A DNA stretch of 55,535 nucleotides from a virus, in the IMG/VR virus record IMGVR_UViG_3300048593_000098, positions 1-55,535 of that record. One strand, 5' to 3'. The notes beneath the pieces are model-generated. The model saw nothing but the letters and a program-made list of their open reading frames with translations. It was not told the DNA's origin and did no database searches. The translations under genes were made by a program, and so were the position numbers. How positions within the stretch are numbered: position 1 is the stretch's first letter; each line of letters starts with the position of its first letter. This document shows, piece after piece, positions 1-55,535 of this stretch.

Positions 1-229
1 TAAGACCCAAGGCGGAACTAACAACTGCATCAACGCGAATAATATCATGGTTCATTGTCTTGACTCGGTTGTCGAGTCCCATAATAATACCCTGCATTCC
101 CTTGAGTGCTTTAACAACGCTCTCGAGAATGTAGTTGATAACAAAATATACGAAGACACCCGCAAGTAAAGCACCTGCGATTGGGAATCCCACATCTCCG
201 ATCAATTTAAATATAGCATCGTATGTCAT
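1..229 (-). CDS. Small membrane protein, 3' end outside window (holin-like?)
   Basis: The first 76 codons are visible and the gene runs off the left edge. It starts at ATG 229-227. A hydrophobic segment at about residues 13-36 (GFPIAGALLAGVFVYFVINY) is followed by an amphipathic, heptad-like stretch (SVVKALKGMQGIIMGLDNRV). One N-terminal membrane helix followed by a coiled-coil-like tail resembles small phage holin-like or BhlA/UviB-type proteins, but that assignment is only a resemblance. It lies just downstream of the DNA-modification operon. Confidence 0.6.
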   Translation of the reverse strand, partial: MTYDAIFKLIGDVGFPIAGALLAGVFVYFVINYILESVVKALKGMQGIIMGLDNRVKTMNHDIIRVDAVVSSALGL

Positions 230-247
230 ACGATTATTTATAAGAAG

Positions 248-1363
248 TTATCTTATAATGTCAATTTTTCCAATTGAGTCAGCATTCCAAACCTCTAAGT
301 CGCGTCGTAAACGACCTTCTGCAACCAGATTATCATATCTAGACGTTGCCTTACGCTTCCACCACGAAATAATATTATCCATATAATGTTTATCAAAGTT
401 TTGTCCAGGAATTAACTTATCCTGCTTACCGAGAATAACTTCTTTGGAATTTTCATACCCGTATGTTGAAATATAGAAACGTTTCTTAGTAGTAATGTCT
501 TTATTTAGTTTGAGAGCATCGCAGAATACAGAATAGTATTCGGAGTCATGTTCTTTCAGGGATTTACTGATGATGCTATTCATCTTATTCTGCATCTTCA
601 TCTTATATGATGCTACACCGTCGCGACCAAACAATGGCGCTCCGCCGTTTTTCTCGTAGAACCATTCCATGGTCTCATCCCAGAAATCGTCTGAGAAAGA
701 GAGAACAAAATTACTAAGAGTGTCGCCTGTATAACGAATGAACGGTTTTAGTCCATCATACTGAGATGCTTGCTTGATGCTGCCATATAATGAAGTGGTT
801 TCAAATAGACAAGTGTCCATGTTATACTTCTTGTTAAACATCTCGCGAAACTCGTGCGAGGTGCAAAGAAGTGCAAGAAGTTTACCACCCAGATAATTAA
901 ATCCGAACGGTTGAGCAGGAACAATGATGAAACCCATCACCGCATGCTTGTTGAACGATTTTAGATCGGGAACTTGCCCGAACCATTCATTGCGTGGACG
1001 TGAATTGATAAAGGGACTGGCGACGCGACAGAATCCTACGTGCTTACCCGTATTCTTTTCTCTTACGATAAACTTGATTTCCTTCCCGAACGAATTTTCA
1101 TTACAAAAGGAAGAAGTGATTTCTACCATTGTCGAGAATTCGCTCGGGGAAGGTTCATAGATCTCAAGATCCATGTCTTCAGGGTGCATATTAAAGTCGG
1201 AGAACAAATTGTTCTCGGGTTCAAACCCTGGAAGAGAGTGTGGAAGGGTTTTTAACCGCTCCAGTTTTTTCATGCGCATGTGGTCGTCAATACGACCATA
1301 ATTTGACATGTAGTCAACGAATCGTTTTGCGATGTATTCTGCGTCGTGTTTTTCTAATATCAT
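248..1363 (-). CDS. DUF4338 (DruA-like) family protein
   Basis: A 371-aa protein. The centre carries the pattern I associate with phage DUF4338 proteins: a hydrophobic strand ending in VPAQPFGFNYLGGKLLALL, then CLFETTSLYG and a GLKPFIRYTGDT segment. DUF4338 includes DruA of the Druantia defence system; phage members are common and uncharacterised. Its ATG directly follows the TAA of the kinase gene, so it is the last of four tightly packed genes (GIY-YIG/ParB, pyrophosphorylase-like, kinase, DUF4338). The context suggests a part in DNA base modification, perhaps as a transferase acting on the modified base, but no catalytic residue could be assigned. Confidence 0.6.
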   Translation of the reverse strand: MILEKHDAEYIAKRFVDYMSNYGRIDDHMRMKKLERLKTLPHSLPGFEPENNLFSDFNMHPEDMDLEIYEPSPSEFSTMVEITSSFCNENSFGKEIKFIVREKNTGKHVGFCRVASPFINSRPRNEWFGQVPDLKSFNKHAVMGFIIVPAQPFGFNYLGGKLLALLCTSHEFREMFNKKYNMDTCLFETTSLYGSIKQASQYDGLKPFIRYTGDTLSNFVLSFSDDFWDETMEWFYEKNGGAPLFGRDGVASYKMKMQNKMNSIISKSLKEHDSEYYSVFCDALKLNKDITTKKRFYISTYGYENSKEVILGKQDKLIPGQNFDKHYMDNIISWWKRKATSRYDNLVAEGRLRRDLEVWNADSIGKIDIIR

Positions 1364-1906
1364 TTAACCAGTATAAAGCATTTTTTTGATAAAGTCAATG
1401 ATTTTTTGCTGATCATCAAAAGATTCATTAAGAAACTCGGTCATTTCCATCTGAAGAACGAAGTTGGAACGAATGTTATTGATTTTACTTTCGCGACCCT
1501 TCAACCAAGTCTCGTCTTGGTTACTACCACGTTCTGCGTAGCGAACATTTCGAGTTTCCTTCGTGGTTTGTAGATAAACGATACTGGTGTCATACTTATC
1601 GACACATTCCTCTAGGAATGAACCTGTGCAAAGACGATCGCCCTCGAAAAGAACAATATCTGTAGCAGCGCGAGATGCAAGAAACTTCACTGCCTCTGGT
1701 TGAACTGCCATCGACATCTTGTCAGTGCCACCGAAGACTTCACCTTCTTCATACTTACCCAGAACGTAAATGTTGTCCTTGTTATGATAGGGAACCAACT
1801 TTACATCAGTCTTCACTTCACGGGAAATGCCAACCTCGTCTAGCAAACGCTTCATAAGGGTAGACTTACCGCTTCCAGGTTCACCGAAAATTGCAATTAC
1901 TTTCAT
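1364..1906 (-). CDS. P-loop kinase, candidate 5-hydroxymethyl-dU DNA kinase
   Basis: A 180-aa P-loop NTPase with Walker A GEPGSGKST at residues 8-16 and an FEGD segment at 87-90 in the Walker B position. The family is that of small nucleoside- or polynucleotide-type kinases. It starts by a 4-bp ATGA overlap with the pyrophosphorylase-like gene. In phages with hypermodified thymine, a small P-loop kinase phosphorylates 5-hydroxymethyluracil in DNA before a pyrophosphorylase-type enzyme replaces the phosphate. Adjacency to such an enzyme is the main reason for the specific call; the kinase fold itself is clear. It could instead act on a nucleotide or small molecule. Confidence 0.65.
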   Translation of the reverse strand: MKVIAIFGEPGSGKSTLMKRLLDEVGISREVKTDVKLVPYHNKDNIYVLGKYEEGEVFGGTDKMSMAVQPEAVKFLASRAATDIVLFEGDRLCTGSFLEECVDKYDTSIVYLQTTKETRNVRYAERGSNQDETWLKGRESKINNIRSNFVLQMEMTEFLNESFDDQQKIIDFIKKMLYTG

Positions 1907-2904
1907 CCAAATAAATCCTCTAATCCAACTGATTTCTGTTCAACATCGAACATCCAATTCATTCTATCTAGTGTTCCAGATCGAACGTATTCACCACACT
2001 TGTCCTTATTAACACCATATCGCGAAAGCAGTCGAGAGTCAAGTGTTTCTTCGCGAGATTGCCATAAAACATTCCACTCAATACCATACCAACCGTCTGC
2101 TGCTACCTTATTGATCTCGTCTGCTTGACGATCTAGATAAAAACCTAGATATCGCGACGACCTTTCTCGGAAGATTTTCTTGAACGAGCAAAGACAGGTT
2201 TCCATAGTAAATGCGTCGAACTGTGGTGCAAGAGTTGGATACCGATGACGCAATTCATCCAGAATCGACTGAGACTCAGCTTCCAACCACTGGTATTCTT
2301 TCGGGGTGAGTTTACCATTAATCCATTCTTCCTTATTAAGAGCATAACAGAGACCATTGCGGTGCGACTTGCTACCTGAATAGTCATTCAGCATTAGACT
2401 GGTAGGTTCAATCTTAATTCCTGCAGTATGCTTTAGATGCTGCATATAGAACCAAGTCGTATAACGACCGAACTTGTGATAATTGGTATTGATAACCTTC
2501 CAAAGATTATCGAAGTTTTGCTGTTCATTATCGCCGTAGTGAGATTCTAGAACTTCACGCTGCGATTTCTTGCCCATAAACTTCTGATACGACTCGAACA
2601 TAGAAGGCAAATGCCCTTTATTGTATTTCGTATCTGTTTGATAACGAAGTCTTTTATAGTTTTCGTTATTCCACCATGTAATACGGTCTACAGTCGCAAG
2701 TTCGTAGTCTGGGAACTCATTCTTGAGCACCCAAGATGTTGGAAGGTAATAGGTGTTACCGTATAACCAGCACAACCAAATACGTTCTTCGTCATTGTGT
2801 TCATATCGCTTATTGAGGTAGTTGGTCTGCCAGACCGAAGGATCGCAATCCTTGTGACTAACAGACCAAGCATACCAGCGAATGAACAATTCGCGATTAT
2901 TCAT
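1903..2904 (-). CDS. Alpha-glutamyl/putrescinyl-thymine pyrophosphorylase-like protein
   Basis: A 333-aa protein rich in Trp and Tyr with the pattern I recognise from the predicted amino-acid/amine DNA transferases of hypermodifying phages: IWLCWLYGNTYYLPTSWVL in the N-terminal third, followed by an all-helical body. Family members are thought to displace pyrophosphate from activated 5-hydroxymethyl-dU in DNA and attach glutamate or putrescine. Genes on both sides overlap by 4 bp (ATGA), so it is translationally coupled to the GIY-YIG/ParB gene and the kinase. The protein ends VGLEDLFG, a tail resembling sliding-clamp-binding peptides. Family assignment is by pattern, not alignment; the substrate is unknown. 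Confidence 0.62.
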   Translation of the reverse strand: MNNRELFIRWYAWSVSHKDCDPSVWQTNYLNKRYEHNDEERIWLCWLYGNTYYLPTSWVLKNEFPDYELATVDRITWWNNENYKRLRYQTDTKYNKGHLPSMFESYQKFMGKKSQREVLESHYGDNEQQNFDNLWKVINTNYHKFGRYTTWFYMQHLKHTAGIKIEPTSLMLNDYSGSKSHRNGLCYALNKEEWINGKLTPKEYQWLEAESQSILDELRHRYPTLAPQFDAFTMETCLCSFKKIFRERSSRYLGFYLDRQADEINKVAADGWYGIEWNVLWQSREETLDSRLLSRYGVNKDKCGEYVRSGTLDRMNWMFDVEQKSVGLEDLFG

Positions 2905-4442
2905 TCAACATAATCTTCTGCAGCAATCCACTCACCAGTTTCCTCGTCATGATACGAGTCGGTTTTTTTATCGTAATAGTGCGTAATCTTACCATCATCA
3001 TATATTGGAGTAATGGTATTGCACTCGTCGTATGCTGGAATTTCCATATCAATTTCTGTCATCATGTTTTTGGTAAATGAATCTAAAAGAATAATTTTAA
3101 GATTACATCTAGGATTCATTCTTTTAACTGATGCAGTTAGTTTTTTAAAATATGTATCCCAATTCTCATAATCTGTTAATCCAGCGTGATGCGTAATGAT
3201 TACACCATCCCAGATATCCGCCTGTCCCATCTTATTTAGAACACCACCAACACCAGCATTATAAATCGCACCAGAGGTTACTGTAATACTGGCATGATTA
3301 GGATACTTCAAGTCAATTTCTTTTTGAATGTGAGTTAGATCAGTTTTAGAGTATATCTGGTAATTCATCTCAGCAATTGCCTGATCAGTTTTAATTCGCT
3401 CAATCGCCTTCTTCAAATTAGATGAAATGACTGCCCGTGTCCAAACAGGATCGAATTGATGCGTTACGCTTAACTTAAACTTATCGCTCTGCAGTAAAGT
3501 AAATTTATCGTCGTCAAGATCCTTGAGTTTCTTCGCATAACTCTGGATGATTGCACGCTGGCAGTCAGCAGGTGTATTCCCCTTCTTCTTAAATGGTTTA
3601 TGATTTGCTAGGTTTCCGTAATAATCGATTGTGCAATCATCGTCATCAAAATCACTGCTATTGATATAGATGACGGGTGCGCTAATCCAACCTGCATCAA
3701 GCGCCGCACGAGAAGTATGGTTCCCATCAATAATTAATTTTGTTCCGTCTGGATATACGACAACAACAATCGGTTGAACATGTTTTCTCGCCTCAGCAGG
3801 ATCAGACCGCATCTGGGTTGCAATTTCATCAACATGTGCAGGATCATACAATTCTGCACGAACCTGATTGTGTCCAAATTCTGCAATTACGGTAATGGGT
3901 TCTTCAATTGTCGTATAATAACCGTTCTTAACCAACTTGAGAATTTTCTTAGCAAGTTTTGTATTAGCAAGAGCAAAAACATCAACAGGTTTCGGTGCAG
4001 GTTCAATACCATTGATCCAATCGATACCAACCTTAGAATGTTCGACAGTAATTATGGACATATCTAAAATACCTCCATCACCACCACCACCATTACTGGA
4101 GTTATACCACATATCATTACGACGAGCATCAGCAGATTTTAGTAGATACCGCTCAAGGATAATAGCAATTCTGGCAGAACCAAAATAAAGAATTGTTCTA
4201 CGAAGATGACCTAATGACCATGCTCGTTGAAGTTCTGGATTTTTAGAAGAGAAAATATATCCATCATCAACATCTGCGCTCTTACGAAATCCGATATAAC
4301 GCTTGCCAGTTACAAAGTCATACCAACCATAAACATATCCTTTGGTCTTAGCAGAAATTGTAGATAATAGTTCTTCTATCTCATAATCACAATCGTCAAA
4401 ACTAGAAACTTCCTTGATTTGCGGGGTGCGTGTCATTGCCAT
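2901..4442 (-). CDS. GIY-YIG-like and ParB-like nuclease fusion protein
   Basis: A 513-aa protein. The N-terminal region (about residues 34-110) has a GIY-YIG-like core, GYVYGWYD...GKRYIGF. The middle (about 210-290) is ParB/Sulfiredoxin-like: an AELYDPAHVDEIATQM helix, a basic PIVVVVYPDG strand and the hallmark IIDGNHTSRAALDAGW. The C-terminal part is unassigned and ends acidic. ParB-like domains occur beside predicted DNA-modification enzymes in many phages. It is first in the operon; the ATG at 4442 is about 11 bases after AAGGA, with a promoter at 4475-4503. It may guide or license modification, or cut DNA lacking it; both roles are inference. Confidence 0.65.
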   Translation of the reverse strand: MAMTRTPQIKEVSSFDDCDYEIEELLSTISAKTKGYVYGWYDFVTGKRYIGFRKSADVDDGYIFSSKNPELQRAWSLGHLRRTILYFGSARIAIILERYLLKSADARRNDMWYNSSNGGGGDGGILDMSIITVEHSKVGIDWINGIEPAPKPVDVFALANTKLAKKILKLVKNGYYTTIEEPITVIAEFGHNQVRAELYDPAHVDEIATQMRSDPAEARKHVQPIVVVVYPDGTKLIIDGNHTSRAALDAGWISAPVIYINSSDFDDDDCTIDYYGNLANHKPFKKKGNTPADCQRAIIQSYAKKLKDLDDDKFTLLQSDKFKLSVTHQFDPVWTRAVISSNLKKAIERIKTDQAIAEMNYQIYSKTDLTHIQKEIDLKYPNHASITVTSGAIYNAGVGGVLNKMGQADIWDGVIITHHAGLTDYENWDTYFKKLTASVKRMNPRCNLKIILLDSFTKNMMTEIDMEIPAYDECNTITPIYDDGKITHYYDKKTDSYHDEETGEWIAAEDYVE

Positions 4443-4474
4443 AATATAAAAAATCCTTCATAATTTAGACAACC

Positions 4475-4503
4475 ATTATACTAAACTTTAGGGGAAAAGT
4501 AAA
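4475..4503 (-). promoter_or_regulatory. Sigma70-type promoter for the modification operon
   Basis: Minus strand reads TTTACT (4503-4498), exactly 17 bp, then TATAAT (4480-4475). It lies at the end of the upstream GNAT gene and immediately before the GIY-YIG/ParB gene. Confidence 0.8.
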
Positions 4504-5033
4504 GGGTTTTCTTCAAGTTTCGCAAATACTTTTACGCATCCGCCTTTACCCTTTCTAAACACTGCTTTGTTAATGACAGTATCGTTGATGTCATACAGAC
4601 CATCTTGGTAGGTTGGACCGTTGAGTTTGAACATGGACAGTTGACTGCCTGATTTCTGCTCACCGAGGAAAGTAAATCCACATTTCTCGTAGAATTGGAC
4701 TGCATCTGCTTCTGCAGAAACTCGGAAGTATGCAGCGTTGTATCGATGCGCCTCAGCAATAGCAAAGTCACACAACGTCCTGCCAACACCCTTACCACGC
4801 GAGGCATAGAATGTGTGAAGTAACTGCAGGTTGGCAATGATGGGAGTTCGCTTAGAGAATGATACGATGATAGCGCCGAGAAGATTATCATCTTCCCAGA
4901 CGCCCATACAGTTATCCCAGAGTTCTTGCATGTCTGCCTTTGCGACAAAAGTCTTTGCAAAGGAATCTTGCTTCTGAGTTGTAATGTGTTTACTAAATTC
5001 TTCGCGACTGGTTCGACGCAACCTAGACAACAT
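4488..5033 (-). CDS. GNAT family N-acetyltransferase
   Basis: A 181-aa protein with acyl-CoA-binding motif A (ASRGKGVGRTL, residues 78-87) and a motif B-like FYEKCGFTFLG at about 114-124, typical of GNAT enzymes. I place the start at ATG 5033, inside the end of the amidoligase gene with an 11-bp overlap, because it is the first ATG that keeps only the GNAT domain and it has GAGAA upstream. It is the last gene of the TET/GATase/amidoligase operon, so the substrate may be the amide product or an amino-modified base; this is inference. Confidence 0.82.
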   Translation of the reverse strand: MLSRLRRTSREEFSKHITTQKQDSFAKTFVAKADMQELWDNCMGVWEDDNLLGAIIVSFSKRTPIIANLQLLHTFYASRGKGVGRTLCDFAIAEAHRYNAAYFRVSAEADAVQFYEKCGFTFLGEQKSGSQLSMFKLNGPTYQDGLYDINDTVINKAVFRKGKGGCVKVFAKLEENPLLFP

Positions 5034-5910
5034 CGTGGAATTCTCGCTTCTTCTCACCGCGAGACTTGTCATACTTGGTATTAATCCAACCAGCGTATTC
5101 GTTAAGATCCCAGATGAATGGAGGGAAGTCAAAGTCGTAGTAATCTAGGATTTCCCTTACACTCGCCCAACTGCCATTCAATGCAGCATCAATAAACGCA
5201 GTCGCGAACTTGAACTGATCTTCAATCTGCTTACGATCGGTAGTTGAACGGAAGCAACGGAACTCAATCGTACCAGTATGCTTCATGCAATACATGTTGA
5301 TCGCATAACGGAAAGGACGACCCATGGAAACGCCATCTTTACCTGCTGCATGCATCTTAATAAACGAATCGAAGTCAGTTGCAAGGTTAGCAATGTTATC
5401 ACACATGTAATCAGGCATCTCACGACCACCGTCAAACTTGAGATATGTCGTAGCACCCTTTGCTGACTTCATACCACCACCATCGCGGAACTGATAACAC
5501 GCTTCAATAGTGTCTTTCTGGTTTGCCTTGATAAACGCAGTAAGACGCTTCAGTGCATCAATGTCATCTTTCAGACCTGGAACAAAAACGTGAAGGTGTC
5601 CATGGTTGACGCAGGATGCAGTTGGTTCGTTGCCGAAATCGACAAACAACTCATGAATTTGCATGATGCGATCAACCTGCTCCTCCCACGTGCGAGTTGG
5701 TTTGGTATTAATCTCGCCACCAAAAGGAGGTTCCACCCCCAATGGGTCACACGCGACAAAACGATACGGTTTGTGAATGTTTACAATGTCAGTTTCCGCA
5801 AACTCCCATGCACCAAGTTCTTCTGGAATCTCAACACGACGATCTATGTCCCCCCACTCAATTTCGTACCCATAAGTGAAGTCTTCAGTATCATATTTCA
5901 TATTTACCAT
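5023..5910 (-). CDS. COOH-NH2 amidoligase (putative amidoligase enzyme family)
   Basis: A 295-aa protein with hallmarks of the glutamine-synthetase-fold amidoligase family: GYEIEWGD at residues 14-21, GGEINTKPT at 64-72, NHGHLHVFVPGL at 102-113 and TGTIEFRCFRST at 212-223. Such enzymes use ATP to join a carboxylate to an amine or ammonia. It starts at ATG 5910 after AAGGA and overlaps the class II glutamine amidotransferase gene by 20 bp, which would supply ammonia. Published genomic surveys predicted amidoligase/GATase pairs in phages as peptide- or surface-tagging systems; here the pair is co-transcribed with a TET/JBP dioxygenase, which suggests a DNA or base substrate instead. Confidence 0.78.
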   Translation of the reverse strand: MVNMKYDTEDFTYGYEIEWGDIDRRVEIPEELGAWEFAETDIVNIHKPYRFVACDPLGVEPPFGGEINTKPTRTWEEQVDRIMQIHELFVDFGNEPTASCVNHGHLHVFVPGLKDDIDALKRLTAFIKANQKDTIEACYQFRDGGGMKSAKGATTYLKFDGGREMPDYMCDNIANLATDFDSFIKMHAAGKDGVSMGRPFRYAINMYCMKHTGTIEFRCFRSTTDRKQIEDQFKFATAFIDAALNGSWASVREILDYYDFDFPPFIWDLNEYAGWINTKYDKSRGEKKREFHDVV

Positions 5911-6586
5911 ATTGCAAGTCCTTATTATTAGTATTTACTGCTGTTTCAGTAATTTCACCATCAGAAACAGTATAAACTATATTCATGTCACAGTCAATAG
6001 TTTTTTCTACACCTGCACGATTAAAAATATCATGAGTAGAAGCAACAATTACGCCATTTTCAGTTCTATACTGTGTAAGTGGGCGTTTACCATTGCGGTA
6101 GAAGCGAAAAATCTTGTCAGAATGAACTTCACACGCTGAAATTGACGCATCAGGCCAACGTTCAAGTGGATTTTCACCATTTTCAACGGTTTTTAGCAAA
6201 AGTTCGCTGTCATTTCGGGTTTCAGTCGCGTAAGAACTAATTTTTGACCAATTTTCGGGTAATTCTTGTGTAATTACACCGTTATGCACGATTGCAACCT
6301 TGTCAGTGAACAATGGTTGGTTAAATTCTAGGTCTGAAGTGCTATAACGACAGTGTGCAACCATATAAAGGTTGCCATCTTCATTCAACATGCTATACAT
6401 GTCAATGCCAGCAAGGAATTCATCCGCTGGAAGTGGTGCTTTGATGGTAAAGATTGTGTTTTTGCGAACAAACGACACACCTGTTGCGTGTAACCCCCGA
6501 ATACGAGACTCGGAGATAACACGCTTCAGAAGCATCATGTCTTCAGCGTTGGGATTTTGAAGAAATGCGCCGACAACACCGCACAT
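5891..6586 (-). CDS. Class II glutamine amidotransferase (Ntn hydrolase)
   Basis: A 231-aa protein beginning MCGVVGAF, so Cys2 becomes the N-terminal nucleophile once Met is removed. Further GATase II features are a ...GLHATGVSF segment, AHCRYST and VHNGVI, which bind glutamine. It is a stand-alone domain of normal size. Its start overlaps the stop of the TET/JBP gene (TAATG). It should release ammonia from glutamine for the adjacent amidoligase. Confidence 0.88.
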   Translation of the reverse strand: MCGVVGAFLQNPNAEDMMLLKRVISESRIRGLHATGVSFVRKNTIFTIKAPLPADEFLAGIDMYSMLNEDGNLYMVAHCRYSTSDLEFNQPLFTDKVAIVHNGVITQELPENWSKISSYATETRNDSELLLKTVENGENPLERWPDASISACEVHSDKIFRFYRNGKRPLTQYRTENGVIVASTHDIFNRAGVEKTIDCDMNIVYTVSDGEITETAVNTNNKDLQYGKYEI

Positions 6587-7923
6587 TAGAACAAATCCTC
6601 TAGTGAAGACTCCACCTTGAACGCTGCAGGGTGGAACTTTTCTACAATTTCACGACCCATCTTACCTTCGAGGTATTCATACCACTCAGGTTCGTCCCAC
6701 ATTCCAGGCGAAACGCCATTCCAGAGTGGGCGATAGAACTTGTGGTTGCGATCCATTCGACGATCGGTTACAAACTGTTCGCGAGTCTGCTCATATTCCC
6801 ATGGTCCAAGATCTAGCATTGCTTCGCGGAAATAGCAAACCAACGAAATGCGTTCAGCATCTGGAGTATCTAGAACAATCTCAGTATTAGCATGCATAAT
6901 CTCGTGATTGTTAACAAGCAAAAGATCTCCTGGACGAACGTTCACTGCCATACGATATTCTGGGAATACCAGATAACCACCAGTATAGTTACCCTTACCA
7001 ACTACCAGAAGATTCGACAATCCGCTATCTAGATCGCCAGCATCTCGGTGACACGCAGTGCGGAAAGTCTTGTTGACAGTAATGGTGGTAAACACTGTCT
7101 CGGGAACGAGGAAGCGAGGGTCCAACTTGTCTGCCGCTGCTCGTTGATTACCCCAACGCCACGGTAGGAGTTCCTTAAAACCTCTGTCTAGAGACTGGAG
7201 GAACGGGAACGAAAGAGCAAACTTCTCTGGTTCGTCACGAGTATACGAAGTAGCACGACCGAAGGGAATACGAGGATAACGGTCGAACCAACCAGCAACG
7301 CCAGAGAATACTGACTTCGCATAGTTAGTCTGCGAAACCCACTTAGTGGCAATCATCTTCGCTTCTTCTGCGCACTGCTCCTTGGTCTTATTATGAAGAC
7401 CGTCGACCCACTTATCGAACCAACCGAAGTATTCGGGATATGTCTTACAGACCTGACTGCGCAACCAGACCTGTCCTCGAGTCTCGTCCTCGGTAGAACG
7501 ACCTGCGCCTTCATACTTCTTACGGATAGACTCAATGGAAAGGTCGTCAATCAAACGTCCATCGGTATTCATCAGGAAGTCTAGAACCTCGAGTTCGTAA
7601 CTGGTAACCCAATCACGCCCACCACGACCCTCTACGCCAAGAAGTTCTCCGCGAGGTCCAGCAGCGAGTCCACGATTCTGGGATTCTTTTGCTGCCTCGC
7701 GGAGACCGATGTATGCGGAATCTCGTTCTTCCTGCGTAAACCAGTTCTTACGAAACTTGAACGCAATACGCTGTTCGTCGCCAAGACTTGGAGAACCGAA
7801 TACCGATTCCATGTAGCAGTCTGTGTCTTCATTAATAACAATGTCATAATGACTGTCATCAACATATTGACCGAGCAAATGCTCACAGTCAAGTTTAGAC
7901 TCAGCAACAATAATTTTTACCAT
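6586..7923 (-). CDS. TET/JBP-family 2-oxoglutarate/Fe(II) dioxygenase
   Basis: A 445-aa protein. Its C-terminal half has the TET/JBP core: TITVNKTFRTACHRDAGD with HxD at H292/D294, GNYTGGYLVFPEYRMAV, PGDLLLVNNHEIMHANTE with the distal His at H344, and ERISLVCYFR with R358 for 2OG. The family oxidises the 5-methyl of thymine or 5-methylcytosine in DNA. The N-terminal half (about 1-270) is a non-catalytic region I do not recognise. It is the first gene after the promoter at 7973-8001, starting at ATG 7923 with GGAGAT upstream. The protein ends SSLEDLF, matching the tail of the pyrophosphorylase-like protein. The nearby kinase favours thymine as substrate; this is inference. Confidence 0.88.
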   Translation of the reverse strand: MVKIIVAESKLDCEHLLGQYVDDSHYDIVINEDTDCYMESVFGSPSLGDEQRIAFKFRKNWFTQEERDSAYIGLREAAKESQNRGLAAGPRGELLGVEGRGGRDWVTSYELEVLDFLMNTDGRLIDDLSIESIRKKYEGAGRSTEDETRGQVWLRSQVCKTYPEYFGWFDKWVDGLHNKTKEQCAEEAKMIATKWVSQTNYAKSVFSGVAGWFDRYPRIPFGRATSYTRDEPEKFALSFPFLQSLDRGFKELLPWRWGNQRAAADKLDPRFLVPETVFTTITVNKTFRTACHRDAGDLDSGLSNLLVVGKGNYTGGYLVFPEYRMAVNVRPGDLLLVNNHEIMHANTEIVLDTPDAERISLVCYFREAMLDLGPWEYEQTREQFVTDRRMDRNHKFYRPLWNGVSPGMWDEPEWYEYLEGKMGREIVEKFHPAAFKVESSLEDLF

Positions 7924-7972
7924 AATATCTCCAAAACTTTTCTTACATTATATGTAGGCAACTTTAAATACT

Positions 7973-8001
7973 ACTATACTAGATTTCTCGACAAATGTCA
8001 A
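7973..8001 (-). promoter_or_regulatory. Sigma70-type promoter for the TET/JBP operon
   Basis: TTGACA (8001-7996), 17 bp, TATAGT (7978-7973) on the minus strand. The -35 lies in the last codons of the phosphoesterase gene. Confidence 0.82.
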
Positions 8002-8558
8002 GTCTTTTTCAGCACATCGTCAAAAGAAATCGGCGTGTAGTTAATCTGCTCCACGCATACACACAGGTAGCGAGGGTCTGGTTCGGTAACAAGTCCAGTC
8101 ATGTAACCATGAACCATGTTGGTTCTTGTATGCATGATCCGATTACCATGCAGGTGACCGTGGACGTTGCGCTTGAACCGCTCACCTACACAGTCTGGGT
8201 GAAGAGGAATATGAGACAGGATGAACTGATCCACAAACACGCGAACGCCATGAATCTGCTCGAACCCTGCCCCATAATAATCCTTATCCTTGTAAATGTC
8301 ATGATTTCCACGGATAAGGATTTTCCGCCCATTCAGACGCTTCACTGTTTCCAGATGGCGTCGGGCGATTACTACATCCCCAAGATGATACACTGTATCT
8401 TGCGGACGAACTGTCTTGTTCCAGTTGTCTACCATTGCCTCGTCCATCTCCTCGGTGGAGGTGAAAGGACGGAGAGGACTACCATCCTCTAGGGTAAACT
8501 TTTCCCATGTGCTGGTATGTCCAAAATGGGTATCACTGATTAGAAATCTAGCTGGCAT
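7998..8558 (-). CDS. Calcineurin-like metallophosphoesterase
   Basis: A 186-aa protein with the full set of metal-binding motifs: ISDTHFGH (residues 7-14), YHLGDVV, IRGNHDIY, LSHIPLHP and VHGHLHG. Single-domain phage phosphoesterases of this size are usually phosphodiesterases or nucleic-acid phosphatases; the substrate is unknown. It starts at ATG 8558, overlapping the end of the small gene upstream. Confidence 0.88.
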   Translation of the reverse strand: MPARFLISDTHFGHTSTWEKFTLEDGSPLRPFTSTEEMDEAMVDNWNKTVRPQDTVYHLGDVVIARRHLETVKRLNGRKILIRGNHDIYKDKDYYGAGFEQIHGVRVFVDQFILSHIPLHPDCVGERFKRNVHGHLHGNRIMHTRTNMVHGYMTGLVTEPDPRYLCVCVEQINYTPISFDDVLKKT

Positions 8559-8697
8559 TTTGCTTTCCGTTGTATATTCGTGTTGCTTCTACACTGAGCG
8601 ACAATACGGCAGTTGCATTGATACGACAAGCGATGTTCAAAACAATCCACTTAGCGATGTATGCAGTGATACGTTCTTTGCGACTTAAATTCATCAT
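8548..8697 (-). CDS. Small hypothetical protein
   Basis: A 49-aa ORF starting at 8697 through a 4-bp ATGA overlap with the metalloprotease gene; it ends inside the phosphoesterase start. The N terminus is basic (NLSRKER), followed by a mildly hydrophobic helix (AYIAKWIVLNIA). Not recognised. Confidence 0.6.
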   Translation of the reverse strand: MMNLSRKERITAYIAKWIVLNIACRINATAVLSLSVEATRIYNGKQNAS

Positions 8698-9164
8698 GCT
8701 GCCTCCTGTGCTGCACACCACTTGTGATAAAGACCGACTTCGCGACCATATGCCTCGATCTCCCAAGGAGAATCGAAATAGGCATCTTCCTTGCCCTTTG
8801 GTTTCCAGATTTGACCCATCCACTTGCTGTAGATTTTGAGACCACCACGAGCAGCGACCGCATGACCAGTCGCGAGTTCGTTCTTCGCGTGTTGCTTGAC
8901 GTGAACCATCTCGTGACCAAGAACCTTGATCATTTCATTCACGTCTTGGTTCTTGAGACCGATCGTGAACCAGCGAGGGTTCTTCGTGCCGTCCTCATCG
9001 ACGCACTCACCTTCGAGGTCAAAGTTTTTCCAAACTTCGATATCTAGTGTCAGATTTTGAACCATACGAGGGTCCATCAGTTGCGCTGCAAAAAACTCTG
9101 CTGCTTTAATCAACTTCGCTTTCTCGGCGCGACGACCAATCATTCCCGTTACTGTGATATTCAT
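8694..9164 (-). CDS. Zincin-like metalloprotease
   Basis: A 156-aa protein with an HExxH zinc motif (GHEMVH, residues 83-88) in a helix, then SPWEIEAYGREVGLY near the C terminus, whose Glu could be the third ligand. I chose ATG 9164 because AAGGA lies 8 bases upstream; the longer reading frame would run back into the promoter. Phage members of this type are uncharacterised. The promoter at 9193-9221 serves it. Confidence 0.68.
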   Translation of the reverse strand: MNITVTGMIGRRAEKAKLIKAAEFFAAQLMDPRMVQNLTLDIEVWKNFDLEGECVDEDGTKNPRWFTIGLKNQDVNEMIKVLGHEMVHVKQHAKNELATGHAVAARGGLKIYSKWMGQIWKPKGKEDAYFDSPWEIEAYGREVGLYHKWCAAQEAA

Positions 9165-9192
9165 ATTCAATTCCTTCATAACCAATACAGAC

Positions 9193-9221
9193 AGTATACC
9201 CCAAAACGCAACAGAAGTCAA
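9193..9221 (-). promoter_or_regulatory. Sigma70-type promoter
   Basis: TTGACT (9221-9216), 17 bp ending GGGG, TATACT (9198-9193). The -35 overlaps the stop region of the next gene upstream. Confidence 0.85.
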
Positions 9222-9427
9222 GCCCCTATTAGGTCGTCGAGCACAATATTAATTATTTCTTCGAAGTCATCATCAGGGTGAAGGCGAGTTCCTGCCCAGA
9301 CATTCATCATAAGTCCATCAACATATTCACGGAGTTCTTCACCATGAGTACCAGAGACGCATTCATAGATGTAGTCAAAGGCATCAGGTGCAATGGCGAG
9401 AGCATCAAGTATTTTTTGTTCAGTCAT
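9218..9427 (-). CDS. Small acidic hypothetical protein
   Basis: A 69-aa acidic protein starting at ATG 9427 behind AAGGAA. It has a helical N terminus (MTEQKILDALAIA) and an acidic C terminus (DDDFEEIINIVLDDLIGA). No family recognised. It has its own promoter at 9457-9485. Confidence 0.65.
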   Translation of the reverse strand: MTEQKILDALAIAPDAFDYIYECVSGTHGEELREYVDGLMMNVWAGTRLHPDDDFEEIINIVLDDLIGA

Positions 9428-9456
9428 AATTAAGTTCCTTTTCATATTATATACAC

Positions 9457-9485
9457 AGTATACCCTAAAACGGAACAAAAGTCAA
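9457..9485 (-). promoter_or_regulatory. Sigma70-type promoter
   Basis: TTGACT (9485-9480), 17 bp, TATACT (9462-9457). Confidence 0.85.
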
Positions 9486-9507
9486 GCCCTCATTTGTCTT
9501 TTTTCAA

Positions 9508-10260
9508 TTATATTTTGTCCAAAAAACGAGAAGCAACCACTTCGTTCCACTCTCTCCCTGGATGCATCAGGTCTCGACCCTCAATGCGATTGATCGTTAA
9601 ATCACCACTAACATTCTCCATTGGCATCTCTATTAGCGGAACGCCAATGCTATTACAGATGGTCTGAACCCCCATCACGTTCTTCAACTGATTCATCTCT
9701 GCGTTAGCAGGGTGCGACAACCAACCATGGTAAAATTCGTTAATCTTGGCAGTAACAGAATCTGGTAGATACGATGCATTCGGCATAATATTCAGAATAT
9801 GGTTATCCAACACGATTTCCATCCTCCCTACTTTGGGTGTTAGCATCATAACATACTTCGGACGCAATAGTGGAATCCAGTGGTGTGCCAAACGAAAACA
9901 CGTATCCGACGACCCCGCTCCTATACCAAGGTTATAATGACGAAGTCCAAGGCTACTCGCTACTTTATACGTCCAACTACTTTCTAGATCTACACCTATC
10001 CCTGCAGTAAGGGAACACCCAAGGAAAAGCACAGAGTCGTTCGGTTCGTAAGTAAACTCCTCAGACCGAAACCCATCTTTATTGAATGTGTAAGAAATAC
10101 TGTCTCGCGTCCATCCATACTCCTCTAGCAATGCTCGTTTTGCTGGGTCTGCCATGTTGGCATCAAAACGGTCTTCAGAGTCAGACTGACTCCACTTTAC
10201 CGTCTTGCCTGTATGTCCGAGGTTTATACTATACCAACTTTGTCCGTAACTCTTACTCAT
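9508..10260 (-). CDS. SGNH/GDSL-like hydrolase
   Basis: A 250-aa protein with a block I motif FLGCSLTAGIG (candidate nucleophile Ser83; Cys replaces the usual Asp before it), a Gly-rich block (YNLGIGAGSSD) and a terminal DLMHPG block V that supplies the Asp-x-x-His pair. SGNH enzymes are esterases or acetylhydrolases on lipids, glycans or peptidoglycan. The next gene upstream is a sulfotransferase-like gene whose stop abuts it, so a cell-surface or glycan role is plausible. Confidence 0.72.
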   Translation of the reverse strand: MSKSYGQSWYSINLGHTGKTVKWSQSDSEDRFDANMADPAKRALLEEYGWTRDSISYTFNKDGFRSEEFTYEPNDSVLFLGCSLTAGIGVDLESSWTYKVASSLGLRHYNLGIGAGSSDTCFRLAHHWIPLLRPKYVMMLTPKVGRMEIVLDNHILNIMPNASYLPDSVTAKINEFYHGWLSHPANAEMNQLKNVMGVQTICNSIGVPLIEMPMENVSGDLTINRIEGRDLMHPGREWNEVVASRFLDKI

Positions 10261-10794
10261 TTAATTCCTCCATTGTTTCCACTCCTCTACTGGAACCCTC
10301 TCCCGAGTTGCCATCAATTGGTTATAAACCTCAACGCATCGTTCCAAGTCCTGTAGAGTGTATACCGAATTCTCCACATAAATCTCCGCTGCAGTTGTAG
10401 GATAGTGTCGCGTATCTGTTCGAACAGACTGCACCTGCATAGTATCTATCCTAGGAATATACTGCTCTAGGTCGTAGAAATCTATGATACGAAAGTTAGC
10501 ATCAATAAAGTCAATGGTGCGAAACCTATTTACTTCTAGATTGTGTAGATACGGTGCGGAATGTCGAGCAAACTCCTCGAGTCGTAACTTTGGTGGTCCA
10601 TTGCATAAGAATGGCATAGAGGAAACAACACGGTCTATGGGGTTACGAAGAACCAATATGGGATTGTGGTGCATCATCCAATCCCGCATTCCAAACCCGT
10701 GTGGTGTTTCCTTTTTAAAGTAGTTAAACATGTTGGTAGACCCACAGCGAAGGTTTGCCATGACAGCACAATTACGATTGCAATGGATAAACAT
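10261..10794 (-). CDS. Sulfotransferase-like protein 1
   Basis: A 177-aa protein resembling sulfotransferases: the N-terminal phosphosulfate-loop region is RCGSTNMFNYF and the 3'-phosphate-binding segment is ILVLRNPIDRVVSS. It is shorter than typical sulfotransferases (about 250-300 aa) but has a paralog in this window at 12755-13249 that shares VVLRNPLDRVKSS and FRIIDFYDLEQYIPR. PAPS-dependent sulfation of a glycan or small molecule is the family function; activity is not shown. Confidence 0.65.
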   Translation of the reverse strand: MFIHCNRNCAVMANLRCGSTNMFNYFKKETPHGFGMRDWMMHHNPILVLRNPIDRVVSSMPFLCNGPPKLRLEEFARHSAPYLHNLEVNRFRTIDFIDANFRIIDFYDLEQYIPRIDTMQVQSVRTDTRHYPTTAAEIYVENSVYTLQDLERCVEVYNQLMATRERVPVEEWKQWRN

Positions 10795-10988
10795 GTTGAA
10801 CCTTTTAGAGTCCTAATCTGGCCGCAAAAAAATTAATTCGGCATTATATAGGAAAGTGTGTAGCGGGAGAGCGATTGCGTTTTTGAGACGATGTTAAAGC
10901 AAGTCGGCGCTTAACCCCTCGTGCGGCTCGGGTACCTTGTCCAACTTTCCATAGCTCACTTTCTCTGGAGAGAGTACTGCTACCTCAC
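10795..10988 (-). other. Non-coding gap of about 190 bp
   Basis: No ORF above about 20 codons fits. The minus strand has a TATAAT (10848-10843) but no convincing -35, and a weak GCCG/CGGC stem around 10820-10842. It may be the leader of the sulfotransferase/SGNH pair. Confidence 0.35.
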
Positions 10989-11231
10989 TTACACGCCACG
11001 TGGGACGCGAAGGAGGCGCATGACGTCTTTGTCAAGATAGTCACCCAAGGCAGTCCACTGACGGAAAGCGACACACTCGGTCATTCGAGCAGCGCAACGG
11101 TCGATGTTAGCACAACCTTCACAGGGAACATCGCGGACGTTCTCTGGGGTGTTCAGGGGAAGGAGGGCATTCGCCGACCGACCCTTGAGGTAATCTTGTT
11201 CACAACCAACGGAGAAATATTCGGTATTCAT
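10989..11231 (-). CDS. Small cysteine-cluster protein
   Basis: An 80-aa protein starting at ATG 11231 after GGAAAAAG. A Cys cluster at about residues 37-54 (CEGCANIDRCAARMTEC) suggests a small metal-binding site. Related small Cys proteins are common in T4-type phages, with no known function. It is driven by the promoter at 11263-11291. Confidence 0.65.
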   Translation of the reverse strand: MNTEYFSVGCEQDYLKGRSANALLPLNTPENVRDVPCEGCANIDRCAARMTECVAFRQWTALGDYLDKDVMRLLRVPRGV

Positions 11232-11262
11232 AATAACTTTTTCCTTTTCATATTATATACCC

Positions 11263-11291
11263 AGTATACCCTATTTTTGGGATAAAGTCAA
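11263..11291 (-). promoter_or_regulatory. Sigma70-type promoter
   Basis: TTGACT (11291-11286), 17 bp, TATACT (11268-11263). Confidence 0.85.
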
Positions 11292-11295
11292 CAGC

Positions 11296-11448
11296 TCATT
11301 TGCTCTTTCCTGAATTAATTTCAATTATCCTGTCCCAATTGATATTGTACGGTAATTTTAGGTCTCTAAACTCTATGAGTTGTGCTACCTTGTCTTCCGC
11401 TTGTTGATATATCTTGTAAACGTCTGCTAGTGTGTATTCGTAAGCCAT
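11296..11448 (-). CDS. Small hypothetical protein (50 aa)
   Basis: A 50-codon ORF from ATG 11448 (AAAGG upstream) to TGA 11296. It fits exactly between two promoters and is preceded by the promoter at 11482-11510. The N terminus is MAYEYTLADVYKIYQQAEDK, an amphipathic helix; the C terminus is basic. No family recognised. Confidence 0.6.
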   Translation of the reverse strand: MAYEYTLADVYKIYQQAEDKVAQLIEFRDLKLPYNINWDRIIEINSGKSK

Positions 11449-11481
11449 AATTTAAACCTTTCTTTCAAAGACGACATAGTC

Positions 11482-11510
11482 AGTATACCTCGATTTGCTG
11501 TGGAAGTCAA
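11482..11510 (-). promoter_or_regulatory. Sigma70-type promoter
   Basis: TTGACT (11510-11505), 17 bp, TATACT (11487-11482). Confidence 0.85.
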
Positions 11511-11524
11511 CACTTTTCTTCATC

Positions 11525-11570
11525 TTATTACAAATAAAATGATCCCCCTGCCATTGCTGACAGAGGGACC
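11525..11570 (-). terminator. Rho-independent terminator with GNRA loop
   Basis: The minus strand folds into a 13-bp stem with G-U pairs (11570-11558 with 11553-11541), a GCAA tetraloop and a following T-rich ATTTTATTTG. It lies about 35 bp after the stop of the gene at 11607-11888 and closes that unit. Confidence 0.8.
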
Positions 11571-11606
11571 ATGGGGTGCACAGAGAGGAAAAGGAAAGGA
11601 AACTCC

Positions 11607-11888
11607 CTATGCAGCAAACTCTTGGTCGACCCACTCTTGGCGACGAGCATCAGCACGTTTGTTGTATGCATTCGCTTCGACCTGCTGATTGGTGAAGTCG
11701 ACGATGTGGGTCAGTTCGTCCACACCCTTGTCTGCGATGTCCGCGAGACATGCAGAGAGATACCCGAGAACGAAGGAGTTGTTGCCATCACCGAGAGTGC
11801 GGAGATTGACGAACAACTGGTCGACCAGATCCTTGGTGGAGTAGACACGAGTCACAGCAGGGTGGCAGTAGTTTACAGAATCAGTCAT
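11607..11888 (-). CDS. Hypothetical protein
   Basis: A 93-aa, mostly helical protein (VDQLFVNLRTLG, ADIADKGVDELTHIVDFTNQQVEANA) with a basic patch near the C terminus. Not recognised. It starts two bases after the stop of the gene at 11891-12115 and is followed by a strong terminator. Confidence 0.65.
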   Translation of the reverse strand: MTDSVNYCHPAVTRVYSTKDLVDQLFVNLRTLGDGNNSFVLGYLSACLADIADKGVDELTHIVDFTNQQVEANAYNKRADARRQEWVDQEFAA

Positions 11889-11890
11889 AA

Positions 11891-12115
11891 TTACATGCTC
11901 CAGTAGGTTTCAGAGGAAGGATCGCAAGCGAGAGGAGTATTGACAGGGATCTTTACTTCCTTGCCAGACATCAGCGAGGTGACGGTCTTGGTGGTAAATT
12001 GTCCCAGATAGAACGCTTCAGCGAGAGCATCGCGCTTCAGACGGTGGGCATTGACCATTTCATTGCCATTCTTCATCACGAGGTAGACGCCATTCATTTT
12101 TTCAACGGTAAACAT
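11891..12115 (-). CDS. Small hypothetical protein
   Basis: A 74-aa protein from ATG 12115 after AAGGAAC, preferred over an in-frame TTG two codons earlier. The first half looks like a small beta fold (MFTVEKMNGVYLVMKNG) followed by a basic helix (HRLKRDALAEAFYLGQF). Not recognised. Promoter at 12143-12171. Confidence 0.62.
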   Translation of the reverse strand: MFTVEKMNGVYLVMKNGNEMVNAHRLKRDALAEAFYLGQFTTKTVTSLMSGKEVKIPVNTPLACDPSSETYWSM

Positions 12116-12142
12116 AATCAAGTTCCTTTTCTTAGTATTACC

Positions 12143-12171
12143 ATTCTACCCCAAAACGTGCCAGAAGTCAA
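12143..12171 (-). promoter_or_regulatory. Sigma70-type promoter (TAGAAT class)
   Basis: TTGACT (12171-12166), 17 bp, TAGAAT (12148-12143). Confidence 0.83.
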
Positions 12172-12338
12172 CACTTTTCTTGCTTCCCGACAACTTTTTT
12201 TTGTGCGGGTGTCGCGGTCAGTGGCGAAGTGTGAGTGGACTAAGACGAACCTCGACACACCCCGACACGCCCCATTTCACTCCATTCGATTCAAGAACAG
12301 GACTATGCGTATTTTACACTAAATGTTAGTGATTTTCA
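12172..12338. repeat. Non-coding gap with a short palindrome cluster
   Basis: No gene seen. Near the left-hand gene's stop three copies of CACTAA/TTAGTG occur: 12317-12322, 12326-12331 and 12337-12342. The last two form a 7-bp hairpin, GTTAGTG-ATTTT-CACTAAC (12325-12343). There is no U-run on the minus side, so a terminator there is doubtful; an operator or RNA-processing signal is possible. Confidence 0.4.
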
Positions 12339-12533
12339 CTAACTTTTCTTTTTCTTTGGTCTCTTACGTAGTTCTTTCTTCTTATACTCTACGAATGTCA
12401 TACTGTATTCAGCACCAGATGCCTTGTATTCAGCGTATAATTTCATATTACGAGCAGTATACTTACCTCTATTACTACGTTTACTATATGATAATTCGCG
12501 AGATATATCATTTCCTGCATGTTTAGATATCAT
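12339..12533 (-). CDS. Small basic hypothetical protein
   Basis: A 64-aa, Lys/Arg/Tyr-rich protein ending RKRPKKKKS, so probably nucleic-acid binding. It starts right after the stop of the gene upstream. Not recognised. Confidence 0.58.
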   Translation of the reverse strand: MISKHAGNDISRELSYSKRSNRGKYTARNMKLYAEYKASGAEYSMTFVEYKKKELRKRPKKKKS

Positions 12534-12758
12534 CTATTCTACTCCAAACAGTTCATCTAATGCTTGTTTCTTCTTTACCTTGGTAATGATACGTTTTCTT
12601 TGCTCTTCTTCTAATAATCCAGATGCATCCAGCGAAAGGAGGTTATTGAGAGTTTTTCTCTCTTCCACCCATGCATTAAGTTTTTCATCATCATTTAGCA
12701 TATCATACGTCCAGTCGTCAATACGCTTCTGTAAATCATCAAATGTTCTAGCAGTCAT
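12534..12758 (-). CDS. Small coiled protein with clamp-binding-like tail
   Basis: A 74-aa, highly charged helical protein. It starts at ATG 12758 by an ATGA overlap with the sulfotransferase-like gene. It ends ALDELFGVE, resembling the LEDLF tails of the TET/JBP and pyrophosphorylase-like proteins and the ALDKLFGVK tail of the gene at 14473-14655. No family recognised. Confidence 0.6.
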   Translation of the reverse strand: MTARTFDDLQKRIDDWTYDMLNDDEKLNAWVEERKTLNNLLSLDASGLLEEEQRKRIITKVKKKQALDELFGVE

Positions 12759-13249
12759 TCTGTTAGATCTTTCCATTCTTGCACGGATATTCTCTCTTTG
12801 GTTCTCATAAATTCTTTATAGATTTTTAGTTCTTCTCGCAGATCCTCCAGAGAATATACATCGTTTGGTACATGCACATCCTCTACTACTGCGGTATCAT
12901 CTATCCGAGTGTTCGTTCTGGGAGACTGAGACAGTTTACTTCTTGGAATATACTGCTCGAGATCGTAGAAGTCAATGATTCGGAAGTTGCATCCTAATAG
13001 ATTATGCATATATGGACGAGAGTGCAGGATATAGATGGTGTTCGGGAAGGATTTGGAGAGTGGGAGAGAGGATTTCACTCGATCTAGAGGATTGCGAAGG
13101 ACTACTACAGGATTATGGTGCTCCTTCCAGTTGTCTATAGTGTATTCAGTTGAAGTATATGGAGCAATTCCGAAGTAGTGATACATGTTTGTGTGTCCGC
13201 AGCGAGTTTCTGCCATCACAGCAAAGGTGTCCGTGCAGAACAGGAACAT
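12755..13249 (-). CDS. Sulfotransferase-like protein 2
   Basis: A 164-aa paralog of the protein at 10261-10794: RCGHTNMYHYF aligns with RCGSTNMFNYF, VVVLRNPLDRVKSS with ILVLRNPIDRVVSS, and NFRIIDFYDLEQYIPR is almost identical. The loop/LRNP pair matches the PAPS-binding sites of sulfotransferases, in a shortened frame. It ends 4 bp into the next gene. Confidence 0.65.
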   Translation of the reverse strand: MFLFCTDTFAVMAETRCGHTNMYHYFGIAPYTSTEYTIDNWKEHHNPVVVLRNPLDRVKSSLPLSKSFPNTIYILHSRPYMHNLLGCNFRIIDFYDLEQYIPRSKLSQSPRTNTRIDDTAVVEDVHVPNDVYSLEDLREELKIYKEFMRTKERISVQEWKDLTE

Positions 13250-13250
13250 A

Positions 13251-13781
13251 TCAGTCTATTACAAATGACCAGAGAGATGTTCCAGAGTAGAACGTCGCCT
13301 GTTTGCCCAGCATTTCTTCTAGTCGGTTTACATTCAATTTTACGTCTGGGAACATGCTCAGATAGTCATGTCCGCACAGTAGACCACCACTCTTTAGATT
13401 CTTTAGTGCAAACTGGATAATCTCCCAGTCATTGGGATTCTTATGTGCTGCATCGATAAAGAATATATCTGCAGGTTTGTCTACGTATCTCGAGTATGGG
13501 AAGTATGGGCAGAGATTTACAATCGGAGTGATGTTGGGGATATCCTTAGTGTTCTCCTGGAACTGCGGATAGAAATCTGCACCTGTGGTTGGGTCAAAGA
13601 ATGCATCCACGCAATATACATTAACGGAGGGATCGCAGGACTTTGCCCATGCGACTGCACTGCGTCCATACAGACTGCCTACCTCTACGATGACTCCATT
13701 CTCTGGGACTGCACTCGCCCATCTCTCGATGCAGCGGAGTTCACTCTCATTCATGTGTCCGTCAATTGTCGTATCATACAT
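13251..13781 (-). CDS. Class I SAM-dependent methyltransferase
   Basis: A 176-aa Rossmann methyltransferase of the Methyltransf_24 type. Motif I is IVEVGSLYGRSAVAWA at residues 31-46, a VYCVDAF acidic strand follows, then DIFFIDAAHKNPNDW and a GGLLCGHDY motif. These enzymes often methylate sugars or small molecules. It sits between a sulfotransferase-like and an SGNH gene. Confidence 0.78.
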   Translation of the reverse strand: MYDTTIDGHMNESELRCIERWASAVPENGVIVEVGSLYGRSAVAWAKSCDPSVNVYCVDAFFDPTTGADFYPQFQENTKDIPNITPIVNLCPYFPYSRYVDKPADIFFIDAAHKNPNDWEIIQFALKNLKSGGLLCGHDYLSMFPDVKLNVNRLEEMLGKQATFYSGTSLWSFVID

Positions 13782-13908
13782 TCTTCAACGCCTCCTCTGC
13801 TATATTTGCACAGGTGTATCCGTGTCCATGTCCGTGTGAGTGTCCAAATCTCTCGATACGCTCGAGCGCATCTTTGTATCGCTGGAGAGTCTTTTCCGTC
13901 TCATTCAT
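13774..13908 (-). CDS. Small His-rich hypothetical protein (44 aa)
   Basis: ATG 13908 to TGA 13774, overlapping the methyltransferase start by 8 bp and following the SGNH gene by one base. A helix (TLQRYKDALERIERFG) leads into HSHGHGHG and YTCANIAEEALKNV. Small proteins with an ALExI...C..IA..AL layout are frequent in phages; function unknown. The HxHxHxH run could bind metal. Confidence 0.6.
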   Translation of the reverse strand: MNETEKTLQRYKDALERIERFGHSHGHGHGYTCANIAEEALKNV

Positions 13909-13909
13909 G

Positions 13910-14326
13910 TCAGATACCAGACTTCTTTACCAGATCCTTGTATCCACGCCACGATGGATGGATTTTGTCAGGTTGGACGTAGGAAGTAGAGATAGTGACA
14001 TCATTGTATTGTGCAGCAATCTGCTTTACGATGGCATTTACCTTGGGTTTACAGAATCCGCTGTTACATGGAGGCATGATCCATACGACCTTCACGGAGC
14101 GAATACGATACCGCACCTTCGACAGTTCTTTAAAGGTATTCACACCCTTGTGGTCGTTGGTGCCCAGACTGATTACTACAGTCTTTGCTTCCAGTGGTGT
14201 GCTACCCCAGCGTTTGTTCCACTGCCACGTGTTGTATCCACCCTTGGAGTAGGATACGCACTCAGTGGGTGCAAACATCTTGGTGCCAACTGCGATACTG
14301 TCACCCATAATTAAACATTCTAACAT
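13910..14326 (-). CDS. Small SGNH hydrolase-like protein
   Basis: A 138-aa protein with MGDSIAVG (nucleophile Ser10), GTND (block III) and DKIHPSWRGY (block V Asp/His), so all SGNH catalytic elements are present in a compact frame. The second SGNH gene of this region. It starts at ATG 14326 after AAAGGAAAT. Likely an esterase on a surface glycan or similar; inference. Confidence 0.75.
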   Translation of the reverse strand: MLECLIMGDSIAVGTKMFAPTECVSYSKGGYNTWQWNKRWGSTPLEAKTVVISLGTNDHKGVNTFKELSKVRYRIRSVKVVWIMPPCNSGFCKPKVNAIVKQIAAQYNDVTISTSYVQPDKIHPSWRGYKDLVKKSGI

Positions 14327-14338
14327 AATATATTTCCT

Positions 14339-14473
14339 TTAAAAATGATACTCAACCCAGTAGTAGGCAGTCTTGCCACTAGACCATGTTACCTTGCTGC
14401 CGCGATATCGTTTATACGGAACCAGCGGTGATTCAGTTGGTAGTGGTAGTTTCTTCCACTCTTTCTCTGTCAT
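14339..14473 (-). CDS. Small hypothetical protein (44 aa)
   Basis: ATG 14473 to TAA 14339, with a one-base TAATG overlap with the gene upstream. The sequence is basic and aromatic (KRYRGSKVTWSSGKTAYYWV), perhaps a small beta fold. Not recognised. Confidence 0.55.
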   Translation of the reverse strand: MTEKEWKKLPLPTESPLVPYKRYRGSKVTWSSGKTAYYWVEYHF

Positions 14474-14655
14474 TATTTTACTCCGAACAGTTTGTCTAAT
14501 GCAGTCTGCTTGTATGTGTCTGCCATGTGCGCATTGAGCGCATCACCTAGATTTTCAGTGTATTCATCGAGGATGACATAATCTGCCGACCTACCTTGGA
14601 TATGGTGCGACTGATTCTTGTAATTCACCCATGGATCATCATCATAGTGTCCCAT
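14473..14655 (-). CDS. Small protein with clamp-binding-like tail
   Basis: A 60-aa protein starting where the upstream gene stops. It ends TALDKLFGVK, close to ALDELFGVE of the gene at 12534-12758 and to the LEDLF tails of two modification enzymes. No domain recognised. Confidence 0.58.
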   Translation of the reverse strand: MGHYDDDPWVNYKNQSHHIQGRSADYVILDEYTENLGDALNAHMADTYKQTALDKLFGVK

Positions 14656-14942
14656 TAGATGCTCTGACTGTCACGGTTTTCGTTCATGCGCTTGATGTCA
14701 GCAGCACGTTGCTTCTTGAGTTCTTCCGCAGTGGCAACTGCATTCTTCTGCGTGTCATATTCAACCAGTTCAGCACTGGTCATGTTGGACTGTAGATCTG
14801 CAATGATAGACTGGAATCGTTGGACTTCGCTGCTCGTAGGAGCATAGCGAGTGACCGACTCGAGTCGAGTCTCGGCGAGTCTCAACTTATCGAATGCATT
14901 AAACGTTTCGGCAGTTTTGGTGTTAATCATAATATCAGGCAT
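14655..14942 (-). CDS. Hypothetical helical protein
   Basis: A 95-aa protein from ATG 14942 (AGGAAAC upstream). Long charged helices (RLAETRLESVTRYA, SEVQRFQSIIADLQ) suggest a coiled coil. Not recognised. First gene after the promoter at 14975-15003. Confidence 0.6.
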   Translation of the reverse strand: MPDIMINTKTAETFNAFDKLRLAETRLESVTRYAPTSSEVQRFQSIIADLQSNMTSAELVEYDTQKNAVATAEELKKQRAADIKRMNENRDSQSI

Positions 14943-14974
14943 AATCTAGTTTCCTATTCAATCTTAGAATTACC

Positions 14975-15003
14975 ATTCTACCCTATAATTGGGCAGAAGT
15001 CAA
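14975..15003 (-). promoter_or_regulatory. Sigma70-type promoter (TAGAAT class)
   Basis: TTGACT (15003-14998), 17 bp, TAGAAT (14980-14975). Confidence 0.83.
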
Positions 15004-15012
15004 TAGTTTTCT

Positions 15013-15255
15013 TCACGTAATGTCAATCTGCACACGCTCAACTTCTGCCCATGGGTCGCTGTGGTTGAACATACCATCTTGGTCGAAGTAGTGTGTTTGC
15101 ATTTCGAGTTGAACCTTTACAACACGCATTATCCCATTGTCATCTGTCTTGACATATTCCACCACACGGAATTCCTGCCTCTCGGGCATAATGATGGGAA
15201 TCGGCGGGAGTTGGACAGGTGGTTGGTATGCCCGACGCAGAGGTCTTTGAGTCAT
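15013..15255 (-). CDS. Hypothetical protein
   Basis: An 80-aa protein with a Pro-rich N terminus (PPVQLPPIPIIMP) followed by beta-like strands. It overlaps the upstream gene by 4 bp. Not recognised. Confidence 0.58.
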   Translation of the reverse strand: MTQRPLRRAYQPPVQLPPIPIIMPERQEFRVVEYVKTDDNGIMRVVKVQLEMQTHYFDQDGMFNHSDPWAEVERVQIDIT

Positions 15256-15629
15256 CGCTTGTTCTTCCTTTGTTGTTCAATGAAATCTTTGTTACCGACC
15301 CATGTGTATGCCTTGTAACGAACAGAGTTGTCTGCGTGGTCCATCTGTTTGGTGAACGAGAAATGTCCATCTTCCATCATCTTCTCTGCCAACTTACCAG
15401 CAAGTTCTTTCTTGAGATAATTTTGCAAATCTCCCTCAGACATACCAGATGCGAGAATCCAATCAAGATCATACTTCATGGTATAGTCTAGCAGTTCTCC
15501 AGATAGATTATAATCGTATTTGATCGGAGCAGCAGTGATTGATCCGCCCGAGATGCCACTAGACGGAATACGAAGACTGTCCCAGTCCATTGGTCTGAAA
15601 TTGCTATTGTTATTGTCAATAATTGCCAT
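15252..15629 (-). CDS. Hypothetical protein conserved-looking in phages
   Basis: A 125-aa protein with an N-terminal flexible part and a helical C-terminal half (DLQNYLKKELAGKLAEKM), then DNSVRYKAYTWVGNKDF. I do not recognise a family. Starts by TAATG overlap with the gene at 15629-15802. Confidence 0.62.
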   Translation of the reverse strand: MAIIDNNNSNFRPMDWDSLRIPSSGISGGSITAAPIKYDYNLSGELLDYTMKYDLDWILASGMSEGDLQNYLKKELAGKLAEKMMEDGHFSFTKQMDHADNSVRYKAYTWVGNKDFIEQQRKNKR

Positions 15630-15802
15630 TATTCTTCAACCCATTCAATCTGGTGTGATGCTACCACTCGCTTGTGGATATTACCACCATCGTCCTCCAG
15701 AACAAGTGTCACTGCGGTAGAGTTTACCCGATTGTTCAATGCATGCACGAAATATACCTTGCCTACATCTTCCCAATCGTCACTATTAATCTTGCATCTC
15801 AT
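15629..15802 (-). CDS. Small hypothetical protein (57 aa)
   Basis: ATG 15802 to TAA 15629. The first strand block is MRCKINSDDWEDVGKVYFV, followed by TAVTLVLEDDGG and HKRVVASHQIEWVE, a small all-beta pattern. It overlaps both neighbours, as is typical here. Not recognised. Confidence 0.58.
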   Translation of the reverse strand: MRCKINSDDWEDVGKVYFVHALNNRVNSTAVTLVLEDDGGNIHKRVVASHQIEWVEE

Positions 15803-15962
15803 GTTCTGCCTCCGTATCTACAATATGCAACAGATTAGGTGCAGACGAGGCAAAGAATGCTCGATTAAACTGTTGATTGATTGCTGTGTAGTCTGATGAT
15901 TTTTGTCGCACTACATACTCACTGCGACTGTCATCTGTCCATCTACGTAACTCATACCTCAT
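15786..15962 (-). CDS. Small hypothetical protein (58 aa)
   Basis: ATG 15962 is preferred over an upstream in-frame ATG because it forms the usual ATGA overlap with the nucleotidyltransferase stop. MRYELRRWTDDSRSEYVVRQ looks like a short beta hairpin; the rest is helical. Not recognised. Confidence 0.55.
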   Translation of the reverse strand: MRYELRRWTDDSRSEYVVRQKSSDYTAINQQFNRAFFASSAPNLLHIVDTEAEHEMQD

Positions 15963-16540
15963 TGGAAACTCCATCCTCTATCAGTAAATTTCTCTATTCT
16001 CTTTGTACTTAAATGGTTTGCATGCTTTGGATTCTTAATCAGCGTCTTGCTCTTGATAGCATCGTACTGCTGACGAGAGATAAACAACTGCTGCGTTACC
16101 ATATCGAAGTATGGCATACAATGCACAAAGTCGAAAGTCTCGCGTTGTTCCTTACCAGTCATGGTGATTACCTGCAGTCCATTCTTGAACGTAATTGCAT
16201 TGGGAGTAACTAACTTACCCTTCACCTTTATCTCTGCTATGTATCCAGGAGTAACTCCTGCGACCTCGTTGAGAGTCGGAGTGTCGCTCATTACGAACCT
16301 CTCGGCAGCCTGAGCAGTCACAAAATCCTTTAGGTAGACGTCCCAGTCATGGACTTCTTCATATAGGAATAGAGACGCGAAACATCCACCAGTCAAGATA
16401 GATTCTTTGAAATATGGATAGGTATCGGTTGGTAGGTCGGATAGTAGTTCGCGCAGTTTCTTCTGCGCGATATCCTTCACGGACTCGATTTCTTTACGTT
16501 CAGCGTCAGAGAATGTAGCGATCAAAATAATTTCCTTCAT
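15959..16540 (-). CDS. Nucleotidyltransferase-like phage protein
   Basis: A 193-aa protein. ILTGGCFASLFLYEEVHDWDVYL (residues 48-70) has the GG...DxD arrangement of the polymerase-beta nucleotidyltransferase core, as in a phage family with LTGG.IAS and NDxDxYF. FDFVHCMPYFD and the ending KFTDRGWSFQ also fit. The role is unknown; such enzymes modify RNA ends, proteins or antibiotics. It begins at ATG 16540 behind the promoter at 16552-16580. Confidence 0.65.
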   Translation of the reverse strand: MKEIILIATFSDAERKEIESVKDIAQKKLRELLSDLPTDTYPYFKESILTGGCFASLFLYEEVHDWDVYLKDFVTAQAAERFVMSDTPTLNEVAGVTPGYIAEIKVKGKLVTPNAITFKNGLQVITMTGKEQRETFDFVHCMPYFDMVTQQLFISRQQYDAIKSKTLIKNPKHANHLSTKRIEKFTDRGWSFQ

Positions 16541-16551
16541 AATATAAACAC

Positions 16552-16580
16552 ATTCTACCGTAAATTGGTGGAAAAGTCAA
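16552..16580 (-). promoter_or_regulatory. Sigma70-type promoter (TAGAAT class)
   Basis: TTGACT (16580-16575), 17 bp, TAGAAT (16557-16552). The -35 overlaps the stop of the upstream gene. Confidence 0.82.
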
Positions 16581-18016
16581 GCGATATTTGGAATAAATCC
16601 GAACGTAGATGTTTCTTTTTTGATTGTCGCTGGGATGAGTGCATCTACCAGACTGTTCATATTGAACACCTGCGGAGCGATGAGTGTGATGACATCACAC
16701 GCAGTAAATGGATTCTGCCCAGACAGAATCTTGACGATCTTGTCGATGCAGTTAAATACAGTGCCGACGATTGGGATTGCCTTGACAAATCCAGGAGCAG
16801 CATCGATGAGAGCATGTATCTGTGCAATCAAACTACCGCGGAAAATGCGTCGCGCCTTGTCGATGTAGTAATCGAAGGCATCCTCCAGTTGGTGGAACAG
16901 ATATTCCTTACCGAAGTGCACCTTGTTCTTCTTGAGTTCAGTCGATATATCGCTTATGCCAATCATACTACCGACGCTACCGAGAAATGGTATACTGATG
17001 CCAAGCACTGTATTGATGCCATCATCCAATAGACTCTGCGCTGATAATATCTTGTCGTTGATCTGTTGCTGCGCTTCTTCCTTCGCAATCTCGGATAGAT
17101 TACCGTCAGCAATGGACTCTGCTAATGTCTTTGCGCTGGTAATCTGACTGGCGACAGATGTCTTAATAGAATCAAGAGATGCCTTGATGGCAGTCTCGAT
17201 AGCAATTGTTGGATCGACACCACTTAGCACTGCCTTGATTGCAGTACCAATAACTGGGATATTCTCTAGCAGACCGACGATTGCATTGATAGCACTACCA
17301 ATCCAGTCGTTGAGAGTCTTATTCAACCAGTCTTGTGCCTTCTGCCATACCTCTTCCGCAGTCATCTCTGGAACATTAACGCCAAGTTTACCATCAAATC
17401 GATACGACAATCCAAGGATAGATGCTGCTGATGTAATGTTGCTGGCAATTGCTGCCTTGATGGTAGCATTACCAGATGGCGTGAACATGTCACCAACTAC
17501 AGCGCCTGGAGCAAATGGTAGTGGTATATCGAGGGGTGTTGGTATACCGAGAACACCGATGATCTCAGTCAGAATCTCGACAACCTTCTTCTTGAAGAAT
17601 TGCTCGATGTTCTTGTGGATCTCTCGTGCCCGATACTTTGCCTCCATCTCTTTCGAGTGCAGGACAGAAAATGGTCGGGGAGATAGGAATGATTGGATTT
17701 GGTCGATTAACTCCTCGACCTGCATCATTTTGTCCAGCACATCCAGCACTTGCTCTGGTGCCAAACGCTCGAGTGCAGTTGTCAGGTTTGCAGCATCAAC
17801 AGAACTGATGTATCCCTTCGTTCTGATTATAGTACGCTTCTGGTTAGAGATGTCATCCTCCGCAGCGTTCATTGCTGTTGCCAACTGGGATTTTATCTGT
17901 CCTGGAAGTTGCGAGACGCCTCGGAAATACTCGTTTAGATTTCCGAGCGACAAATCTCCTCCTGCACCTGCACAGTCGAGATTAGATACGATGGGGAGTT
18001 GGATCGTTACTGTCAT
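16577..18016 (-). CDS. Large hypothetical protein, possibly virion-associated
   Basis: A 479-aa protein. It has several hydrophobic, Ile/Ala/Gly-rich stretches (AINAIVGLLENIPVIGTAIK, ISIPFLGSVGSMIG, FVKAIPIVGTVFN) separated by charged helices, without a signal peptide. The repeated PxxG hydrophobic hairpins could insert into membranes, as in an ejected virion protein, but no family is recognised. It does not overlap its neighbours, unlike most genes here. Confidence 0.62.
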   Translation of the reverse strand: MTVTIQLPIVSNLDCAGAGGDLSLGNLNEYFRGVSQLPGQIKSQLATAMNAAEDDISNQKRTIIRTKGYISSVDAANLTTALERLAPEQVLDVLDKMMQVEELIDQIQSFLSPRPFSVLHSKEMEAKYRAREIHKNIEQFFKKKVVEILTEIIGVLGIPTPLDIPLPFAPGAVVGDMFTPSGNATIKAAIASNITSAASILGLSYRFDGKLGVNVPEMTAEEVWQKAQDWLNKTLNDWIGSAINAIVGLLENIPVIGTAIKAVLSGVDPTIAIETAIKASLDSIKTSVASQITSAKTLAESIADGNLSEIAKEEAQQQINDKILSAQSLLDDGINTVLGISIPFLGSVGSMIGISDISTELKKNKVHFGKEYLFHQLEDAFDYYIDKARRIFRGSLIAQIHALIDAAPGFVKAIPIVGTVFNCIDKIVKILSGQNPFTACDVITLIAPQVFNMNSLVDALIPATIKKETSTFGFIPNIA

Positions 18017-18025
18017 AAGAGATAT

Positions 18026-18232
18026 TTATTCCTTATTCATAAGACTCTTATGTATTTCCGCCATACGAATTATGAGATTGGCAACAGCAAGTACGAAGCA
18101 GATAGGAAGCATCGCAAAGAAGTTGGTCTGTCCAATTGCAGTACCAACGATAATGAAGTGTGCAGCAGCAATTCCTAGCGCGAGTAGGACTGCGTCTGCC
18201 ACAACCTTCATGGATAGATTAACAAACATCAT
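18026..18232 (-). CDS. Small two-helix membrane protein
   Basis: A 68-aa protein with two predicted membrane helices (ADAVLLALGIAAAHFIIVG and FFAMLPICFVLAVANLII). Starts by ATGA overlap. Holin-like size, but no lysis gene is adjacent. Not recognised. Confidence 0.6.
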   Translation of the reverse strand: MMFVNLSMKVVADAVLLALGIAAAHFIIVGTAIGQTNFFAMLPICFVLAVANLIIRMAEIHKSLMNKE

Positions 18233-18768
18233 CGACCGACCAATATATCTAAACCACGCTCCTGCCAGTTATCGCAGATATCGTTCGAGTGTTCCCAGAG
18301 CATATCGTAATACTCGTCGCTGTCCTCTTCCAGTTCCTCGAGAGCAGGAACCTCGCGTCGAATCATTGCTTCGATTTGGTCAGAGTCTAAGGATGAACCA
18401 GTGTCTCCGAGAGCAGTGAAAATGTGGTATCCAATGAAGTTCGGACACTCATCCTCGTATTCGATCTCGAGTCTTGCATCAGGATCGATTGCGATAATCT
18501 GGTCTGCCATCCACTGAACAAAATGTTGCGGCCAGTCCCATGCGCTAACTACACGCACGCAATTGTCCCATACCGTGTCAACATAGCAATACTTAGATCC
18601 GATGTTTTCCAGCATCCAGTCCCAAGTGATGTCTTCCTTGGCGACATCGAACAATGAGGTTACTGATGCGTGCGGATCAGTATCTATCTTGGCAAACCAC
18701 TGATTGACAAGATCCATTGCCTGTTCGTTGCAAACGAAAGCAATTCTAGTAGTAACATTATTCGCCAT
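18229..18768 (-). CDS. Api92/DUF1281-like ferredoxin-fold protein
   Basis: A 179-aa acidic protein starting MANNVTTRIAFVC. The segment WDNCVRVVSAWDWPQHFV followed by MADQIIAIDPDARLEIEYED matches the layout of the Api92-like ferredoxin-like family (a W...G...W...SAW.P motif followed by a helix and a paired strand). Function unknown. Driven by the promoter at 18794-18822. Confidence 0.55.
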   Translation of the reverse strand: MANNVTTRIAFVCNEQAMDLVNQWFAKIDTDPHASVTSLFDVAKEDITWDWMLENIGSKYCYVDTVWDNCVRVVSAWDWPQHFVQWMADQIIAIDPDARLEIEYEDECPNFIGYHIFTALGDTGSSLDSDQIEAMIRREVPALEELEEDSDEYYDMLWEHSNDICDNWQERGLDILVGR

Positions 18769-18793
18769 AACAATCTCCTTATCGTATACACAC

Positions 18794-18822
18794 AGTATAC
18801 TTCATTTCAGGAGAATTGTCAA
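18794..18822 (-). promoter_or_regulatory. Sigma70-type promoter
   Basis: TTGACA (18822-18817), 17 bp, TATACT (18799-18794). Confidence 0.85.
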
Positions 18823-19478
18823 GCCATTTTTGAGTAATTTTGTGAAGTTTTTTTGAAGCATGCCCATGCTGCTTCTTGGAACTCGTCTGTCATATGAGAG
18901 GAGAGTCCATACTTATCGACTGCGATAGAGATATCTTTATACTTAATCTCGCACCAGCGCCATACATTGTCCTTGACATATGCATCGTAGTATTCGTTGT
19001 CAATCACGTAGTCGTGTGCCATGATAATATCGTCTGTCTTCAGAATACGAGAAAACAGATTAAACTCAGCAGGTTTATTACCGCCATCGCATAGCACGAG
19101 AGTCTGTCCATCACTCTGAATGTAGTCAAAGATGCGATCCAGATCCTCGAATGCATCCATTACTCGAACATCGACACCTCTGTTGCGCAGTCGATCTGCA
19201 TGTTGAGTTTCTCTAATGTCATATGTGATGATTGGGGTATCACGGACCTCTGCACCGTTGGTAAAAATGATGTCTGTAAGTGCAAGTGTGAGTCCACCCT
19301 TTGCAGTACCAATCTCTAGGACGCGAGTGATGTTCTCTTGTGCAAATAGTTTATCAAATGCAGCGTAGAAGTTCTTGTTCTGTTGCGTGAAGATACCATT
19401 ATAGATGCCACCACCCCATTGGTGCTTCCAGTTGGGAAACTCTGATTCGAATGCTTCTTTGGGAATTTCAAACGCCAT
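18819..19478 (-). CDS. SAM methyltransferase, cephalosporin-hydroxylase-like
   Basis: A 219-aa Rossmann methyltransferase-fold protein: motif I RVLEIGTAKGGLTLAL at residues 52-67, LVLCDGGNKPAEF, and IIMAHDYVID. The CDGGNK and AHDY blocks are typical of the CmcI-like family that methylates sugars or small metabolites. It directly follows a 2OG oxygenase gene; the stop and start share one base. Confidence 0.75.
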   Translation of the reverse strand: MAFEIPKEAFESEFPNWKHQWGGGIYNGIFTQQNKNFYAAFDKLFAQENITRVLEIGTAKGGLTLALTDIIFTNGAEVRDTPIITYDIRETQHADRLRNRGVDVRVMDAFEDLDRIFDYIQSDGQTLVLCDGGNKPAEFNLFSRILKTDDIIMAHDYVIDNEYYDAYVKDNVWRWCEIKYKDISIAVDKYGLSSHMTDEFQEAAWACFKKTSQNYSKMA

Positions 19479-20044
19479 CAGAATCCTCCATATGACCAGT
19501 GGACGGTGGAGTAACGAATACCCGACGTTAGTTCATCCACTTGGTGTCTAATATATGAGGGAAATACTAATAGATCCCCCTGATCAAAATCGAATGATGC
19601 TCGTTTCTCGTCCACTGTCAATGCAAATTTACCACCTTCGAAGGAACCACGATCAGAGAGCAGCACGATTGCGCTGATTTTTCTAACTGGTCGAGAAACG
19701 TGGTTGGCATAATTTGTCGGGTAGATAATGTCGTGGTGCATCTTAAATTTACCACCAGCATTGTAACGAATGAAGTTGTTCTCACTACAATGCTCGAAAA
19801 TATTGATGTTCCACATCTCTTCGTTGAGTTGTGCAACTGCTTGTTTAACTTTAAGACAATATGGATTTGTAGGATTAATCATGCACTGCTCAGAGGTGCG
19901 TGCATCGTTGACTCCAGAATTATATCCACCAGTGGTTTGACTTGGGGCGAGAGGTTTCTCGAGTTGCTCTTTAATAAACTCTTCTGCCTCTTGCTTCATA
20001 TAACCACGCCAGATAAAGGCAGGACCAATTCTCTCAAATGCCAT
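19478..20044 (-). CDS. 2OG-Fe(II) oxygenase, prolyl-4-hydroxylase type
   Basis: A 188-aa protein with FKMHHDIIYP (HxD), a LLSDRGSFEGGKFAL strand pair and VFPSYIRHQVDEL with the distal His, ending GIRYSTVHWSYG whose Arg binds 2OG. P4H-type oxygenases are common in T4-like cyanophages. Substrate unknown. Starts one base inside the upstream stop. Confidence 0.82.
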   Translation of the reverse strand: MAFERIGPAFIWRGYMKQEAEEFIKEQLEKPLAPSQTTGGYNSGVNDARTSEQCMINPTNPYCLKVKQAVAQLNEEMWNINIFEHCSENNFIRYNAGGKFKMHHDIIYPTNYANHVSRPVRKISAIVLLSDRGSFEGGKFALTVDEKRASFDFDQGDLLVFPSYIRHQVDELTSGIRYSTVHWSYGGF

Positions 20045-20367
20045 CAGTAATATATTCCCTTGAATGCTTCTACTGGAATCTCTCCTTTAGGAATGCGATC
20101 ATTCACATCGTGTTCCAGGGTGTCCAGTGCGTATTGTGTAATAGATGCTGCCCATTTTTGTTTATCTCCCAAGGCAGAGGTCAAAATATTTTTGGAGATA
20201 ACTTGGAGGAATGAACCGATAGCAATTAGATCCTGTGGATCATCGCAATACTGGATAGATTCACAGATAAAATCGTCAATTTCCTCTATCATAACATGTA
20301 TTTTCTCTCTCTTCTCAGAGACAGTTAAACGTCGATGCTGACGAGATGGTATGTTTTCTTCGTTCAT
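20044..20367 (-). CDS. Hypothetical helical protein
   Basis: A 107-aa, mostly helical protein with a basic N terminus (RQHRRLTVSEKREK). Part of the same overlapping run as the oxygenase. Not recognised. Confidence 0.6.
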   Translation of the reverse strand: MNEENIPSRQHRRLTVSEKREKIHVMIEEIDDFICESIQYCDDPQDLIAIGSFLQVISKNILTSALGDKQKWAASITQYALDTLEHDVNDRIPKGEIPVEAFKGIYY

Positions 20368-20378
20368 GCATCTATTTA

Positions 20379-20558
20379 TTACCCGTCAATACGACCCAAT
20401 CTGTGAATCAGGTTAGAGATAATTGCCACATCTGGATGCGGGTCTCGTTCGCTGACACCTTCTGTTCGCATGCACTCGATAAGATACGAGTGCAATGCAC
20501 GCTTAATTACTGGATAATCTGTTGGTGCGAATGTTCCACCTTTTGCTTCTTTAACCAT
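20379..20558 (-). CDS. Small hypothetical protein (59 aa)
   Basis: ATG 20558 is chosen for its TAATG overlap with the upstream stop. Contains IKRALHSYLIECMRTEGV and IISNLIHRLGRI helices. Not recognised. Confidence 0.58.
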   Translation of the reverse strand: MVKEAKGGTFAPTDYPVIKRALHSYLIECMRTEGVSERDPHPDVAIISNLIHRLGRIDG

Positions 20559-21109
20559 TAGTCCCATAGTCCTCTAAAGTAGACACCAAACAGACGGGTG
20601 CCATTGTCAATACGCTTGTTATGTGCCTTCCATCCCTCAACATTGAGGACACCATTTTTGAAGTAAATATCATCGTTACCATCTTCCACCATCTGTTCGA
20701 ATGTCCATATCATTTCATCCATGACCCAGTCCCAACGCTTGTGCCAGTTGCTGTCAGTTTCAAACTCATGTCCTGGATCTTCGGAGGCAGCAAAGCGAAG
20801 TTCTTCTGGAACATCTTCATCTGCCACGGCAGGTGAACCATGCTTGGTTGCCTTGAGTTGCTTTAACATAGGAAGAATAATCATAGCAAGAGTATCGTCC
20901 ATACTCCATGTGTCATATGGGTCGATACGAATCTCGACTTTCCTCTTATTGAAAAAATATGCGGATATTTCGGTAATTGGTGTATGCTTATCCAACCATT
21001 CTCCGAATGCAAAAACTGCATCATCGTCCTTGTCTTTCCAGAACAGAATCTTTTCTGCAATCTGGTATGGACCGAACCAACGTGGATATGGACCAATGTT
21101 AATCTTCAC
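20558..21109 (-). CDS. Conserved T4-superfamily protein of unknown function
   Basis: A 183-aa protein I recognise as widely conserved in T4-like cyanophages and relatives: MKINIGPYPRWFGPYQIAEK at the start, IRIDPYDTWSMDDTLAMI, LKQLKATKHGSPAVADEDVP, RWDWVMDEMIWTFEQ, and RLFGVYFRGLWD at the end. Function unknown. Good marker for phage affiliation. Confidence 0.78.
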   Translation of the reverse strand: MKINIGPYPRWFGPYQIAEKILFWKDKDDDAVFAFGEWLDKHTPITEISAYFFNKRKVEIRIDPYDTWSMDDTLAMIILPMLKQLKATKHGSPAVADEDVPEELRFAASEDPGHEFETDSNWHKRWDWVMDEMIWTFEQMVEDGNDDIYFKNGVLNVEGWKAHNKRIDNGTRLFGVYFRGLWD

Positions 21110-21293
21110 GAGAATTCTTCGAAAGTTCAGTTAGATACGGATCTTGTCCCCAGTCAAGTGGAATATCCATACCATCGAGTGATTGTGCGATCTTGGTGAT
21201 GCCATAAACTGCTAGTGCGGCAACACCAAACACTGCAACATAGGGAATCGCTTCAATTGCCTTGTCCTTTAAATCATCCTTGGTCATTGCCAT
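21099..21293 (-). CDS. Small membrane protein
   Basis: A 64-aa protein with one hydrophobic segment (IPYVAVFGVAALAVYGI). Two closely spaced ATGs (21293, 21287) are possible; AGGA supports either. It overlaps the upstream gene by 20 bp. Not recognised. Confidence 0.58.
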   Translation of the reverse strand: MAMTKDDLKDKAIEAIPYVAVFGVAALAVYGITKIAQSLDGMDIPLDWGQDPYLTELSKNSRED

Positions 21294-21561
21294 CAATTCC
21301 TGGAAATATAGTGCTAATGCGGGACAAACCGTAATCTTCTAGTTGCTTGTCAGTGCAATACCATGACAGTATAACATCAACTGCATCGATATGCTTCTGA
21401 AGTTCGACGTTTTCTGCCTCCTGATCATCCCAGTTAAACACACCACTACCACCAATCATAAGATCATTAACCCATGACTGGCGACAACGAATCAGTTCGT
21501 CTGCGACAATGCGGTCGACCTGCTCTATATCAAGTTCTACAGTATACTTACTCATCTTCAT
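21274..21561 (-). CDS. Small conserved-type phage protein
   Basis: A 95-aa acidic helical protein (VELDIEQVDRIVADELIRCR near the start). Resembles unassigned proteins seen in many phages. AAGG precedes ATG 21561. Confidence 0.62.
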   Translation of the reverse strand: MKMSKYTVELDIEQVDRIVADELIRCRQSWVNDLMIGGSGVFNWDDQEAENVELQKHIDAVDVILSWYCTDKQLEDYGLSRISTIFPGIDGNDQG

Positions 21562-21943
21562 TTACCTTCTTATAACGATTGAGAGACCCATCTGCTTCGA
21601 CTACCATAATCTCGCCAAGATTTTGTGCCATTATACGTTGCTCGCCTTCTGCTACGATGTGTTCACGTTCGCGCAGAGTGCGCATGACTGCATTGGCAAT
21701 ACCGAACTTGTTGCGCCCAGTGTCCATAGCATTCTGCGCTGCCTCTGCGCATTCTTTGTAGACGTCGTCGGGTAAAGACCACGAGATATCCATCGCATTA
21801 CCAAAATCACCTACGCGACGCAGATACTCCTGCCCACCATCTACTGAAACAGCACCACACGTGCATGTAACAAAATCGTGGCGATGCTTGGAGACGATCT
21901 TATCCCCGCAACTCAAACATAATACTGCATTCTGAACAATCAT
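21548..21943 (-). CDS. Zinc-ribbon phage protein (DUF7695-like)
   Basis: A 131-aa protein. An N-terminal ribbon (AVLCLSCGDKIVSKHRHDF then CTCGAVSVDGG) carries CxxC and CxC pairs, as in a phage family of unknown function; the rest is helical (DDVYKECAEAAQNAMDTGR). Overlaps its neighbours by 4 and 14 bp. Confidence 0.68.
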   Translation of the reverse strand: MIVQNAVLCLSCGDKIVSKHRHDFVTCTCGAVSVDGGQEYLRRVGDFGNAMDISWSLPDDVYKECAEAAQNAMDTGRNKFGIANAVMRTLREREHIVAEGEQRIMAQNLGEIMVVEADGSLNRYKKVNEDE

Positions 21944-22167
21944 GATGAAACTTTCTTATGGACCATAGTAATGTGCTTACACTTATTATGGAAATTGAAC
22001 CCCGTGCAATCACAAACCCATCCACTCGGAGTCATAGTGGTATGGTAAGTCTTACCCTTGCAGTTGGTATAAGGCCAAGCGAATCCAACTAGATGGTGTT
22101 CATTACTGAAGTTGATACCAGCAAGAGCAACGGGACGTCGATATGGACTAACACCTGCAACATTCAT
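21940..22167 (-). CDS. SWIM-type zinc finger protein
   Basis: A 75-aa protein whose C-terminal half is a SWIM-like finger: SGWVCDCTGFNFHNKCKHI (CxC...CxH). SWIM domains bind DNA or proteins. Starts inside the previous ORF by ATGA overlap; a promoter lies at 22228-22256. Confidence 0.65.
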   Translation of the reverse strand: MNVAGVSPYRRPVALAGINFSNEHHLVGFAWPYTNCKGKTYHTTMTPSGWVCDCTGFNFHNKCKHITMVHKKVSS

Positions 22168-22295
22168 GGGAACATTTCCTTATCATTTAGCATTTCGTCA
22201 CGCTCTTCAGCAGTAACCTTATTAGACACTATACCATATATGGTGACAGAAATCAATAGAATTACCAAAATAAAAAGAATATTATCACTGTCCAT
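22164..22295 (-). CDS. Tiny single-helix membrane protein (43 aa)
   Basis: ATG 22295 to TGA 22164, ATGA overlap into the SWIM gene and overlapping the upstream gene by 11 bp. NILFILVILLISVTIYGIV is a strong membrane helix followed by a charged tail. A promoter is embedded within the frame, so the ORF could instead be spacer; I favour a gene because both ends fit. Confidence 0.5.
   Translation of the reverse strand: MDSDNILFILVILLISVTIYGIVSNKVTAEERDEMLNDKEMFP
22228..22256 (-). promoter_or_regulatory. Candidate internal promoter
   Basis: TTGATT (22256-22251), 17 bp, TATAGT (22233-22228). Weaker -35 than the others; would drive the SWIM finger and downstream genes. Confidence 0.55.
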
Positions 22296-22560
22296 AATTA
22301 ATCACATTCACGAAATCAAGTTTCTGGTCTTCATCCCAGTCTTTAAGATAGACATTATCCTCGTCAAACATACGAAGATATTCTGCGCTAGTAATCTCAC
22401 GAGTGGATGAAATCATCTCGTCGAGATGGAGTTGTGAGAACTCTTTGAAGTCATCGCCTACGCACATCGTTACCTCATCCTTAGCATCGGATGCACTGTT
22501 TGCCTCAACGACATATCGCATACGGAATACGCTAACTGTTTCTACAAGATATTTTGGCAT
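22285..22560 (-). CDS. Small hypothetical protein
   Basis: A 91-aa protein (VETVSVFRMRYVVEANSASD at the start, then acidic helix) like many conserved small phage proteins. Starts at the stop of the dCMP deaminase gene. Not assigned. Confidence 0.6.
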   Translation of the reverse strand: MPKYLVETVSVFRMRYVVEANSASDAKDEVTMCVGDDFKEFSQLHLDEMISSTREITSAEYLRMFDEDNVYLKDWDEDQKLDFVNVINYGQ

Positions 22561-23048
22561 TAGTCCAACTTTCCATCATATGTGCGCAACCATGGTTGCC
22601 CAGCGTTTACATTAATCTCTCGTTCTGTCTCGAAAAGCATCACACCTGCCTCTTGGAACATCTCACGAGTGACATCCCAATTGAATCCTTCGCCTTCGCG
22701 ATTTGGTTTGTAACTGACTACCTTCGAAATACCATTTTGGATAATCGACTTAGCACACTCGTTACAAGGAAGGAGAGGCACATACATCGTGCAACCTTCT
22801 ACGCTATGTGGTGCATTGTCAAGAGCATTGCGTTCAGCGTGACAAACAAACAGATGTTTAGTTGGGCGATCTTCATAACGCTTGACATCATCTTTAACTC
22901 CTCGAGGGAAACCATTGTATCCCATAGAGACGACACGCTTCTTATCATCTACGATGACTGCGCCTACTTTCGTGCGAGGGTCGTGTGACCACTCAGCGAC
23001 GTGCTCGGCGAGGTCAAGAAATCGTTGTGACCATTTACTCACTATCAT
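22560..23048 (-). CDS. dCMP/cytidine deaminase
   Basis: A 162-aa zinc deaminase: HAERNAL (zinc ligand His and catalytic Glu) and PCNECAKSII (the two Cys ligands), with a DPRTKVGAVIV substrate-pocket strand. It makes dUMP from dCMP, feeding ThyX in this same window. ATG 23048 is chosen; a GTG at 23042 with GAAG upstream is an alternative. Confidence 0.85.
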   Translation of the reverse strand: MIVSKWSQRFLDLAEHVAEWSHDPRTKVGAVIVDDKKRVVSMGYNGFPRGVKDDVKRYEDRPTKHLFVCHAERNALDNAPHSVEGCTMYVPLLPCNECAKSIIQNGISKVVSYKPNREGEGFNWDVTREMFQEAGVMLFETEREINVNAGQPWLRTYDGKLD

Positions 23049-23271
23049 CTTCCCCGACGAAATCGTAGGGAACATCTTCGTCCTGCTTACGACCCATATA
23101 GTGGTCATCGCTTACGCAATAGAACTGTGCCTGTAGTTGACTATTGATAATGGTGCGAGTGACATCACCAGCAAAAGCAACGCATTGCTCTTTGTTTGCA
23201 GACTCGTAGACATCCTTTGCTACGAACTCACCCTCAGTGGTAAAAAGGAATACAATCAACCAATAACTCAT
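23035..23271 (-). CDS. Small hypothetical protein
   Basis: A 78-aa protein beginning with a hydrophobic stretch (MSYWLIVFLFTTEGEF) and with an acidic tail. Common-looking small phage protein. Overlaps both neighbours. Confidence 0.58.
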   Translation of the reverse strand: MSYWLIVFLFTTEGEFVAKDVYESANKEQCVAFAGDVTRTIINSQLQAQFYCVSDDHYMGRKQDEDVPYDFVGEDDSE

Positions 23272-23501
23272 ACTATAACTCCCACAAGCAAAATACCAAC
23301 GACGAAAGCATTTACTGCAATCAACGCTTTATCCTTCATAGCGAACCCAGCATAACCCCAGAGACCAGCACCAGCGATAGAGACCAGAAGATCTACTGTG
23401 TGATAATCAAATGCGCGACAGGTCGCAGCGACGACGACACATGCAGTTCCTGCCCATTTCACGGTTTCAAGGAACACGTTCTTTTTTACAACTTCACTCA
23501 T
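23268..23501 (-). CDS. Small membrane protein (DUF6552-like)
   Basis: A 77-aa protein with three hydrophobic segments (WAGTACVVVAATCRAF, LLVSIAGAGLWGYAGFAM, AVNAFVVGILLVGVIV). The ETVKWAGT start and layout resemble a small phage/bacterial membrane family. ATGA overlaps at both ends. Confidence 0.62.
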   Translation of the reverse strand: MSEVVKKNVFLETVKWAGTACVVVAATCRAFDYHTVDLLVSIAGAGLWGYAGFAMKDKALIAVNAFVVGILLVGVIV

Positions 23502-23704
23502 GCGAATTCATCATCCTTCAAAACCATCACGCCACCAACAAGCATCATCAGAAAACCAACAATCATCTGGACGCCGAAAGCAACTGCGCTTGGGGGATCC
23601 CCCGCAACACAGTCAGCAGCAGCGCGACATTCGACGTAGAAATCTTCAGCGCCGATCGTACCAGCAACGAGGAGAAAACCAGCGAGGAGCAAAATATATT
23701 TCAT
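23498..23704 (-). CDS. Small membrane or exported protein
   Basis: A 68-aa protein with an N-terminal signal-like helix (YILLLAGFLLVAGTIGAED) and a C-terminal helix (MIVGFLMMLVGGVMVL); two Cys lie between them. Not recognised. First gene after the promoter at 23734-23762. Confidence 0.6.
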   Translation of the reverse strand: MKYILLLAGFLLVAGTIGAEDFYVECRAAADCVAGDPPSAVAFGVQMIVGFLMMLVGGVMVLKDDEFA

Positions 23705-23733
23705 AACAAATTCCTTTTCAAACTATAACTCAT

Positions 23734-23762
23734 TCTACCCTAAAACGGAGATAAAGTCAAGC
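23734..23762 (-). promoter_or_regulatory. Sigma70-type promoter (TAGAAT class)
   Basis: TTGACT (23762-23757), 17 bp, TAGAAT (23739-23734). Confidence 0.83.
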
Positions 23763-24077
23763 TTTAATTTCATCAAAACCAAACGTAGCACAACGGAACA
23801 GTTTTCCGTCTACCTCGAGGATGTCGCCTACTGACATCGAGGAGCAGGGACCGAGTTTCTCAACCGTAGCACCTTCCCAAAGATTCATGGCAGCGAATGC
23901 TTCTTCCATGTCAGCGGTATCAACGTTAGCAACGTGGGTATAATACTGGAAGTTCTCTGCCTTGAAGGGGACGGCAAACGAACGGGTGAAGTATGCCTGG
24001 ATGCGGTCGCTAGTTTCGCCGTTGTTAACAGCAGTGATTTCAGCATCAGTCAGTTGAATTTGGTAAACCTTAATCAT
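23757..24077 (-). CDS. Small conserved-type phage protein
   Basis: A 106-aa protein from ATG 24077 (AAGGAA upstream; an in-frame TTG precedes it). It ends SVGDILEVDGKLFRCATFGF, a layout common in phages: a helical part followed by a small beta domain. Function unknown. Promoter at 24104-24132. Confidence 0.62.
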   Translation of the reverse strand: MIKVYQIQLTDAEITAVNNGETSDRIQAYFTRSFAVPFKAENFQYYTHVANVDTADMEEAFAAMNLWEGATVEKLGPCSSMSVGDILEVDGKLFRCATFGFDEIKA

Positions 24078-24103
24078 TTTCAATTCCTTTTCTTATTGTT
24101 ACC

Positions 24104-24132
24104 ATTCTACCCCAAAACGTGGTAAAAGTCAA
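24104..24132 (-). promoter_or_regulatory. Sigma70-type promoter (TAGAAT class)
   Basis: TTGACT (24132-24127), 17 bp ending GGGG, TAGAAT (24109-24104). Confidence 0.85.
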
Positions 24133-24165
24133 GCCCCTAAATGAAAATAATTGCTTTTTTTTGAT

Positions 24166-24687
24166 TTAAATTTTAAATTGGGCGAGGCAATCATCGTAAG
24201 ATTCTCGCATTCCTCCTACTTGGAAGAATATCCTTTGTGCTTTGTTATCTGGCAACCCATGCACGATGGAGGTGTTGATCAGTGTCGCTTCGCTGGAATA
24301 ATCATAGTTGCAGACCTCGACGTCATTCTCATACCAGACGATAGGAGCATGAAACGTTACAAGAGGTATGGATATTACTGCAGTTCTAGTGTCAGTGTGT
24401 TGCGGGAGTTTGCCCTCTACAAAGGATACCTGACTCCACTGGTATACGTGATTCGGATCACTATACGGAGATTCTGGGACAAATAGGTCACTAATCTTCT
24501 TGAAGAGTTGGTGTTCCCTGTAGTCTTCAGTTGCATCTCGGAGAAAATATTGAGAGTATTGTTCAATCGTATGACCCTGGACTACGTAATGATATGCCTG
24601 CGACTGATAGTTGTGTGACAGAAAATTCATAAATCTCCAATCAGTGCTGTCTAGTGCCAACCCGAGTGGTTTATAATAAGGGTACAT
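24166..24687 (-). CDS. 2OG-oxygenase-like cupin protein
   Basis: A 173-aa protein with LPQHTDTRTAVISIPLV (HxD), INTSIVHGLPDN (distal His) and AQRIFFQV, fitting the jelly-roll core of 2OG oxygenases of the phage aspartyl-hydroxylase-like type. Catalytic activity is not certain. Last gene of the 31.0-24.2 kb operon. Confidence 0.6.
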   Translation of the reverse strand: MYPYYKPLGLALDSTDWRFMNFLSHNYQSQAYHYVVQGHTIEQYSQYFLRDATEDYREHQLFKKISDLFVPESPYSDPNHVYQWSQVSFVEGKLPQHTDTRTAVISIPLVTFHAPIVWYENDVEVCNYDYSSEATLINTSIVHGLPDNKAQRIFFQVGGMRESYDDCLAQFKI

Positions 24688-24688
24688 G

Positions 24689-25330
24689 CTAATATACTCT
24701 CATCTTTTTGATAAATTCTTTCATAGTCTCATAGTCAGAAGAAGCCTTAACATTCAACACCAACATGGTGCAGTCATCGACATATGAGAACAAAGAATGT
24801 GCTTTGGTGGTATTCATAAAATACGTGGTCCCTTCTCTCAGTTGCACAACCTTACCATCAAAAATCCAAGACATGCTTGACGAGTGAAAATTGTAGAATG
24901 GTACGACGATTCTAAACATGTCATTAGGCAGACCGAAATTGTGGTCTCTGTGTGGCGGGAAAAAACCACCCTTGTCTAACCGCAGGAAATGTGACCGACC
25001 CAAGTCTTCTCCGAAAAAATTTAACAGTTCATTTACTTCAGGTATCTCGCATGACAAAGGTGTGCGAGTTTTAAAATCAGAATCACGATGTATTATACCA
25101 GTTTCGTTATAATATTCTCCCAAACTTTCAAGATCCGGAACACCTGAGTATCCGCCATCTAAACTGGTCATCGATAATCCGTAACGATTGTACCCCTGTT
25201 TATATGTGTTGTATTGCTTCCATTCTGGATGCCCGAGAATAAGATCTCTATACTTGTTTACGGGAATATTTGGAAATCCCAGTTCTATTATATCTCCATA
25301 TGAGATTACGAATTCAGTTAGTGGGTTCAT
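24689..25330 (-). CDS. Aspartyl/asparaginyl beta-hydroxylase-like oxygenase
   Basis: A 213-aa protein: SHFLRLDKGGFFPPHRDHN (HxD in HRD), FRIVVPFYNF, and FMNTTKAHSLFSYVDD with the distal His. This matches the asparaginyl hydroxylase-like jelly roll. Substrate unknown. Its ATG abuts the end of the QueC-like gene. Confidence 0.68.
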   Translation of the reverse strand: MNPLTEFVISYGDIIELGFPNIPVNKYRDLILGHPEWKQYNTYKQGYNRYGLSMTSLDGGYSGVPDLESLGEYYNETGIIHRDSDFKTRTPLSCEIPEVNELLNFFGEDLGRSHFLRLDKGGFFPPHRDHNFGLPNDMFRIVVPFYNFHSSSMSWIFDGKVVQLREGTTYFMNTTKAHSLFSYVDDCTMLVLNVKASSDYETMKEFIKKMRVY

Positions 25331-26011
25331 TTAATTAGTTCCTGGATCTATTTTGCCGAGTTGATCAAACGCCCACTGTCTTTCCCTACAATGGTAGCAC
25401 CTGCCGCATCTGCCATATGTTTGCTGCGTGCAAGTATGAGATATCTCAAGCAATCTTTCGGTACCATGCATAAAATGTAAATCAATTGTATGCGATTTCA
25501 TCAATTCATTGAACGGCATGCCCAGATATTCCGGAAATGGATTTGTATCTACTCTATACGGTTTTTCTTCTGGAGTAAGGATCAACTCGGACGTTTCTCT
25601 ATTGTCCGCTAGATAAACAAACAGTTTCCCACCCGCTGCATATTCGTCGAATACTGCACGAACGCTTTGTTGAATTTGTTGTGAGTGGTGTAGTTCTTGG
25701 ACGTTTTCTGCACCAAAAATAGTAGGCGCAGGTAAGTTTATATCCAGCATCTCATTTATGGCAGCGACTATTCCAGGCGAGTGCACCTCTGCACCATCTG
25801 TCTTGGGCACCGTAAAGATATACTTTATTTCATCGACACTACGACCCTTCTTGATCAATTCTGAACAAATCATATACAATAAAATAGAACTGTCTGCCCC
25901 GCTACTCAACATAATCGCAAGGTGTCGGTTTTCGGGTAAAGGTAAAACGAAAGAACGTCTATCCTCCGTCGGTCCACAAGTAAATACTGAGAAAAAAGAA
26001 GTATCAATCAT
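25331..26011 (-). CDS. QueC-like PP-loop ATPase
   Basis: A 226-aa protein with a PP-loop at residues 36-42 (SSGADSS) and a C-terminal zinc cluster, CTQQTYGRCGRCYHCRERQ, as in 7-cyano-7-deazaguanine synthase (QueC). The PP-loop SSGADS differs from the usual SGGxDS. Phage QueC relatives may serve deazaguanine DNA modification or other adenylation chemistry; no other deazaguanine pathway gene is seen here, so its substrate is open. Start 26011 has GGAGAA upstream. Confidence 0.68.
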   Translation of the reverse strand: MIDTSFFSVFTCGPTEDRRSFVLPLPENRHLAIMLSSGADSSILLYMICSELIKKGRSVDEIKYIFTVPKTDGAEVHSPGIVAAINEMLDINLPAPTIFGAENVQELHHSQQIQQSVRAVFDEYAAGGKLFVYLADNRETSELILTPEEKPYRVDTNPFPEYLGMPFNELMKSHTIDLHFMHGTERLLEISHTCTQQTYGRCGRCYHCRERQWAFDQLGKIDPGTN

Positions 26012-26066
26012 GCGGTTTCTCCCCGCAATTGCTGGAATTTGTCAACTTTAGCATTACATTTTTTCC

Positions 26067-27686
26067 TTATGTTTCAACATAATCTAACTTTTTCTTTTTA
26101 TAATCTTCAATGAATGCAACTTTCGTATACTCCGAGGGACGAATACCGCCAAGTTGTCGAAACGATTTCATCATATCCTCATCAGTTTTTCCATCTACAT
26201 ACCAATCATCCATTCTCCAATGGTCGACTCCGTAATCTAAATAAGAATCATTCGCCCAGAAATTTTTGATGACCCATAGCACAACGTCCCTTTCTGTCAA
26301 CCCTGTATTACTTTGCCATCTATTAAATAGGACTGATTCATCCATGTGTCGCATAAACAATCTTACCTGATTTTTCATCTCGGGTTCAATCTGATTACTC
26401 TGGAATATAGGTAGTAATTCAGGATCATCCTCTGACAATTGATGCCCCTTGATGTCTATTAATTTATATCCCTGTTTTTCGTACTGCGTTGACAATACGC
26501 TAGGACTGGTATTCTCTAACGTATTACTAGGAATAACCAATGGATGTATAAGTACGTTGTTGGTTTTCCAGTGTTCTTCGCACCATTTTAGAGTCTCACC
26601 CATTGTCTCTTCTGTGTCATACGGTAGTCCTGCGATGAGACTGATTGAACCTCTGTAATACCCATTATGCTTTAGAAAGTATGCTTTGGTATCTAGAAGT
26701 ACTTGTTTAATTTTATCGCTGTCCATACCCTTACCGATTGCAGCAGCACTTGGGCGATTAAATGATTCTATACCATAAAATTGTCCGTTAAACTGCATGC
26801 GAGCTAAATGCTCTATGTCGCCTGGACGAGTGTGTAACAGATCGGCACGAATATAACCGCCAAACAATGGTTTGAAGGAAAACTTTTCAACTTTATCTGC
26901 ATATTTGATTATCTTATTGGTATAATCATTGAAAGTTTCATCTGCAATAGAATATCTGTATAACCCCCAGTTGTCATAATTTCGTATAAGATTGTCGCTA
27001 AAATCTTCTGCATCACGAGTATGATCATCCTTTACTCCCAGTACAGGATACGTGCAGAATGAACATTTGAACCGACACCCTCTGGATGTTTCTATGGTTG
27101 TATGCTCAAATGGTTGCATGAAATCACGGTTTTCATAATCAACAGATAAATTACGCATAGGAAATGCAGGATAGTGTGCAATAGCATCGACAACTTTTCT
27201 CTTGTCCCCCTCCTTGTTAATGACTTCTTCTGTCCACTTAGCAGTGCCTTTCAAAATCTCAAGCATGGCATGTTCACCATATCCTGTTACCATGTAGTCA
27301 GCAGGAATTAAATGTATGTTATGAAACTGCGTTGATCCAGTAATGATAGTAACGTCTGGATAAGTTTGCTTCAACCATGTAAAACAGCGATATAATGTCT
27401 CTGTGTTCATTCTAAACAATGCACCCAATCCAACAAATTTGAACGACGGTGACATTCGTGAACGTATCAACTGTTGAAATTCGCGAAATGTCCAAGAAGG
27501 AGCAAAATCAACAACCTCGACAGAGAGACCATTTTGACGCAAGAATGATGCAATTCTGTGCGCTCCTGCGCTTCGGCGAACGGAACTATAACTGATTGTT
27601 GCATCCTGCCGACGAAAACCCTTACTGTCCGTTGAAGGAGTTTCATCTATATTGATCATACCACCAAAGATAATGCCATCAAGCAT
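26067..27686 (-). CDS. Radical SAM protein with B12-binding-like N-terminal region
   Basis: A 539-aa protein. The N-terminal part (1-150) is a Rossmann-like domain (VGLGALFRMNTETLYRCFTW, IITGSTQFHNIHL) resembling B12-binding domains, but I do not see a DxHxxG cobalamin motif. Radical SAM cysteines C204, C208 and C211 occur in SRGCRFKCSFCTYP. ATG 27686 is preferred, with AGGTGG 5 bases upstream; it overlaps the previous gene by 8 bp. Product chemistry unknown. Confidence 0.72.
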   Translation of the reverse strand: MLDGIIFGGMINIDETPSTDSKGFRRQDATISYSSVRRSAGAHRIASFLRQNGLSVEVVDFAPSWTFREFQQLIRSRMSPSFKFVGLGALFRMNTETLYRCFTWLKQTYPDVTIITGSTQFHNIHLIPADYMVTGYGEHAMLEILKGTAKWTEEVINKEGDKRKVVDAIAHYPAFPMRNLSVDYENRDFMQPFEHTTIETSRGCRFKCSFCTYPVLGVKDDHTRDAEDFSDNLIRNYDNWGLYRYSIADETFNDYTNKIIKYADKVEKFSFKPLFGGYIRADLLHTRPGDIEHLARMQFNGQFYGIESFNRPSAAAIGKGMDSDKIKQVLLDTKAYFLKHNGYYRGSISLIAGLPYDTEETMGETLKWCEEHWKTNNVLIHPLVIPSNTLENTSPSVLSTQYEKQGYKLIDIKGHQLSEDDPELLPIFQSNQIEPEMKNQVRLFMRHMDESVLFNRWQSNTGLTERDVVLWVIKNFWANDSYLDYGVDHWRMDDWYVDGKTDEDMMKSFRQLGGIRPSEYTKVAFIEDYKKKKLDYVET

Positions 27687-28308
27687 CAATCCACCTCGCA
27701 TCTTCTAGAATTTTCTTAAACTGTTCTTTATAGTGTTCATTCCAAATCATATACAACATCCATTGTTTTGTATAGTTAATTTTAAACGGTCCATTGTCGG
27801 GTAATGTATATGGGTGTATTCTGAAGTTTGGTTTTCCAAAATGCTTCCCGTCCTCGTAGTAATACTTAGGATAATTCACAGGATCGTTTATTGCCAGATA
27901 TCTAAGTAATCTCTTGTTAAATTCATTGGCAGTATTGATTGCTCCATACCTTCCTGCTTCGATGCTACGATCTATTGCTATCGTATGAATGTCACCGTGT
28001 GCTCTTGCGAGTTGCATTCCTGGAATAGTATAACTACGCGAACTCAAATGTGTCATGTGAGAATCTATGTTCGATTCATGATATCCACCTCCACAAAGTA
28101 TTTTACCATCTCTTCGGTAGAGAATATATCCATTTCCAAGTCCATCATATCTCTTTTGAACATACAACGCATGTAGAAACGAAGATCGAGTATTCTCCCA
28201 ATTAACGGGACTCATGTTTGTTGCTCCAGGTCTTGTATCATCTATTGCATGGTTACAGAATGGCAACAACTGATCAATGGGATATGTGCTGTCTATCTGT
28301 TCAAACAT
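27679..28308 (-). CDS. Hypothetical protein, possible GNAT-like fold
   Basis: A 209-aa protein from ATG 28308, in TAATG overlap with the radical SAM stop. A central stretch (NGYILYRRDGKILCGGGY ... HTIAIDRSIEAGRYGAINTA) has a strand-strand-loop pattern that could be a diverged acyltransferase. I cannot assign a family. Confidence 0.5.
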   Translation of the reverse strand: MFEQIDSTYPIDQLLPFCNHAIDDTRPGATNMSPVNWENTRSSFLHALYVQKRYDGLGNGYILYRRDGKILCGGGYHESNIDSHMTHLSSRSYTIPGMQLARAHGDIHTIAIDRSIEAGRYGAINTANEFNKRLLRYLAINDPVNYPKYYYEDGKHFGKPNFRIHPYTLPDNGPFKINYTKQWMLYMIWNEHYKEQFKKILEDARWIDA

Positions 28309-29312
28309 TACCCAATCTCCGCATAATGACATTTTCTACAAATCTCATCTCTGGCGCGAACGATTACCTCAGCATGTGTTTCGGACACCCATATATCACT
28401 CAGAGAAGATTTCGAAAGGTCTCCGAAAACATACTCCATGTTGTAATCATTGCAGCAAAGAAAAGTTTCTCCCAAAGAATTTATATGAATCCATTCAGTA
28501 GTTCTATCCGTCTTAACATCTTCAAATCCCCGACAACCTATGACAGTGCCAGTTTTTAATCTCTCTTCGATCGAAGGTTGGTTTGAAATTAAAGACGACA
28601 ACAATCCTGCTCTATCATGCAGCACGTATTCCTTGTATGGGATGAAGTTCTTAAACTTTCTCTTGGCAAATTTGTACGCCTGGAAACGTTCTCCCTTTAC
28701 TGGATGCATATCAATTTGCAGGTTATTTAATTCCTCGCCTCTGTGAATGTCATTATCCCAGACCTTATCGTCGACCCCATTAATCAGTATGATCAAATTA
28801 TCAAAGTCTGCCAGTTCTGTATCTGCATATTCTAAATTTGCTATCAATCTATCGTATTGATTGACATGCAACCCAGAACGACTTGCCCAAGTTTCTGGTT
28901 CGAATGATGGGATGTTCAGTATAATCTCAGAGATAACATCCTTATTAGACTTGATCATGTCTATCTTTTTGGGAGTAAGATTAATCCCATTGCTGAAAAT
29001 GGTAGTGGTGAAGTTATACTTGCGAAGTAACTCCAGAAATTCTTCGAGATACCTATACAATAACACCTCACCGTAGTGTGCAGTGTAGATGTTTCTCATT
29101 GAGAGAGATACAACTCCACTCTCGTCGTTACGATGCGATGCCAAATCGGCAAGAATCTTTTCTACTAGATCTAGAGGCATGTGCACCCTTGTTCGCTCAG
29201 GCTGTGGGATATATTTTACTGGACAATACCAGCATGCAGCATTACAGAACCCAAACAAGTCAAGTTGGACGTGTTGGATCTTTATGTCCCGTAAGTTCTG
29301 TAAAAGATTCAT
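28308..29312 (-). CDS. Radical SAM/SPASM-type protein
   Basis: A 334-aa protein with the radical SAM triad C23, C27, C30 (FCNAACWYCP) near the N terminus, and a C-terminal Cys-rich SPASM-like region (LCCNDYN ... CRKCHYAEIG) for auxiliary Fe-S. Such enzymes modify peptides, carry out cyclisation or sugar chemistry. It is ATGA-coupled to the Coq4-like gene. Confidence 0.75.
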   Translation of the reverse strand: MNLLQNLRDIKIQHVQLDLFGFCNAACWYCPVKYIPQPERTRVHMPLDLVEKILADLASHRNDESGVVSLSMRNIYTAHYGEVLLYRYLEEFLELLRKYNFTTTIFSNGINLTPKKIDMIKSNKDVISEIILNIPSFEPETWASRSGLHVNQYDRLIANLEYADTELADFDNLIILINGVDDKVWDNDIHRGEELNNLQIDMHPVKGERFQAYKFAKRKFKNFIPYKEYVLHDRAGLLSSLISNQPSIEERLKTGTVIGCRGFEDVKTDRTTEWIHINSLGETFLCCNDYNMEYVFGDLSKSSLSDIWVSETHAEVIVRARDEICRKCHYAEIG

Positions 29313-29953
29313 GATATAATATTAAGACGAATTCGTGCTTCTTCTAAATCTTCATTAAACAGGTCATCATAATTTTCTGCAAGTAAGAACTTAGCATTCT
29401 TCCCTCGTAGATATGCATGTTGGACCATCGACAGATTTTTGTATGTAAGACCATACTTCAACAAACCAAGCAGACATATCGCGATCCAACCAATTGATTT
29501 TGTTTGTGCAAACGAAAATGCAGCAAGGCAAATTTCGCCTGTATCATTTGCAGGATATCCTGTCAATGTATGCCAAGTGTCATGTGTGTCGCGATATCTG
29601 CGTGCCATCCAATTATACGGATGTTTCGCTTCGATCCATTTACTGTTGTTTGATTTTCTCCTGCTGAGTTTCAGCAGGATTTCTTGGTTTGGAAATAGTT
29701 TGTGGCATTCTCTACCAACAGACCCTTCTGGTCTCTCGGAAAGTGTCGGGAAATACTCGGAAATTTCTTCAGAGGAGTATGCTATCTCACCACCCGATTC
29801 AGTCTTCATTAACTGATCGAGACTCCAGCGTAATGATGGAGGATTTAATGCATGAAGGATCTCGAAAATGAAAATTGTATTCGCAGGATTTCTACGAAGT
29901 TTCTTAAATGCTTTGTATGCACGAAGATAGTCAATTTTGTATTCTAGACTCAT
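29309..29953 (-). CDS. Coq4-like protein
   Basis: A 214-aa protein with the hallmark metal-binding motif of COQ4, HDxxHx11E, as H124, D125, H128 and E140, in YRDTHDTWHTLTGYPANDTGE. COQ4 acts in ubiquinone synthesis on the quinone-precursor ring. The N terminus is helical as in the family. Coq4 relatives in phages are unexpected; here it lies in an overlapping operon with GT2 and radical SAM genes, so a role in an unknown metabolite is possible, rather than ubiquinone synthesis itself. Confidence 0.68.
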   Translation of the reverse strand: MSLEYKIDYLRAYKAFKKLRRNPANTIFIFEILHALNPPSLRWSLDQLMKTESGGEIAYSSEEISEYFPTLSERPEGSVGRECHKLFPNQEILLKLSRRKSNNSKWIEAKHPYNWMARRYRDTHDTWHTLTGYPANDTGEICLAAFSFAQTKSIGWIAICLLGLLKYGLTYKNLSMVQHAYLRGKNAKFLLAENYDDLFNEDLEEARIRLNIIS

Positions 29954-30689
29954 TTACAATAACCTTCAATTCGCGAAGCACTTTCTTAATTTCAATTGGA
30001 TTACTTAGGAAGGCATAGAAGTTTCCACTATCTTCCAAGTCATAGACATATAGATGCTCATCAGTAAGAACATAGTTTATGTCTGGATTATAGTATAATT
30101 TATATGATGCTACGACATCCTCTGAACCGAGAAATGTCTCGTCGAAATTGAAGGAATTGACAACTTTGTTAGAATACAGTAACATTCTATTTTGCAGAAG
30201 ATTTGCCGCCAAAAATTTACCAAGTTCGATTAGGCGTAATCCATGCGAACCTTTTACGTTCGCGAACTTGTAGATATCAGCGCTGTTGAAGAATGCATTA
30301 CCAGTGGTATTATTTCCATTATATGTCATAACTCCATCAATCAAACCAACCACATCAACATCGGGATTATCGTCCACGATCGTAGCGAGTTTGCTCAATG
30401 CATCAGGAGCGAGATAATCATCAGCATCGACTTGCATATAATAGTCATGCGGGCGAGATCGGAAAATCTCTAGAACAGAATTCTTTCCCCTCGCAGGTGT
30501 CCCGTTAGATTCAGTTACCAGAAACTCTACATTGTATTCCTCTGCAACAGATCTCGCTTGCTCTACAAATGAAAAATCGAGAGTGTTACATACCACAACC
30601 ACATCACTGGTTTGAGGTAGAACACTCTCGATACAACGTTTTAATTTTTCAACATCCCTTGAAGTAAGGAGTGCAACCAATATGTTCAT
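29931..30689 (-). CDS. GT2-type glycosyltransferase
   Basis: A 252-aa GT-A fold protein: MNILVALLTSRDVEKLKRCI is the first strand and helix, a QVDADDYLAPDAL segment supplies the DxD-like nucleotide-sugar/metal site, and SEDVVASYKLYY is the later acidic part. Family 2 enzymes transfer sugars to glycans, lipids or modified bases. It overlaps both neighbours (ATGA at 30689). Confidence 0.75.
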   Translation of the reverse strand: MNILVALLTSRDVEKLKRCIESVLPQTSDVVVVCNTLDFSFVEQARSVAEEYNVEFLVTESNGTPARGKNSVLEIFRSRPHDYYMQVDADDYLAPDALSKLATIVDDNPDVDVVGLIDGVMTYNGNNTTGNAFFNSADIYKFANVKGSHGLRLIELGKFLAANLLQNRMLLYSNKVVNSFNFDETFLGSEDVVASYKLYYNPDINYVLTDEHLYVYDLEDSGNFYAFLSNPIEIKKVLRELKVIVNESRIQN

Positions 30690-31003
30690 CCGATCAATGA
30701 ACCTCCTGCTTTCTTCTTCGCCTTGGCAACTGCCTCTTGCGTCTTGACAGTCTTATGGTCTTTTTTACCATAGTCTTTGGCAAGGGGACTGTTGGGATTC
30801 GCGTCTGCAATTTTCGACATCACTTCCTTGAAGTGGTCTGGTGGTTTGACGCCATCACCTACACCACCGATAATATTCGGTGCAGTTATACCTTGGATAA
30901 GGTGTGGATTTTTCTCTAGAAACTCTTGTAATGCGTCAAATGAACCCCAGAAATCATCCTGAGGTTCACGTGTCTCTGCATCTAAAACTGTATATAAGGG
31001 CAT
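30686..31003 (-). CDS. Small conserved T4-type phage protein
   Basis: A 105-aa protein recognised by its layout: MPLYTVLDAETREPQDDFWG, EFLEKNPHLIQGITAPNIIG, and PPDHFKEVMSKIADANP. It resembles the FmdB-like phage family that lacks its zinc ribbon. Function unknown. First gene of the 31.0-24.2 kb operon. Confidence 0.65.
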   Translation of the reverse strand: MPLYTVLDAETREPQDDFWGSFDALQEFLEKNPHLIQGITAPNIIGGVGDGVKPPDHFKEVMSKIADANPNSPLAKDYGKKDHKTVKTQEAVAKAKKKAGGSLIG

Positions 31004-31031
31004 TGTTATCGCTCTCTAATTAATACCAAAA

Positions 31032-31107
31032 TGGTACGGAGTGACGGGCTCGAACCGCCGACATTCTGCGTGTAAAGCAGACGCTCTACCAACTGAGCTA
31101 ACCCCGC
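31032..31107 (-). tRNA. tRNA-Val (UAC)
   Basis: Complete cloverleaf with encoded CCA, anticodon TAC in TTTACAC, T-loop TTCGAGC. Its 5' end overlaps the stop of the RNase H-like gene by 10 nt. Confidence 0.93.
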
Positions 31108-31535
31108 ACAACGTGGTCCGCTGCATGGGTGGCAGCGAACGAATCAGGTTTGACCTTGGCATCAATACCAGTCGAACCCTTAACGTATCCCAGTGCTTCT
31201 TTCACTGCGATATTACTCTTATACCTTGGATTTGGATTTAAGTCAAGGTGTATTTCCAATTTTCTTTGACCAACTACGTCTAAAATTGCAGTTGCTGCTT
31301 CAATAGCAAATCCTGCTTCAGTAATTAGACGTTGACGTAGATTGCCAAAGTCGCGCATCTCTACGTTTCTAGAGAATAAATTACCACCATGCTTAGAATC
31401 CTTGTGGAGAATAATAACAGTGGAATACTTAGCAAACCAAAGACCGTTGCGTTTGAATCGAATGGAGTCCGCACCTACATAAACAGATGACGTCTCGCTT
31501 GAATTTAGAATTGCTTGTCTTGCTTCATCATACAT
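31098..31535 (-). CDS. RNase H-like YkuK/DUF458-type protein
   Basis: A 145-aa protein with VYVGADSIRFKR, LRQRLITEAGFAIEA, KLEIHLDLNPNPRY and VKPDSFAATHAAD, matching the YkuK-like RNase H-fold family, which has probable nuclease function. Its TAG stop is formed inside tRNA-Val, so the last codons (VVRG) are tRNA sequence. It sits in the tRNA array. Confidence 0.7.
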   Translation of the reverse strand: MYDEARQAILNSSETSSVYVGADSIRFKRNGLWFAKYSTVIILHKDSKHGGNLFSRNVEMRDFGNLRQRLITEAGFAIEAATAILDVVGQRKLEIHLDLNPNPRYKSNIAVKEALGYVKGSTGIDAKVKPDSFAATHAADHVVRG

Positions 31536-31553
31536 AGGTCACCTATTGAAAAT

Positions 31554-31629
31554 TGGCGGCGGGTGGTAGGAATTGAACCTACTTCTCAAGGTTTTGGAGA
31601 CCCGTGGATTACCGTTTTCCCTCACCCCC
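31554..31629 (-). tRNA. tRNA-Trp (CCA), slightly irregular
   Basis: Anticodon loop CTCCAAA as in bacterial tRNA-Trp, discriminator G and encoded CCA. The acceptor stem needs a bulged G on the 3' side and the D-arm is weak, so functionality is uncertain. It is the only Trp tRNA here. Confidence 0.65.
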
Positions 31630-31644
31630 GTAATACTTATAAAA

Positions 31645-31721
<77 letters not shown>

Positions 31722-31779
31722 AAAGTCAAGTCGCACTGTGACGCCTGACCCCGTACTGCCCAGAAAAACAGTACGTCGT
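31722..31779 (-). ncRNA. Structured spacer between two tRNAs
   Basis: Contains two hairpins on the minus strand: GTACTG paired with CAGTAC around a 10-nt loop, and GTCA paired with TGAC. Possible processing signal or small RNA. Confidence 0.4.
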
Positions 31780-31782
31780 ATA

Positions 31783-31864
31783 TGGTACCCAAGATAGGAT
31801 TCGAACCTACATCTTACTTCCAGTTACCTTTGGCTCCGTTCGTAGCGGAGAGGGATACTTGGGC
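31783..31864 (-). tRNA. Non-canonical tRNA-Arg(ACG)-like RNA lacking a D-arm
   Basis: The acceptor (GCCCAAG with CTTGGGT), discriminator A, CCA and T-arm (TTCGAAT loop) are normal. The anticodon arm CTCCG-CTACGAA-CGGAG has the exact loop of tRNA-Arg(ACG). Only about 7 nt separate acceptor and anticodon stem, so no D-arm fits. A CCAAAGGTAACTGG hairpin, with a D-loop-like GG, instead follows the anticodon arm. It is the only Arg-type tRNA here. Confidence 0.6.
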
Positions 31865-31869
31865 AAAAA

Positions 31870-31944
31870 TGGAGCGGGAGATCGGGATCGAACCGACGAC
31901 GAACAGCTTGGAAGGCTGACACTCTACCACTGAGTTACACCCGC
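31870..31944 (-). tRNA. tRNA-Gly (UCC)
   Basis: Loop CTTCCAA, anticodon TCC; acceptor GCGGGTG pairs with CTCCCGC; CCA encoded. Confidence 0.92.
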
Positions 31945-31961
31945 ATTAAACTTATTTATAT

Positions 31962-32038
31962 TGGCGACTCGTACGGGACTTGAACCCGTGGCCTCTAGCG
32001 TGACAGGCTAGCGATCTAACCAACTGATCTAACGAGCC
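31962..32038 (-). tRNA. tRNA-Asp (GUC)
   Basis: CTAGC-CTGTCAC-GCTAG, anticodon GTC; discriminator G; CCA encoded. Confidence 0.94.
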
Positions 32039-32043
32039 TAAAC

Positions 32044-32129
32044 TGGTGGACAGGGTTGGATTCGAACCAACGTAGCATTACTGCGGCAGATTTACAGTCT
32101 GCTGGTATTAACCACTCACCCACCTATCC
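32044..32129 (-). tRNA. tRNA-Tyr (GUA)
   Basis: GCAGA-CTGTAAA-TCTGC, anticodon GTA, with a long variable arm as expected for Tyr; CCA encoded. Confidence 0.94.
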
Positions 32130-32134
32130 AAAAA

Positions 32135-32210
32135 TGGTGCTCCCGAACGGATTCGAACCGCTGACACGTGGTTCTTCAAACCACTGCTCTACCAACTGAG
32201 CTACAGGAGC
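32135..32210 (-). tRNA. tRNA-Phe (GAA)
   Basis: GTGGT-TTGAAGA-ACCAC, anticodon GAA; T-loop TTCGAAT; CCA encoded. Confidence 0.94.
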
Positions 32211-32216
32211 ATATAA

Positions 32217-32299
32217 TGGTACGCCTAGAGGGACTCGAACCCCCACGCTTTCGCACTGGTACCTAAAACCAGCGTGTCTACCAATTCCACCATAGGCGC
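32217..32299 (-). tRNA. tRNA-Leu (UAG)
   Basis: CTGGT-TTTAGGT-ACCAG, anticodon TAG; class II variable arm; CCA encoded. Confidence 0.93.
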
Positions 32300-32309
32300 A
32301 TAAAAGAGT

Positions 32310-32422
32310 GACCACCTAAGTGTGCCTTGATTGCTTACTTCGCGACGTTGCAATCTTCCCATGTGAAGAAATATATTGCAAATTATTTCCGCACAACTTC
32401 TCGAGGTTCAGCATAGGTGGTC
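32310..32422 (-). ncRNA. Candidate structured RNA (113 nt) in the tRNA array
   Basis: Its ends pair perfectly (GACCACCTA at 32422-32414 with TAGGTGGTC at 32318-32310). Inside, GTGC pairs with GCAC, and TTGCAAT pairs with ATTGCAA around an inner TTCTTC/GAAGA-type stem. It has no T-loop and no CCA, so it is not a tRNA. T4 also carries stable non-tRNA RNAs among its tRNA genes. Confidence 0.6.
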
Positions 32423-32427
32423 TATAT

Positions 32428-32503
32428 TGGTGGAGAATAACGGGATCGAACCGTTCACCTTCTGCGTGCAAGGCAGACGCTCTACCGAATGAGCTAATTC
32501 CCC
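32428..32503 (-). tRNA. tRNA-Ala (UGC)
   Basis: TCTGC-CTTGCAC-GCAGA, anticodon TGC; CCA encoded; acceptor GGGGAAT pairs with ATTCTCC, with one wobble. Confidence 0.93.
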
Positions 32504-32522
32504 GAATCTATAAAGCGAAGTG

Positions 32523-32645
32523 GGAGGATTCAGTTGTACCTCCATGACCCAGTCAATTACTATCTGTAATCTCGGTCAACGACTCGTTACTGGTTAAGAG
32601 GAGTACCACTCCCCGAGTCTACATTATCCCCACTGACGAGGGGAT
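32523..32645 (-). ncRNA. Candidate structured RNA with four serial hairpins
   Basis: Four strong stems in a row: GGAGG/CCTCC (32523-32543), TGACC/GGTCA enclosing ATTAC/GTAAT (32545-32578), GACTCG/CGAGTC enclosing GGAGT/ACTCC (32581-32619), and ATCCCC/GGGGAT (32626-32645). It lies between tRNA-Ala and the initiator tRNA and codes for nothing. Confidence 0.58.
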
Positions 32646-32687
32646 TATTCAGTCACACTTCTTACGCCGACCGTCGCCAGCGATATT

Positions 32688-32766
32688 TGGTTGCAGAGGT
32701 TGGATTTGAACCAACGATTTCCGGCTTATGAGACCAGCGAGGACGACCAGACTCCTCTACTCCGCG
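32688..32766 (-). tRNA. tRNA-Met (CAU), initiator-like
   Basis: Loop CTCATAA, anticodon CAT. C1 opposite A72 is a mismatch, the identity mark of bacterial initiator tRNA; the 5' CGCGGAG and 3' CTCTGCAACCA resemble E. coli tRNA-fMet. Anticodon-stem GC pairs are partly weakened by G-U. Confidence 0.83.
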
Positions 32767-32772
32767 ATAAAC

Positions 32773-32847
32773 TGGCTCCCTAAGATGGATTCGAACCACC
32801 GACCAATTGATTAACAGTCAACTGCGCTACCGCTGCGCCATTAGGGA
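32773..32847 (-). tRNA. tRNA-Asn (GUU)
   Basis: Loop CTGTTAA, anticodon GTT; acceptor TCCCTAA pairs with TTAGGGA; discriminator G; CCA encoded. Confidence 0.94.
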
Positions 32848-32854
32848 ATAAGAA

Positions 32855-32930
<76 letters not shown>

Positions 32931-33004
32931 AAAACTTATTTAAAGAACACACTATATGCCTATTGACACGCATCTTAAGCGGGACTCACAATAATGTGCT
33001 CATT

Positions 33005-33028
33005 AAATAAGTCTCGAAAGACTTATTT
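33005..33028 (-). other. Hairpin with UUCG tetraloop
   Basis: A 10-bp perfect stem (AAATAAGTCT paired with AGACTTATTT) with TTCG in the loop on the minus strand, 40 bp after the promoter at 33068-33096. No clear U-run follows, so it may stabilise or process the tRNA precursor rather than terminate. Confidence 0.5.
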
Positions 33029-33067
33029 TATTATAACAATGTCAAAGAGCAGGAACTTTATTTATAC

Positions 33068-33096
33068 ATTCTACTACAATTTTTGTAGAAAGTCAA
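33068..33096 (-). promoter_or_regulatory. Sigma70-type promoter within the tRNA array
   Basis: TTGACT (33096-33091), 17 bp, TAGAAT (33073-33068). It would drive tRNA-Thr to tRNA-Val and beyond. Confidence 0.83.
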
Positions 33097-33125
33097 CACT
33101 TATTTTCATTTTTACCAAAATAATT

Positions 33126-33201
33126 TGGTAGGGTCGGTGGGACTCGAACCCACACTGGAGGGATTTTAAGTCCCTTGTCTCTGCCTTTGGACTACGACCC
33201 C
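33126..33201 (-). tRNA. tRNA-Leu (UAA), class I form
   Basis: AGGGA-CTTAAAA-TCCCT, anticodon TAA; CCA encoded. The variable loop is only about 5 nt, unlike normal class II Leu tRNAs, so charging as Leu is uncertain. Confidence 0.78.
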
Positions 33202-33202
33202 A

Positions 33203-33280
33203 TGGGGTGGAAGACGGGACTCGAACCCGCGACATTCGGCATCACAAGCCGACGCTCTAACCAACTGAGCTACAACCACC
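33203..33280 (-). tRNA. tRNA-His (GUG)
   Basis: Anticodon GTG; an extra G-1 faces C73, as in bacterial tRNA-His. Two adjacent U-U mismatches in the acceptor stem are odd. Confidence 0.87.
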
Positions 33281-33281
33281 A

Positions 33282-33370
33282 TGGCGGAACATCAGGGAGT
33301 CGAACCCTGTCTACCCTTTACAGGTAGTACGCATTAGCAGTGCGCTGCATTACCGTCCTGCCCATGTTCC
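33282..33370 (-). tRNA. tRNA-Ser (GCU)
   Basis: GCGCA-CTGCTAA-TGCGT, anticodon GCT; long variable arm; discriminator G; CCA encoded. Confidence 0.93.
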
Positions 33371-33375
33371 AAACC

Positions 33376-33453
33376 TGGAGCGCCGAGTCGGATTCGAACC
33401 GACGACTGGAAGGATTTGCAGTCCTTTGCATTTGACCACTCTGCCATCGGCGC
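33376..33453 (-). tRNA. tRNA-Cys (GCA)
   Basis: AAGGA-CTGCAAA-TCCTT, anticodon GCA; discriminator U; CCA encoded. Confidence 0.93.
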
Positions 33454-33454
33454 T

Positions 33455-33526
33455 TGGTACCAGCAGTAGGTAACGCTCCTACCAAACCAACCTTATGAGA
33501 GTCGGTCGGACACTTATCCTGCTGGC
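33455..33526 (-). tRNA. Non-canonical tRNA-like RNA with CAU anticodon
   Basis: Acceptor GCCAGCA pairs with TGCTGGT, discriminator A, CCA encoded, 72 nt. The anticodon arm CGACT-CTCATAA-GGTTG carries CAT. The D-arm is shrunken (GGA/TCC) and the T-arm stem GTAGG/CCTAC encloses AGCGTTA instead of a TTCRA loop. Met or Ile2 identity is open. Confidence 0.55.
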
Positions 33527-33528
33527 AT

Positions 33529-33604
33529 TGGTGCGTCTAGTAGGCTCCGACCCTACGACCTCACGGTTATCAGCCGTGTGCTCTACCAACTGAGCTATAG
33601 ACGC
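33529..33604 (-). tRNA. tRNA-Ile (GAU)
   Basis: CACGG-CTGATAA-CCGTG, anticodon GAT; CCA encoded. The T-loop is GTCGGAG, so the usual U54 and A58 are replaced. Confidence 0.85.
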
Positions 33605-33611
33605 ATTAACT

Positions 33612-33806
33612 CTACTTCGAATCTGCCTGCGGAGTTACTGCCGCATCTAGAGGTTTTTCTGCTGCTTCTTCTGTTGCATTTGCTGTAGCAAGTGCTTCAT
33701 CTGCTGCAGGACCAGCAGCTTCTGCAACTGATGGCGTTTCTGCGCTGGGAGCACATGCTGCTGTAAGTGCTACAACTGCTGCTGCCATAAAAGTCTTGAT
33801 ATTCAT
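33612..33806 (-). CDS. Small Ala-rich lipoprotein
   Basis: A 64-aa protein with a signal peptide (MNIKTFMAAAVVALTAAC) ending at a lipobox-like Cys18, then an Ala/Glu/Pro-rich tail. ATG 33806 follows AAGGAAG. It would be lipid-anchored at the envelope. It is inserted between tRNA-Ile and tRNA-Lys; possible roles are superinfection exclusion or lysis control, both guesses. Confidence 0.68.
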   Translation of the reverse strand: MNIKTFMAAAVVALTAACAPSAETPSVAEAAGPAADEALATANATEEAAEKPLDAAVTPQADSK

Positions 33807-33834
33807 ATTATTACTTCCTTCGTTAATAGAGTTT

Positions 33835-33856
33835 GAGAGACTAACCGTGATCTCTC
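33835..33856 (-). other. Short hairpin upstream of the lipoprotein gene
   Basis: GAGAGA pairs with TCTCTC around a 10-nt loop, between tRNA-Lys and the lipoprotein start. May be a processing site. Confidence 0.4.
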
Positions 33857-33883
33857 GCGTGCTTATTAAGTAGCAACCCTAAC

Positions 33884-33959
33884 TGGTGGACACTCTGGGG
33901 CTTGAACCCAGGACCTACAGGTTAAAAGCCCGTTGCTCTACCTACTGAGCTAAGTGTCC
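33884..33959 (-). tRNA. tRNA-Lys (UUU)
   Basis: ACGGG-CTTTTAA-CCTGT, anticodon TTT; acceptor GGACACT pairs with AGTGTCC; CCA encoded. Confidence 0.94.
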
Positions 33960-33964
33960 GAAAC

Positions 33965-34040
33965 TGGTAGACCCTGTTGGATTCGAACCAACGACCTGCG
34001 GATTAAGAGTCCGATGCTCTACCGACTGAGCTAAGGGTCC
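33965..34040 (-). tRNA. tRNA-Lys (CUU)
   Basis: TCGGA-CTCTTAA-TCCGC, anticodon CTT; CCA encoded. A second Lys isoacceptor beside the first. Confidence 0.92.
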
Positions 34041-34046
34041 ATAAAC

Positions 34047-34122
34047 TGGTAGACGAGGAGGGACTCGAACCCCCAACCAAACCGTTATGAGCGGTCGGCT
34101 CTAACCATTGAGCTACTCGTCT
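34047..34122 (-). tRNA. tRNA with CAU anticodon (Met elongator or Ile2)
   Basis: GACCG-CTCATAA-CGGTT, acceptor AGACGAG fully paired, CCA encoded. CAU may be elongator Met or, with lysidine, Ile(AUA). Its 5' end shares 2 nt with the upstream CDS stop. Confidence 0.88.
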
Positions 34123-34321
34123 AGATGTAGATTCGATGCTCGAAATCCGGATTCACATGAGCGCCAACTACTTGACGCACGATGTAATAATAATCGATGA
34201 ACCGATCACCGTCACGAGTATACACACCATGGGCATTCCGTGCTTCATCTTCCGACGCATACACGCCAAGGAGCACAGAACCTGCCATATCGAACTCACC
34301 TAGTAATGCAAAAACTTCCAT
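34121..34321 (-). CDS. Small hypothetical protein
   Basis: A 66-aa protein (MEVFALLGEFDMAGSVLLGV, then YASEDEARNAHGVYTRD) with the look of a small beta-alpha-beta fold common in phages. Own promoter at 34349-34377; the TAG stop overlaps the tRNA gene. Confidence 0.65.
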   Translation of the reverse strand: MEVFALLGEFDMAGSVLLGVYASEDEARNAHGVYTRDGDRFIDYYYIVRQVVGAHVNPDFEHRIYI

Positions 34322-34348
34322 AACAATTTCCTTTCAAACTATACACAC

Positions 34349-34377
34349 AGTATACCCCAGATTTAAGAAAAAGTCAA
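34349..34377 (-). promoter_or_regulatory. Sigma70-type promoter
   Basis: TTGACT (34377-34372), 17 bp, TATACT (34354-34349). Confidence 0.85.
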
Positions 34378-34409
34378 GCCCCTATTTTGCATTTTATCAA
34401 ATTATTTTT

Positions 34410-34486
34410 TGGTGACCCCTACGGGATTCGAACCCGTGATCTTCGCCGTGAAAGGGCGATGTCCTAGACCGCTAGACGAAGGGGCC
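34410..34486 (-). tRNA. tRNA-Glu (UUC)
   Basis: TCGCC-CTTTCAC-GGCGA, anticodon TTC; CCA encoded; acceptor with one G-U. Confidence 0.93.
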
Positions 34487-34488
34487 AA

Positions 34489-34577
<89 letters not shown>

Positions 34578-34583
34578 TAAACG

Positions 34584-34820
34584 TTAGAGACCAATCGCGG
34601 TACGATATGTCTCTAGAATCATATCTTCTTCTTGCCGAATATGCGCTTCCTTTTTACGGAGACGAATAATCTGGCGAGTCGCTTTAGCATCGTAACCTTC
34701 GCCTTTCAACTCAGAATAGACTTCCTTACGATCTGCCTTCCTAGCATCAAGATCCGCTTCGATATTTTCGATGCGCTCGATGAAGAGGCGATACTTATCA
34801 ACTGCAATAATGTCACTCAT
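34584..34820 (-). CDS. GapR-like (DUF2312) DNA-binding protein
   Basis: A 78-aa helical protein very close in pattern to GapR/DUF2312: FIERIENIEADLDARKAD, KEVYSELKGEGYDAKATRQI and IRLRKKEAHIRQEED. GapR, from alphaproteobacteria, binds overtwisted DNA and helps replication. A phage copy may manage phage chromosome topology and suggests an alphaproteobacterial host. It sits between tRNA-Ser and tRNA-Gln. Confidence 0.82.
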   Translation of the reverse strand: MSDIIAVDKYRLFIERIENIEADLDARKADRKEVYSELKGEGYDAKATRQIIRLRKKEAHIRQEEDMILETYRTAIGL

Positions 34821-34837
34821 AATATTCTCCTACAAAA

Positions 34838-34913
34838 TGGATGCCCCGTCAGGTCTCGAACCTGAACTCTTCTGAATCAAAATCAGACGTGTTGCCAATT
34901 ACACCACGGGGCA
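34838..34913 (-). tRNA. tRNA-Gln (UUG)
   Basis: TCTGA-TTTTGAT-TCAGA, anticodon TTG; CCA encoded. First tRNA transcribed after the promoter at 34934-34962. Confidence 0.93.
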
Positions 34914-34933
34914 AGAACCTCAATAACAAAACC

Positions 34934-34962
34934 AATATACTATAGATTTATAAAATAGTCAA
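34934..34962 (-). promoter_or_regulatory. Sigma70-type promoter for the tRNA array
   Basis: TTGACT (34962-34957), 17 bp, TATATT (34939-34934). Confidence 0.8.
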
Positions 34963-34976
34963 CACTTTTCTTCAAA

Positions 34977-35471
34977 CTATTTGTATGGGTCGTAATTTCT
35001 TCCCCATAACCATCCACTCGGTAGACTGAACGATCTTGGGTCGACCAGATGCGTCTTACCACTAGGTTCAACACACCACCTTCGCACCCGCATACTTTGC
35101 ATAAGACTCATCTTGCGACGAGTCTCGTAGGAGTGCCTCCGATTATACATCGGATTATTCTCTCCCCGACGAGTTCCCTTCATCGTCCTGCTAATCTTTG
35201 CTCGATGCTCGTCTGACAATCCATTGGCATTTGGGTTTTTACTACCCTTCTTTGCCTCGGCAATTTTCTCTCTGCCTTCTGGAGTGTGCAATCTATTTCG
35301 TCGGCGAGTTACCTTGTCAACGACTTTAGAGATCTTTTGTTGCTTAGAAGCAGTTTCGCGAATCAACTCAATGTTGGTTGTCTGTAGAATCAGTTCGCGA
35401 GGTTTTGGGACGATTGTTGGATCTTTTACGATCCACAGTTCCGTTTTATGTTGAAAGAGGTAAAACCTCAT
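34977..35471 (-). CDS. NUMOD3-containing protein, possible homing-endonuclease relative
   Basis: A 164-aa protein with three NUMOD3-like helices, HTPEGREKIAEAKKGSKNPN, LSDEHRAKISRTMKG and HSYETRRKMSLM, DNA-binding modules found in GIY-YIG and HNH homing endonucleases. The usual nuclease domain is not visible; the first 60 residues are unassigned. May be a remnant or DNA-binding product of a mobile gene. Confidence 0.65.
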   Translation of the reverse strand: MRFYLFQHKTELWIVKDPTIVPKPRELILQTTNIELIRETASKQQKISKVVDKVTRRRNRLHTPEGREKIAEAKKGSKNPNANGLSDEHRAKISRTMKGTRRGENNPMYNRRHSYETRRKMSLMQSMRVRRWCVEPSGKTHLVDPRSFSLPSGWLWGRNYDPYK

Positions 35472-35856
35472 TTACAATGCCTTTATCAATCAACGTCAAA
35501 TCATGTTCCCGATCAATGTATTTAAACTCTACATGGTCTGGATCAAATTCCTGTAGCGCCTCGAAGACATCCTTCGTATTTAGCGCCGAGCACGTATACA
35601 CATCCAGTTGCATGAGAGCAGGAGAAACCTCATCCCAAACATGCATAGCAATATGCGATGTTTCGATAATAGTAACTGCAGTCAAACCACGATTGCCTTC
35701 CATGTCACTGTAAACAGCATATGGACCCATTAGTATCTTCATACCAATTTTATCAACCAGAGTCTTCATCCAGTCCTGGATTGCCTCTGCGCATTGTGGT
35801 GGATTCTTCAATTCAGCTCTGATAATCAGATGTTTATGCTCAAGAATTTGCCCCAT
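35446..35856 (-). CDS. S-adenosylmethionine decarboxylase-like (SpeD family)
   Basis: A 136-aa protein with the AdoMetDC pyruvoyl-site context: IIETSHIAMHVWDE, where canonical enzymes have SESHI.IHTWPE, followed by LMQLDVYTCS. Ser67 could form the pyruvoyl group, but the residue before it is Thr instead of Glu. Family members make decarboxylated SAM for polyamines; some phage-type members decarboxylate amino acids. Overlaps the NUMOD3 gene by 26 bp. Confidence 0.72.
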   Translation of the reverse strand: MGQILEHKHLIIRAELKNPPQCAEAIQDWMKTLVDKIGMKILMGPYAVYSDMEGNRGLTAVTIIETSHIAMHVWDEVSPALMQLDVYTCSALNTKDVFEALQEFDPDHVEFKYIDREHDLTLIDKGIVNEVLPLST

Positions 35857-35893
35857 CGATGTTCCTTCTTCGTAGGTGCTGGAAAGATCTTAT

Positions 35894-36394
35894 TTATAAG
35901 ACCGACAAAGACTTTTTTGCTCGAGACTGCTTCTTAACCTCTGGTTTCTTCCATCCAGGAAGGAATGATTCTAGCACATCTGCTAATGTAGGATACTTAT
36001 CGAGGAGTTTCTGGTCCTTGACAAGATCGAGCAGTTCTACCTCAGTAGCTACTACGCCCTGACAGATCTGCATCCAGAGTTCTTCCCTACGCCACTGACC
36101 GAGATTCTTTGCGCTTCCATCTGGTAGCAGAGTTAGAAGACGACGAAACTCCTGTGTGATGGTGGTGTCGCCCATATTTTCGGGGAGACCTTCATCCTTA
36201 AAGGGAGTCTTACCTTCTGGTAGATTCCATGGACCTTGTTCGTAACCCACACCCCATGCAATAAATCGCATAAGAATAGAGTTGCCGACTGAGATTGCAC
36301 CAACACGTGCGGAAAGTTCTTCTGTTGTTTTTGCTTCAACTGCCCAGTCAAGAGCCTCGTTGATTTGCCTAAATTTCTTGGGTACTATTGCCAT
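35894..36394 (-). CDS. DUF6433 family T4-type protein
   Basis: A 166-aa protein matching the DUF6433 pattern: FRQINEALDWAVEAKTTEEL, WNLPEGKTPFKDEGLPENMG, and LLDLVKDQKLLDKYPTL. A conserved T4-superfamily protein of unknown function. Its start follows the RNase H stop directly. Confidence 0.7.
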   Translation of the reverse strand: MAIVPKKFRQINEALDWAVEAKTTEELSARVGAISVGNSILMRFIAWGVGYEQGPWNLPEGKTPFKDEGLPENMGDTTITQEFRRLLTLLPDGSAKNLGQWRREELWMQICQGVVATEVELLDLVKDQKLLDKYPTLADVLESFLPGWKKPEVKKQSRAKKSLSVL

Positions 36395-37276
36395 TTAAAA
36401 TTCATCCACTAGTTCAATCAATTGTGTCATACGATTAGCGATAAAGTAGTTCAATAGACCAGAACGGTCGCCACCCTTCTGCATCTCGTAACTATCTATA
36501 ATACTTTCCTTAATATCTTCAGGAATTCTTGATAGATCAACCAGTTCGCGGTTGCGCTGGTAGTTGCGCCACATTTCATCACTGTTGATAAACTCTTCTG
36601 GTTTCTGAGTTTTCCATTCAGCGAGTTTATCTTTACGAATAGGACGCTGACGGTCACCATTGATGAAAGTGTCATCACAGGAAAGGATATTCGGAACACC
36701 GTCACCCTTATCGCCCATGATAATATGTTCCATGAGCACTGCTTCAGGTGATTCCTTCAACTTACAGAACTTCTTTTGAACAGGAGCATACTGTTTAACA
36801 TTGTTCCACTTCTGCAGTTGCTGGAAGTCATGGTCACCAGAAAGAATAAGGAAAGGTTCAGCACTAGGCATGAGACCATCAGTGTTCATAGTCTGACTAT
36901 ACTCGGCGAGCACTGCGATAACATCATCTGCCTCAGCACCATCAACGTCGATTACAGGATAAGGGAAATGCTCTGTGAGTTCGGAGCGAACAAGGTGTAG
37001 CGCCTCGAAGATAGAGTTCCAGTCGAATCCACTTTCATCACGCGACTTCTTACGGTTTGCCTTGTAGTTCGGGAAATACTGACGACGCCAGTAGTGACGA
37101 TTGTCACAGGCGATAACCATATCGCCAAACTCAGGACCAAACTTCTTACGATATGACCGAAGCGCATTGATAATCATGTGACGAACGAGAGGGATGTTTA
37201 CCTCAACGTCACGACGACCCGCCAAATTTGCCATCAGACTGCTGATTGCAGTCTGGTTATAATCTACAACAATCAC
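36395..37276 (-). CDS. rnh: RNase H / FEN-type 5'-3' exonuclease (T4 RNase H-like)
   Basis: A 293-aa member of the FEN/5'-nuclease fold. Acidic metal sites are seen in MIVVDYNQ, VIACDNRHYWRRQYFPNYK (with the conserved arch basic patch), VDGAEADDVIAVLAEY and ILSGDHDFQQL. T4 RNase H removes RNA primers from lagging strands. It begins at a GTG (37276) in a GTGA overlap. It ends TQLIELVDEF. Confidence 0.83.
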   Translation of the reverse strand: MIVVDYNQTAISSLMANLAGRRDVEVNIPLVRHMIINALRSYRKKFGPEFGDMVIACDNRHYWRRQYFPNYKANRKKSRDESGFDWNSIFEALHLVRSELTEHFPYPVIDVDGAEADDVIAVLAEYSQTMNTDGLMPSAEPFLILSGDHDFQQLQKWNNVKQYAPVQKKFCKLKESPEAVLMEHIIMGDKGDGVPNILSCDDTFINGDRQRPIRKDKLAEWKTQKPEEFINSDEMWRNYQRNRELVDLSRIPEDIKESIIDSYEMQKGGDRSGLLNYFIANRMTQLIELVDEF

Positions 37277-37623
37277 GTTTCATCATTCCCATCATTTAAT
37301 TTTGTATCAAGTGCATTACGAATATCAGTTAGTAGATACGTTTCAGGCGTATCAATCCCACGTTGACGCAAGAACATCCCATATACCAGAACAGAAATTA
37401 CTGCTGCATCAGCATAGAAACTATCGTGTTTTGTAATGCCAAACTTCTCAGTGCAAACCTTGGTGATTCCTGCCATGACTGATCGACCTGCACGTTCGGC
37501 GTCTTGATACGAGTTGTAGTCATCAATACCTTCGAGGAAGTATGTAAGAGATTCCTTATCTGGATTTGTATCTTCGAACTTCTTCTTAGGATTAAGAAAA
37601 GTCACGTTATCATTATCGCTCAT
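37273..37623 (-). CDS. Hypothetical protein
   Basis: A 116-aa protein beginning at ATG 37623 (TGATG overlap). SFYADAAVISVLVYGMFLRQ looks helical. Conserved-looking beside RNase H in T4-like phages; not assigned. Confidence 0.62.
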   Translation of the reverse strand: MSDNDNVTFLNPKKKFEDTNPDKESLTYFLEGIDDYNSYQDAERAGRSVMAGITKVCTEKFGITKHDSFYADAAVISVLVYGMFLRQRGIDTPETYLLTDIRNALDTKLNDGNDET

Positions 37624-38744
37624 CAAAACACTTTCAAAATTAATGTAGTCGGAGTCAGTCGCGCACGAACAGGTGCAGGCTTACTCTTAACGGCTGAGTA
37701 CCATTTAGTCAAGTCTTTTTTCGCCAGTTCAGCAAATTCTTTTACTTGAGTCTCTGGTTTACGTAGCAACCGTGAGTTAGAGAAGTTCTCATCAAATCCT
37801 ACAAGACTTGCACCCTTGACAGTAATGCTACCACTGACTGGGTTATAGTACTTGGAGATCTTTCGAGTCTTGGTGTCGAAAGTCCACACTTCACTACAGT
37901 TTAGCAGATTGATAGGTTCGACACTGGCGATACCAAGTGCAGTATCTTCCTTGAGGAACTTTAGGTTCTGGACCAATTTGGTCTTATCCTTTGGTTTCTT
38001 CTTACGAACCTTAGCAACCTGCTTGCTGACATGCGACTTTTTAAGATCGTTGACATAGGATTCGAGCAACTTGACGATATCCTTGACAATCTTCATACCA
38101 GACAGATGTTCGTAACTCTCGAGCAACTGCGATTGCATGTCAGTCAGTTTTGCCTTGGGTATACGACGAACTTCTACCAATTCAGCAAACTCGGCGAGGA
38201 TAGGTTGAATCTTTTCGACGCACTCAAGGTAATGTCTGTCTGCCATACGATATGGCATAAGAATTTGTGCTATATTCTTTACATCTTCGCCAATGACCAG
38301 ATTCTCGATCTCGTCATTAACATCAGATACAATGAAGTGACCTGCAATCAACGGTTTCTTTGCAACCTTGACTACAGGTTCTGGAGAGGTGTCATCCTCT
38401 TCGAGTTTGGTACGCTTATTGAAAGTTTCCTCGACCTTCTCCCAGATACGAGAGGTATCTCTGTCGTTAAGAGGGAACCCACGCATAGCGATACGAGCTG
38501 AATTAGCATAGGTGCGTGGAAGCAACTTGTCAGGAATCTTACTGAGAGTTTTCAGTTTATCCCTATCACCCTTGAACCAGTCGCTCAAGAATGCACGACA
38601 ATCCTTAGCATCCACGATGTAATTATACCAAGAGAGAGCATTACCAAACTCTGCCTGATAGTTTACAGGTTCGTAGTCGGCAACCCAAATGGGTTCGACA
38701 CCAACGAATTTCGATTCAGCAATAGGGACTTTCAACTTATGCAT
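37623..38744 (-). CDS. Conserved T4-type protein of unknown function
   Basis: A 373-aa protein. Notable parts: DYEPVNYQAEFGNALSWYNY near the N terminus, a central helical region, a basic stretch (KKSHVSKQVAKVRKKKPKDK) and a C-terminal beta region. Resembles unassigned T4-like proteins near replication genes, probably nucleic-acid binding; no catalytic motif seen. Confidence 0.68.
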   Translation of the reverse strand: MHKLKVPIAESKFVGVEPIWVADYEPVNYQAEFGNALSWYNYIVDAKDCRAFLSDWFKGDRDKLKTLSKIPDKLLPRTYANSARIAMRGFPLNDRDTSRIWEKVEETFNKRTKLEEDDTSPEPVVKVAKKPLIAGHFIVSDVNDEIENLVIGEDVKNIAQILMPYRMADRHYLECVEKIQPILAEFAELVEVRRIPKAKLTDMQSQLLESYEHLSGMKIVKDIVKLLESYVNDLKKSHVSKQVAKVRKKKPKDKTKLVQNLKFLKEDTALGIASVEPINLLNCSEVWTFDTKTRKISKYYNPVSGSITVKGASLVGFDENFSNSRLLRKPETQVKEFAELAKKDLTKWYSAVKSKPAPVRARLTPTTLILKVF

Positions 38745-38772
38745 GGGTTCACCTCATCAAATTTATAGATTA

Positions 38773-38801
38773 CTTATACCGCATTTCTGCAGAAAAGTCA
38801 A
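38773..38801 (-). promoter_or_regulatory. Sigma70-type promoter
   Basis: TTGACT (38801-38796), 17 bp, TATAAG (38778-38773). Confidence 0.75.
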
Positions 38802-39049
38802 GCCATAAATTTGACATTTGTGATAGTATCATATCTGAAAGAGCGCCAAGCAGACTTTTCAGTATCCCAGACAGGTAGAACATCAGGGTTTACCACCTTA
38901 CTTTCAGCAGGAGTTGTTTTCTTCTCGGGCACTACGCTTTCCTGCAGAGTACATTTGATGACTCGAACATCACCATTAAGTTTTGTGAACGTCACTTCGG
39001 CGTTCATCTTCTTAAGATTCTTTACGAGCATTTCACGGTCAATTTCCAT
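38798..39049 (-). CDS. DUF2693-like SH3-fold protein
   Basis: An 83-aa protein: VTFTKLNGDVRVIKCTLQES then VLPVWDTEKSAWRSFRYDTI, the two-strand blocks of DUF2693 phage proteins. ATG 39049 chosen; a GTG at 39055 in GTGA overlap is an alternative. Function unknown. Confidence 0.7.
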   Translation of the reverse strand: MEIDREMLVKNLKKMNAEVTFTKLNGDVRVIKCTLQESVVPEKKTTPAESKVVNPDVLPVWDTEKSAWRSFRYDTITNVKFMA

Positions 39050-39051
39050 AA

Positions 39052-40050
39052 TCACATTTTCCTTACATTATTTTCGTCTATAATAATTTTACCATCTCTC
39101 CAAGATTTTCTGGGAGGATCTGGTGCGGGTATATCGTGGGTTGATAGATTATTTTTTTCCATAGCGAAGAAATCAGTGGGGTTTTCTACTACCACCTCAA
39201 TTTTCTTCTTTGGTTTATGCTTCTTAACAACCTTCTTCGGTGCCACTGTTGGTGGAGTTGGATCAACCTCATCAACAGCGACAAAGTCTACTATACCCGC
39301 TTCTTCCTTTTTAGTCAAGCTTAAAATTGAAATATTTGCTGCAATAACCAAAAGAATTGCCAGAGGGTCGAATACGAAGATAAGAACAATAATCATCAAG
39401 CGCACTGCTTTGTCGATAGTAGCAGTATCGCCACTACCGTAGAACAGTTCTGCGATATATTTTATCGGACCTACTTCTGCTTCGAGTTTGAGATTTTCTG
39501 TTTTGAGCGGTATGAGATCAGTCTCAATAGTCTCAATGTCTGCAGTCGCACTCTCAATTTCTTTATTGAGAGACGCACGTTCCCGTTTCTGTCTGTTTCG
39601 AATGAAATTAGCATCGAGCACATCCTCTGCAGTAGTGAGTCTGTCCAAAGTATCCAAAGATGTTTGCGCATTTTTGAGTCTCCTTTCTGCAGATGTTTTC
39701 TTGCTCTCGAGTTGTTCTATCTTAATTTGCGTGGAACCACCAACAGTGCTATGTTCGATGTGCGCTCCACTTAGATAACCGAATACGCCAATACTTGTGA
39801 TAAATGATAATACCACAATCGCGATTGTGAAATATGTTTTCAACAGTTTGTTTGCGGTTTTCCAATTCCTATACACCCAACTCGCAGTAACGAGTTTAGC
39901 AAATTCTAAAGATCCACCCATCGCTGCAACAGCAATAGGGGATGCGGGGAAAATCGCCATCAAACCTAATATCGAAAAGTAACCAGCAACTGATGTAATC
40001 GCCAGCGCTGCCAACATTAATAGTGCTATGAATAGCATCCAGGTCTCCAA
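39052..40050 (-). CDS. Multi-pass membrane protein with coiled coil
   Basis: A 332-aa protein with three N-terminal membrane helices, a long cytoplasmic or periplasmic coiled coil (about residues 108-210), a further helix (LMIIVLIFVFDPLAILLVIA) and a basic tail (KKVVKKHKPKKKIEVVV). Similar proteins occur in T4-like cyanophages; function unknown. Confidence 0.7.
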   Translation of the reverse strand: METWMLFIALLMLAALAITSVAGYFSILGLMAIFPASPIAVAAMGGSLEFAKLVTASWVYRNWKTANKLLKTYFTIAIVVLSFITSIGVFGYLSGAHIEHSTVGGSTQIKIEQLESKKTSAERRLKNAQTSLDTLDRLTTAEDVLDANFIRNRQKRERASLNKEIESATADIETIETDLIPLKTENLKLEAEVGPIKYIAELFYGSGDTATIDKAVRLMIIVLIFVFDPLAILLVIAANISILSLTKKEEAGIVDFVAVDEVDPTPPTVAPKKVVKKHKPKKKIEVVVENPTDFFAMEKNNLSTHDIPAPDPPRKSWRDGKIIIDENNVRKM

Positions 40051-40373
40051 TCAGGTAATTTTAATTCTTTCAAGTGATCAAGTCTCAGACGCACATTCCA
40101 CATTTGATTGATGCATCTGTCGTCGAGTCTATGCTCCCATTGCAGGATATGTTCAACTGCTTTGGCATGCGATTTGCTGTCGTATTCAGCGACAACTTCC
40201 TTGCGCATTTCGCCTTCATAGTTAGTCACATAAGAGGAACTTCCGAAGTATGTTTCGAAAAGTTTCTCTGTCTTACATGAATACCCAATATAAAATTTGC
40301 CGTCGTCGAAGTAAGTGCAATATACTCTATGCACCTTCTTCGGCAACGGCTTACGTTTTTTTCTAATTACCAT
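40026..40373 (-). CDS. GIY-YIG-like protein
   Basis: A 115-aa basic protein with VYCTYFDDGKFYIGYS, a GIY-YIG-like core (Y...YIG), and an ETYFGSSSYV segment, similar in style to the N-terminal domain of the ParB fusion at 2901-4442. Single-domain GIY-YIG proteins may be free-standing endonucleases. It overlaps the membrane-protein gene by 25 bp; a hairpin covers its ribosome binding region. Confidence 0.66.
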   Translation of the reverse strand: MVIRKKRKPLPKKVHRVYCTYFDDGKFYIGYSCKTEKLFETYFGSSSYVTNYEGEMRKEVVAEYDSKSHAKAVEHILQWEHRLDDRCINQMWNVRLRLDHLKELKLPDWRPGCYS

Positions 40374-40375
40374 AA

Positions 40376-40392
40376 TCTACTCCGTAAGTAGA
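40376..40392 (-). promoter_or_regulatory. Hairpin overlapping the ribosome-binding site
   Basis: On the mRNA TCTACT-TACGG-AGTAGA folds into a 6-bp stem just before the ATG at 40373; the GGAG Shine-Dalgarno lies partly in loop and stem. Confidence 0.45.
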
Positions 40393-40396
40393 CTAT

Positions 40397-40555
40397 TTAT
40401 TCGCTTTCTTGATCGGAATCGAAATCATATTCTTCTTGATCGATCCCTTCGCCGCAGAAAGGACAGTACAACACTCTATAATATTTACCGTCCATATCAT
40501 GCTCTACAGAGAATAGAGCATTACAACTAGAACATTCGTGCTCCTCGTCAAGCAT
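40397..40555 (-). CDS. Zinc-ribbon miniprotein (52 aa)
   Basis: ATG 40555 to TAA 40397. CSSC and CPFCGE pairs make a zinc ribbon, followed by an acidic tail (EEYDFDSDQESE). A common phage small protein of unknown role. Confidence 0.68.
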   Translation of the reverse strand: MLDEEHECSSCNALFSVEHDMDGKYYRVLYCPFCGEGIDQEEYDFDSDQESE

Positions 40556-40560
40556 GTAAA

Positions 40561-40863
40561 TTACACATCAGTAATAGTTGTAGTAGATATAATACCAACG
40601 GAATTATGATATTCGTCCATTGCACCACCTAGATTACCCGAGGCAACAAATGCTTCAAACTCTTCAGCGACTGCATCATCTGTGAACGTATATTCTAATA
40701 CCTGGACATACATATCATTCAGGATATCGAAATGAAATGTAACAGTATCTCTATTATTTTCTAACCATTCATCCAATAAAGAATTCTGCGGGGGATTGGT
40801 CTGAAAATACCACAAAGTTTGATGTGACGGTCTAGTATTTGTAATAGTAAGTTTCTTCGCCAT
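40561..40863 (-). CDS. Hypothetical protein
   Basis: A 100-aa protein from ATG 40863 (GAAGGAAAC upstream). TFHFDILNDMYVQVLEYTFT looks beta-like; the rest is acidic. Not recognised. Confidence 0.62.
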   Translation of the reverse strand: MAKKLTITNTRPSHQTLWYFQTNPPQNSLLDEWLENNRDTVTFHFDILNDMYVQVLEYTFTDDAVAEEFEAFVASGNLGGAMDEYHNSVGIISTTTITDV

Positions 40864-40886
40864 GATAGTTTCCTTCTCGTTTAAAT

Positions 40887-41861
40887 TTATGCTGCCACAC
40901 CCCAAACATCATCCCACTTGCCTGATAGTGCACCCTTGGCATAGTCGGTAGCACGATTTTCAAAGAAGTTGGTGTGTGTTGGTGCGTTGATCATTTCCTC
41001 GACCCAAGGCAGAGGATTTTTCTTAATCTTAAAGATACCCTTGAGACCGAGACTAATTAGTCGACGGTCACAAATATAACGGATATACTTCTTTACATCT
41101 GCAGATGTGAGATCTTGCATCTCACCCATCTCGAATGAAAGATCAATAAACTTATCTTCCAGTTCTACCATTTTCTCGGCGATGGTATAGATACTGGACT
41201 TCAATTCATCGTTCCAGAGTTCGCGATTTTCCTCGACATAAGTGCGGAACAACTTGATCATCGACTCAGCATGCATCGTCTCATCAACGATTGACCAAGT
41301 AACAATCTGTCCCATTCCCTTCATCTTTCCGTGACGAGGGAAGTTGAGGAGCATAATGAAGGATGAGAACAGTTGCATACCCTCAGTGAATGCACTAAAT
41401 GCAGCGATATTGGTCGCGACCGATTCAGGTGTTCCATTTGCATTCGACAAATCCGTAAAGTAGTCGTGCTTTGCTCGCATTGAGTCGTATTCAAGGAATT
41501 CTTGATATGTCGTTTCTGGCATACCCAGAGTTTCAATAAGGTGAGAATACGCTGCAACATGTAGTGCCTCCCTTGCCGCAAATCCCATCAACATCATACG
41601 AATTTCAGGTTGAGGGAAATACGGTAGATAGTTCTTCACATAACCGCCAGCAACATCGATGTCACCCTGTGTGAAGAAGCGGAAAATGTTAGTCAGAAAG
41701 TGTTTTTCACCATCGGTAAGACGCTTCTTCCAGTCTTGCACGTCTTCGACCATTGGCACCTCAGTATGCAACCAATGTGACTGCTCATGCTTTAACCAAG
41801 CATCATACGCCCAAGGATAGTTGAACGGTTTGAAATACGATCTTTCACTCATTAATGTCAT
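40887..41861 (-). CDS. nrdB: Ribonucleotide reductase small subunit (class I)
   Basis: A 324-aa R2 protein. Diiron ligands are visible: Asp in TQGDIDVAGG, the pair E..H in AAREALHVAAY with the radical Tyr four residues after the His, and a later ETMHAESM. Paired with NrdA and glutaredoxin just upstream. It makes dNTP precursors for phage DNA. Start ATG 41861 has AGGG upstream. Confidence 0.9.
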   Translation of the reverse strand: MTLMSERSYFKPFNYPWAYDAWLKHEQSHWLHTEVPMVEDVQDWKKRLTDGEKHFLTNIFRFFTQGDIDVAGGYVKNYLPYFPQPEIRMMLMGFAAREALHVAAYSHLIETLGMPETTYQEFLEYDSMRAKHDYFTDLSNANGTPESVATNIAAFSAFTEGMQLFSSFIMLLNFPRHGKMKGMGQIVTWSIVDETMHAESMIKLFRTYVEENRELWNDELKSSIYTIAEKMVELEDKFIDLSFEMGEMQDLTSADVKKYIRYICDRRLISLGLKGIFKIKKNPLPWVEEMINAPTHTNFFENRATDYAKGALSGKWDDVWGVAA

Positions 41862-42016
41862 GGACGACCCTGACCCCTATACTTTTTGAAGTTTTGCTTT
41901 TTATTTTTATTCATTGTGCTGGTTTTAATCTTCCCATTACCAATCGAAGTACCTCTCTTATGAGTTTCGTTGATGCTGTTTTTCGTTGTCCCAGTAGACT
42001 TGCTGCCTTTTGCCAT
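41858..42016 (-). CDS. Small basic protein between glutaredoxin and nrdB (52 aa)
   Basis: ATG 42016 to TGA 41858. Lys/Ser/Gly-rich throughout (NKNKKQNFKKYRGQGRP at the end). ATGA-type overlaps at both ends tie it to nrd genes. Possibly nucleic-acid binding. Confidence 0.62.
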   Translation of the reverse strand: MAKGSKSTGTTKNSINETHKRGTSIGNGKIKTSTMNKNKKQNFKKYRGQGRP

Positions 42017-42252
42017 TAATTATTCTCCGCCCATTTGATTAAACCATCATAACCACCGACGTGATGTCCATTAATCCAAATTTGCGGAACAGTTGTCACC
42101 CCAGGAACTGCGGCAACTACATCTTCCCATAATACATCTTCACCCACCACACTTTCAATATACTGAATTTCCATACCAGTCATGAATTCCTTTGCCAATA
42201 CGCAATAGGGGCAATCAGGTTTGGTATAAATCTCTGCAAAAAATTGTGTCAT
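42016..42252 (-). CDS. Glutaredoxin
   Basis: A 78-aa glutaredoxin with active site CPYC (C14-C17) and the TVPQIWINGHHVGGYDG cis-Pro loop. It can reduce ribonucleotide reductase. It lies three bases after nrdA. Confidence 0.9.
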   Translation of the reverse strand: MTQFFAEIYTKPDCPYCVLAKEFMTGMEIQYIESVVGEDVLWEDVVAAVPGVTTVPQIWINGHHVGGYDGLIKWAENN

Positions 42253-42255
42253 TTC

Positions 42256-44058
42256 TTATCCTTCGCATGCAACACAGGTGTCACCTTCGATCATTGCTTT
42301 GAAGTCGAGTTCTTTAATTACTTCTCGTTCAATACGCTTTGATACCTTATCTGCCTTACCAATCTTCTCGGAACGGCAATAGTATAGAGTCTTCAAACCT
42401 TGCTTCCATGCAAGATAATGGACTGCATGAATATATTTGATATTTGCATCAGGACGGAAGAATAGATTGAGGGACTGTGCCTGATCAATAAACTTCTGTC
42501 TGTCTGCTGCATGTTCAATAACCCAACGCTGATCGATTTCCATCGAGGTTTTGTAGACACTCTTAGTAATATCGTCCATCCATGTAAGGTGCTGCACCGA
42601 ACCATCGTTGGCGATAATCGAGGACCAAACCTCGTCATACCAACCAGCAGGTCTGCCGAATGCCGCTTCTTCTAGAATAATCGCGTCAAGATATTTATTC
42701 TTATTCAAAAATGAACCCGATAGTGTATCTTGACGATATGCATTTGCTCGCCATGGTTCAATCGACGGACTAGTATTACCCATGATGATTGACGACGATG
42801 CGTTTGGAGCAATTGCCTGCATATGTGAGAAACGACGACCAGTGCCAGCAGCATCAGGTGCTTCGCCACGCTCTGTTCCAAGTTCTAGATTCGCAGTATC
42901 TAGACGATTCTTGATTAGTTTGAACATTCGCATGTTCGTTCCCTTAGCGACTGCCGACTCCCACGCAATACCCTTGCGCTGAAGATAAGCATGGAAACCT
43001 AGTGCACCGATACCAATAGAACGTTCGCGCTTTGCTGAATAGATCGCACGAGCAACCTGCTTCGGAGCATTGTCAATAAAGTATTGTAACACGTTATCTA
43101 GCATTTCCGCCATGTCCTTGAGGAACAACGGATCTTTCGACCATGCATCATAGTATTCTAGATTAACGGACGAGAGGCAGCAAACCGCAGTACGCTTCCT
43201 ATCCGTTGGAAGAATGATTTCTGAACAGAGATTTGACTGATGAATCTTTAGACCAAGATCCTTCTGGAACTGCGGCATTGCACGATTAGACGTATCAATA
43301 AAGTGTAGGTATGGTTCACCTGTCATCATACGAAGTTCGAGAATCTTCTGCCAAAGTTCCTTCGCTGAAACTGTGTCGCGGATTTCACCCGATTTCGGAT
43401 CGGTAAGGTTCCAACTGTCGTCGGCATCCTTGTCCGTCATACAACGCTCAACGATTTCCATAAACGCATCCGAGATGTTGATCCCATGGTGCAGGTTCAG
43501 TGCACGCATGTTGGGATCACCCGTCGGTTTGCGCATCTCTAGAAATAACCCAACATCAGGGTGAGAAATATCCAGATAAGCAGCATAAGAACCACGACGA
43601 GTGCGACCTTGACGGTAAGCCATACTAGAAGCATCATAAGTGCGAAGGTGAGGCATAACGCCAGTAGACTTATCATCTGCGGCGCGAATGCCAAAACCAA
43701 TACCAACGCCGCCACCAAGCATAGACAACCAGTTAGTTTCTGAAAGATTTTCAACTAGACCCTCCGCAGTATCGTCAATGAAGTTTAGAAAACATGAGAT
43801 TGGCATACCACGCTTCGACCGACCAAACGAGAGGATCGGAGTGGCATATGACAACCAGTGCTTTGACGCATATTCGTATAGACGCTGCGCATGTTCAGGA
43901 TTAGAACCGAACGTCTTTGAAACAAAAGCGAACCGATGTTGTGGAGACGTTTCGTCGTCCTTCATATATGATTCTTGAAGTCGCTGAATACCTAGTTTGT
44001 CAAACAGGGAGTCCCGTGATAGGTCAATTTCAATATCCAGATAATTCTCTCTTGCCAT
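42256..44058 (-). CDS. nrdA: Ribonucleotide reductase large subunit (class I)
   Basis: A 600-aa R1 protein. Catalytic features: MPISCFLN (first redox Cys), SNLCSEI (thiyl Cys with Asn and Glu), TAVCCLSSVNL (second redox Cys), LYYCRSEK (radical-transfer Tyr pair) and a C-terminal CVACEG redox pair. The usual N-terminal ATP-cone is absent, so allosteric overall-activity control is likely lost, as in many phage enzymes. Confidence 0.93.
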   Translation of the reverse strand: MARENYLDIEIDLSRDSLFDKLGIQRLQESYMKDDETSPQHRFAFVSKTFGSNPEHAQRLYEYASKHWLSYATPILSFGRSKRGMPISCFLNFIDDTAEGLVENLSETNWLSMLGGGVGIGFGIRAADDKSTGVMPHLRTYDASSMAYRQGRTRRGSYAAYLDISHPDVGLFLEMRKPTGDPNMRALNLHHGINISDAFMEIVERCMTDKDADDSWNLTDPKSGEIRDTVSAKELWQKILELRMMTGEPYLHFIDTSNRAMPQFQKDLGLKIHQSNLCSEIILPTDRKRTAVCCLSSVNLEYYDAWSKDPLFLKDMAEMLDNVLQYFIDNAPKQVARAIYSAKRERSIGIGALGFHAYLQRKGIAWESAVAKGTNMRMFKLIKNRLDTANLELGTERGEAPDAAGTGRRFSHMQAIAPNASSSIIMGNTSPSIEPWRANAYRQDTLSGSFLNKNKYLDAIILEEAAFGRPAGWYDEVWSSIIANDGSVQHLTWMDDITKSVYKTSMEIDQRWVIEHAADRQKFIDQAQSLNLFFRPDANIKYIHAVHYLAWKQGLKTLYYCRSEKIGKADKVSKRIEREVIKELDFKAMIEGDTCVACEG

Positions 44059-44601
44059 TTATAGTCCCTGTTCCTTCAACACTTTTTCGATGTCTGGTTT
44101 GAAATATGATTCTGGTTTCAGAATCTTACCATCCTCGCGCTTTTTAATCTTACCATTATCAGAAACCTTGCTCATGTTAGAAGCACGCACTTCTTTCCAC
44201 ACTTCTTCAAAGTTGATACCAAGAGTTGCAAACAATCCTTGAACAACCCAGACTAGATCGGCACCACCGTCAGCAATGTCTCCAATATGACGACGAAGAA
44301 ACCCATCGCAAAGTTCGCGGTATTCTTCATCGATTAGATTAATATATAGGCTTGCTTGCGCCATATTATCATCATTTAGATGAGGTTTTACACCAACATA
44401 TTGATCCGCTGCGGACATAAATTCAGTAACGTCTTCTTGATAATTCATAGTATTTTCTTTCATTAGTGTAAAACTTCCATCTTCATTGGCAACCCACGTG
44501 ATAGTATCACCTTCTTTCCATTGCAGTTTTTCGAAACCTTCCCAAACAATATAGTGCTCGTCTGCGAAAGGATCGTATTCAACTTTAATAGTATCACTCA
44601 T
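44059..44601 (-). CDS. MazG-like nucleotide pyrophosphohydrolase
   Basis: A 180-aa protein with INLIDEEYRELCDGFLRRH (EExxE-like metal helix), GGADLVWVVQGLFATLG and a SNMSKVSDNGKIKKREDGKI tail, matching MazG/PRA-PH type phage proteins. The N-terminal 50 residues form a separate small beta region. May trim dNTPs or (p)ppGpp, as suggested for cyanophage MazG. Confidence 0.78.
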   Translation of the reverse strand: MSDTIKVEYDPFADEHYIVWEGFEKLQWKEGDTITWVANEDGSFTLMKENTMNYQEDVTEFMSAADQYVGVKPHLNDDNMAQASLYINLIDEEYRELCDGFLRRHIGDIADGGADLVWVVQGLFATLGINFEEVWKEVRASNMSKVSDNGKIKKREDGKILKPESYFKPDIEKVLKEQGL

Positions 44602-45314
44602 TTGCGCACCTCTTCAAGAATGTGATATTTAGGTTCCCATCCGAGTCTGCGCATTTCATCGATATTGGCATGAGTGACTTCTCTCTCACCAACAACATCT
44701 TTGAAAGGAACATCTCGGTATCCATAGGTATCCAAAACTTCACTGACAGAGATCGGTTCATCCGACCCAATATCTACTATACCCGAATAATTCGGATTAG
44801 TCAATAGAATTTCAATCGCAGAGCAAATATCTTCAACATGCGTCCAGTCTCGAAGATGTTCTGTTTTATATTCGATTTTATTATTAAGCATCATATCATA
44901 GAACATATCAGGGCGACTGTCTGGACCATAAACTGTATGGAATCTCATACCAATTGAGGTATATGGCGCAAGTTCTTCCATCGCCTTTTTGCTGGTAGCA
45001 TATGGATTTTTCCACCACTCATAAATTGAGGAGGAAGATGCATAGATTACCTTTACCCGATTAATCTCTGCCCATCTAAAGATGCGATTCGATGCAGTCA
45101 CATTAGTTTCCCAATAACCTTCTGGATCGTCCCAACTTTTGCGAACACCAGCGAGTGCTGCTAGGTGTAGAACAACATCTGGGTTCCCGTAAGACTCTGT
45201 CATCTTCCATTCACGAATATCTCCCTCGTATGGAATTACAGTGTGATTCTTAGAAAGAATACGAAGCGCATTCCTACCGATAAACCCTTCATGTCCAGTT
45301 AGTAGAATTCTCAC
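44598..45314 (-). CDS. NAD-dependent epimerase/dehydratase (extended SDR)
   Basis: A 238-aa Rossmann protein: GHEGFIG nucleotide loop at residues 7-13, VVLHLAALAGV, SSSSIYE and YATSKKA with the YxxxK catalytic pair. Likely acts on a nucleotide sugar for surface or base glycan. It starts at GTG 45314, in GTGA overlap with thyX. Confidence 0.83.
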   Translation of the reverse strand: MRILLTGHEGFIGRNALRILSKNHTVIPYEGDIREWKMTESYGNPDVVLHLAALAGVRKSWDDPEGYWETNVTASNRIFRWAEINRVKVIYASSSSIYEWWKNPYATSKKAMEELAPYTSIGMRFHTVYGPDSRPDMFYDMMLNNKIEYKTEHLRDWTHVEDICSAIEILLTNPNYSGIVDIGSDEPISVSEVLDTYGYRDVPFKDVVGEREVTHANIDEMRRLGWEPKYHILEEVRK

Positions 45315-46009
45315 GGGAGTTTTCTTTCAAACTCTGCTTGTGCTGCCATGCTATCTAGAGCTGCCTTGACATCAGGGAAGTGATGGGCAATTATATCCCA
45401 GCACTGCACTGCAACGATACGGTGTTCCTTTTGAGTCGCCTTATCCATGCGCAACTGACAGTAGTGAACCCATGACCGAAGCGAACCTGCCATGATGATA
45501 GTTGATTCTGTTAGACCTTCAGGGAGAACAGCACGTGCCTGTTCCTTGGCGATACCATTTTCAATTGCCCACTCATAAGCATCTACCGCAGCATGAGTTA
45601 AGGTTCGTTGTTTCAAATCCCACTCTCCAGCAAGTTCGCTATCTTCAACTTCTACTGAGTTCTGTCTGTTCTTGGCATCCTGCAGACGTGCTTCCCGTAC
45701 AACAAATCCCAGATCCTTGGTTGGATCGGCGTAACGCTGACTGTACTCTTGGAATCTGAAAGAACTATGCCGCAAAATCTGGCGGGCAATATCTCGTGTT
45801 GTTTTAATTTCCATTGCGACATGGACCATCTCCAGTGGTGACCAGTGTTGGTTCTTAATAAGATACTGAACCAGTTTAGGTGCTGTTGCGGTGTTGTTTT
45901 GGTTTGACGGATTAGATACTCTTGCTGCCCATGCAACAAGTTCATTAGCAGTATTACATTCTGTGTAGGCAGAAGGTTTCGACAGACTTACTAGGTTTAC
46001 TTCACTCAT
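45311..46009 (-). CDS. thyX: Flavin-dependent thymidylate synthase (ThyX family)
   Basis: A 232-aa ThyX. The signature RHRx7S appears as RHSSFRFQEYSQRY (residues 80-93): R80-H81 and S90 are conserved, but the third Arg is Ser82. Family function is dUMP to dTMP with FAD and methylene-tetrahydrofolate. With a dCMP deaminase and RNR nearby it would supply thymidine. The altered motif and the hypermodification genes make other products possible. Confidence 0.85.
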   Translation of the reverse strand: MSEVNLVSLSKPSAYTECNTANELVAWAARVSNPSNQNNTATAPKLVQYLIKNQHWSPLEMVHVAMEIKTTRDIARQILRHSSFRFQEYSQRYADPTKDLGFVVREARLQDAKNRQNSVEVEDSELAGEWDLKQRTLTHAAVDAYEWAIENGIAKEQARAVLPEGLTESTIIMAGSLRSWVHYCQLRMDKATQKEHRIVAVQCWDIIAHHFPDVKAALDSMAAQAEFERKLP

Positions 46010-46203
46010 TAAATGTTTTCCAATGCTTCCAACTTGTCTTTGTATTCAGCGATATGACCAAGTTCTAGTTCAATCGCACCCATGAAGTCAGTATGCTCAT
46101 GAATTGCCATTGGGTTATTCATCATAACACGCACGTTCATTGCATGCTTTTCAATGTGTGCTTGAAAATGCTTCCGAAGCACATGTTTAATATCATCTTT
46201 CAT
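46009..46203 (-). CDS. Small hypothetical protein
   Basis: A 64-aa helical, His-rich protein (HVLRKHFQAHIEKHAMNVRV). TAATG overlaps. Not recognised. Confidence 0.6.
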   Translation of the reverse strand: MKDDIKHVLRKHFQAHIEKHAMNVRVMMNNPMAIHEHTDFMGAIELELGHIAEYKDKLEALENI

Positions 46204-46745
46204 TCAACTCTCCATGATTTTGTATTCAGTTTAATATTAGTCGGCCAATCACCCTCGGTAAATGACTTGTCGTGGAACCGTAGTTCATTTGTTGGCATGA
46301 TACACAGTCTGCCATTGTCTAGTTCTATAAACATAAACTCCTTAGACTGCGATGGATGCATACTGTAACCATCGTTCATCGGAATGGCAGTAAACAGATA
46401 GCGACCAAACTCTCCAGTGCTCCGTATCTCTGCTCGCTGGGTGTTTAGATAATCATAACTGACAACTGAGAATTGATCACCATAACAATCCCATACCTGT
46501 GTATCATCAAGTCTCCAAAATGGTTCTGGTTCTACAGAAAATGCCAGAGCATGCGGAGGAACGCCACGGTAGACTGCACCACATTCCAACATCACATGGC
46601 AACCCCATGAATGTCCAGGTTTTGAATGTAATGCAAACCAAACGCAGGGTTCAAAGATATAAGGTTCTACATCTTTACGAATGAATGATGATTGCACCCA
46701 GCAGTAAATATGATTTGGGATGTTTCCCGATCCAGTATAAAGCAT
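46200..46745 (-). CDS. Hypothetical protein of T4-like phages
   Basis: A 181-aa beta-rich protein (CVWFALHSKPGHSWGCHVML, VWDCYGDQFSVVSYDYL). Resembles an unassigned T4-like protein; no active-site motif identified. Confidence 0.62.
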   Translation of the reverse strand: MLYTGSGNIPNHIYCWVQSSFIRKDVEPYIFEPCVWFALHSKPGHSWGCHVMLECGAVYRGVPPHALAFSVEPEPFWRLDDTQVWDCYGDQFSVVSYDYLNTQRAEIRSTGEFGRYLFTAIPMNDGYSMHPSQSKEFMFIELDNGRLCIMPTNELRFHDKSFTEGDWPTNIKLNTKSWRVE

Positions 46746-47011
46746 TACTCGACTTCAAATTCTTTGACAGTCTGGAACTGTGCCTTGCTTACGAAACCAA
46801 TGCCCAATAGATGGTCTACACGGTCAGTTGCATCGGCATAATTTGCATACCTGCCATCATCGAACCACCACCATCGGTCGAGACCAAGAAACCAGCGAGG
46901 TTCGCGTCGGTATTCGACCAACCACATATCGTCTGTTCGATGAATACGCAACTTTGTAATTCTGGTATGACGGATTTCTACGCCATATTCATTAGCGACC
47001 AATTCGCTCAT
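46745..47011 (-). CDS. Small hypothetical protein
   Basis: An 88-aa protein from ATG 47011 (ATGA overlap with primase). Trp-rich (WFLGLDRWWWFDDGRYANY). Not recognised. Confidence 0.62.
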   Translation of the reverse strand: MSELVANEYGVEIRHTRITKLRIHRTDDMWLVEYRREPRWFLGLDRWWWFDDGRYANYADATDRVDHLLGIGFVSKAQFQTVKEFEVE

Positions 47012-48039
47012 ACTTTCCTCCACATGGCATACTTTGCCTTTGCTGATAGACCTTGAAACGTATTATCATTTATAATACTCTGGATTTCACCAGAAGTCAA
47101 TCCATTTTCAATCATTTCATTAATATCTTTTCCTGGAACATCTGGCCAGATGACCATCTTATACCCCATATCAATATACTTATTCATCAACTTACCAACG
47201 TCTCTGTTTTTAGGTTGGTTGTCGAAAATAATTGTTATTTTTTCTTTCGGTATCGGGAGTTGGTCGATTTTTCCGAATGACGTTCCAGCACAAGCGATAG
47301 AATTATCCAGAAAAAGGGAGTCAAGGGGTCCTTCGACGACGAGTACTTCTTTTGTAGGATCGATTTGATCCAAACCGAAAATCGATGGTGCATCTTCATC
47401 TACCTTAACATTGATATACCGTAATGACTCACCTCTGATTCCACGAAGACTAACAACAAGTAGTTTACCAGCGCCATCAAGAAAAGGAATCGCGAGTCTC
47501 GGTTCAGTTGTGATGATCGAATCTTTGTATTTAGCATTAAGTTGAACCACGTCTTTAACATTAGGAATGAAATACAACCGATCAAAAGCAGAGCGAGGGA
47601 TTTTGCGGTCAGTAACATATTGGATTACCTCATGATCATCTGGTAGTGTGTCAAGTCGATCCATAATCGAGTCGAGTAGTTTGGGTTCAGGTTTCTTGGC
47701 AAACTTCGGTTCTTCAAACTTGAGAACTGATTCTACAGTCTTGTGTGATGTCTTATTATGAGCGCCATCGGCATAACGCTCTACGACATATTGACTATAA
47801 AGATTTGCATCGAAGTTCTTCAGGAAGGTTCCGAAGTGATGACTTGCACCACACTTGTGGCACTTGTAATACAGATCGTTCTTCCCGCGATAGAAGTATC
47901 CTCGCGCCTTGCGCTTATTACGCTGTGAGTCGCCGCAGAGAGGACACCTGCAGTTATATAGATCTTGCGATTTTTTCTTGAAGTTCTCGAGACGATACGA
48001 AACCGAATGGAGATACTTGATATCAATATATAAACTCAT
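47008..48039 (-). CDS. DNA primase (T4 gp61-like)
   Basis: A 343-aa primase with an N-terminal zinc ribbon (CPLCGDS, CHKCGASH) and a TOPRIM core (VVEGPLDSLFLD, IIFDNQPKNRDVG). It makes RNA primers with the gp41 helicase. First gene after the promoter at 48046-48074. Confidence 0.87.
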   Translation of the reverse strand: MSLYIDIKYLHSVSYRLENFKKKSQDLYNCRCPLCGDSQRNKRKARGYFYRGKNDLYYKCHKCGASHHFGTFLKNFDANLYSQYVVERYADGAHNKTSHKTVESVLKFEEPKFAKKPEPKLLDSIMDRLDTLPDDHEVIQYVTDRKIPRSAFDRLYFIPNVKDVVQLNAKYKDSIITTEPRLAIPFLDGAGKLLVVSLRGIRGESLRYINVKVDEDAPSIFGLDQIDPTKEVLVVEGPLDSLFLDNSIACAGTSFGKIDQLPIPKEKITIIFDNQPKNRDVGKLMNKYIDMGYKMVIWPDVPGKDINEMIENGLTSGEIQSIINDNTFQGLSAKAKYAMWRKV

Positions 48040-48045
48040 AATATA

Positions 48046-48074
48046 GTTATACCCGATTCTGGGGTAAAAGTAAA
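48046..48074 (-). promoter_or_regulatory. Sigma70-type promoter for the primase operon
   Basis: TTTACT (48074-48069), 17 bp, TATAAC (48051-48046). Confidence 0.75.
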
Positions 48075-48079
48075 GGGAT

Positions 48080-48547
48080 TTATCCGATATATTTCATAAT
48101 CATTGGAAGTATCTTGGTAATGATAGCACCGATAACGATACCACCACCAATCATAATATACTTGGTTTTTTCCAATTTGTCAATACGATTTTTATGTTTT
48201 TCTTCTTCTTTATCAACTGAACCTTTAAGTTCTCTGATAGCAGCAAGCATCTTGTCTTCGGTAGACTGAATTTTTGCCTCAAGTTCACGTGTGGTTGTTG
48301 TGATACGCGAATGTAACTCGGCGTTACTTTCCTTGGTTTCTTGTCTATGCACTTCTAAACTCGTGTAGATATCTTCGTTGACTGTTTCTTGCGCATCGAG
48401 TTTAGTATCATGAACAGCAAGCATCTTATTGATGCAGTTGGAAACATCACCAATCTTTTCGATGGCGAGGTCGAGACGACTGAACACGACCTGAATTTGC
48501 TTCAGATCGTGTTCGATTACCGCGACTTTTGTTTCCAAAGATTCCAA
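48080..48547 (-). CDS. Coiled-coil protein with C-terminal membrane anchor
   Basis: A 155-aa protein: long heptad-rich coiled coil followed by a C-terminal helix (YIMIGGGIVIGAIITKIL). Such tail-anchored coiled-coil proteins often belong to phage lysis (holin or spanin-type) cassettes; it lies directly downstream of the EF-hand gene and endolysin. Confidence 0.68.
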   Translation of the reverse strand: MESLETKVAVIEHDLKQIQVVFSRLDLAIEKIGDVSNCINKMLAVHDTKLDAQETVNEDIYTSLEVHRQETKESNAELHSRITTTTRELEAKIQSTEDKMLAAIRELKGSVDKEEEKHKNRIDKLEKTKYIMIGGGIVIGAIITKILPMIMKYIG

Positions 48548-48718
48548 TTACTTTGCCTTTGGTTTACGTGCTTTTTTGACAACTGCCTTGACTTCAGCAA
48601 CCTTTGCTTCTGCTTTGTCAACAGCAGCAGTGATCTCAGCAAGATCTACCTTGCCATCCTTGTTAGTGTCAACGAAACCGAAAAGTTTCTTTAGTGCGTC
48701 TTTGATTTGATTAAGCAT
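48548..48718 (-). CDS. Small EF-hand protein
   Basis: A 56-aa protein from ATG 48718. The 12-residue loop DTNKDGKVDLAE (D17 to E28) matches the EF-hand calcium-binding consensus, preceded by an amphipathic helix and followed by a Lys/Ala-rich tail. Sits between endolysin and the tail-anchored protein. Confidence 0.75.
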   Translation of the reverse strand: MLNQIKDALKKLFGFVDTNKDGKVDLAEITAAVDKAEAKVAEVKAVVKKARKPKAK

Positions 48719-48722
48719 ATTC

Positions 48723-49898
48723 TTATCCCCATGCTGCGAATTGTTTTGTTTTCTTAATACGGTCATCAAGACCATGCGTACCACCGTTTACGCGACGAGT
48801 AATCTGACCAATGACTGCATCGGTAACACCCTTACCCGCAATTGCAAACAGACCGTTCTTGTTGAAGAACCACAATGCTGACTCGAATGCAAGTTCAGTT
48901 GCTACGATGTCAGGATTTGTCAGAACATCAGGACGACCGATGTCTTGAGAGAATTGGGTGTAGTTGCTCTTACCAGTTAATTGGATCGGACCACGTCCAC
49001 GGAACTTCCATCCATCACCCGAAGATTCTGGTCCATTGCCCATACGATTAGCATAGACCTTGTTAGCAATCTTCTCTGGTTTACGAGCATACCCTGCAGT
49101 CGATGCGATTGTTGGGAAGTACTTCTTGAAGATACCGTTGAGTCCCTTGTCACTGTAGTTCAGGTTCTCTTGGAATACCTTGAAACCACCTGATTCGTGA
49201 GCACACTGTCCGAAGAAGTGGGCAGCACCAGCAGTCGACAACTTGTAGTAATCTCTTGCTGCTTTGAATGTTCCTGGACCCCACTTACCATCAGCAGCGA
49301 CACCACATTTTGCTTGTAGTGATTGCATTGGTCCGAGTCCAGCAGTTGATGTCGCTTGTACCGCTGCCTTAGCAACCTGCGCGACTGCTTGAACGGCAGG
49401 AGCACCTGCTTCTCTAGTAGTCGATGGATCGAAATCTTTAACAGGAGTATACTTTGTTCCACCTGCCTTAGACTTGGTAGCAACCAGACGCTGCTTGCGG
49501 TTTCCACCTTCCTTCTTAATGGAAGCATGGACCCAACCAGAGTTCTTGTCACCAGCAGCATAGAATTCTAGGATGACTTGGTCAAACTCTAGATTGTCAG
49601 CAACCCAGTCAGCAACCTTCTTATTGTCAACACCCTTTACTTCAAAGTCAATTGCTTGACCATTAACGTGCTGGGAAGTAGCAGATCCACCAACTGCCTT
49701 ATTGACAAGTGGTGCACGATACGAAGAGTTGATTGTTACTGGACCAAACTTAGCACGAACAGGTTCGAGAATCTTTTCACAGCAGTAACGCATGTTCTCA
49801 ATATGTTCAGCAGTTGGTGTGTTAGGAATGCCAAGACGCTTTGCGGTTGGCGATACAATCATTTCAGCGAGAGTAAAATGTTCAGTTAGTTGTGTCAT
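48723..49898 (-). CDS. Bifunctional endolysin: M15 peptidase plus GH19
   Basis: A 391-aa protein. The N-terminal peptidase M15-like domain has SSYRAPLVNKAVGGS...SQHVNGQAIDFEV and GWVHAS (zinc ligands His, Asp, His). A short peptidoglycan-binding-like linker (SLQAKCGVAADGKWGPGTF) follows. The C-terminal GH19 lysozyme/chitinase domain has FGQCAHESGGF with the catalytic Glu and RGRGPIQLTGKSNY. It should cut both peptide and glycan bonds of murein; no signal peptide, so a holin is needed. Confidence 0.85.
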   Translation of the reverse strand: MTQLTEHFTLAEMIVSPTAKRLGIPNTPTAEHIENMRYCCEKILEPVRAKFGPVTINSSYRAPLVNKAVGGSATSQHVNGQAIDFEVKGVDNKKVADWVADNLEFDQVILEFYAAGDKNSGWVHASIKKEGGNRKQRLVATKSKAGGTKYTPVKDFDPSTTREAGAPAVQAVAQVAKAAVQATSTAGLGPMQSLQAKCGVAADGKWGPGTFKAARDYYKLSTAGAAHFFGQCAHESGGFKVFQENLNYSDKGLNGIFKKYFPTIASTAGYARKPEKIANKVYANRMGNGPESSGDGWKFRGRGPIQLTGKSNYTQFSQDIGRPDVLTNPDIVATELAFESALWFFNKNGLFAIAGKGVTDAVIGQITRRVNGGTHGLDDRIKKTKQFAAWG

Positions 49899-49909
49899 TA
49901 TCTTACCCC

Positions 49910-50359
49910 TTAGAATGGACCGAAGTCGTCGTCGCTGTCTTTATACTTATCGATAGCAGCCATTAGTTTGATTTCAGTATCTGCTTCGATCGACTCTGCT
50001 TTGGCGTGTTCAGTGTGCGCCTCAGCAAGATGCTTATAATCAGTCTTACCGAGTTCCTGAACCTTAACATTTGGATCAAACTCAGTGACCTTCATGCCCA
50101 TCATCGTTGCAAAAGCACCAACAAATGCACCAATAATCATCGAGAACGCAGGACCAATAATCTTAAAGATCTCATTATTATCGATTAGATCGTTTGGCAT
50201 AAACATGCCAACGAGGAATATGAATACAACTGCTAACATGATAGATGCTAGAACAATCGTTACCATCTTCATAATGGTAAGTTGGACTTTGCCCTTCTCG
50301 AGTTCAAGTTGTTCCAGCGATTCAATCGGTGGTGATGAGAAAAAATTTGACAAATTCAT
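49910..50359 (-). CDS. Two-helix membrane protein (holin candidate)
   Basis: A 149-aa protein with hydrophobic segments IVLASIMLAVVFIFLVGMF and GPAFSMIIGAFVGAFATMMG and a charged C terminus. It lies 11 bp upstream of the endolysin gene, so a holin is reasonable but unproven. Confidence 0.66.
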   Translation of the reverse strand: MNLSNFFSSPPIESLEQLELEKGKVQLTIMKMVTIVLASIMLAVVFIFLVGMFMPNDLIDNNEIFKIIGPAFSMIIGAFVGAFATMMGMKVTEFDPNVKVQELGKTDYKHLAEAHTEHAKAESIEADTEIKLMAAIDKYKDSDDDFGPF

Positions 50360-50364
50360 GGGAA

Positions 50365-50904
50365 TTATTTCCTTCTTATAACGTTATTCTTTTTGCGCCA
50401 CTTCTTCTGAGCAGCTTTAGAAACTCCAGGTTCCGCTTGGTTTGGAATGCTTGGATTATTTATACCGATACCAGCAACACCGCCACCCGCGACGCCCATG
50501 CCTTCTTCAGTAACATAGTCTTTAAATGACAACATTGTATTTAATTCCAATTGTTCTGCAATAGTTTTAGTTTCTTCGTGTTCCATTGTCATATAAAGAA
50601 TTTCTTCTAGGATATCCTCGTCGTATTCGACGTTTTCCTTAACAAGTGCAATAGCAGCGGCGAAAGAAAGAAACTTACTATTCGCAAATGGAACTTTTTC
50701 TATGATTCGCTTCAACTTAAAGACCATACGGTGAAGGAGACTGTATGATTCTCTTTCTTCTTCCGTTGCAAGATCCTGTTCTCTCTTCAGGACATTACCA
50801 TGTGCATCGATGATACCGAGACGATATGCATCTGTCTCGGTAAATGAAGTCGTCAACATACGTAAAATGCGGTATGTTATCAGTGCATCGACAAACCTGG
50901 CCAT
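50365..50904 (-). CDS. Conserved T4-type protein, possibly virion-linked
   Basis: A 179-aa protein starting MARFVDALITYRILRMLTTS, as in T4-like cyanophage proteins, then DAYRLGIIDAHGNVL; C terminus Gly-rich and basic. Function unknown. Confidence 0.7.
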   Translation of the reverse strand: MARFVDALITYRILRMLTTSFTETDAYRLGIIDAHGNVLKREQDLATEEERESYSLLHRMVFKLKRIIEKVPFANSKFLSFAAAIALVKENVEYDEDILEEILYMTMEHEETKTIAEQLELNTMLSFKDYVTEEGMGVAGGGVAGIGINNPSIPNQAEPGVSKAAQKKWRKKNNVIRRK

Positions 50905-51257
50905 TAAATCCCTCTTAACTTGTTAACGATCGTCTGATCCATAAAGACATCTGGTAACTCATCTTCTGTCATTCGATTTAAGAACAACAGAAACGGTTTA
51001 ATCAGAGGCATTAGATCCGAAAGTTTATAGACAATCATATCTGTCGCTGCTTGATTGAACACATTATATAGAACCAACAAATGATTTATAATAAGACGAT
51101 CGTTTAAAACATTAGTATTTTGATATCGCGTCAACAATCTTCGAAGATAAACAAACCGCTTTAAATCTTCCTGTAAATCCGAAATACCAGTGCATCCAGG
51201 ACTATCATAGTGTTTAATTGCGAACATTAAAAAAGTTTCTTCATTCAATACATTCAT
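50904..51257 (-). CDS. Conserved T4-type protein (DUF7207-like)
   Basis: A 117-aa helical protein, LNEETFLMFAIKHYDSPGC at the start and LLVLYNVFNQAATDMIVY in the middle. Stands directly before the previous gene (TAATG). Unknown function. Confidence 0.66.
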   Translation of the reverse strand: MNVLNEETFLMFAIKHYDSPGCTGISDLQEDLKRFVYLRRLLTRYQNTNVLNDRLIINHLLVLYNVFNQAATDMIVYKLSDLMPLIKPFLLFLNRMTEDELPDVFMDQTIVNKLRGI

Positions 51258-51258
51258 A

Positions 51259-51711
51259 TTATGTTACCGTTGCTGTGCCTCCAATGAAATACCATCTTCC
51301 AGTCAAGCACATCAACGTTGCAGTATCACCCGCTGAATTGAAAACAATTGAAGAATGACCAATATTATCATTGATTGTTAGAGCATGACCACCAGTATTA
51401 CTTGTCATTACAACAACTTTAATCTGCCCGTCAGTTCCATCTACGATAGAAAGAGTCCCTGCACCATCAGGCGAAGTAATCTTTGTTACCAGTGAAGCGA
51501 TACTGATGGCGCCAGCAGAAGTCATTGTCTGCACAGCGCCACCAAGAATCAGATCGTCTTCCAGAACTACAGGAACTGGAATACCACCAAACAGATTAGC
51601 AACACTTACCTTGTGATCATATGGTGATGTTGCTGGTTTAACAACATACATCAAGTCTGTAGCAACAAGCGATGACGCTGTTGTTAGTGCGATAAGTTTG
51701 CTATCTGCCAT
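51259..51711 (-). CDS. Beta-rich virion-type protein
   Basis: A 150-aa Thr/Ser/Gly-rich protein (ALTTASSLVATDLMYVVKP, then SIVDGTDGQIKVVVMTSNTG) with the repetitive beta look of phage fibre or decoration proteins. Not assigned. Confidence 0.6.
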   Translation of the reverse strand: MADSKLIALTTASSLVATDLMYVVKPATSPYDHKVSVANLFGGIPVPVVLEDDLILGGAVQTMTSAGAISIASLVTKITSPDGAGTLSIVDGTDGQIKVVVMTSNTGGHALTINDNIGHSSIVFNSAGDTATLMCLTGRWYFIGGTATVT

Positions 51712-51717
51712 TTTCTA

Positions 51718-53289
51718 TTAATCCTCTGGGAACTCGATGTCATCAGCAGCATCATTGCTGATACCGTTCTTCGAAAGTGCAACCAGAACTTCATACTGGA
51801 TACGACCAGCATGAGCACCAGTTAGAACCTTACGCTTTACCCAACCAGTGTGAGCAACAGCACCAGATTCTGCCTCGTCAATACCTTGGTTTACACCAAG
51901 AGCAGCACGAGCAGTAGCAGTTGTTGCAGTCATCAGATCGAAATACTGATCATTATTACCAGTACCAGAAATAAGGACGATTGTGAATGGCGTATATGTT
52001 AAACCAGTTGGTGTACCAGTAGTTGTAGTAAGCGCAGAACCATCTTCACCCGTCAGAGTAAATCCAGTTACGGATGGCGATGTACCTGTAACAGCAGAAA
52101 CAGTATAGATGCTGCCCGTCGCATATCCAGAAATAGTACCAGTTCCACCTAGTGTACCAGTAATACGAATACGATCACCTGCTGCTAGAGTAGTTGCGGT
52201 GCAAGTAAACTGACCGCCAGTTCCAGAGATAGCAACACCAGCAAGTGCGGTACGACCAGCAGCAGCGGATTCCGATGCAGCCAAACGGAACAGACCAGTT
52301 GTAAACCCTAGAGCAGAAACAAAGTATGAAGTTCCGTTTACTAAACCAGTAACAGCAGTACCACCATTATGATAATACTTGATTTCTTCACCAGAAACTA
52401 AACCGTGAGTAGCATAAGTAAACTTCTCTTCAGCAATAGTAACAGCAGATGTAGGCACAGTTCTGCGTGGAACCTGAAGACTTACAGTTGGTGCAGTTTC
52501 ATATGAAGAACCATTGTCTGTTACAGTGATTGCAGTAACTACGCCATCAGAGATGGTCGCTGTTGCCTCAGCATCAGCACCACCACCACCTGAGAAACCA
52601 ACAGCAGGGGTTTCAAGGTAACGTGTACCACCTTGGATCAAAGCAACTGCCGAAACATATCCACCTGTTTGGTCGCCGTGAATTTCGGACCGTCTTACAC
52701 CAAAAACTTGTGTCGATTCAAAGTCAGTTGTCGCAGCAGAAGCCATCGACGTTGGTTTTTCACTAACACGATAATCCTGACCTGAGAATGCAGTCAGAGT
52801 TGTTCCTGGATTTGCATTGATAACAGTGGCGGATGTTTCGCTGGCAATTGCAGTCACAATCATTTCCTGGTCGCCGACGCGAACGATATCGTTGACAAGC
52901 ATTTCATCTTCAAGAAAGAAACTGTCAGTGCCTGTTAGAGTTCCGCGACCAAGTGCAAGTGGTAGTGTGAATGTATGTGAAGAACCAACACCATCAGTTG
53001 ATGCTATTACTGTTGGAAAATTATGTAGTGCATTCGCCTCTGTGGCAGCAACCATGAAAGTGTTTGCTGTTACGTTGGTAACATAGTATGTGCTACCAGA
53101 TGTCAGACCAACGACCGAAGTCCCCGATCCGTTTGAATATGCAACAGGATCACCCAGTTGGAATGGATGATTTGCTGAAGTGTAAACACCAGCAGCATGA
53201 CCTGTTGCGGCGTTGAATGTAATAGCAGGTGCAGTAAGAGTTACTGTACCTGATCTTAATTTACTATCTGATTTACCCCATGCGGACAT
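51718..53289 (-). CDS. Large virion structural protein
   Basis: A 523-aa beta-rich protein starting MSAWGKSDSKLRSGTVTL, as in T4-like marine phages. Two related modules, one with HPFQLGDPVAYSNGSGT ... GLTSGSTYYVTNVTANTFMV and one with HGLVSGEEIKYYHNGGT ... GLVNGTSYFVSALGFTTGLF, mark an internal duplication. The C terminus (GRIQYEVLVALSKNGISND) is conserved-like. Probably a tail, fibre or capsid-surface component. Confidence 0.7.
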   Translation of the reverse strand: MSAWGKSDSKLRSGTVTLTAPAITFNAATGHAAGVYTSANHPFQLGDPVAYSNGSGTSVVGLTSGSTYYVTNVTANTFMVAATEANALHNFPTVIASTDGVGSSHTFTLPLALGRGTLTGTDSFFLEDEMLVNDIVRVGDQEMIVTAIASETSATVINANPGTTLTAFSGQDYRVSEKPTSMASAATTDFESTQVFGVRRSEIHGDQTGGYVSAVALIQGGTRYLETPAVGFSGGGGADAEATATISDGVVTAITVTDNGSSYETAPTVSLQVPRRTVPTSAVTIAEEKFTYATHGLVSGEEIKYYHNGGTAVTGLVNGTSYFVSALGFTTGLFRLAASESAAAGRTALAGVAISGTGGQFTCTATTLAAGDRIRITGTLGGTGTISGYATGSIYTVSAVTGTSPSVTGFTLTGEDGSALTTTTGTPTGLTYTPFTIVLISGTGNNDQYFDLMTATTATARAALGVNQGIDEAESGAVAHTGWVKRKVLTGAHAGRIQYEVLVALSKNGISNDAADDIEFPED

Positions 53290-54776
53290 TAATTGTCTCC
53301 CTTTTTAAATTCTTGATCTACGTGATTGAAAAATTCTTTTCTTTGTTCTTCACCAAGTTCCGAGGGAGACTTGATGTTATAATGTTCTAGAGCAGCATCA
53401 AACTTAGTCTTATATGATTCATTCATTGACTTTGCTGCATCAATATCTTCTTTGGTCAGTTTCTTGACAGCCATTGAAATACCCTTGTGACGCTTAGTGA
53501 GTTTTCTCTCCAGCGGATTATTTGATTTATACGGAGTCGATGAAGAAATTGCCGTGCCATCCTTTATACCGCTTCTATATGATGTCATGTCAATAGAGTC
53601 TTTTGCTTTATTGATGTAGCGACCCATGGTTTTCTTCGAGATCTCATCGACCTGTTCGACTTCTTCCTTGGTAATTTTATCAACTGCTCTCTTGATACCT
53701 GTCTCACGATTCTTACGGAGACGCTCTGCTTTATCATAAGTTGCTTGGTTGAATCTCTTACCGAAGTGTCCTGTTTCACTGTCACCTTGGTAGGCAGCGA
53801 TCTTTGTCAAAGGAACATTCTTTGGACTCATTACATTCTTTGGTTGCTCAGCACCTGATGCTTTCTTGACATAAGAACCCATGGTCTTCTTTGAGAGTTC
53901 GTCGATCTGCACTTCTTCGTTGGCATTTACTCTTGCTTGCCCTGTAAGTTTCTTCATTGCTGTCTTTTGACCAGCGCCGCGACTTGCAGTTGGACTATAG
54001 AGCTTACGGTCAATAGGTGTACCGAAGTTCATTCCAGTTGCCTTGCGAAGTTCATCGCGAACTTTGATTCCATGTTCTTTACGAGATTTCTCATCTTTTC
54101 TCGATTTAGCAATATAAGAACCGAGTGTAGCACCTGAAAGTTCGTCAATTACTTCGACTTCTTCCTTGTTCATAGACTTAGAAACTGCATACTTAGTTGC
54201 CGCTCCTGCTACAGTTCTACCAACAACACCCGCTCCTGCTTTTCCTGCTGCATATCTTGCCGCTGCTCCAGCAACTAGAGGTAGGACTTCATCAATCTGC
54301 ACTTCTTCACTCATCTCGCCTTGCATGTAGTTGCTTGCGGTTGAGATATAATCTTCTGCCAAAGTAATCTTGGACTGCACCCACTCAGGAAGATTGGTGT
54401 CATCAGAAAGCATGTCATGCATACGTTGCGAGTTAGCAATGATTGACTTCAGTTGACCCATTGCCATGTCACCTTCGTAGTCATACTCTGTCTTTTCTTT
54501 TGCTTCAGTAGCATAAGTCTTAGCACCAGCACGTGCCTTATTAAAGATTGAATCGTCGCCGAGAACAATGAACATCATCGAGTTAATGAAGTTTGCCATG
54601 ACATCACGTTCTGCACCCTGAAGTGTCATACCACCTTGCACCTTCGCAATTGCCTTACGAAGAACAGGAATTGTATTTGATGGCATCAGACCAGCACGAA
54701 CTAGTTGCTGAAGACGACCATCCAAGTCTTGCGATTCAGCAATGACAGTATCTTTAATTGTTTGCTCTAGATTCAT
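53289..54776 (-). CDS. Repeat-bearing protein, prohead-core-like
   Basis: A 495-aa charged protein. A module EEV..IDELS..T.GSYI.KA recurs: EEVEVIDELSGATLGSYIAK, EEVQIDELSKKTMGSYVKKA and EEVEQVDEISKKTMGRYINK, plus a degenerate EEVQIDEVLPLVAGA. Each is followed by a basic stretch. Lys/Glu-rich repeats of this kind occur in phage proteins near head genes, perhaps cleaved at a protease site. Function unknown. Confidence 0.66.
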   Translation of the reverse strand: MNLEQTIKDTVIAESQDLDGRLQQLVRAGLMPSNTIPVLRKAIAKVQGGMTLQGAERDVMANFINSMMFIVLGDDSIFNKARAGAKTYATEAKEKTEYDYEGDMAMGQLKSIIANSQRMHDMLSDDTNLPEWVQSKITLAEDYISTASNYMQGEMSEEVQIDEVLPLVAGAAARYAAGKAGAGVVGRTVAGAATKYAVSKSMNKEEVEVIDELSGATLGSYIAKSRKDEKSRKEHGIKVRDELRKATGMNFGTPIDRKLYSPTASRGAGQKTAMKKLTGQARVNANEEVQIDELSKKTMGSYVKKASGAEQPKNVMSPKNVPLTKIAAYQGDSETGHFGKRFNQATYDKAERLRKNRETGIKRAVDKITKEEVEQVDEISKKTMGRYINKAKDSIDMTSYRSGIKDGTAISSSTPYKSNNPLERKLTKRHKGISMAVKKLTKEDIDAAKSMNESYKTKFDAALEHYNIKSPSELGEEQRKEFFNHVDQEFKKGDN

Positions 54777-54808
54777 TTGATATTCCTCTAATCTTTTCTA
54801 TATTTATA

Positions 54809-55246
54809 TTATTTAGAGGTCGCCCGTAGCATCCACGCATGTTTAGCATGAATATCTAGACGCTCTTCAATAAGGTTTACCAGACCGCGATTACCGTCTG
54901 CATCTGCAAGTTTATGTGCAGTGTTTAATGCTTCAATTACGGAAACATTAGCATCGATAAGATCTGCAAGCATTCCCGAAACGTCAACACCGTAAATATT
55001 TGATTCTTTAACTGTAGTGGTTGATGTCAACTCAGTCATATTATATGGAGCATAGTCATCTAGTGCCCGAATCTGCTCGGCGATAACATCTACTGCAGCG
55101 AACAATTCCAAATAAAGAGTGGAAAAGAAATCATGCAACTGAGAGAAGTCTTTACCTTCTACGTTCCAATGATGACCATGCGCCTTGAAATACATTGCAT
55201 ATGTATTTGCGAATACGATCTTCATTGATGTCTGTAATTCATCCAT
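54809..55246 (-). CDS. Dps-like ferritin-fold protein
   Basis: A 145-aa four-helix protein: MYFKAHGHHWNVEGKDFSQL supplies the Dps ferroxidase His/Asp-like residues, then DVIAEQIRALDDYAP. Dps shells oxidise iron and protect DNA. Phage copies may shield the phage genome or be packaged. Starts at ATG 55246. Confidence 0.83.
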   Translation of the reverse strand: MDELQTSMKIVFANTYAMYFKAHGHHWNVEGKDFSQLHDFFSTLYLELFAAVDVIAEQIRALDDYAPYNMTELTSTTTVKESNIYGVDVSGMLADLIDANVSVIEALNTAHKLADADGNRGLVNLIEERLDIHAKHAWMLRATSK

Positions 55247-55247
55247 A

Positions 55248-55535
55248 TCAACAATTCCATTTACGTAGTGCTAGTGCCTTGCGAGTCGGACGACCCTTTT
55301 CGTCTTTCATTGGACCTTCTACACCAGACATTCTAGCACAGAAAGACTTGCGACGATTCGCTGCTTTACTGCCTGCCTTCAACTTAGAAGGAGGAGTGGT
55401 TACAGGTGCCTTTAGATTACCACCAGACTGTCTATTATAGTAGTCACGACCTTTTTGTGTGAGTCCGCCAGTAGAGGACTTATGTCCCTTACCATCAACT
55501 GCTGCCTCTTTAATGCACGAACCTTGTGCACACGG
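55248..55535 (-). CDS. DUF6321 family protein, 5' end outside window
   Basis: The last 95 codons are visible and the frame enters at the right edge. The layout GLTQKGRDYYNRQSGGNLKA, SKLKAGSKAANRRKSFCARM, and GRPTRKALALRKWNC at the end matches DUF6321, a conserved basic T4-type phage family. It ends a base before the Dps-like gene. Function unknown. Confidence 0.75.
   Translation of the reverse strand, partial: PCAQGSCIKEAAVDGKGHKSSTGGLTQKGRDYYNRQSGGNLKAPVTTPPSKLKAGSKAANRRKSFCARMSGVEGPMKDEKGRPTRKALALRKWNC

Follow-up and report, generated by a model that had tools for sequence, protein, structure and literature searches.

A phage operon that appears to hypermodify thymine already in DNA, with a TET-type oxidase instead of a nucleotide hydroxymethylase

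In Pseudomonas phage M6, Salmonella phage ViI and Delftia phage phiW-14, a 5-hydroxymethyl-dU (5-hmdU) DNA kinase and a transferase act on 5-hmdU in DNA, according to the account in PMC6449724. A TET-fed form of thymine hypermodification is already published as a prediction, for the five-gene system described from Rhodococcus phage Tonitrus (PMC11955845). Here we analyse an operon from an uncultured phage family, found in IMG/VR record IMGVR_UViG_3300048593_000098 (the window, a 55,535-nucleotide fragment), which appears to decorate thymine already in DNA using a TET-type oxidase instead of a nucleotide hydroxymethylase. We consider it quite probable, from gene content, that the operon encodes a post-replicative, TET-fed thymine hypermodification pathway, in which a class II glutamine amidotransferase (GAT) would be coupled to the transferase step and a GNAT acetyltransferase and/or an amidoligase (AL) would tailor the product.

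The first-pass annotation had named five genes here, for a TET/JBP dioxygenase, a transferase of the ADDT type, a small P-loop kinase, a ParB-type protein and a DUF4338/DruA protein. All five are present in the ORF list of the window, on the minus strand and where they had been placed (Table 1). The list was incomplete, as GAT, AL and GNAT genes inside the same interval and operon had been omitted. The 4-bp overlaps it described were found between the ParB-type and ADDT genes (2901-2904) and between the ADDT and kinase genes (1903-1906), as were promoter-like sites ahead of the TET and ParB-type genes, which are consensus matches only (36 such sites vs 21.8 +/- 4.7 in shuffles; window 1-10000, both strands). 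For the GNAT gene (PF13673, E 1.8e-12 with the 214-aa ORF as query), we prefer on judgement the in-frame ATG at 5033, which gives an 11-base overlap with the AL stop, to the TTG at 5132. Positions 1-12000 of the window had no megablast match among phage records.

Table 1. Features of the operon and of unlinked supply genes in the window.
Feature	Position	Strand	Remarks
TET/JBP 2OG-Fe(II) dioxygenase, 445 aa	6586..7923	(-)	PF12851; proposed to hydroxylate thymine methyls in DNA
Class II glutamine amidotransferase (GAT), 231 aa	5891..6586	(-)	PF13522; Cys2 nucleophile; proposed ammonia donor
Amidoligase (AL), 295 aa	5023..5910	(-)	glutamine-synthetase/GCS fold, predicted structure
GNAT acetyltransferase, ~181 aa	4488..5033	(-)	PF13673
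ParB-fold protein with GIY-YIG-like N-terminus, 513 aa	2901..4442	(-)	Foldseek Noc/ParB; accessory in operon
ADDT (amino acid:DNA transferase, aGPT-Pplase family), short form, 333 aa	1903..2904	(-)	PF18724
P-loop 5-hydroxymethyl-dU DNA kinase candidate, 180 aa	1364..1906	(-)	PF18751
DruA-like (former DUF4338) protein, 371 aa	248..1363	(-)	PF14236; clade-specific neighbour, probably not core
Promoter-like site before TET	7973..8001	(-)	11/12, consensus match only
Promoter-like site before ParB-type gene	4475..4503	(-)	10/12, consensus match only
ThyX (Thy1), makes dTMP; unlinked supply gene	45311..46009	(-)	PF02511 E 1.9e-41
dCMP deaminase, unlinked dUMP/dTMP supply gene	22560..23108	(-)	phrog_174 E 8e-53

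Profile searches bear out the family assignments of the three core proteins. The 445-aa protein matches the TET/JBP family above the gathering score (PF12851, E 5.6e-23, 81.4 bits vs 34.9), and its HxD motif, distal His and Arg are kept in 67/67 aligned groups and in phages Cr30, DLP6 and BrownCNA; its match to the CcTet structures is weak (E 0.0037). The 333-aa protein falls in the aGPT-Pplase/ADDT family rather than an unrelated one (PF18724, E 1.1e-20, 74.9 bits vs 26.2; phrog_3271, E 6.3e-54). The 180-aa protein, whose gene adjoins that of ADDT, is a small P-loop kinase (PF18751, Ploopntkinase3, E 1.8e-14, 54.2 bits vs 27), with Walker A residues G8, P10, G13 and K14 and the E88-G89-D90-R91 stretch conserved across 48 groups. 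The ADDT tree, in which the positions of the long-ADDT, BrownCNA and Simon sequences are uncertain, requires two changes to account for short ADDTs because the Simon branch is very long; a single origin is possible. The idea that a short ADDT marks a simpler nucleophile was dropped, as the ADDT of BrownCNA is also short, yet that phage has no GAT match.

Where does the hydroxymethyl group come from? The earlier reading had TET oxidising thymine in DNA in place of a dUMP hydroxymethylase. Among 26 of the 35 whole records searched, a PF00303 protein occurs in 8/8 ADDT records without TET vs 1/18 with TET (Fisher p = 5.8e-6 by record, 2.8e-5 with the TET-bearing records grouped, both ignoring relatedness), the sole exception being the canonical ThyA of Cr30; ThyX occurs in 0/8 and 12/18, respectively. 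The count does not include nine records that carry TET but have no ADDT match (G013, G017-G020, DLP6, C48C1, S-CBWM1 and HTVC112P), with PF00303 in 0/9, the C5-cytosine methyltransferase family PF00145 in 0/9 and ThyX in 4/9. The eight controls span few lineages: five are Ackermannviridae by their records, two are Vibrio phages that the ADDT tree groups with one of those five, and the last is Simon. The comparison with known hydroxymethylases covered the PF00303 protein of Simon; those of the other seven are presumed to be hydroxymethylases. Many records are fragmentary, so that absences are soft, and several are near-identical. PF00303 was matched in 0/16 of the IMG/VR records with TET and ADDT, the window and many others being fragments. 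Within its fragment the window carries the gene set of a TET-fed system, with TET, ADDT and kinase together and no PF00303 or PF00145 match, and lacks the PF00303 protein of the classical 5-hmdUTP-fed (M6/ViI type) system. The replacement of the dUMP hydroxymethylase by TET in these phages thus gains support from this complementarity, from the 17/18 TET-and-ADDT records without PF00145 and from ThyX in the window. Alternatively, 5-hmdU might be supplied by a hydroxymethylase of the host or by one that went unseen, with TET having another role, such as further oxidation; most records are fragments, but PF00303 has no match in six records of 146-235 kb (G001-G006) or in BrownCNA, whose genome is complete, and we consider this extremely improbable.

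TET proteins can act on 5-methylcytosine (5mC), and Burke and colleagues reportedly found in 2021 that other phage TETs oxidise this base. Were that so here, the kinase and transferase would act on cytosine, and the TET-associated glycosyltransferase PF20691, above cut-off in locus L020 and below it in Cr30, together with the one TET-and-ADDT record that has a C5-methyltransferase (G005), would fit. The ADDT and kinase nevertheless come from families tied to 5-hmdU, the complementarity of TET is with the PF00303 proteins of ADDT-bearing phages, and the records without PF00145 include the complete BrownCNA; cytosine as the substrate thus seems very unlikely. A methyltransferase at 13251-13781 of the window was rejected as a 5mC source, being Methyltransf_24 by Pfam in a window without PF00145. 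A further match, to phrog_2675 (E 2.5e-8), carries the label DNA methyltransferase, so that a DNA target is possible.

The added nitrogen-handling enzymes point to an undescribed DNA base. GAT scores above its gathering score (PF13522, E 2.4e-9, 37.7 bits vs 27), with Cys2 present in 42/43 aligned sequences and R30-G31, R80, HNG 101-103 and ND 125-126 conserved. AL lies below the Pfam cut-off (PF12224, Amidoligase_2, E 0.005, 17.2 bits vs 22). Its AlphaFold model (mean pLDDT 90.8) nevertheless places it in the glutamine synthetase/GCS fold superfamily, with structure matches (VIA) of Z 11.2 to 1tt4, 10.7 to YbdK and ~10 to glutamine synthetases, and Z 9.4-11.2 over 173-236 residues among the 50 matches listed; by Foldseek alone the best E is 5e-3. 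The ExE, HxH and TxEFR positions, which we take as the functional signature of this fold, are fully or almost fully conserved in 30 sequences. Enzymes of this superfamily join carboxylates to ammonia or to amines. No usable match came from sequence searches of the PDB with AL, ADDT or GAT.

How firmly are these genes tied to the core? Every locus was retrieved by homology searches with genes of the window itself, and the survey of 85 groups drew on loci fetched by ADDT (80/124 kept), TET (80/82) and AL (18), which favours those genes. TET and ADDT occur together in 47 groups, 38 with short and nine with long ADDT. GAT is present in 37/38 of the former, the exception being a contig that starts inside AL, and in 0/9 of the latter; among short-ADDT groups AL and GNAT are optional, AL being missing in 10/38. 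In loci fetched by GAT (the closest 80 of at least 588 relatives, duplicates kept, with search patterns seeded from the GATs of these operons), ADDT lies downstream in 70, is lacking in none and is not assessable in 10; TET lies upstream in 75, is lacking in two and is not assessable in three; AL is missing in 27. The window ADDT also matches 27 Mycobacterium records, of which BrownCNA was the one analysed. This link between GAT and ADDT, and the tailoring genes, are new here.

GAT, AL and GNAT could instead form a separate metabolic or host-surface module, in the operon by chance. OM43 phages carry an AL and a GATase for which the authors cite cell-wall or metabolite roles (PMC10580990). Distant GAT relatives (~30% identity) are found across 106 records of cultured phages, including 100 from Pseudomonas phages; because no Pseudomonas record is among the 13 that match TET, GAT-family genes presumably have other uses. 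In Vibrio phage 2.275.O, AL adjoins 7-deazaguanine genes, a context that is probably itself base modification. Closer GAT relatives, however, are followed by ADDT in all 70 assessable loci of the best 80 of at least 588, and the AL of Simon sits in a cluster with ADDT and PF00303, which makes a chance association improbable.

What the records show is the identity, order, conservation and joint occurrence of the genes, and the complementarity of TET with PF00303 proteins where this was examined. For the favoured pathway, with thymine rather than 5mC as substrate, we infer each catalytic step and the following order. The phage would replicate with ordinary dTTP, supplied via ThyX and dCMP deaminase, after which TET would convert thymine methyls already in DNA to 5-hmdU. 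The P-loop kinase would phosphorylate the new hydroxyl, and the ADDT-family transferase would exchange the phosphate for a nitrogen nucleophile; in this subtype, glutamine-derived ammonia from GAT would be coupled to that step. GNAT and/or AL may then acylate or ligate the product. The glutamyl- or putrescinyl-thymine proposed by the first-pass annotation were guesses, as the gene set singles out neither.

The linkage of GAT to ADDT suggests that the nucleophile may be ammonia. Tentatively, and with a rather low expectation of being right, we propose that ammonia instead of an amino acid turns DNA thymine into 5-aminomethyl-dU, whose amine GNAT would acylate and/or AL would join to a carboxylic acid. 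Choice between ammonium and glycine is known from nm5U and cmnm5U in tRNA, and the route, if true, would be its DNA counterpart, built after replication on ordinary thymine. Also less probable than not is a different tailoring of the same pathway, where ADDT adds an amino acid, GAT and AL convert its carboxylate to a carboxamide using ammonia derived from glutamine, and GNAT acylates an amine. The carboxylate-ligating fold of AL, the position of GAT immediately ahead of AL in most AL-bearing operons and the Pfam name of ADDT, amino acid:DNA transferase, all agree with it. However, GAT is kept where AL is missing: in the 10 short-ADDT groups, in 27 of the loci fetched by GAT (closest 80 of at least 588) and in two whole records without an AL match, G002 at 171 kb and G004 at 147 kb. 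Simon has AL and no GAT match.

The ParB/GIY-YIG fusion of the earlier reading is seen as a ParB fold with a GIY-YIG-like beginning. The ParB portion is supported by predicted structure (Noc/ParB, Foldseek E 6.6e-6) and phrog_1033 (E 6.9e-6), being weak by Pfam (E 0.01-0.03, below cut-offs). The N-terminus, VYGW...RYIGF with conserved Glu97 and Asn114, fits the GIY-YIG motif and gives a weak PADLOC homing-endonuclease match (E 5e-4). A ParB-type gene occurs in ~17/38 short-ADDT groups, the ParB label of L020 being a distant minus-strand match outside the operon; tblastn of the protein against phages gave no match. The DruA-like protein matches PF14236, which we take to be the former DUF4338, over residues 85-193 only (E 1.2e-11, 44.8 bits vs 27), as well as phrog_19197 (E 1.2e-138) and PADLOC DruA1 (E 3.8e-8). 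It had been counted as part of the locus and is probably not core: 2/85 groups have such a gene, and since one of these is a cyanophage locus that lacks the operon, only the window's group carries it in the operon.

Compared with known systems, the operon shares the 5-hmdU DNA kinase and transferase with M6, ViI and phiW-14, whose transferases we take to be ADDT family members. Those phages are believed to draw on a pool of 5-hmdUTP, whereas here TET is present, PF00303 was not found in the fragment and GAT, AL and GNAT are added. Tonitrus shares the ParB-like protein, tet-like J-binding protein, aGPT-Pplase2 and 5-hmU DNA kinase; compared by description only, GAT, amidoligase and GNAT are unnamed in the account consulted (PMC11955845). 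No description of the TET/ADDT and GAT/AL/GNAT combination was found in a search of titles and abstract starts, with the full Iyer 2009/2013, Lee 2018/2022 and Burke 2021 papers outside its scope. The complementarity adds genome-level evidence to the earlier prediction that, in the making of hypermodified thymine, TET can take the place of hydroxymethylation at the nucleotide level. It makes TETs of bacterial viruses candidates for thymine oxidation, with a possible use in DNA labelling; a tailoring branch with amidotransferase, amidoligase and acetyltransferase is also indicated. Caulobacter phage Cr30 has TET, ADDT and P-loop kinase within ~9 kb and differs in its long ADDT, canonical ThyA, TAGT-like gene (below cut-off) and myo-inositol-1-phosphate synthase (a gene sought within 1.5 kb of the operon only), with no GAT or AL match. 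In Simon, an AL relative (27% identity, profile E 8.4e-39) belongs to a cluster for thymidine hypermodification, together with PF00303, HMUDK_hel, ADDT and FAD oxidoreductase; the PF00303 protein is nearest CMP 5-hydroxymethylase, and the phage has no TET and no GAT match. Mycobacterium phage BrownCNA, a complete cultured genome of 71 kb with no match to PF00303, ThyX, PF00145, GAT or AL, encodes TET, ADDT and kinase, in that order, in genes 2-4; the gene ahead of them is annotated ParB-like and has no Pfam match. Its TET (26.1 bits, below the cut-off of 34.9, with HxD, His and Arg in place) is annotated queuine tRNA-ribosyltransferase and its kinase terminase small subunit; BrownCNA thus holds a minimal module under wrong gene names, which is new here, and in this simpler version, from a cultured phage whose host is a laboratory strain of Mycobacterium, the first steps are open to direct measurement.

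The first-pass annotation proposed a thymine hypermodification locus fed by a TET/JBP dioxygenase (TET), and the five proteins it named lie where it placed them, all on the minus strand of the window. Pfam assigns the 445-aa protein to Tet_JBP as proposed (E 5.6e-23), and the 333-aa and 180-aa proteins to the amino acid:DNA transferases (ADDT, E 1.1e-20) and Ploopntkinase3 (E 1.8e-14), rather than to unrelated families; the 371-aa protein matches DruA (E 1.2e-11). In the 513-aa "ParB/GIY-YIG fusion", the ParB portion is weak by sequence and supported by structure (AlphaFold model with mean pLDDT 83.9; Foldseek match to Noc and ParB, E 6.6e-6), while GIY-YIG is indicated by an N-terminal motif, which we take to be a GIY-YIG-like domain, and a weak homing-endonuclease match in PADLOC.

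That gene list was incomplete, omitting a class II glutamine amidotransferase (GAT), an amidoligase (AL) and a GNAT acetyltransferase whose most likely start is the ATG at 5033. The catalytic Cys of GAT is kept in 42 of 43 sequences, and its RYST, NQP, HNG and ND motifs are conserved too. The predicted AL structure (mean pLDDT 90.8) best matches glutamine synthetase/GCS superfamily enzymes in VIA-align (1tt4, Z 11.2; YbdK, Z 10.7), followed by plant glutamate-cysteine ligase (Z 10.5) and glutamine synthetases (about 10); Foldseek alone gives 5e-3 as its best E. Elsewhere, the window carries a 22-gene tRNA array and a further cluster of unusual enzymes, made up of a QueC-like protein, a sub-threshold match to Asp/Arg hydroxylases, two radical SAM proteins (one B12-binding, one SPASM) and a family 2 glycosyltransferase.

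Table. Positions of features in the window and in the compared loci
Feature	Record	Positions	Evidence
GAT	window	within 4488-6586	PF13522, E 2.4e-9; N-terminus MCGVVGAF
AL	window	within 4488-6586	Amidoligase_2, below threshold, E 0.005
GNAT acetyltransferase	window	within 4488-6586	PF13673, E 1.8e-12
DruA-like gene	window	248-1363	
DruA-like gene	locus L007	4001-5122	
Second unusual-enzyme cluster	window	24689-30689	
tRNA array	window, minus strand	31032-34913	
ThyX gene	window	45311-46009	
Long-ADDT cluster	Cr30 (L002)	5855-12325	
TET and P-loop kinase genes	BrownCNA (L183)	785-3465	
AL, then low-molecular-weight phosphatase-like gene	locus L020	8618-10005	
AL, then low-molecular-weight phosphatase-like gene	locus L069	2677-4091	
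AL, then low-molecular-weight phosphatase-like gene	phage Simon (L175)	10001-11381	
Two extra 2OG-Fe(II) oxygenases	locus L048	7504-9990	PF13759; inserted in an AL-less operon
AL relative	Vibrio phage 2.275.O (L176)	9890-15098	beside annotated queuosine/7-deazaguanine synthesis genes and a nucleophile aminohydrolase

IMG/VR scans with ADDT, TET and AL kept 80 of 124, 80 of 82 and 18 loci, respectively. Once seven loci from before (L001-L007) were added, the set came to 174, which fall into 85 groups of near-identical members. TET and ADDT are both seen in 47 of the 85. In 38 of these 47 the ADDT is short (325-364 aa, with one row truncated by the end of its contig), and GAT accompanies it in 37, the exception (L087) being a contig that begins inside AL; GNAT is found in 35, AL in 28 and ParB in about 17 of the 38. 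TET is the first gene in 36 and follows the kinase in L085 and L087. In the other nine groups the ADDT is long (380-422 aa), and GAT, AL and GNAT are all missing. Four of the nine, namely Caulobacter phage Cr30 and loci L118, L153 and L154, have a myo-inositol-1-phosphate synthase homologue near the operon (Pfam-tested in Cr30 only) and form a second kind of TET-ADDT cluster, possibly for an inositol-linked base. The Cr30 cluster also has a TAGT match below threshold.

The DruA-like (DUF4338) gene, formerly counted in the locus, is not core, since it is present in only 2 of the 85 groups, the window's own and one from a cyanophage, in which its neighbour is the clamp loader. Its family spans 31 phage records, of which Synechococcus phages account for 25. 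In the region viewed it adjoins the gene for the clamp loader, and in one record it is annotated as methylcarbamoylase mom.

As a check on bias, loci were fetched by GAT instead, duplicates being kept. Among the best 80 of at least 588 relatives, ADDT lies within 4.5 kb downstream in 70 (10 not assessable, none without), TET upstream in 75 (3 not assessable, 2 without), AL in 50 (absent from 27, unclear in 3) and GNAT in 69 (absent from 6, unclear in 5). At about 30% identity, remoter relatives of GAT occur in 106 records of cultured phages, and 100 of these are from Pseudomonas phages, none of which is among the TET-matching records; the GAT family must therefore serve other purposes as well.

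What is the source of the hydroxymethyl group? Whole records were searched for PF00303 (thymidylate synthase/pyrimidine hydroxymethylase family), ThyX and PF00145 (C5-cytosine methyltransferase), and ADDT-bearing records were split by TET. All eight without TET (Simon, Menlow, 3M, D504, phiA8-29, K452, Guerrero and LIMEstone1) match PF00303, with E values from 8e-8 to 3e-24, and none matches ThyX. Among 18 with TET (16 from IMG/VR, the window being one of them, plus Cr30 and Mycobacterium phage BrownCNA) PF00303 is found in Cr30 only, ThyX in 12 and a C5-cytosine methyltransferase in one (G005). In these counts many records are fragments, three sets are near-identical (G000/G001/G014, G005/G006, G008/G009), the eight controls come from two or three lineages, and only ADDT-bearing records are included, which sets aside nine that have TET and lack ADDT. 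The Simon protein is nearest to a CMP 5-hydroxymethylase (E 4.2e-21) and those of the other seven are presumed hydroxymethylases; that of Cr30 matches ThyA in the PDB (E 1.9e-88), as a canonical thymidylate synthase. Because of this distribution, TET-bearing phages seem to lack a hydroxymethylase and to make plain thymidylate or take it from the host, a picture that the window fits with its ThyX and dCMP deaminase. The earlier idea that TET replaces a dUMP hydroxymethylase thus gains support, over partly fragmentary records. G005 and G006 (records of loci L164 and L159) each hold TET in two copies and give two matches of the ADDT kind. G005, with TET and its methyltransferase, reaches jumbo-phage size (234,735 bases); TET/JBP is absent from the jumbo phages surveyed, according to the available part of PMC7824862.

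BrownCNA, whose genome of 71,214 bp comes from a phage of M. smegmatis mc2 155, is a cultured handle on the TET-ADDT-kinase module. Its first four genes are annotated as ParB-like, queuine tRNA-ribosyltransferase, hypothetical protein and terminase small subunit. Gene 1 has no Pfam match; gene 2 matches Tet_JBP below cut-off (E 5.5e-6) with HxD, His and Arg aligned, gene 3 is an ADDT (E 1.4e-8) and gene 4 a Ploopntkinase3 (E 7.2e-73). The whole genome has no match to PF00303, ThyX or PF00145. BrownCNA is the sole one examined of 27 Mycobacterium records matching the window's ADDT. PHROGs 6059 and 800 bear the labels carried by its TET and kinase genes and match the TET and kinase of the window.

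In the best-supported chain, TET would oxidise thymine in DNA to 5-hydroxymethyl-dU, the P-loop kinase would phosphorylate it and the ADDT-family enzyme would substitute the phosphorylated base, the last two steps being modelled on the known pathway as given in the available text of PMC6449724. We favour a role for GAT in supplying glutamine-derived ammonia at the transferase step, with GNAT and AL tailoring the resulting amine, because the short ADDT is constantly accompanied by GAT, whereas the presence of AL and GNAT varies. Two whole records (147 and 171 kb) have GAT and no AL match, and contig L156 reads TET-GAT-ADDT, ending 225 bases past ADDT. About as likely, GAT and AL would together amidate an amino acid already installed. 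Tailoring is supported by variation in gene content. Between GAT and ADDT, both L020 and L069 carry AL and a low-molecular-weight phosphatase-like protein of one family; L020 adds a match to TAGT (PF20691) that exceeds the cut-off, and L069 a weak one to glycosyltransferases. The PF00303-bearing cluster of Simon holds the AL-phosphatase pair.

TET-fed thymine hypermodification was reportedly predicted in print by the 2013 comparative work of Iyer. Literature searches, with key comparative full texts outside their reach, found no paper on a TET-GAT-AL-GNAT-ADDT-kinase operon. For OM43 phages, AL and GATase are noted and other functions guessed in the available text of PMC10580990. In Rhodococcus phage Tonitrus, ParB, a tet-like J-binding protein, aGPT-Pplase2 and a 5-hmU kinase are described, so that, on the accessible portion of that report (PMC11955845), TET-fed thymine hypermodification is a prediction already published.
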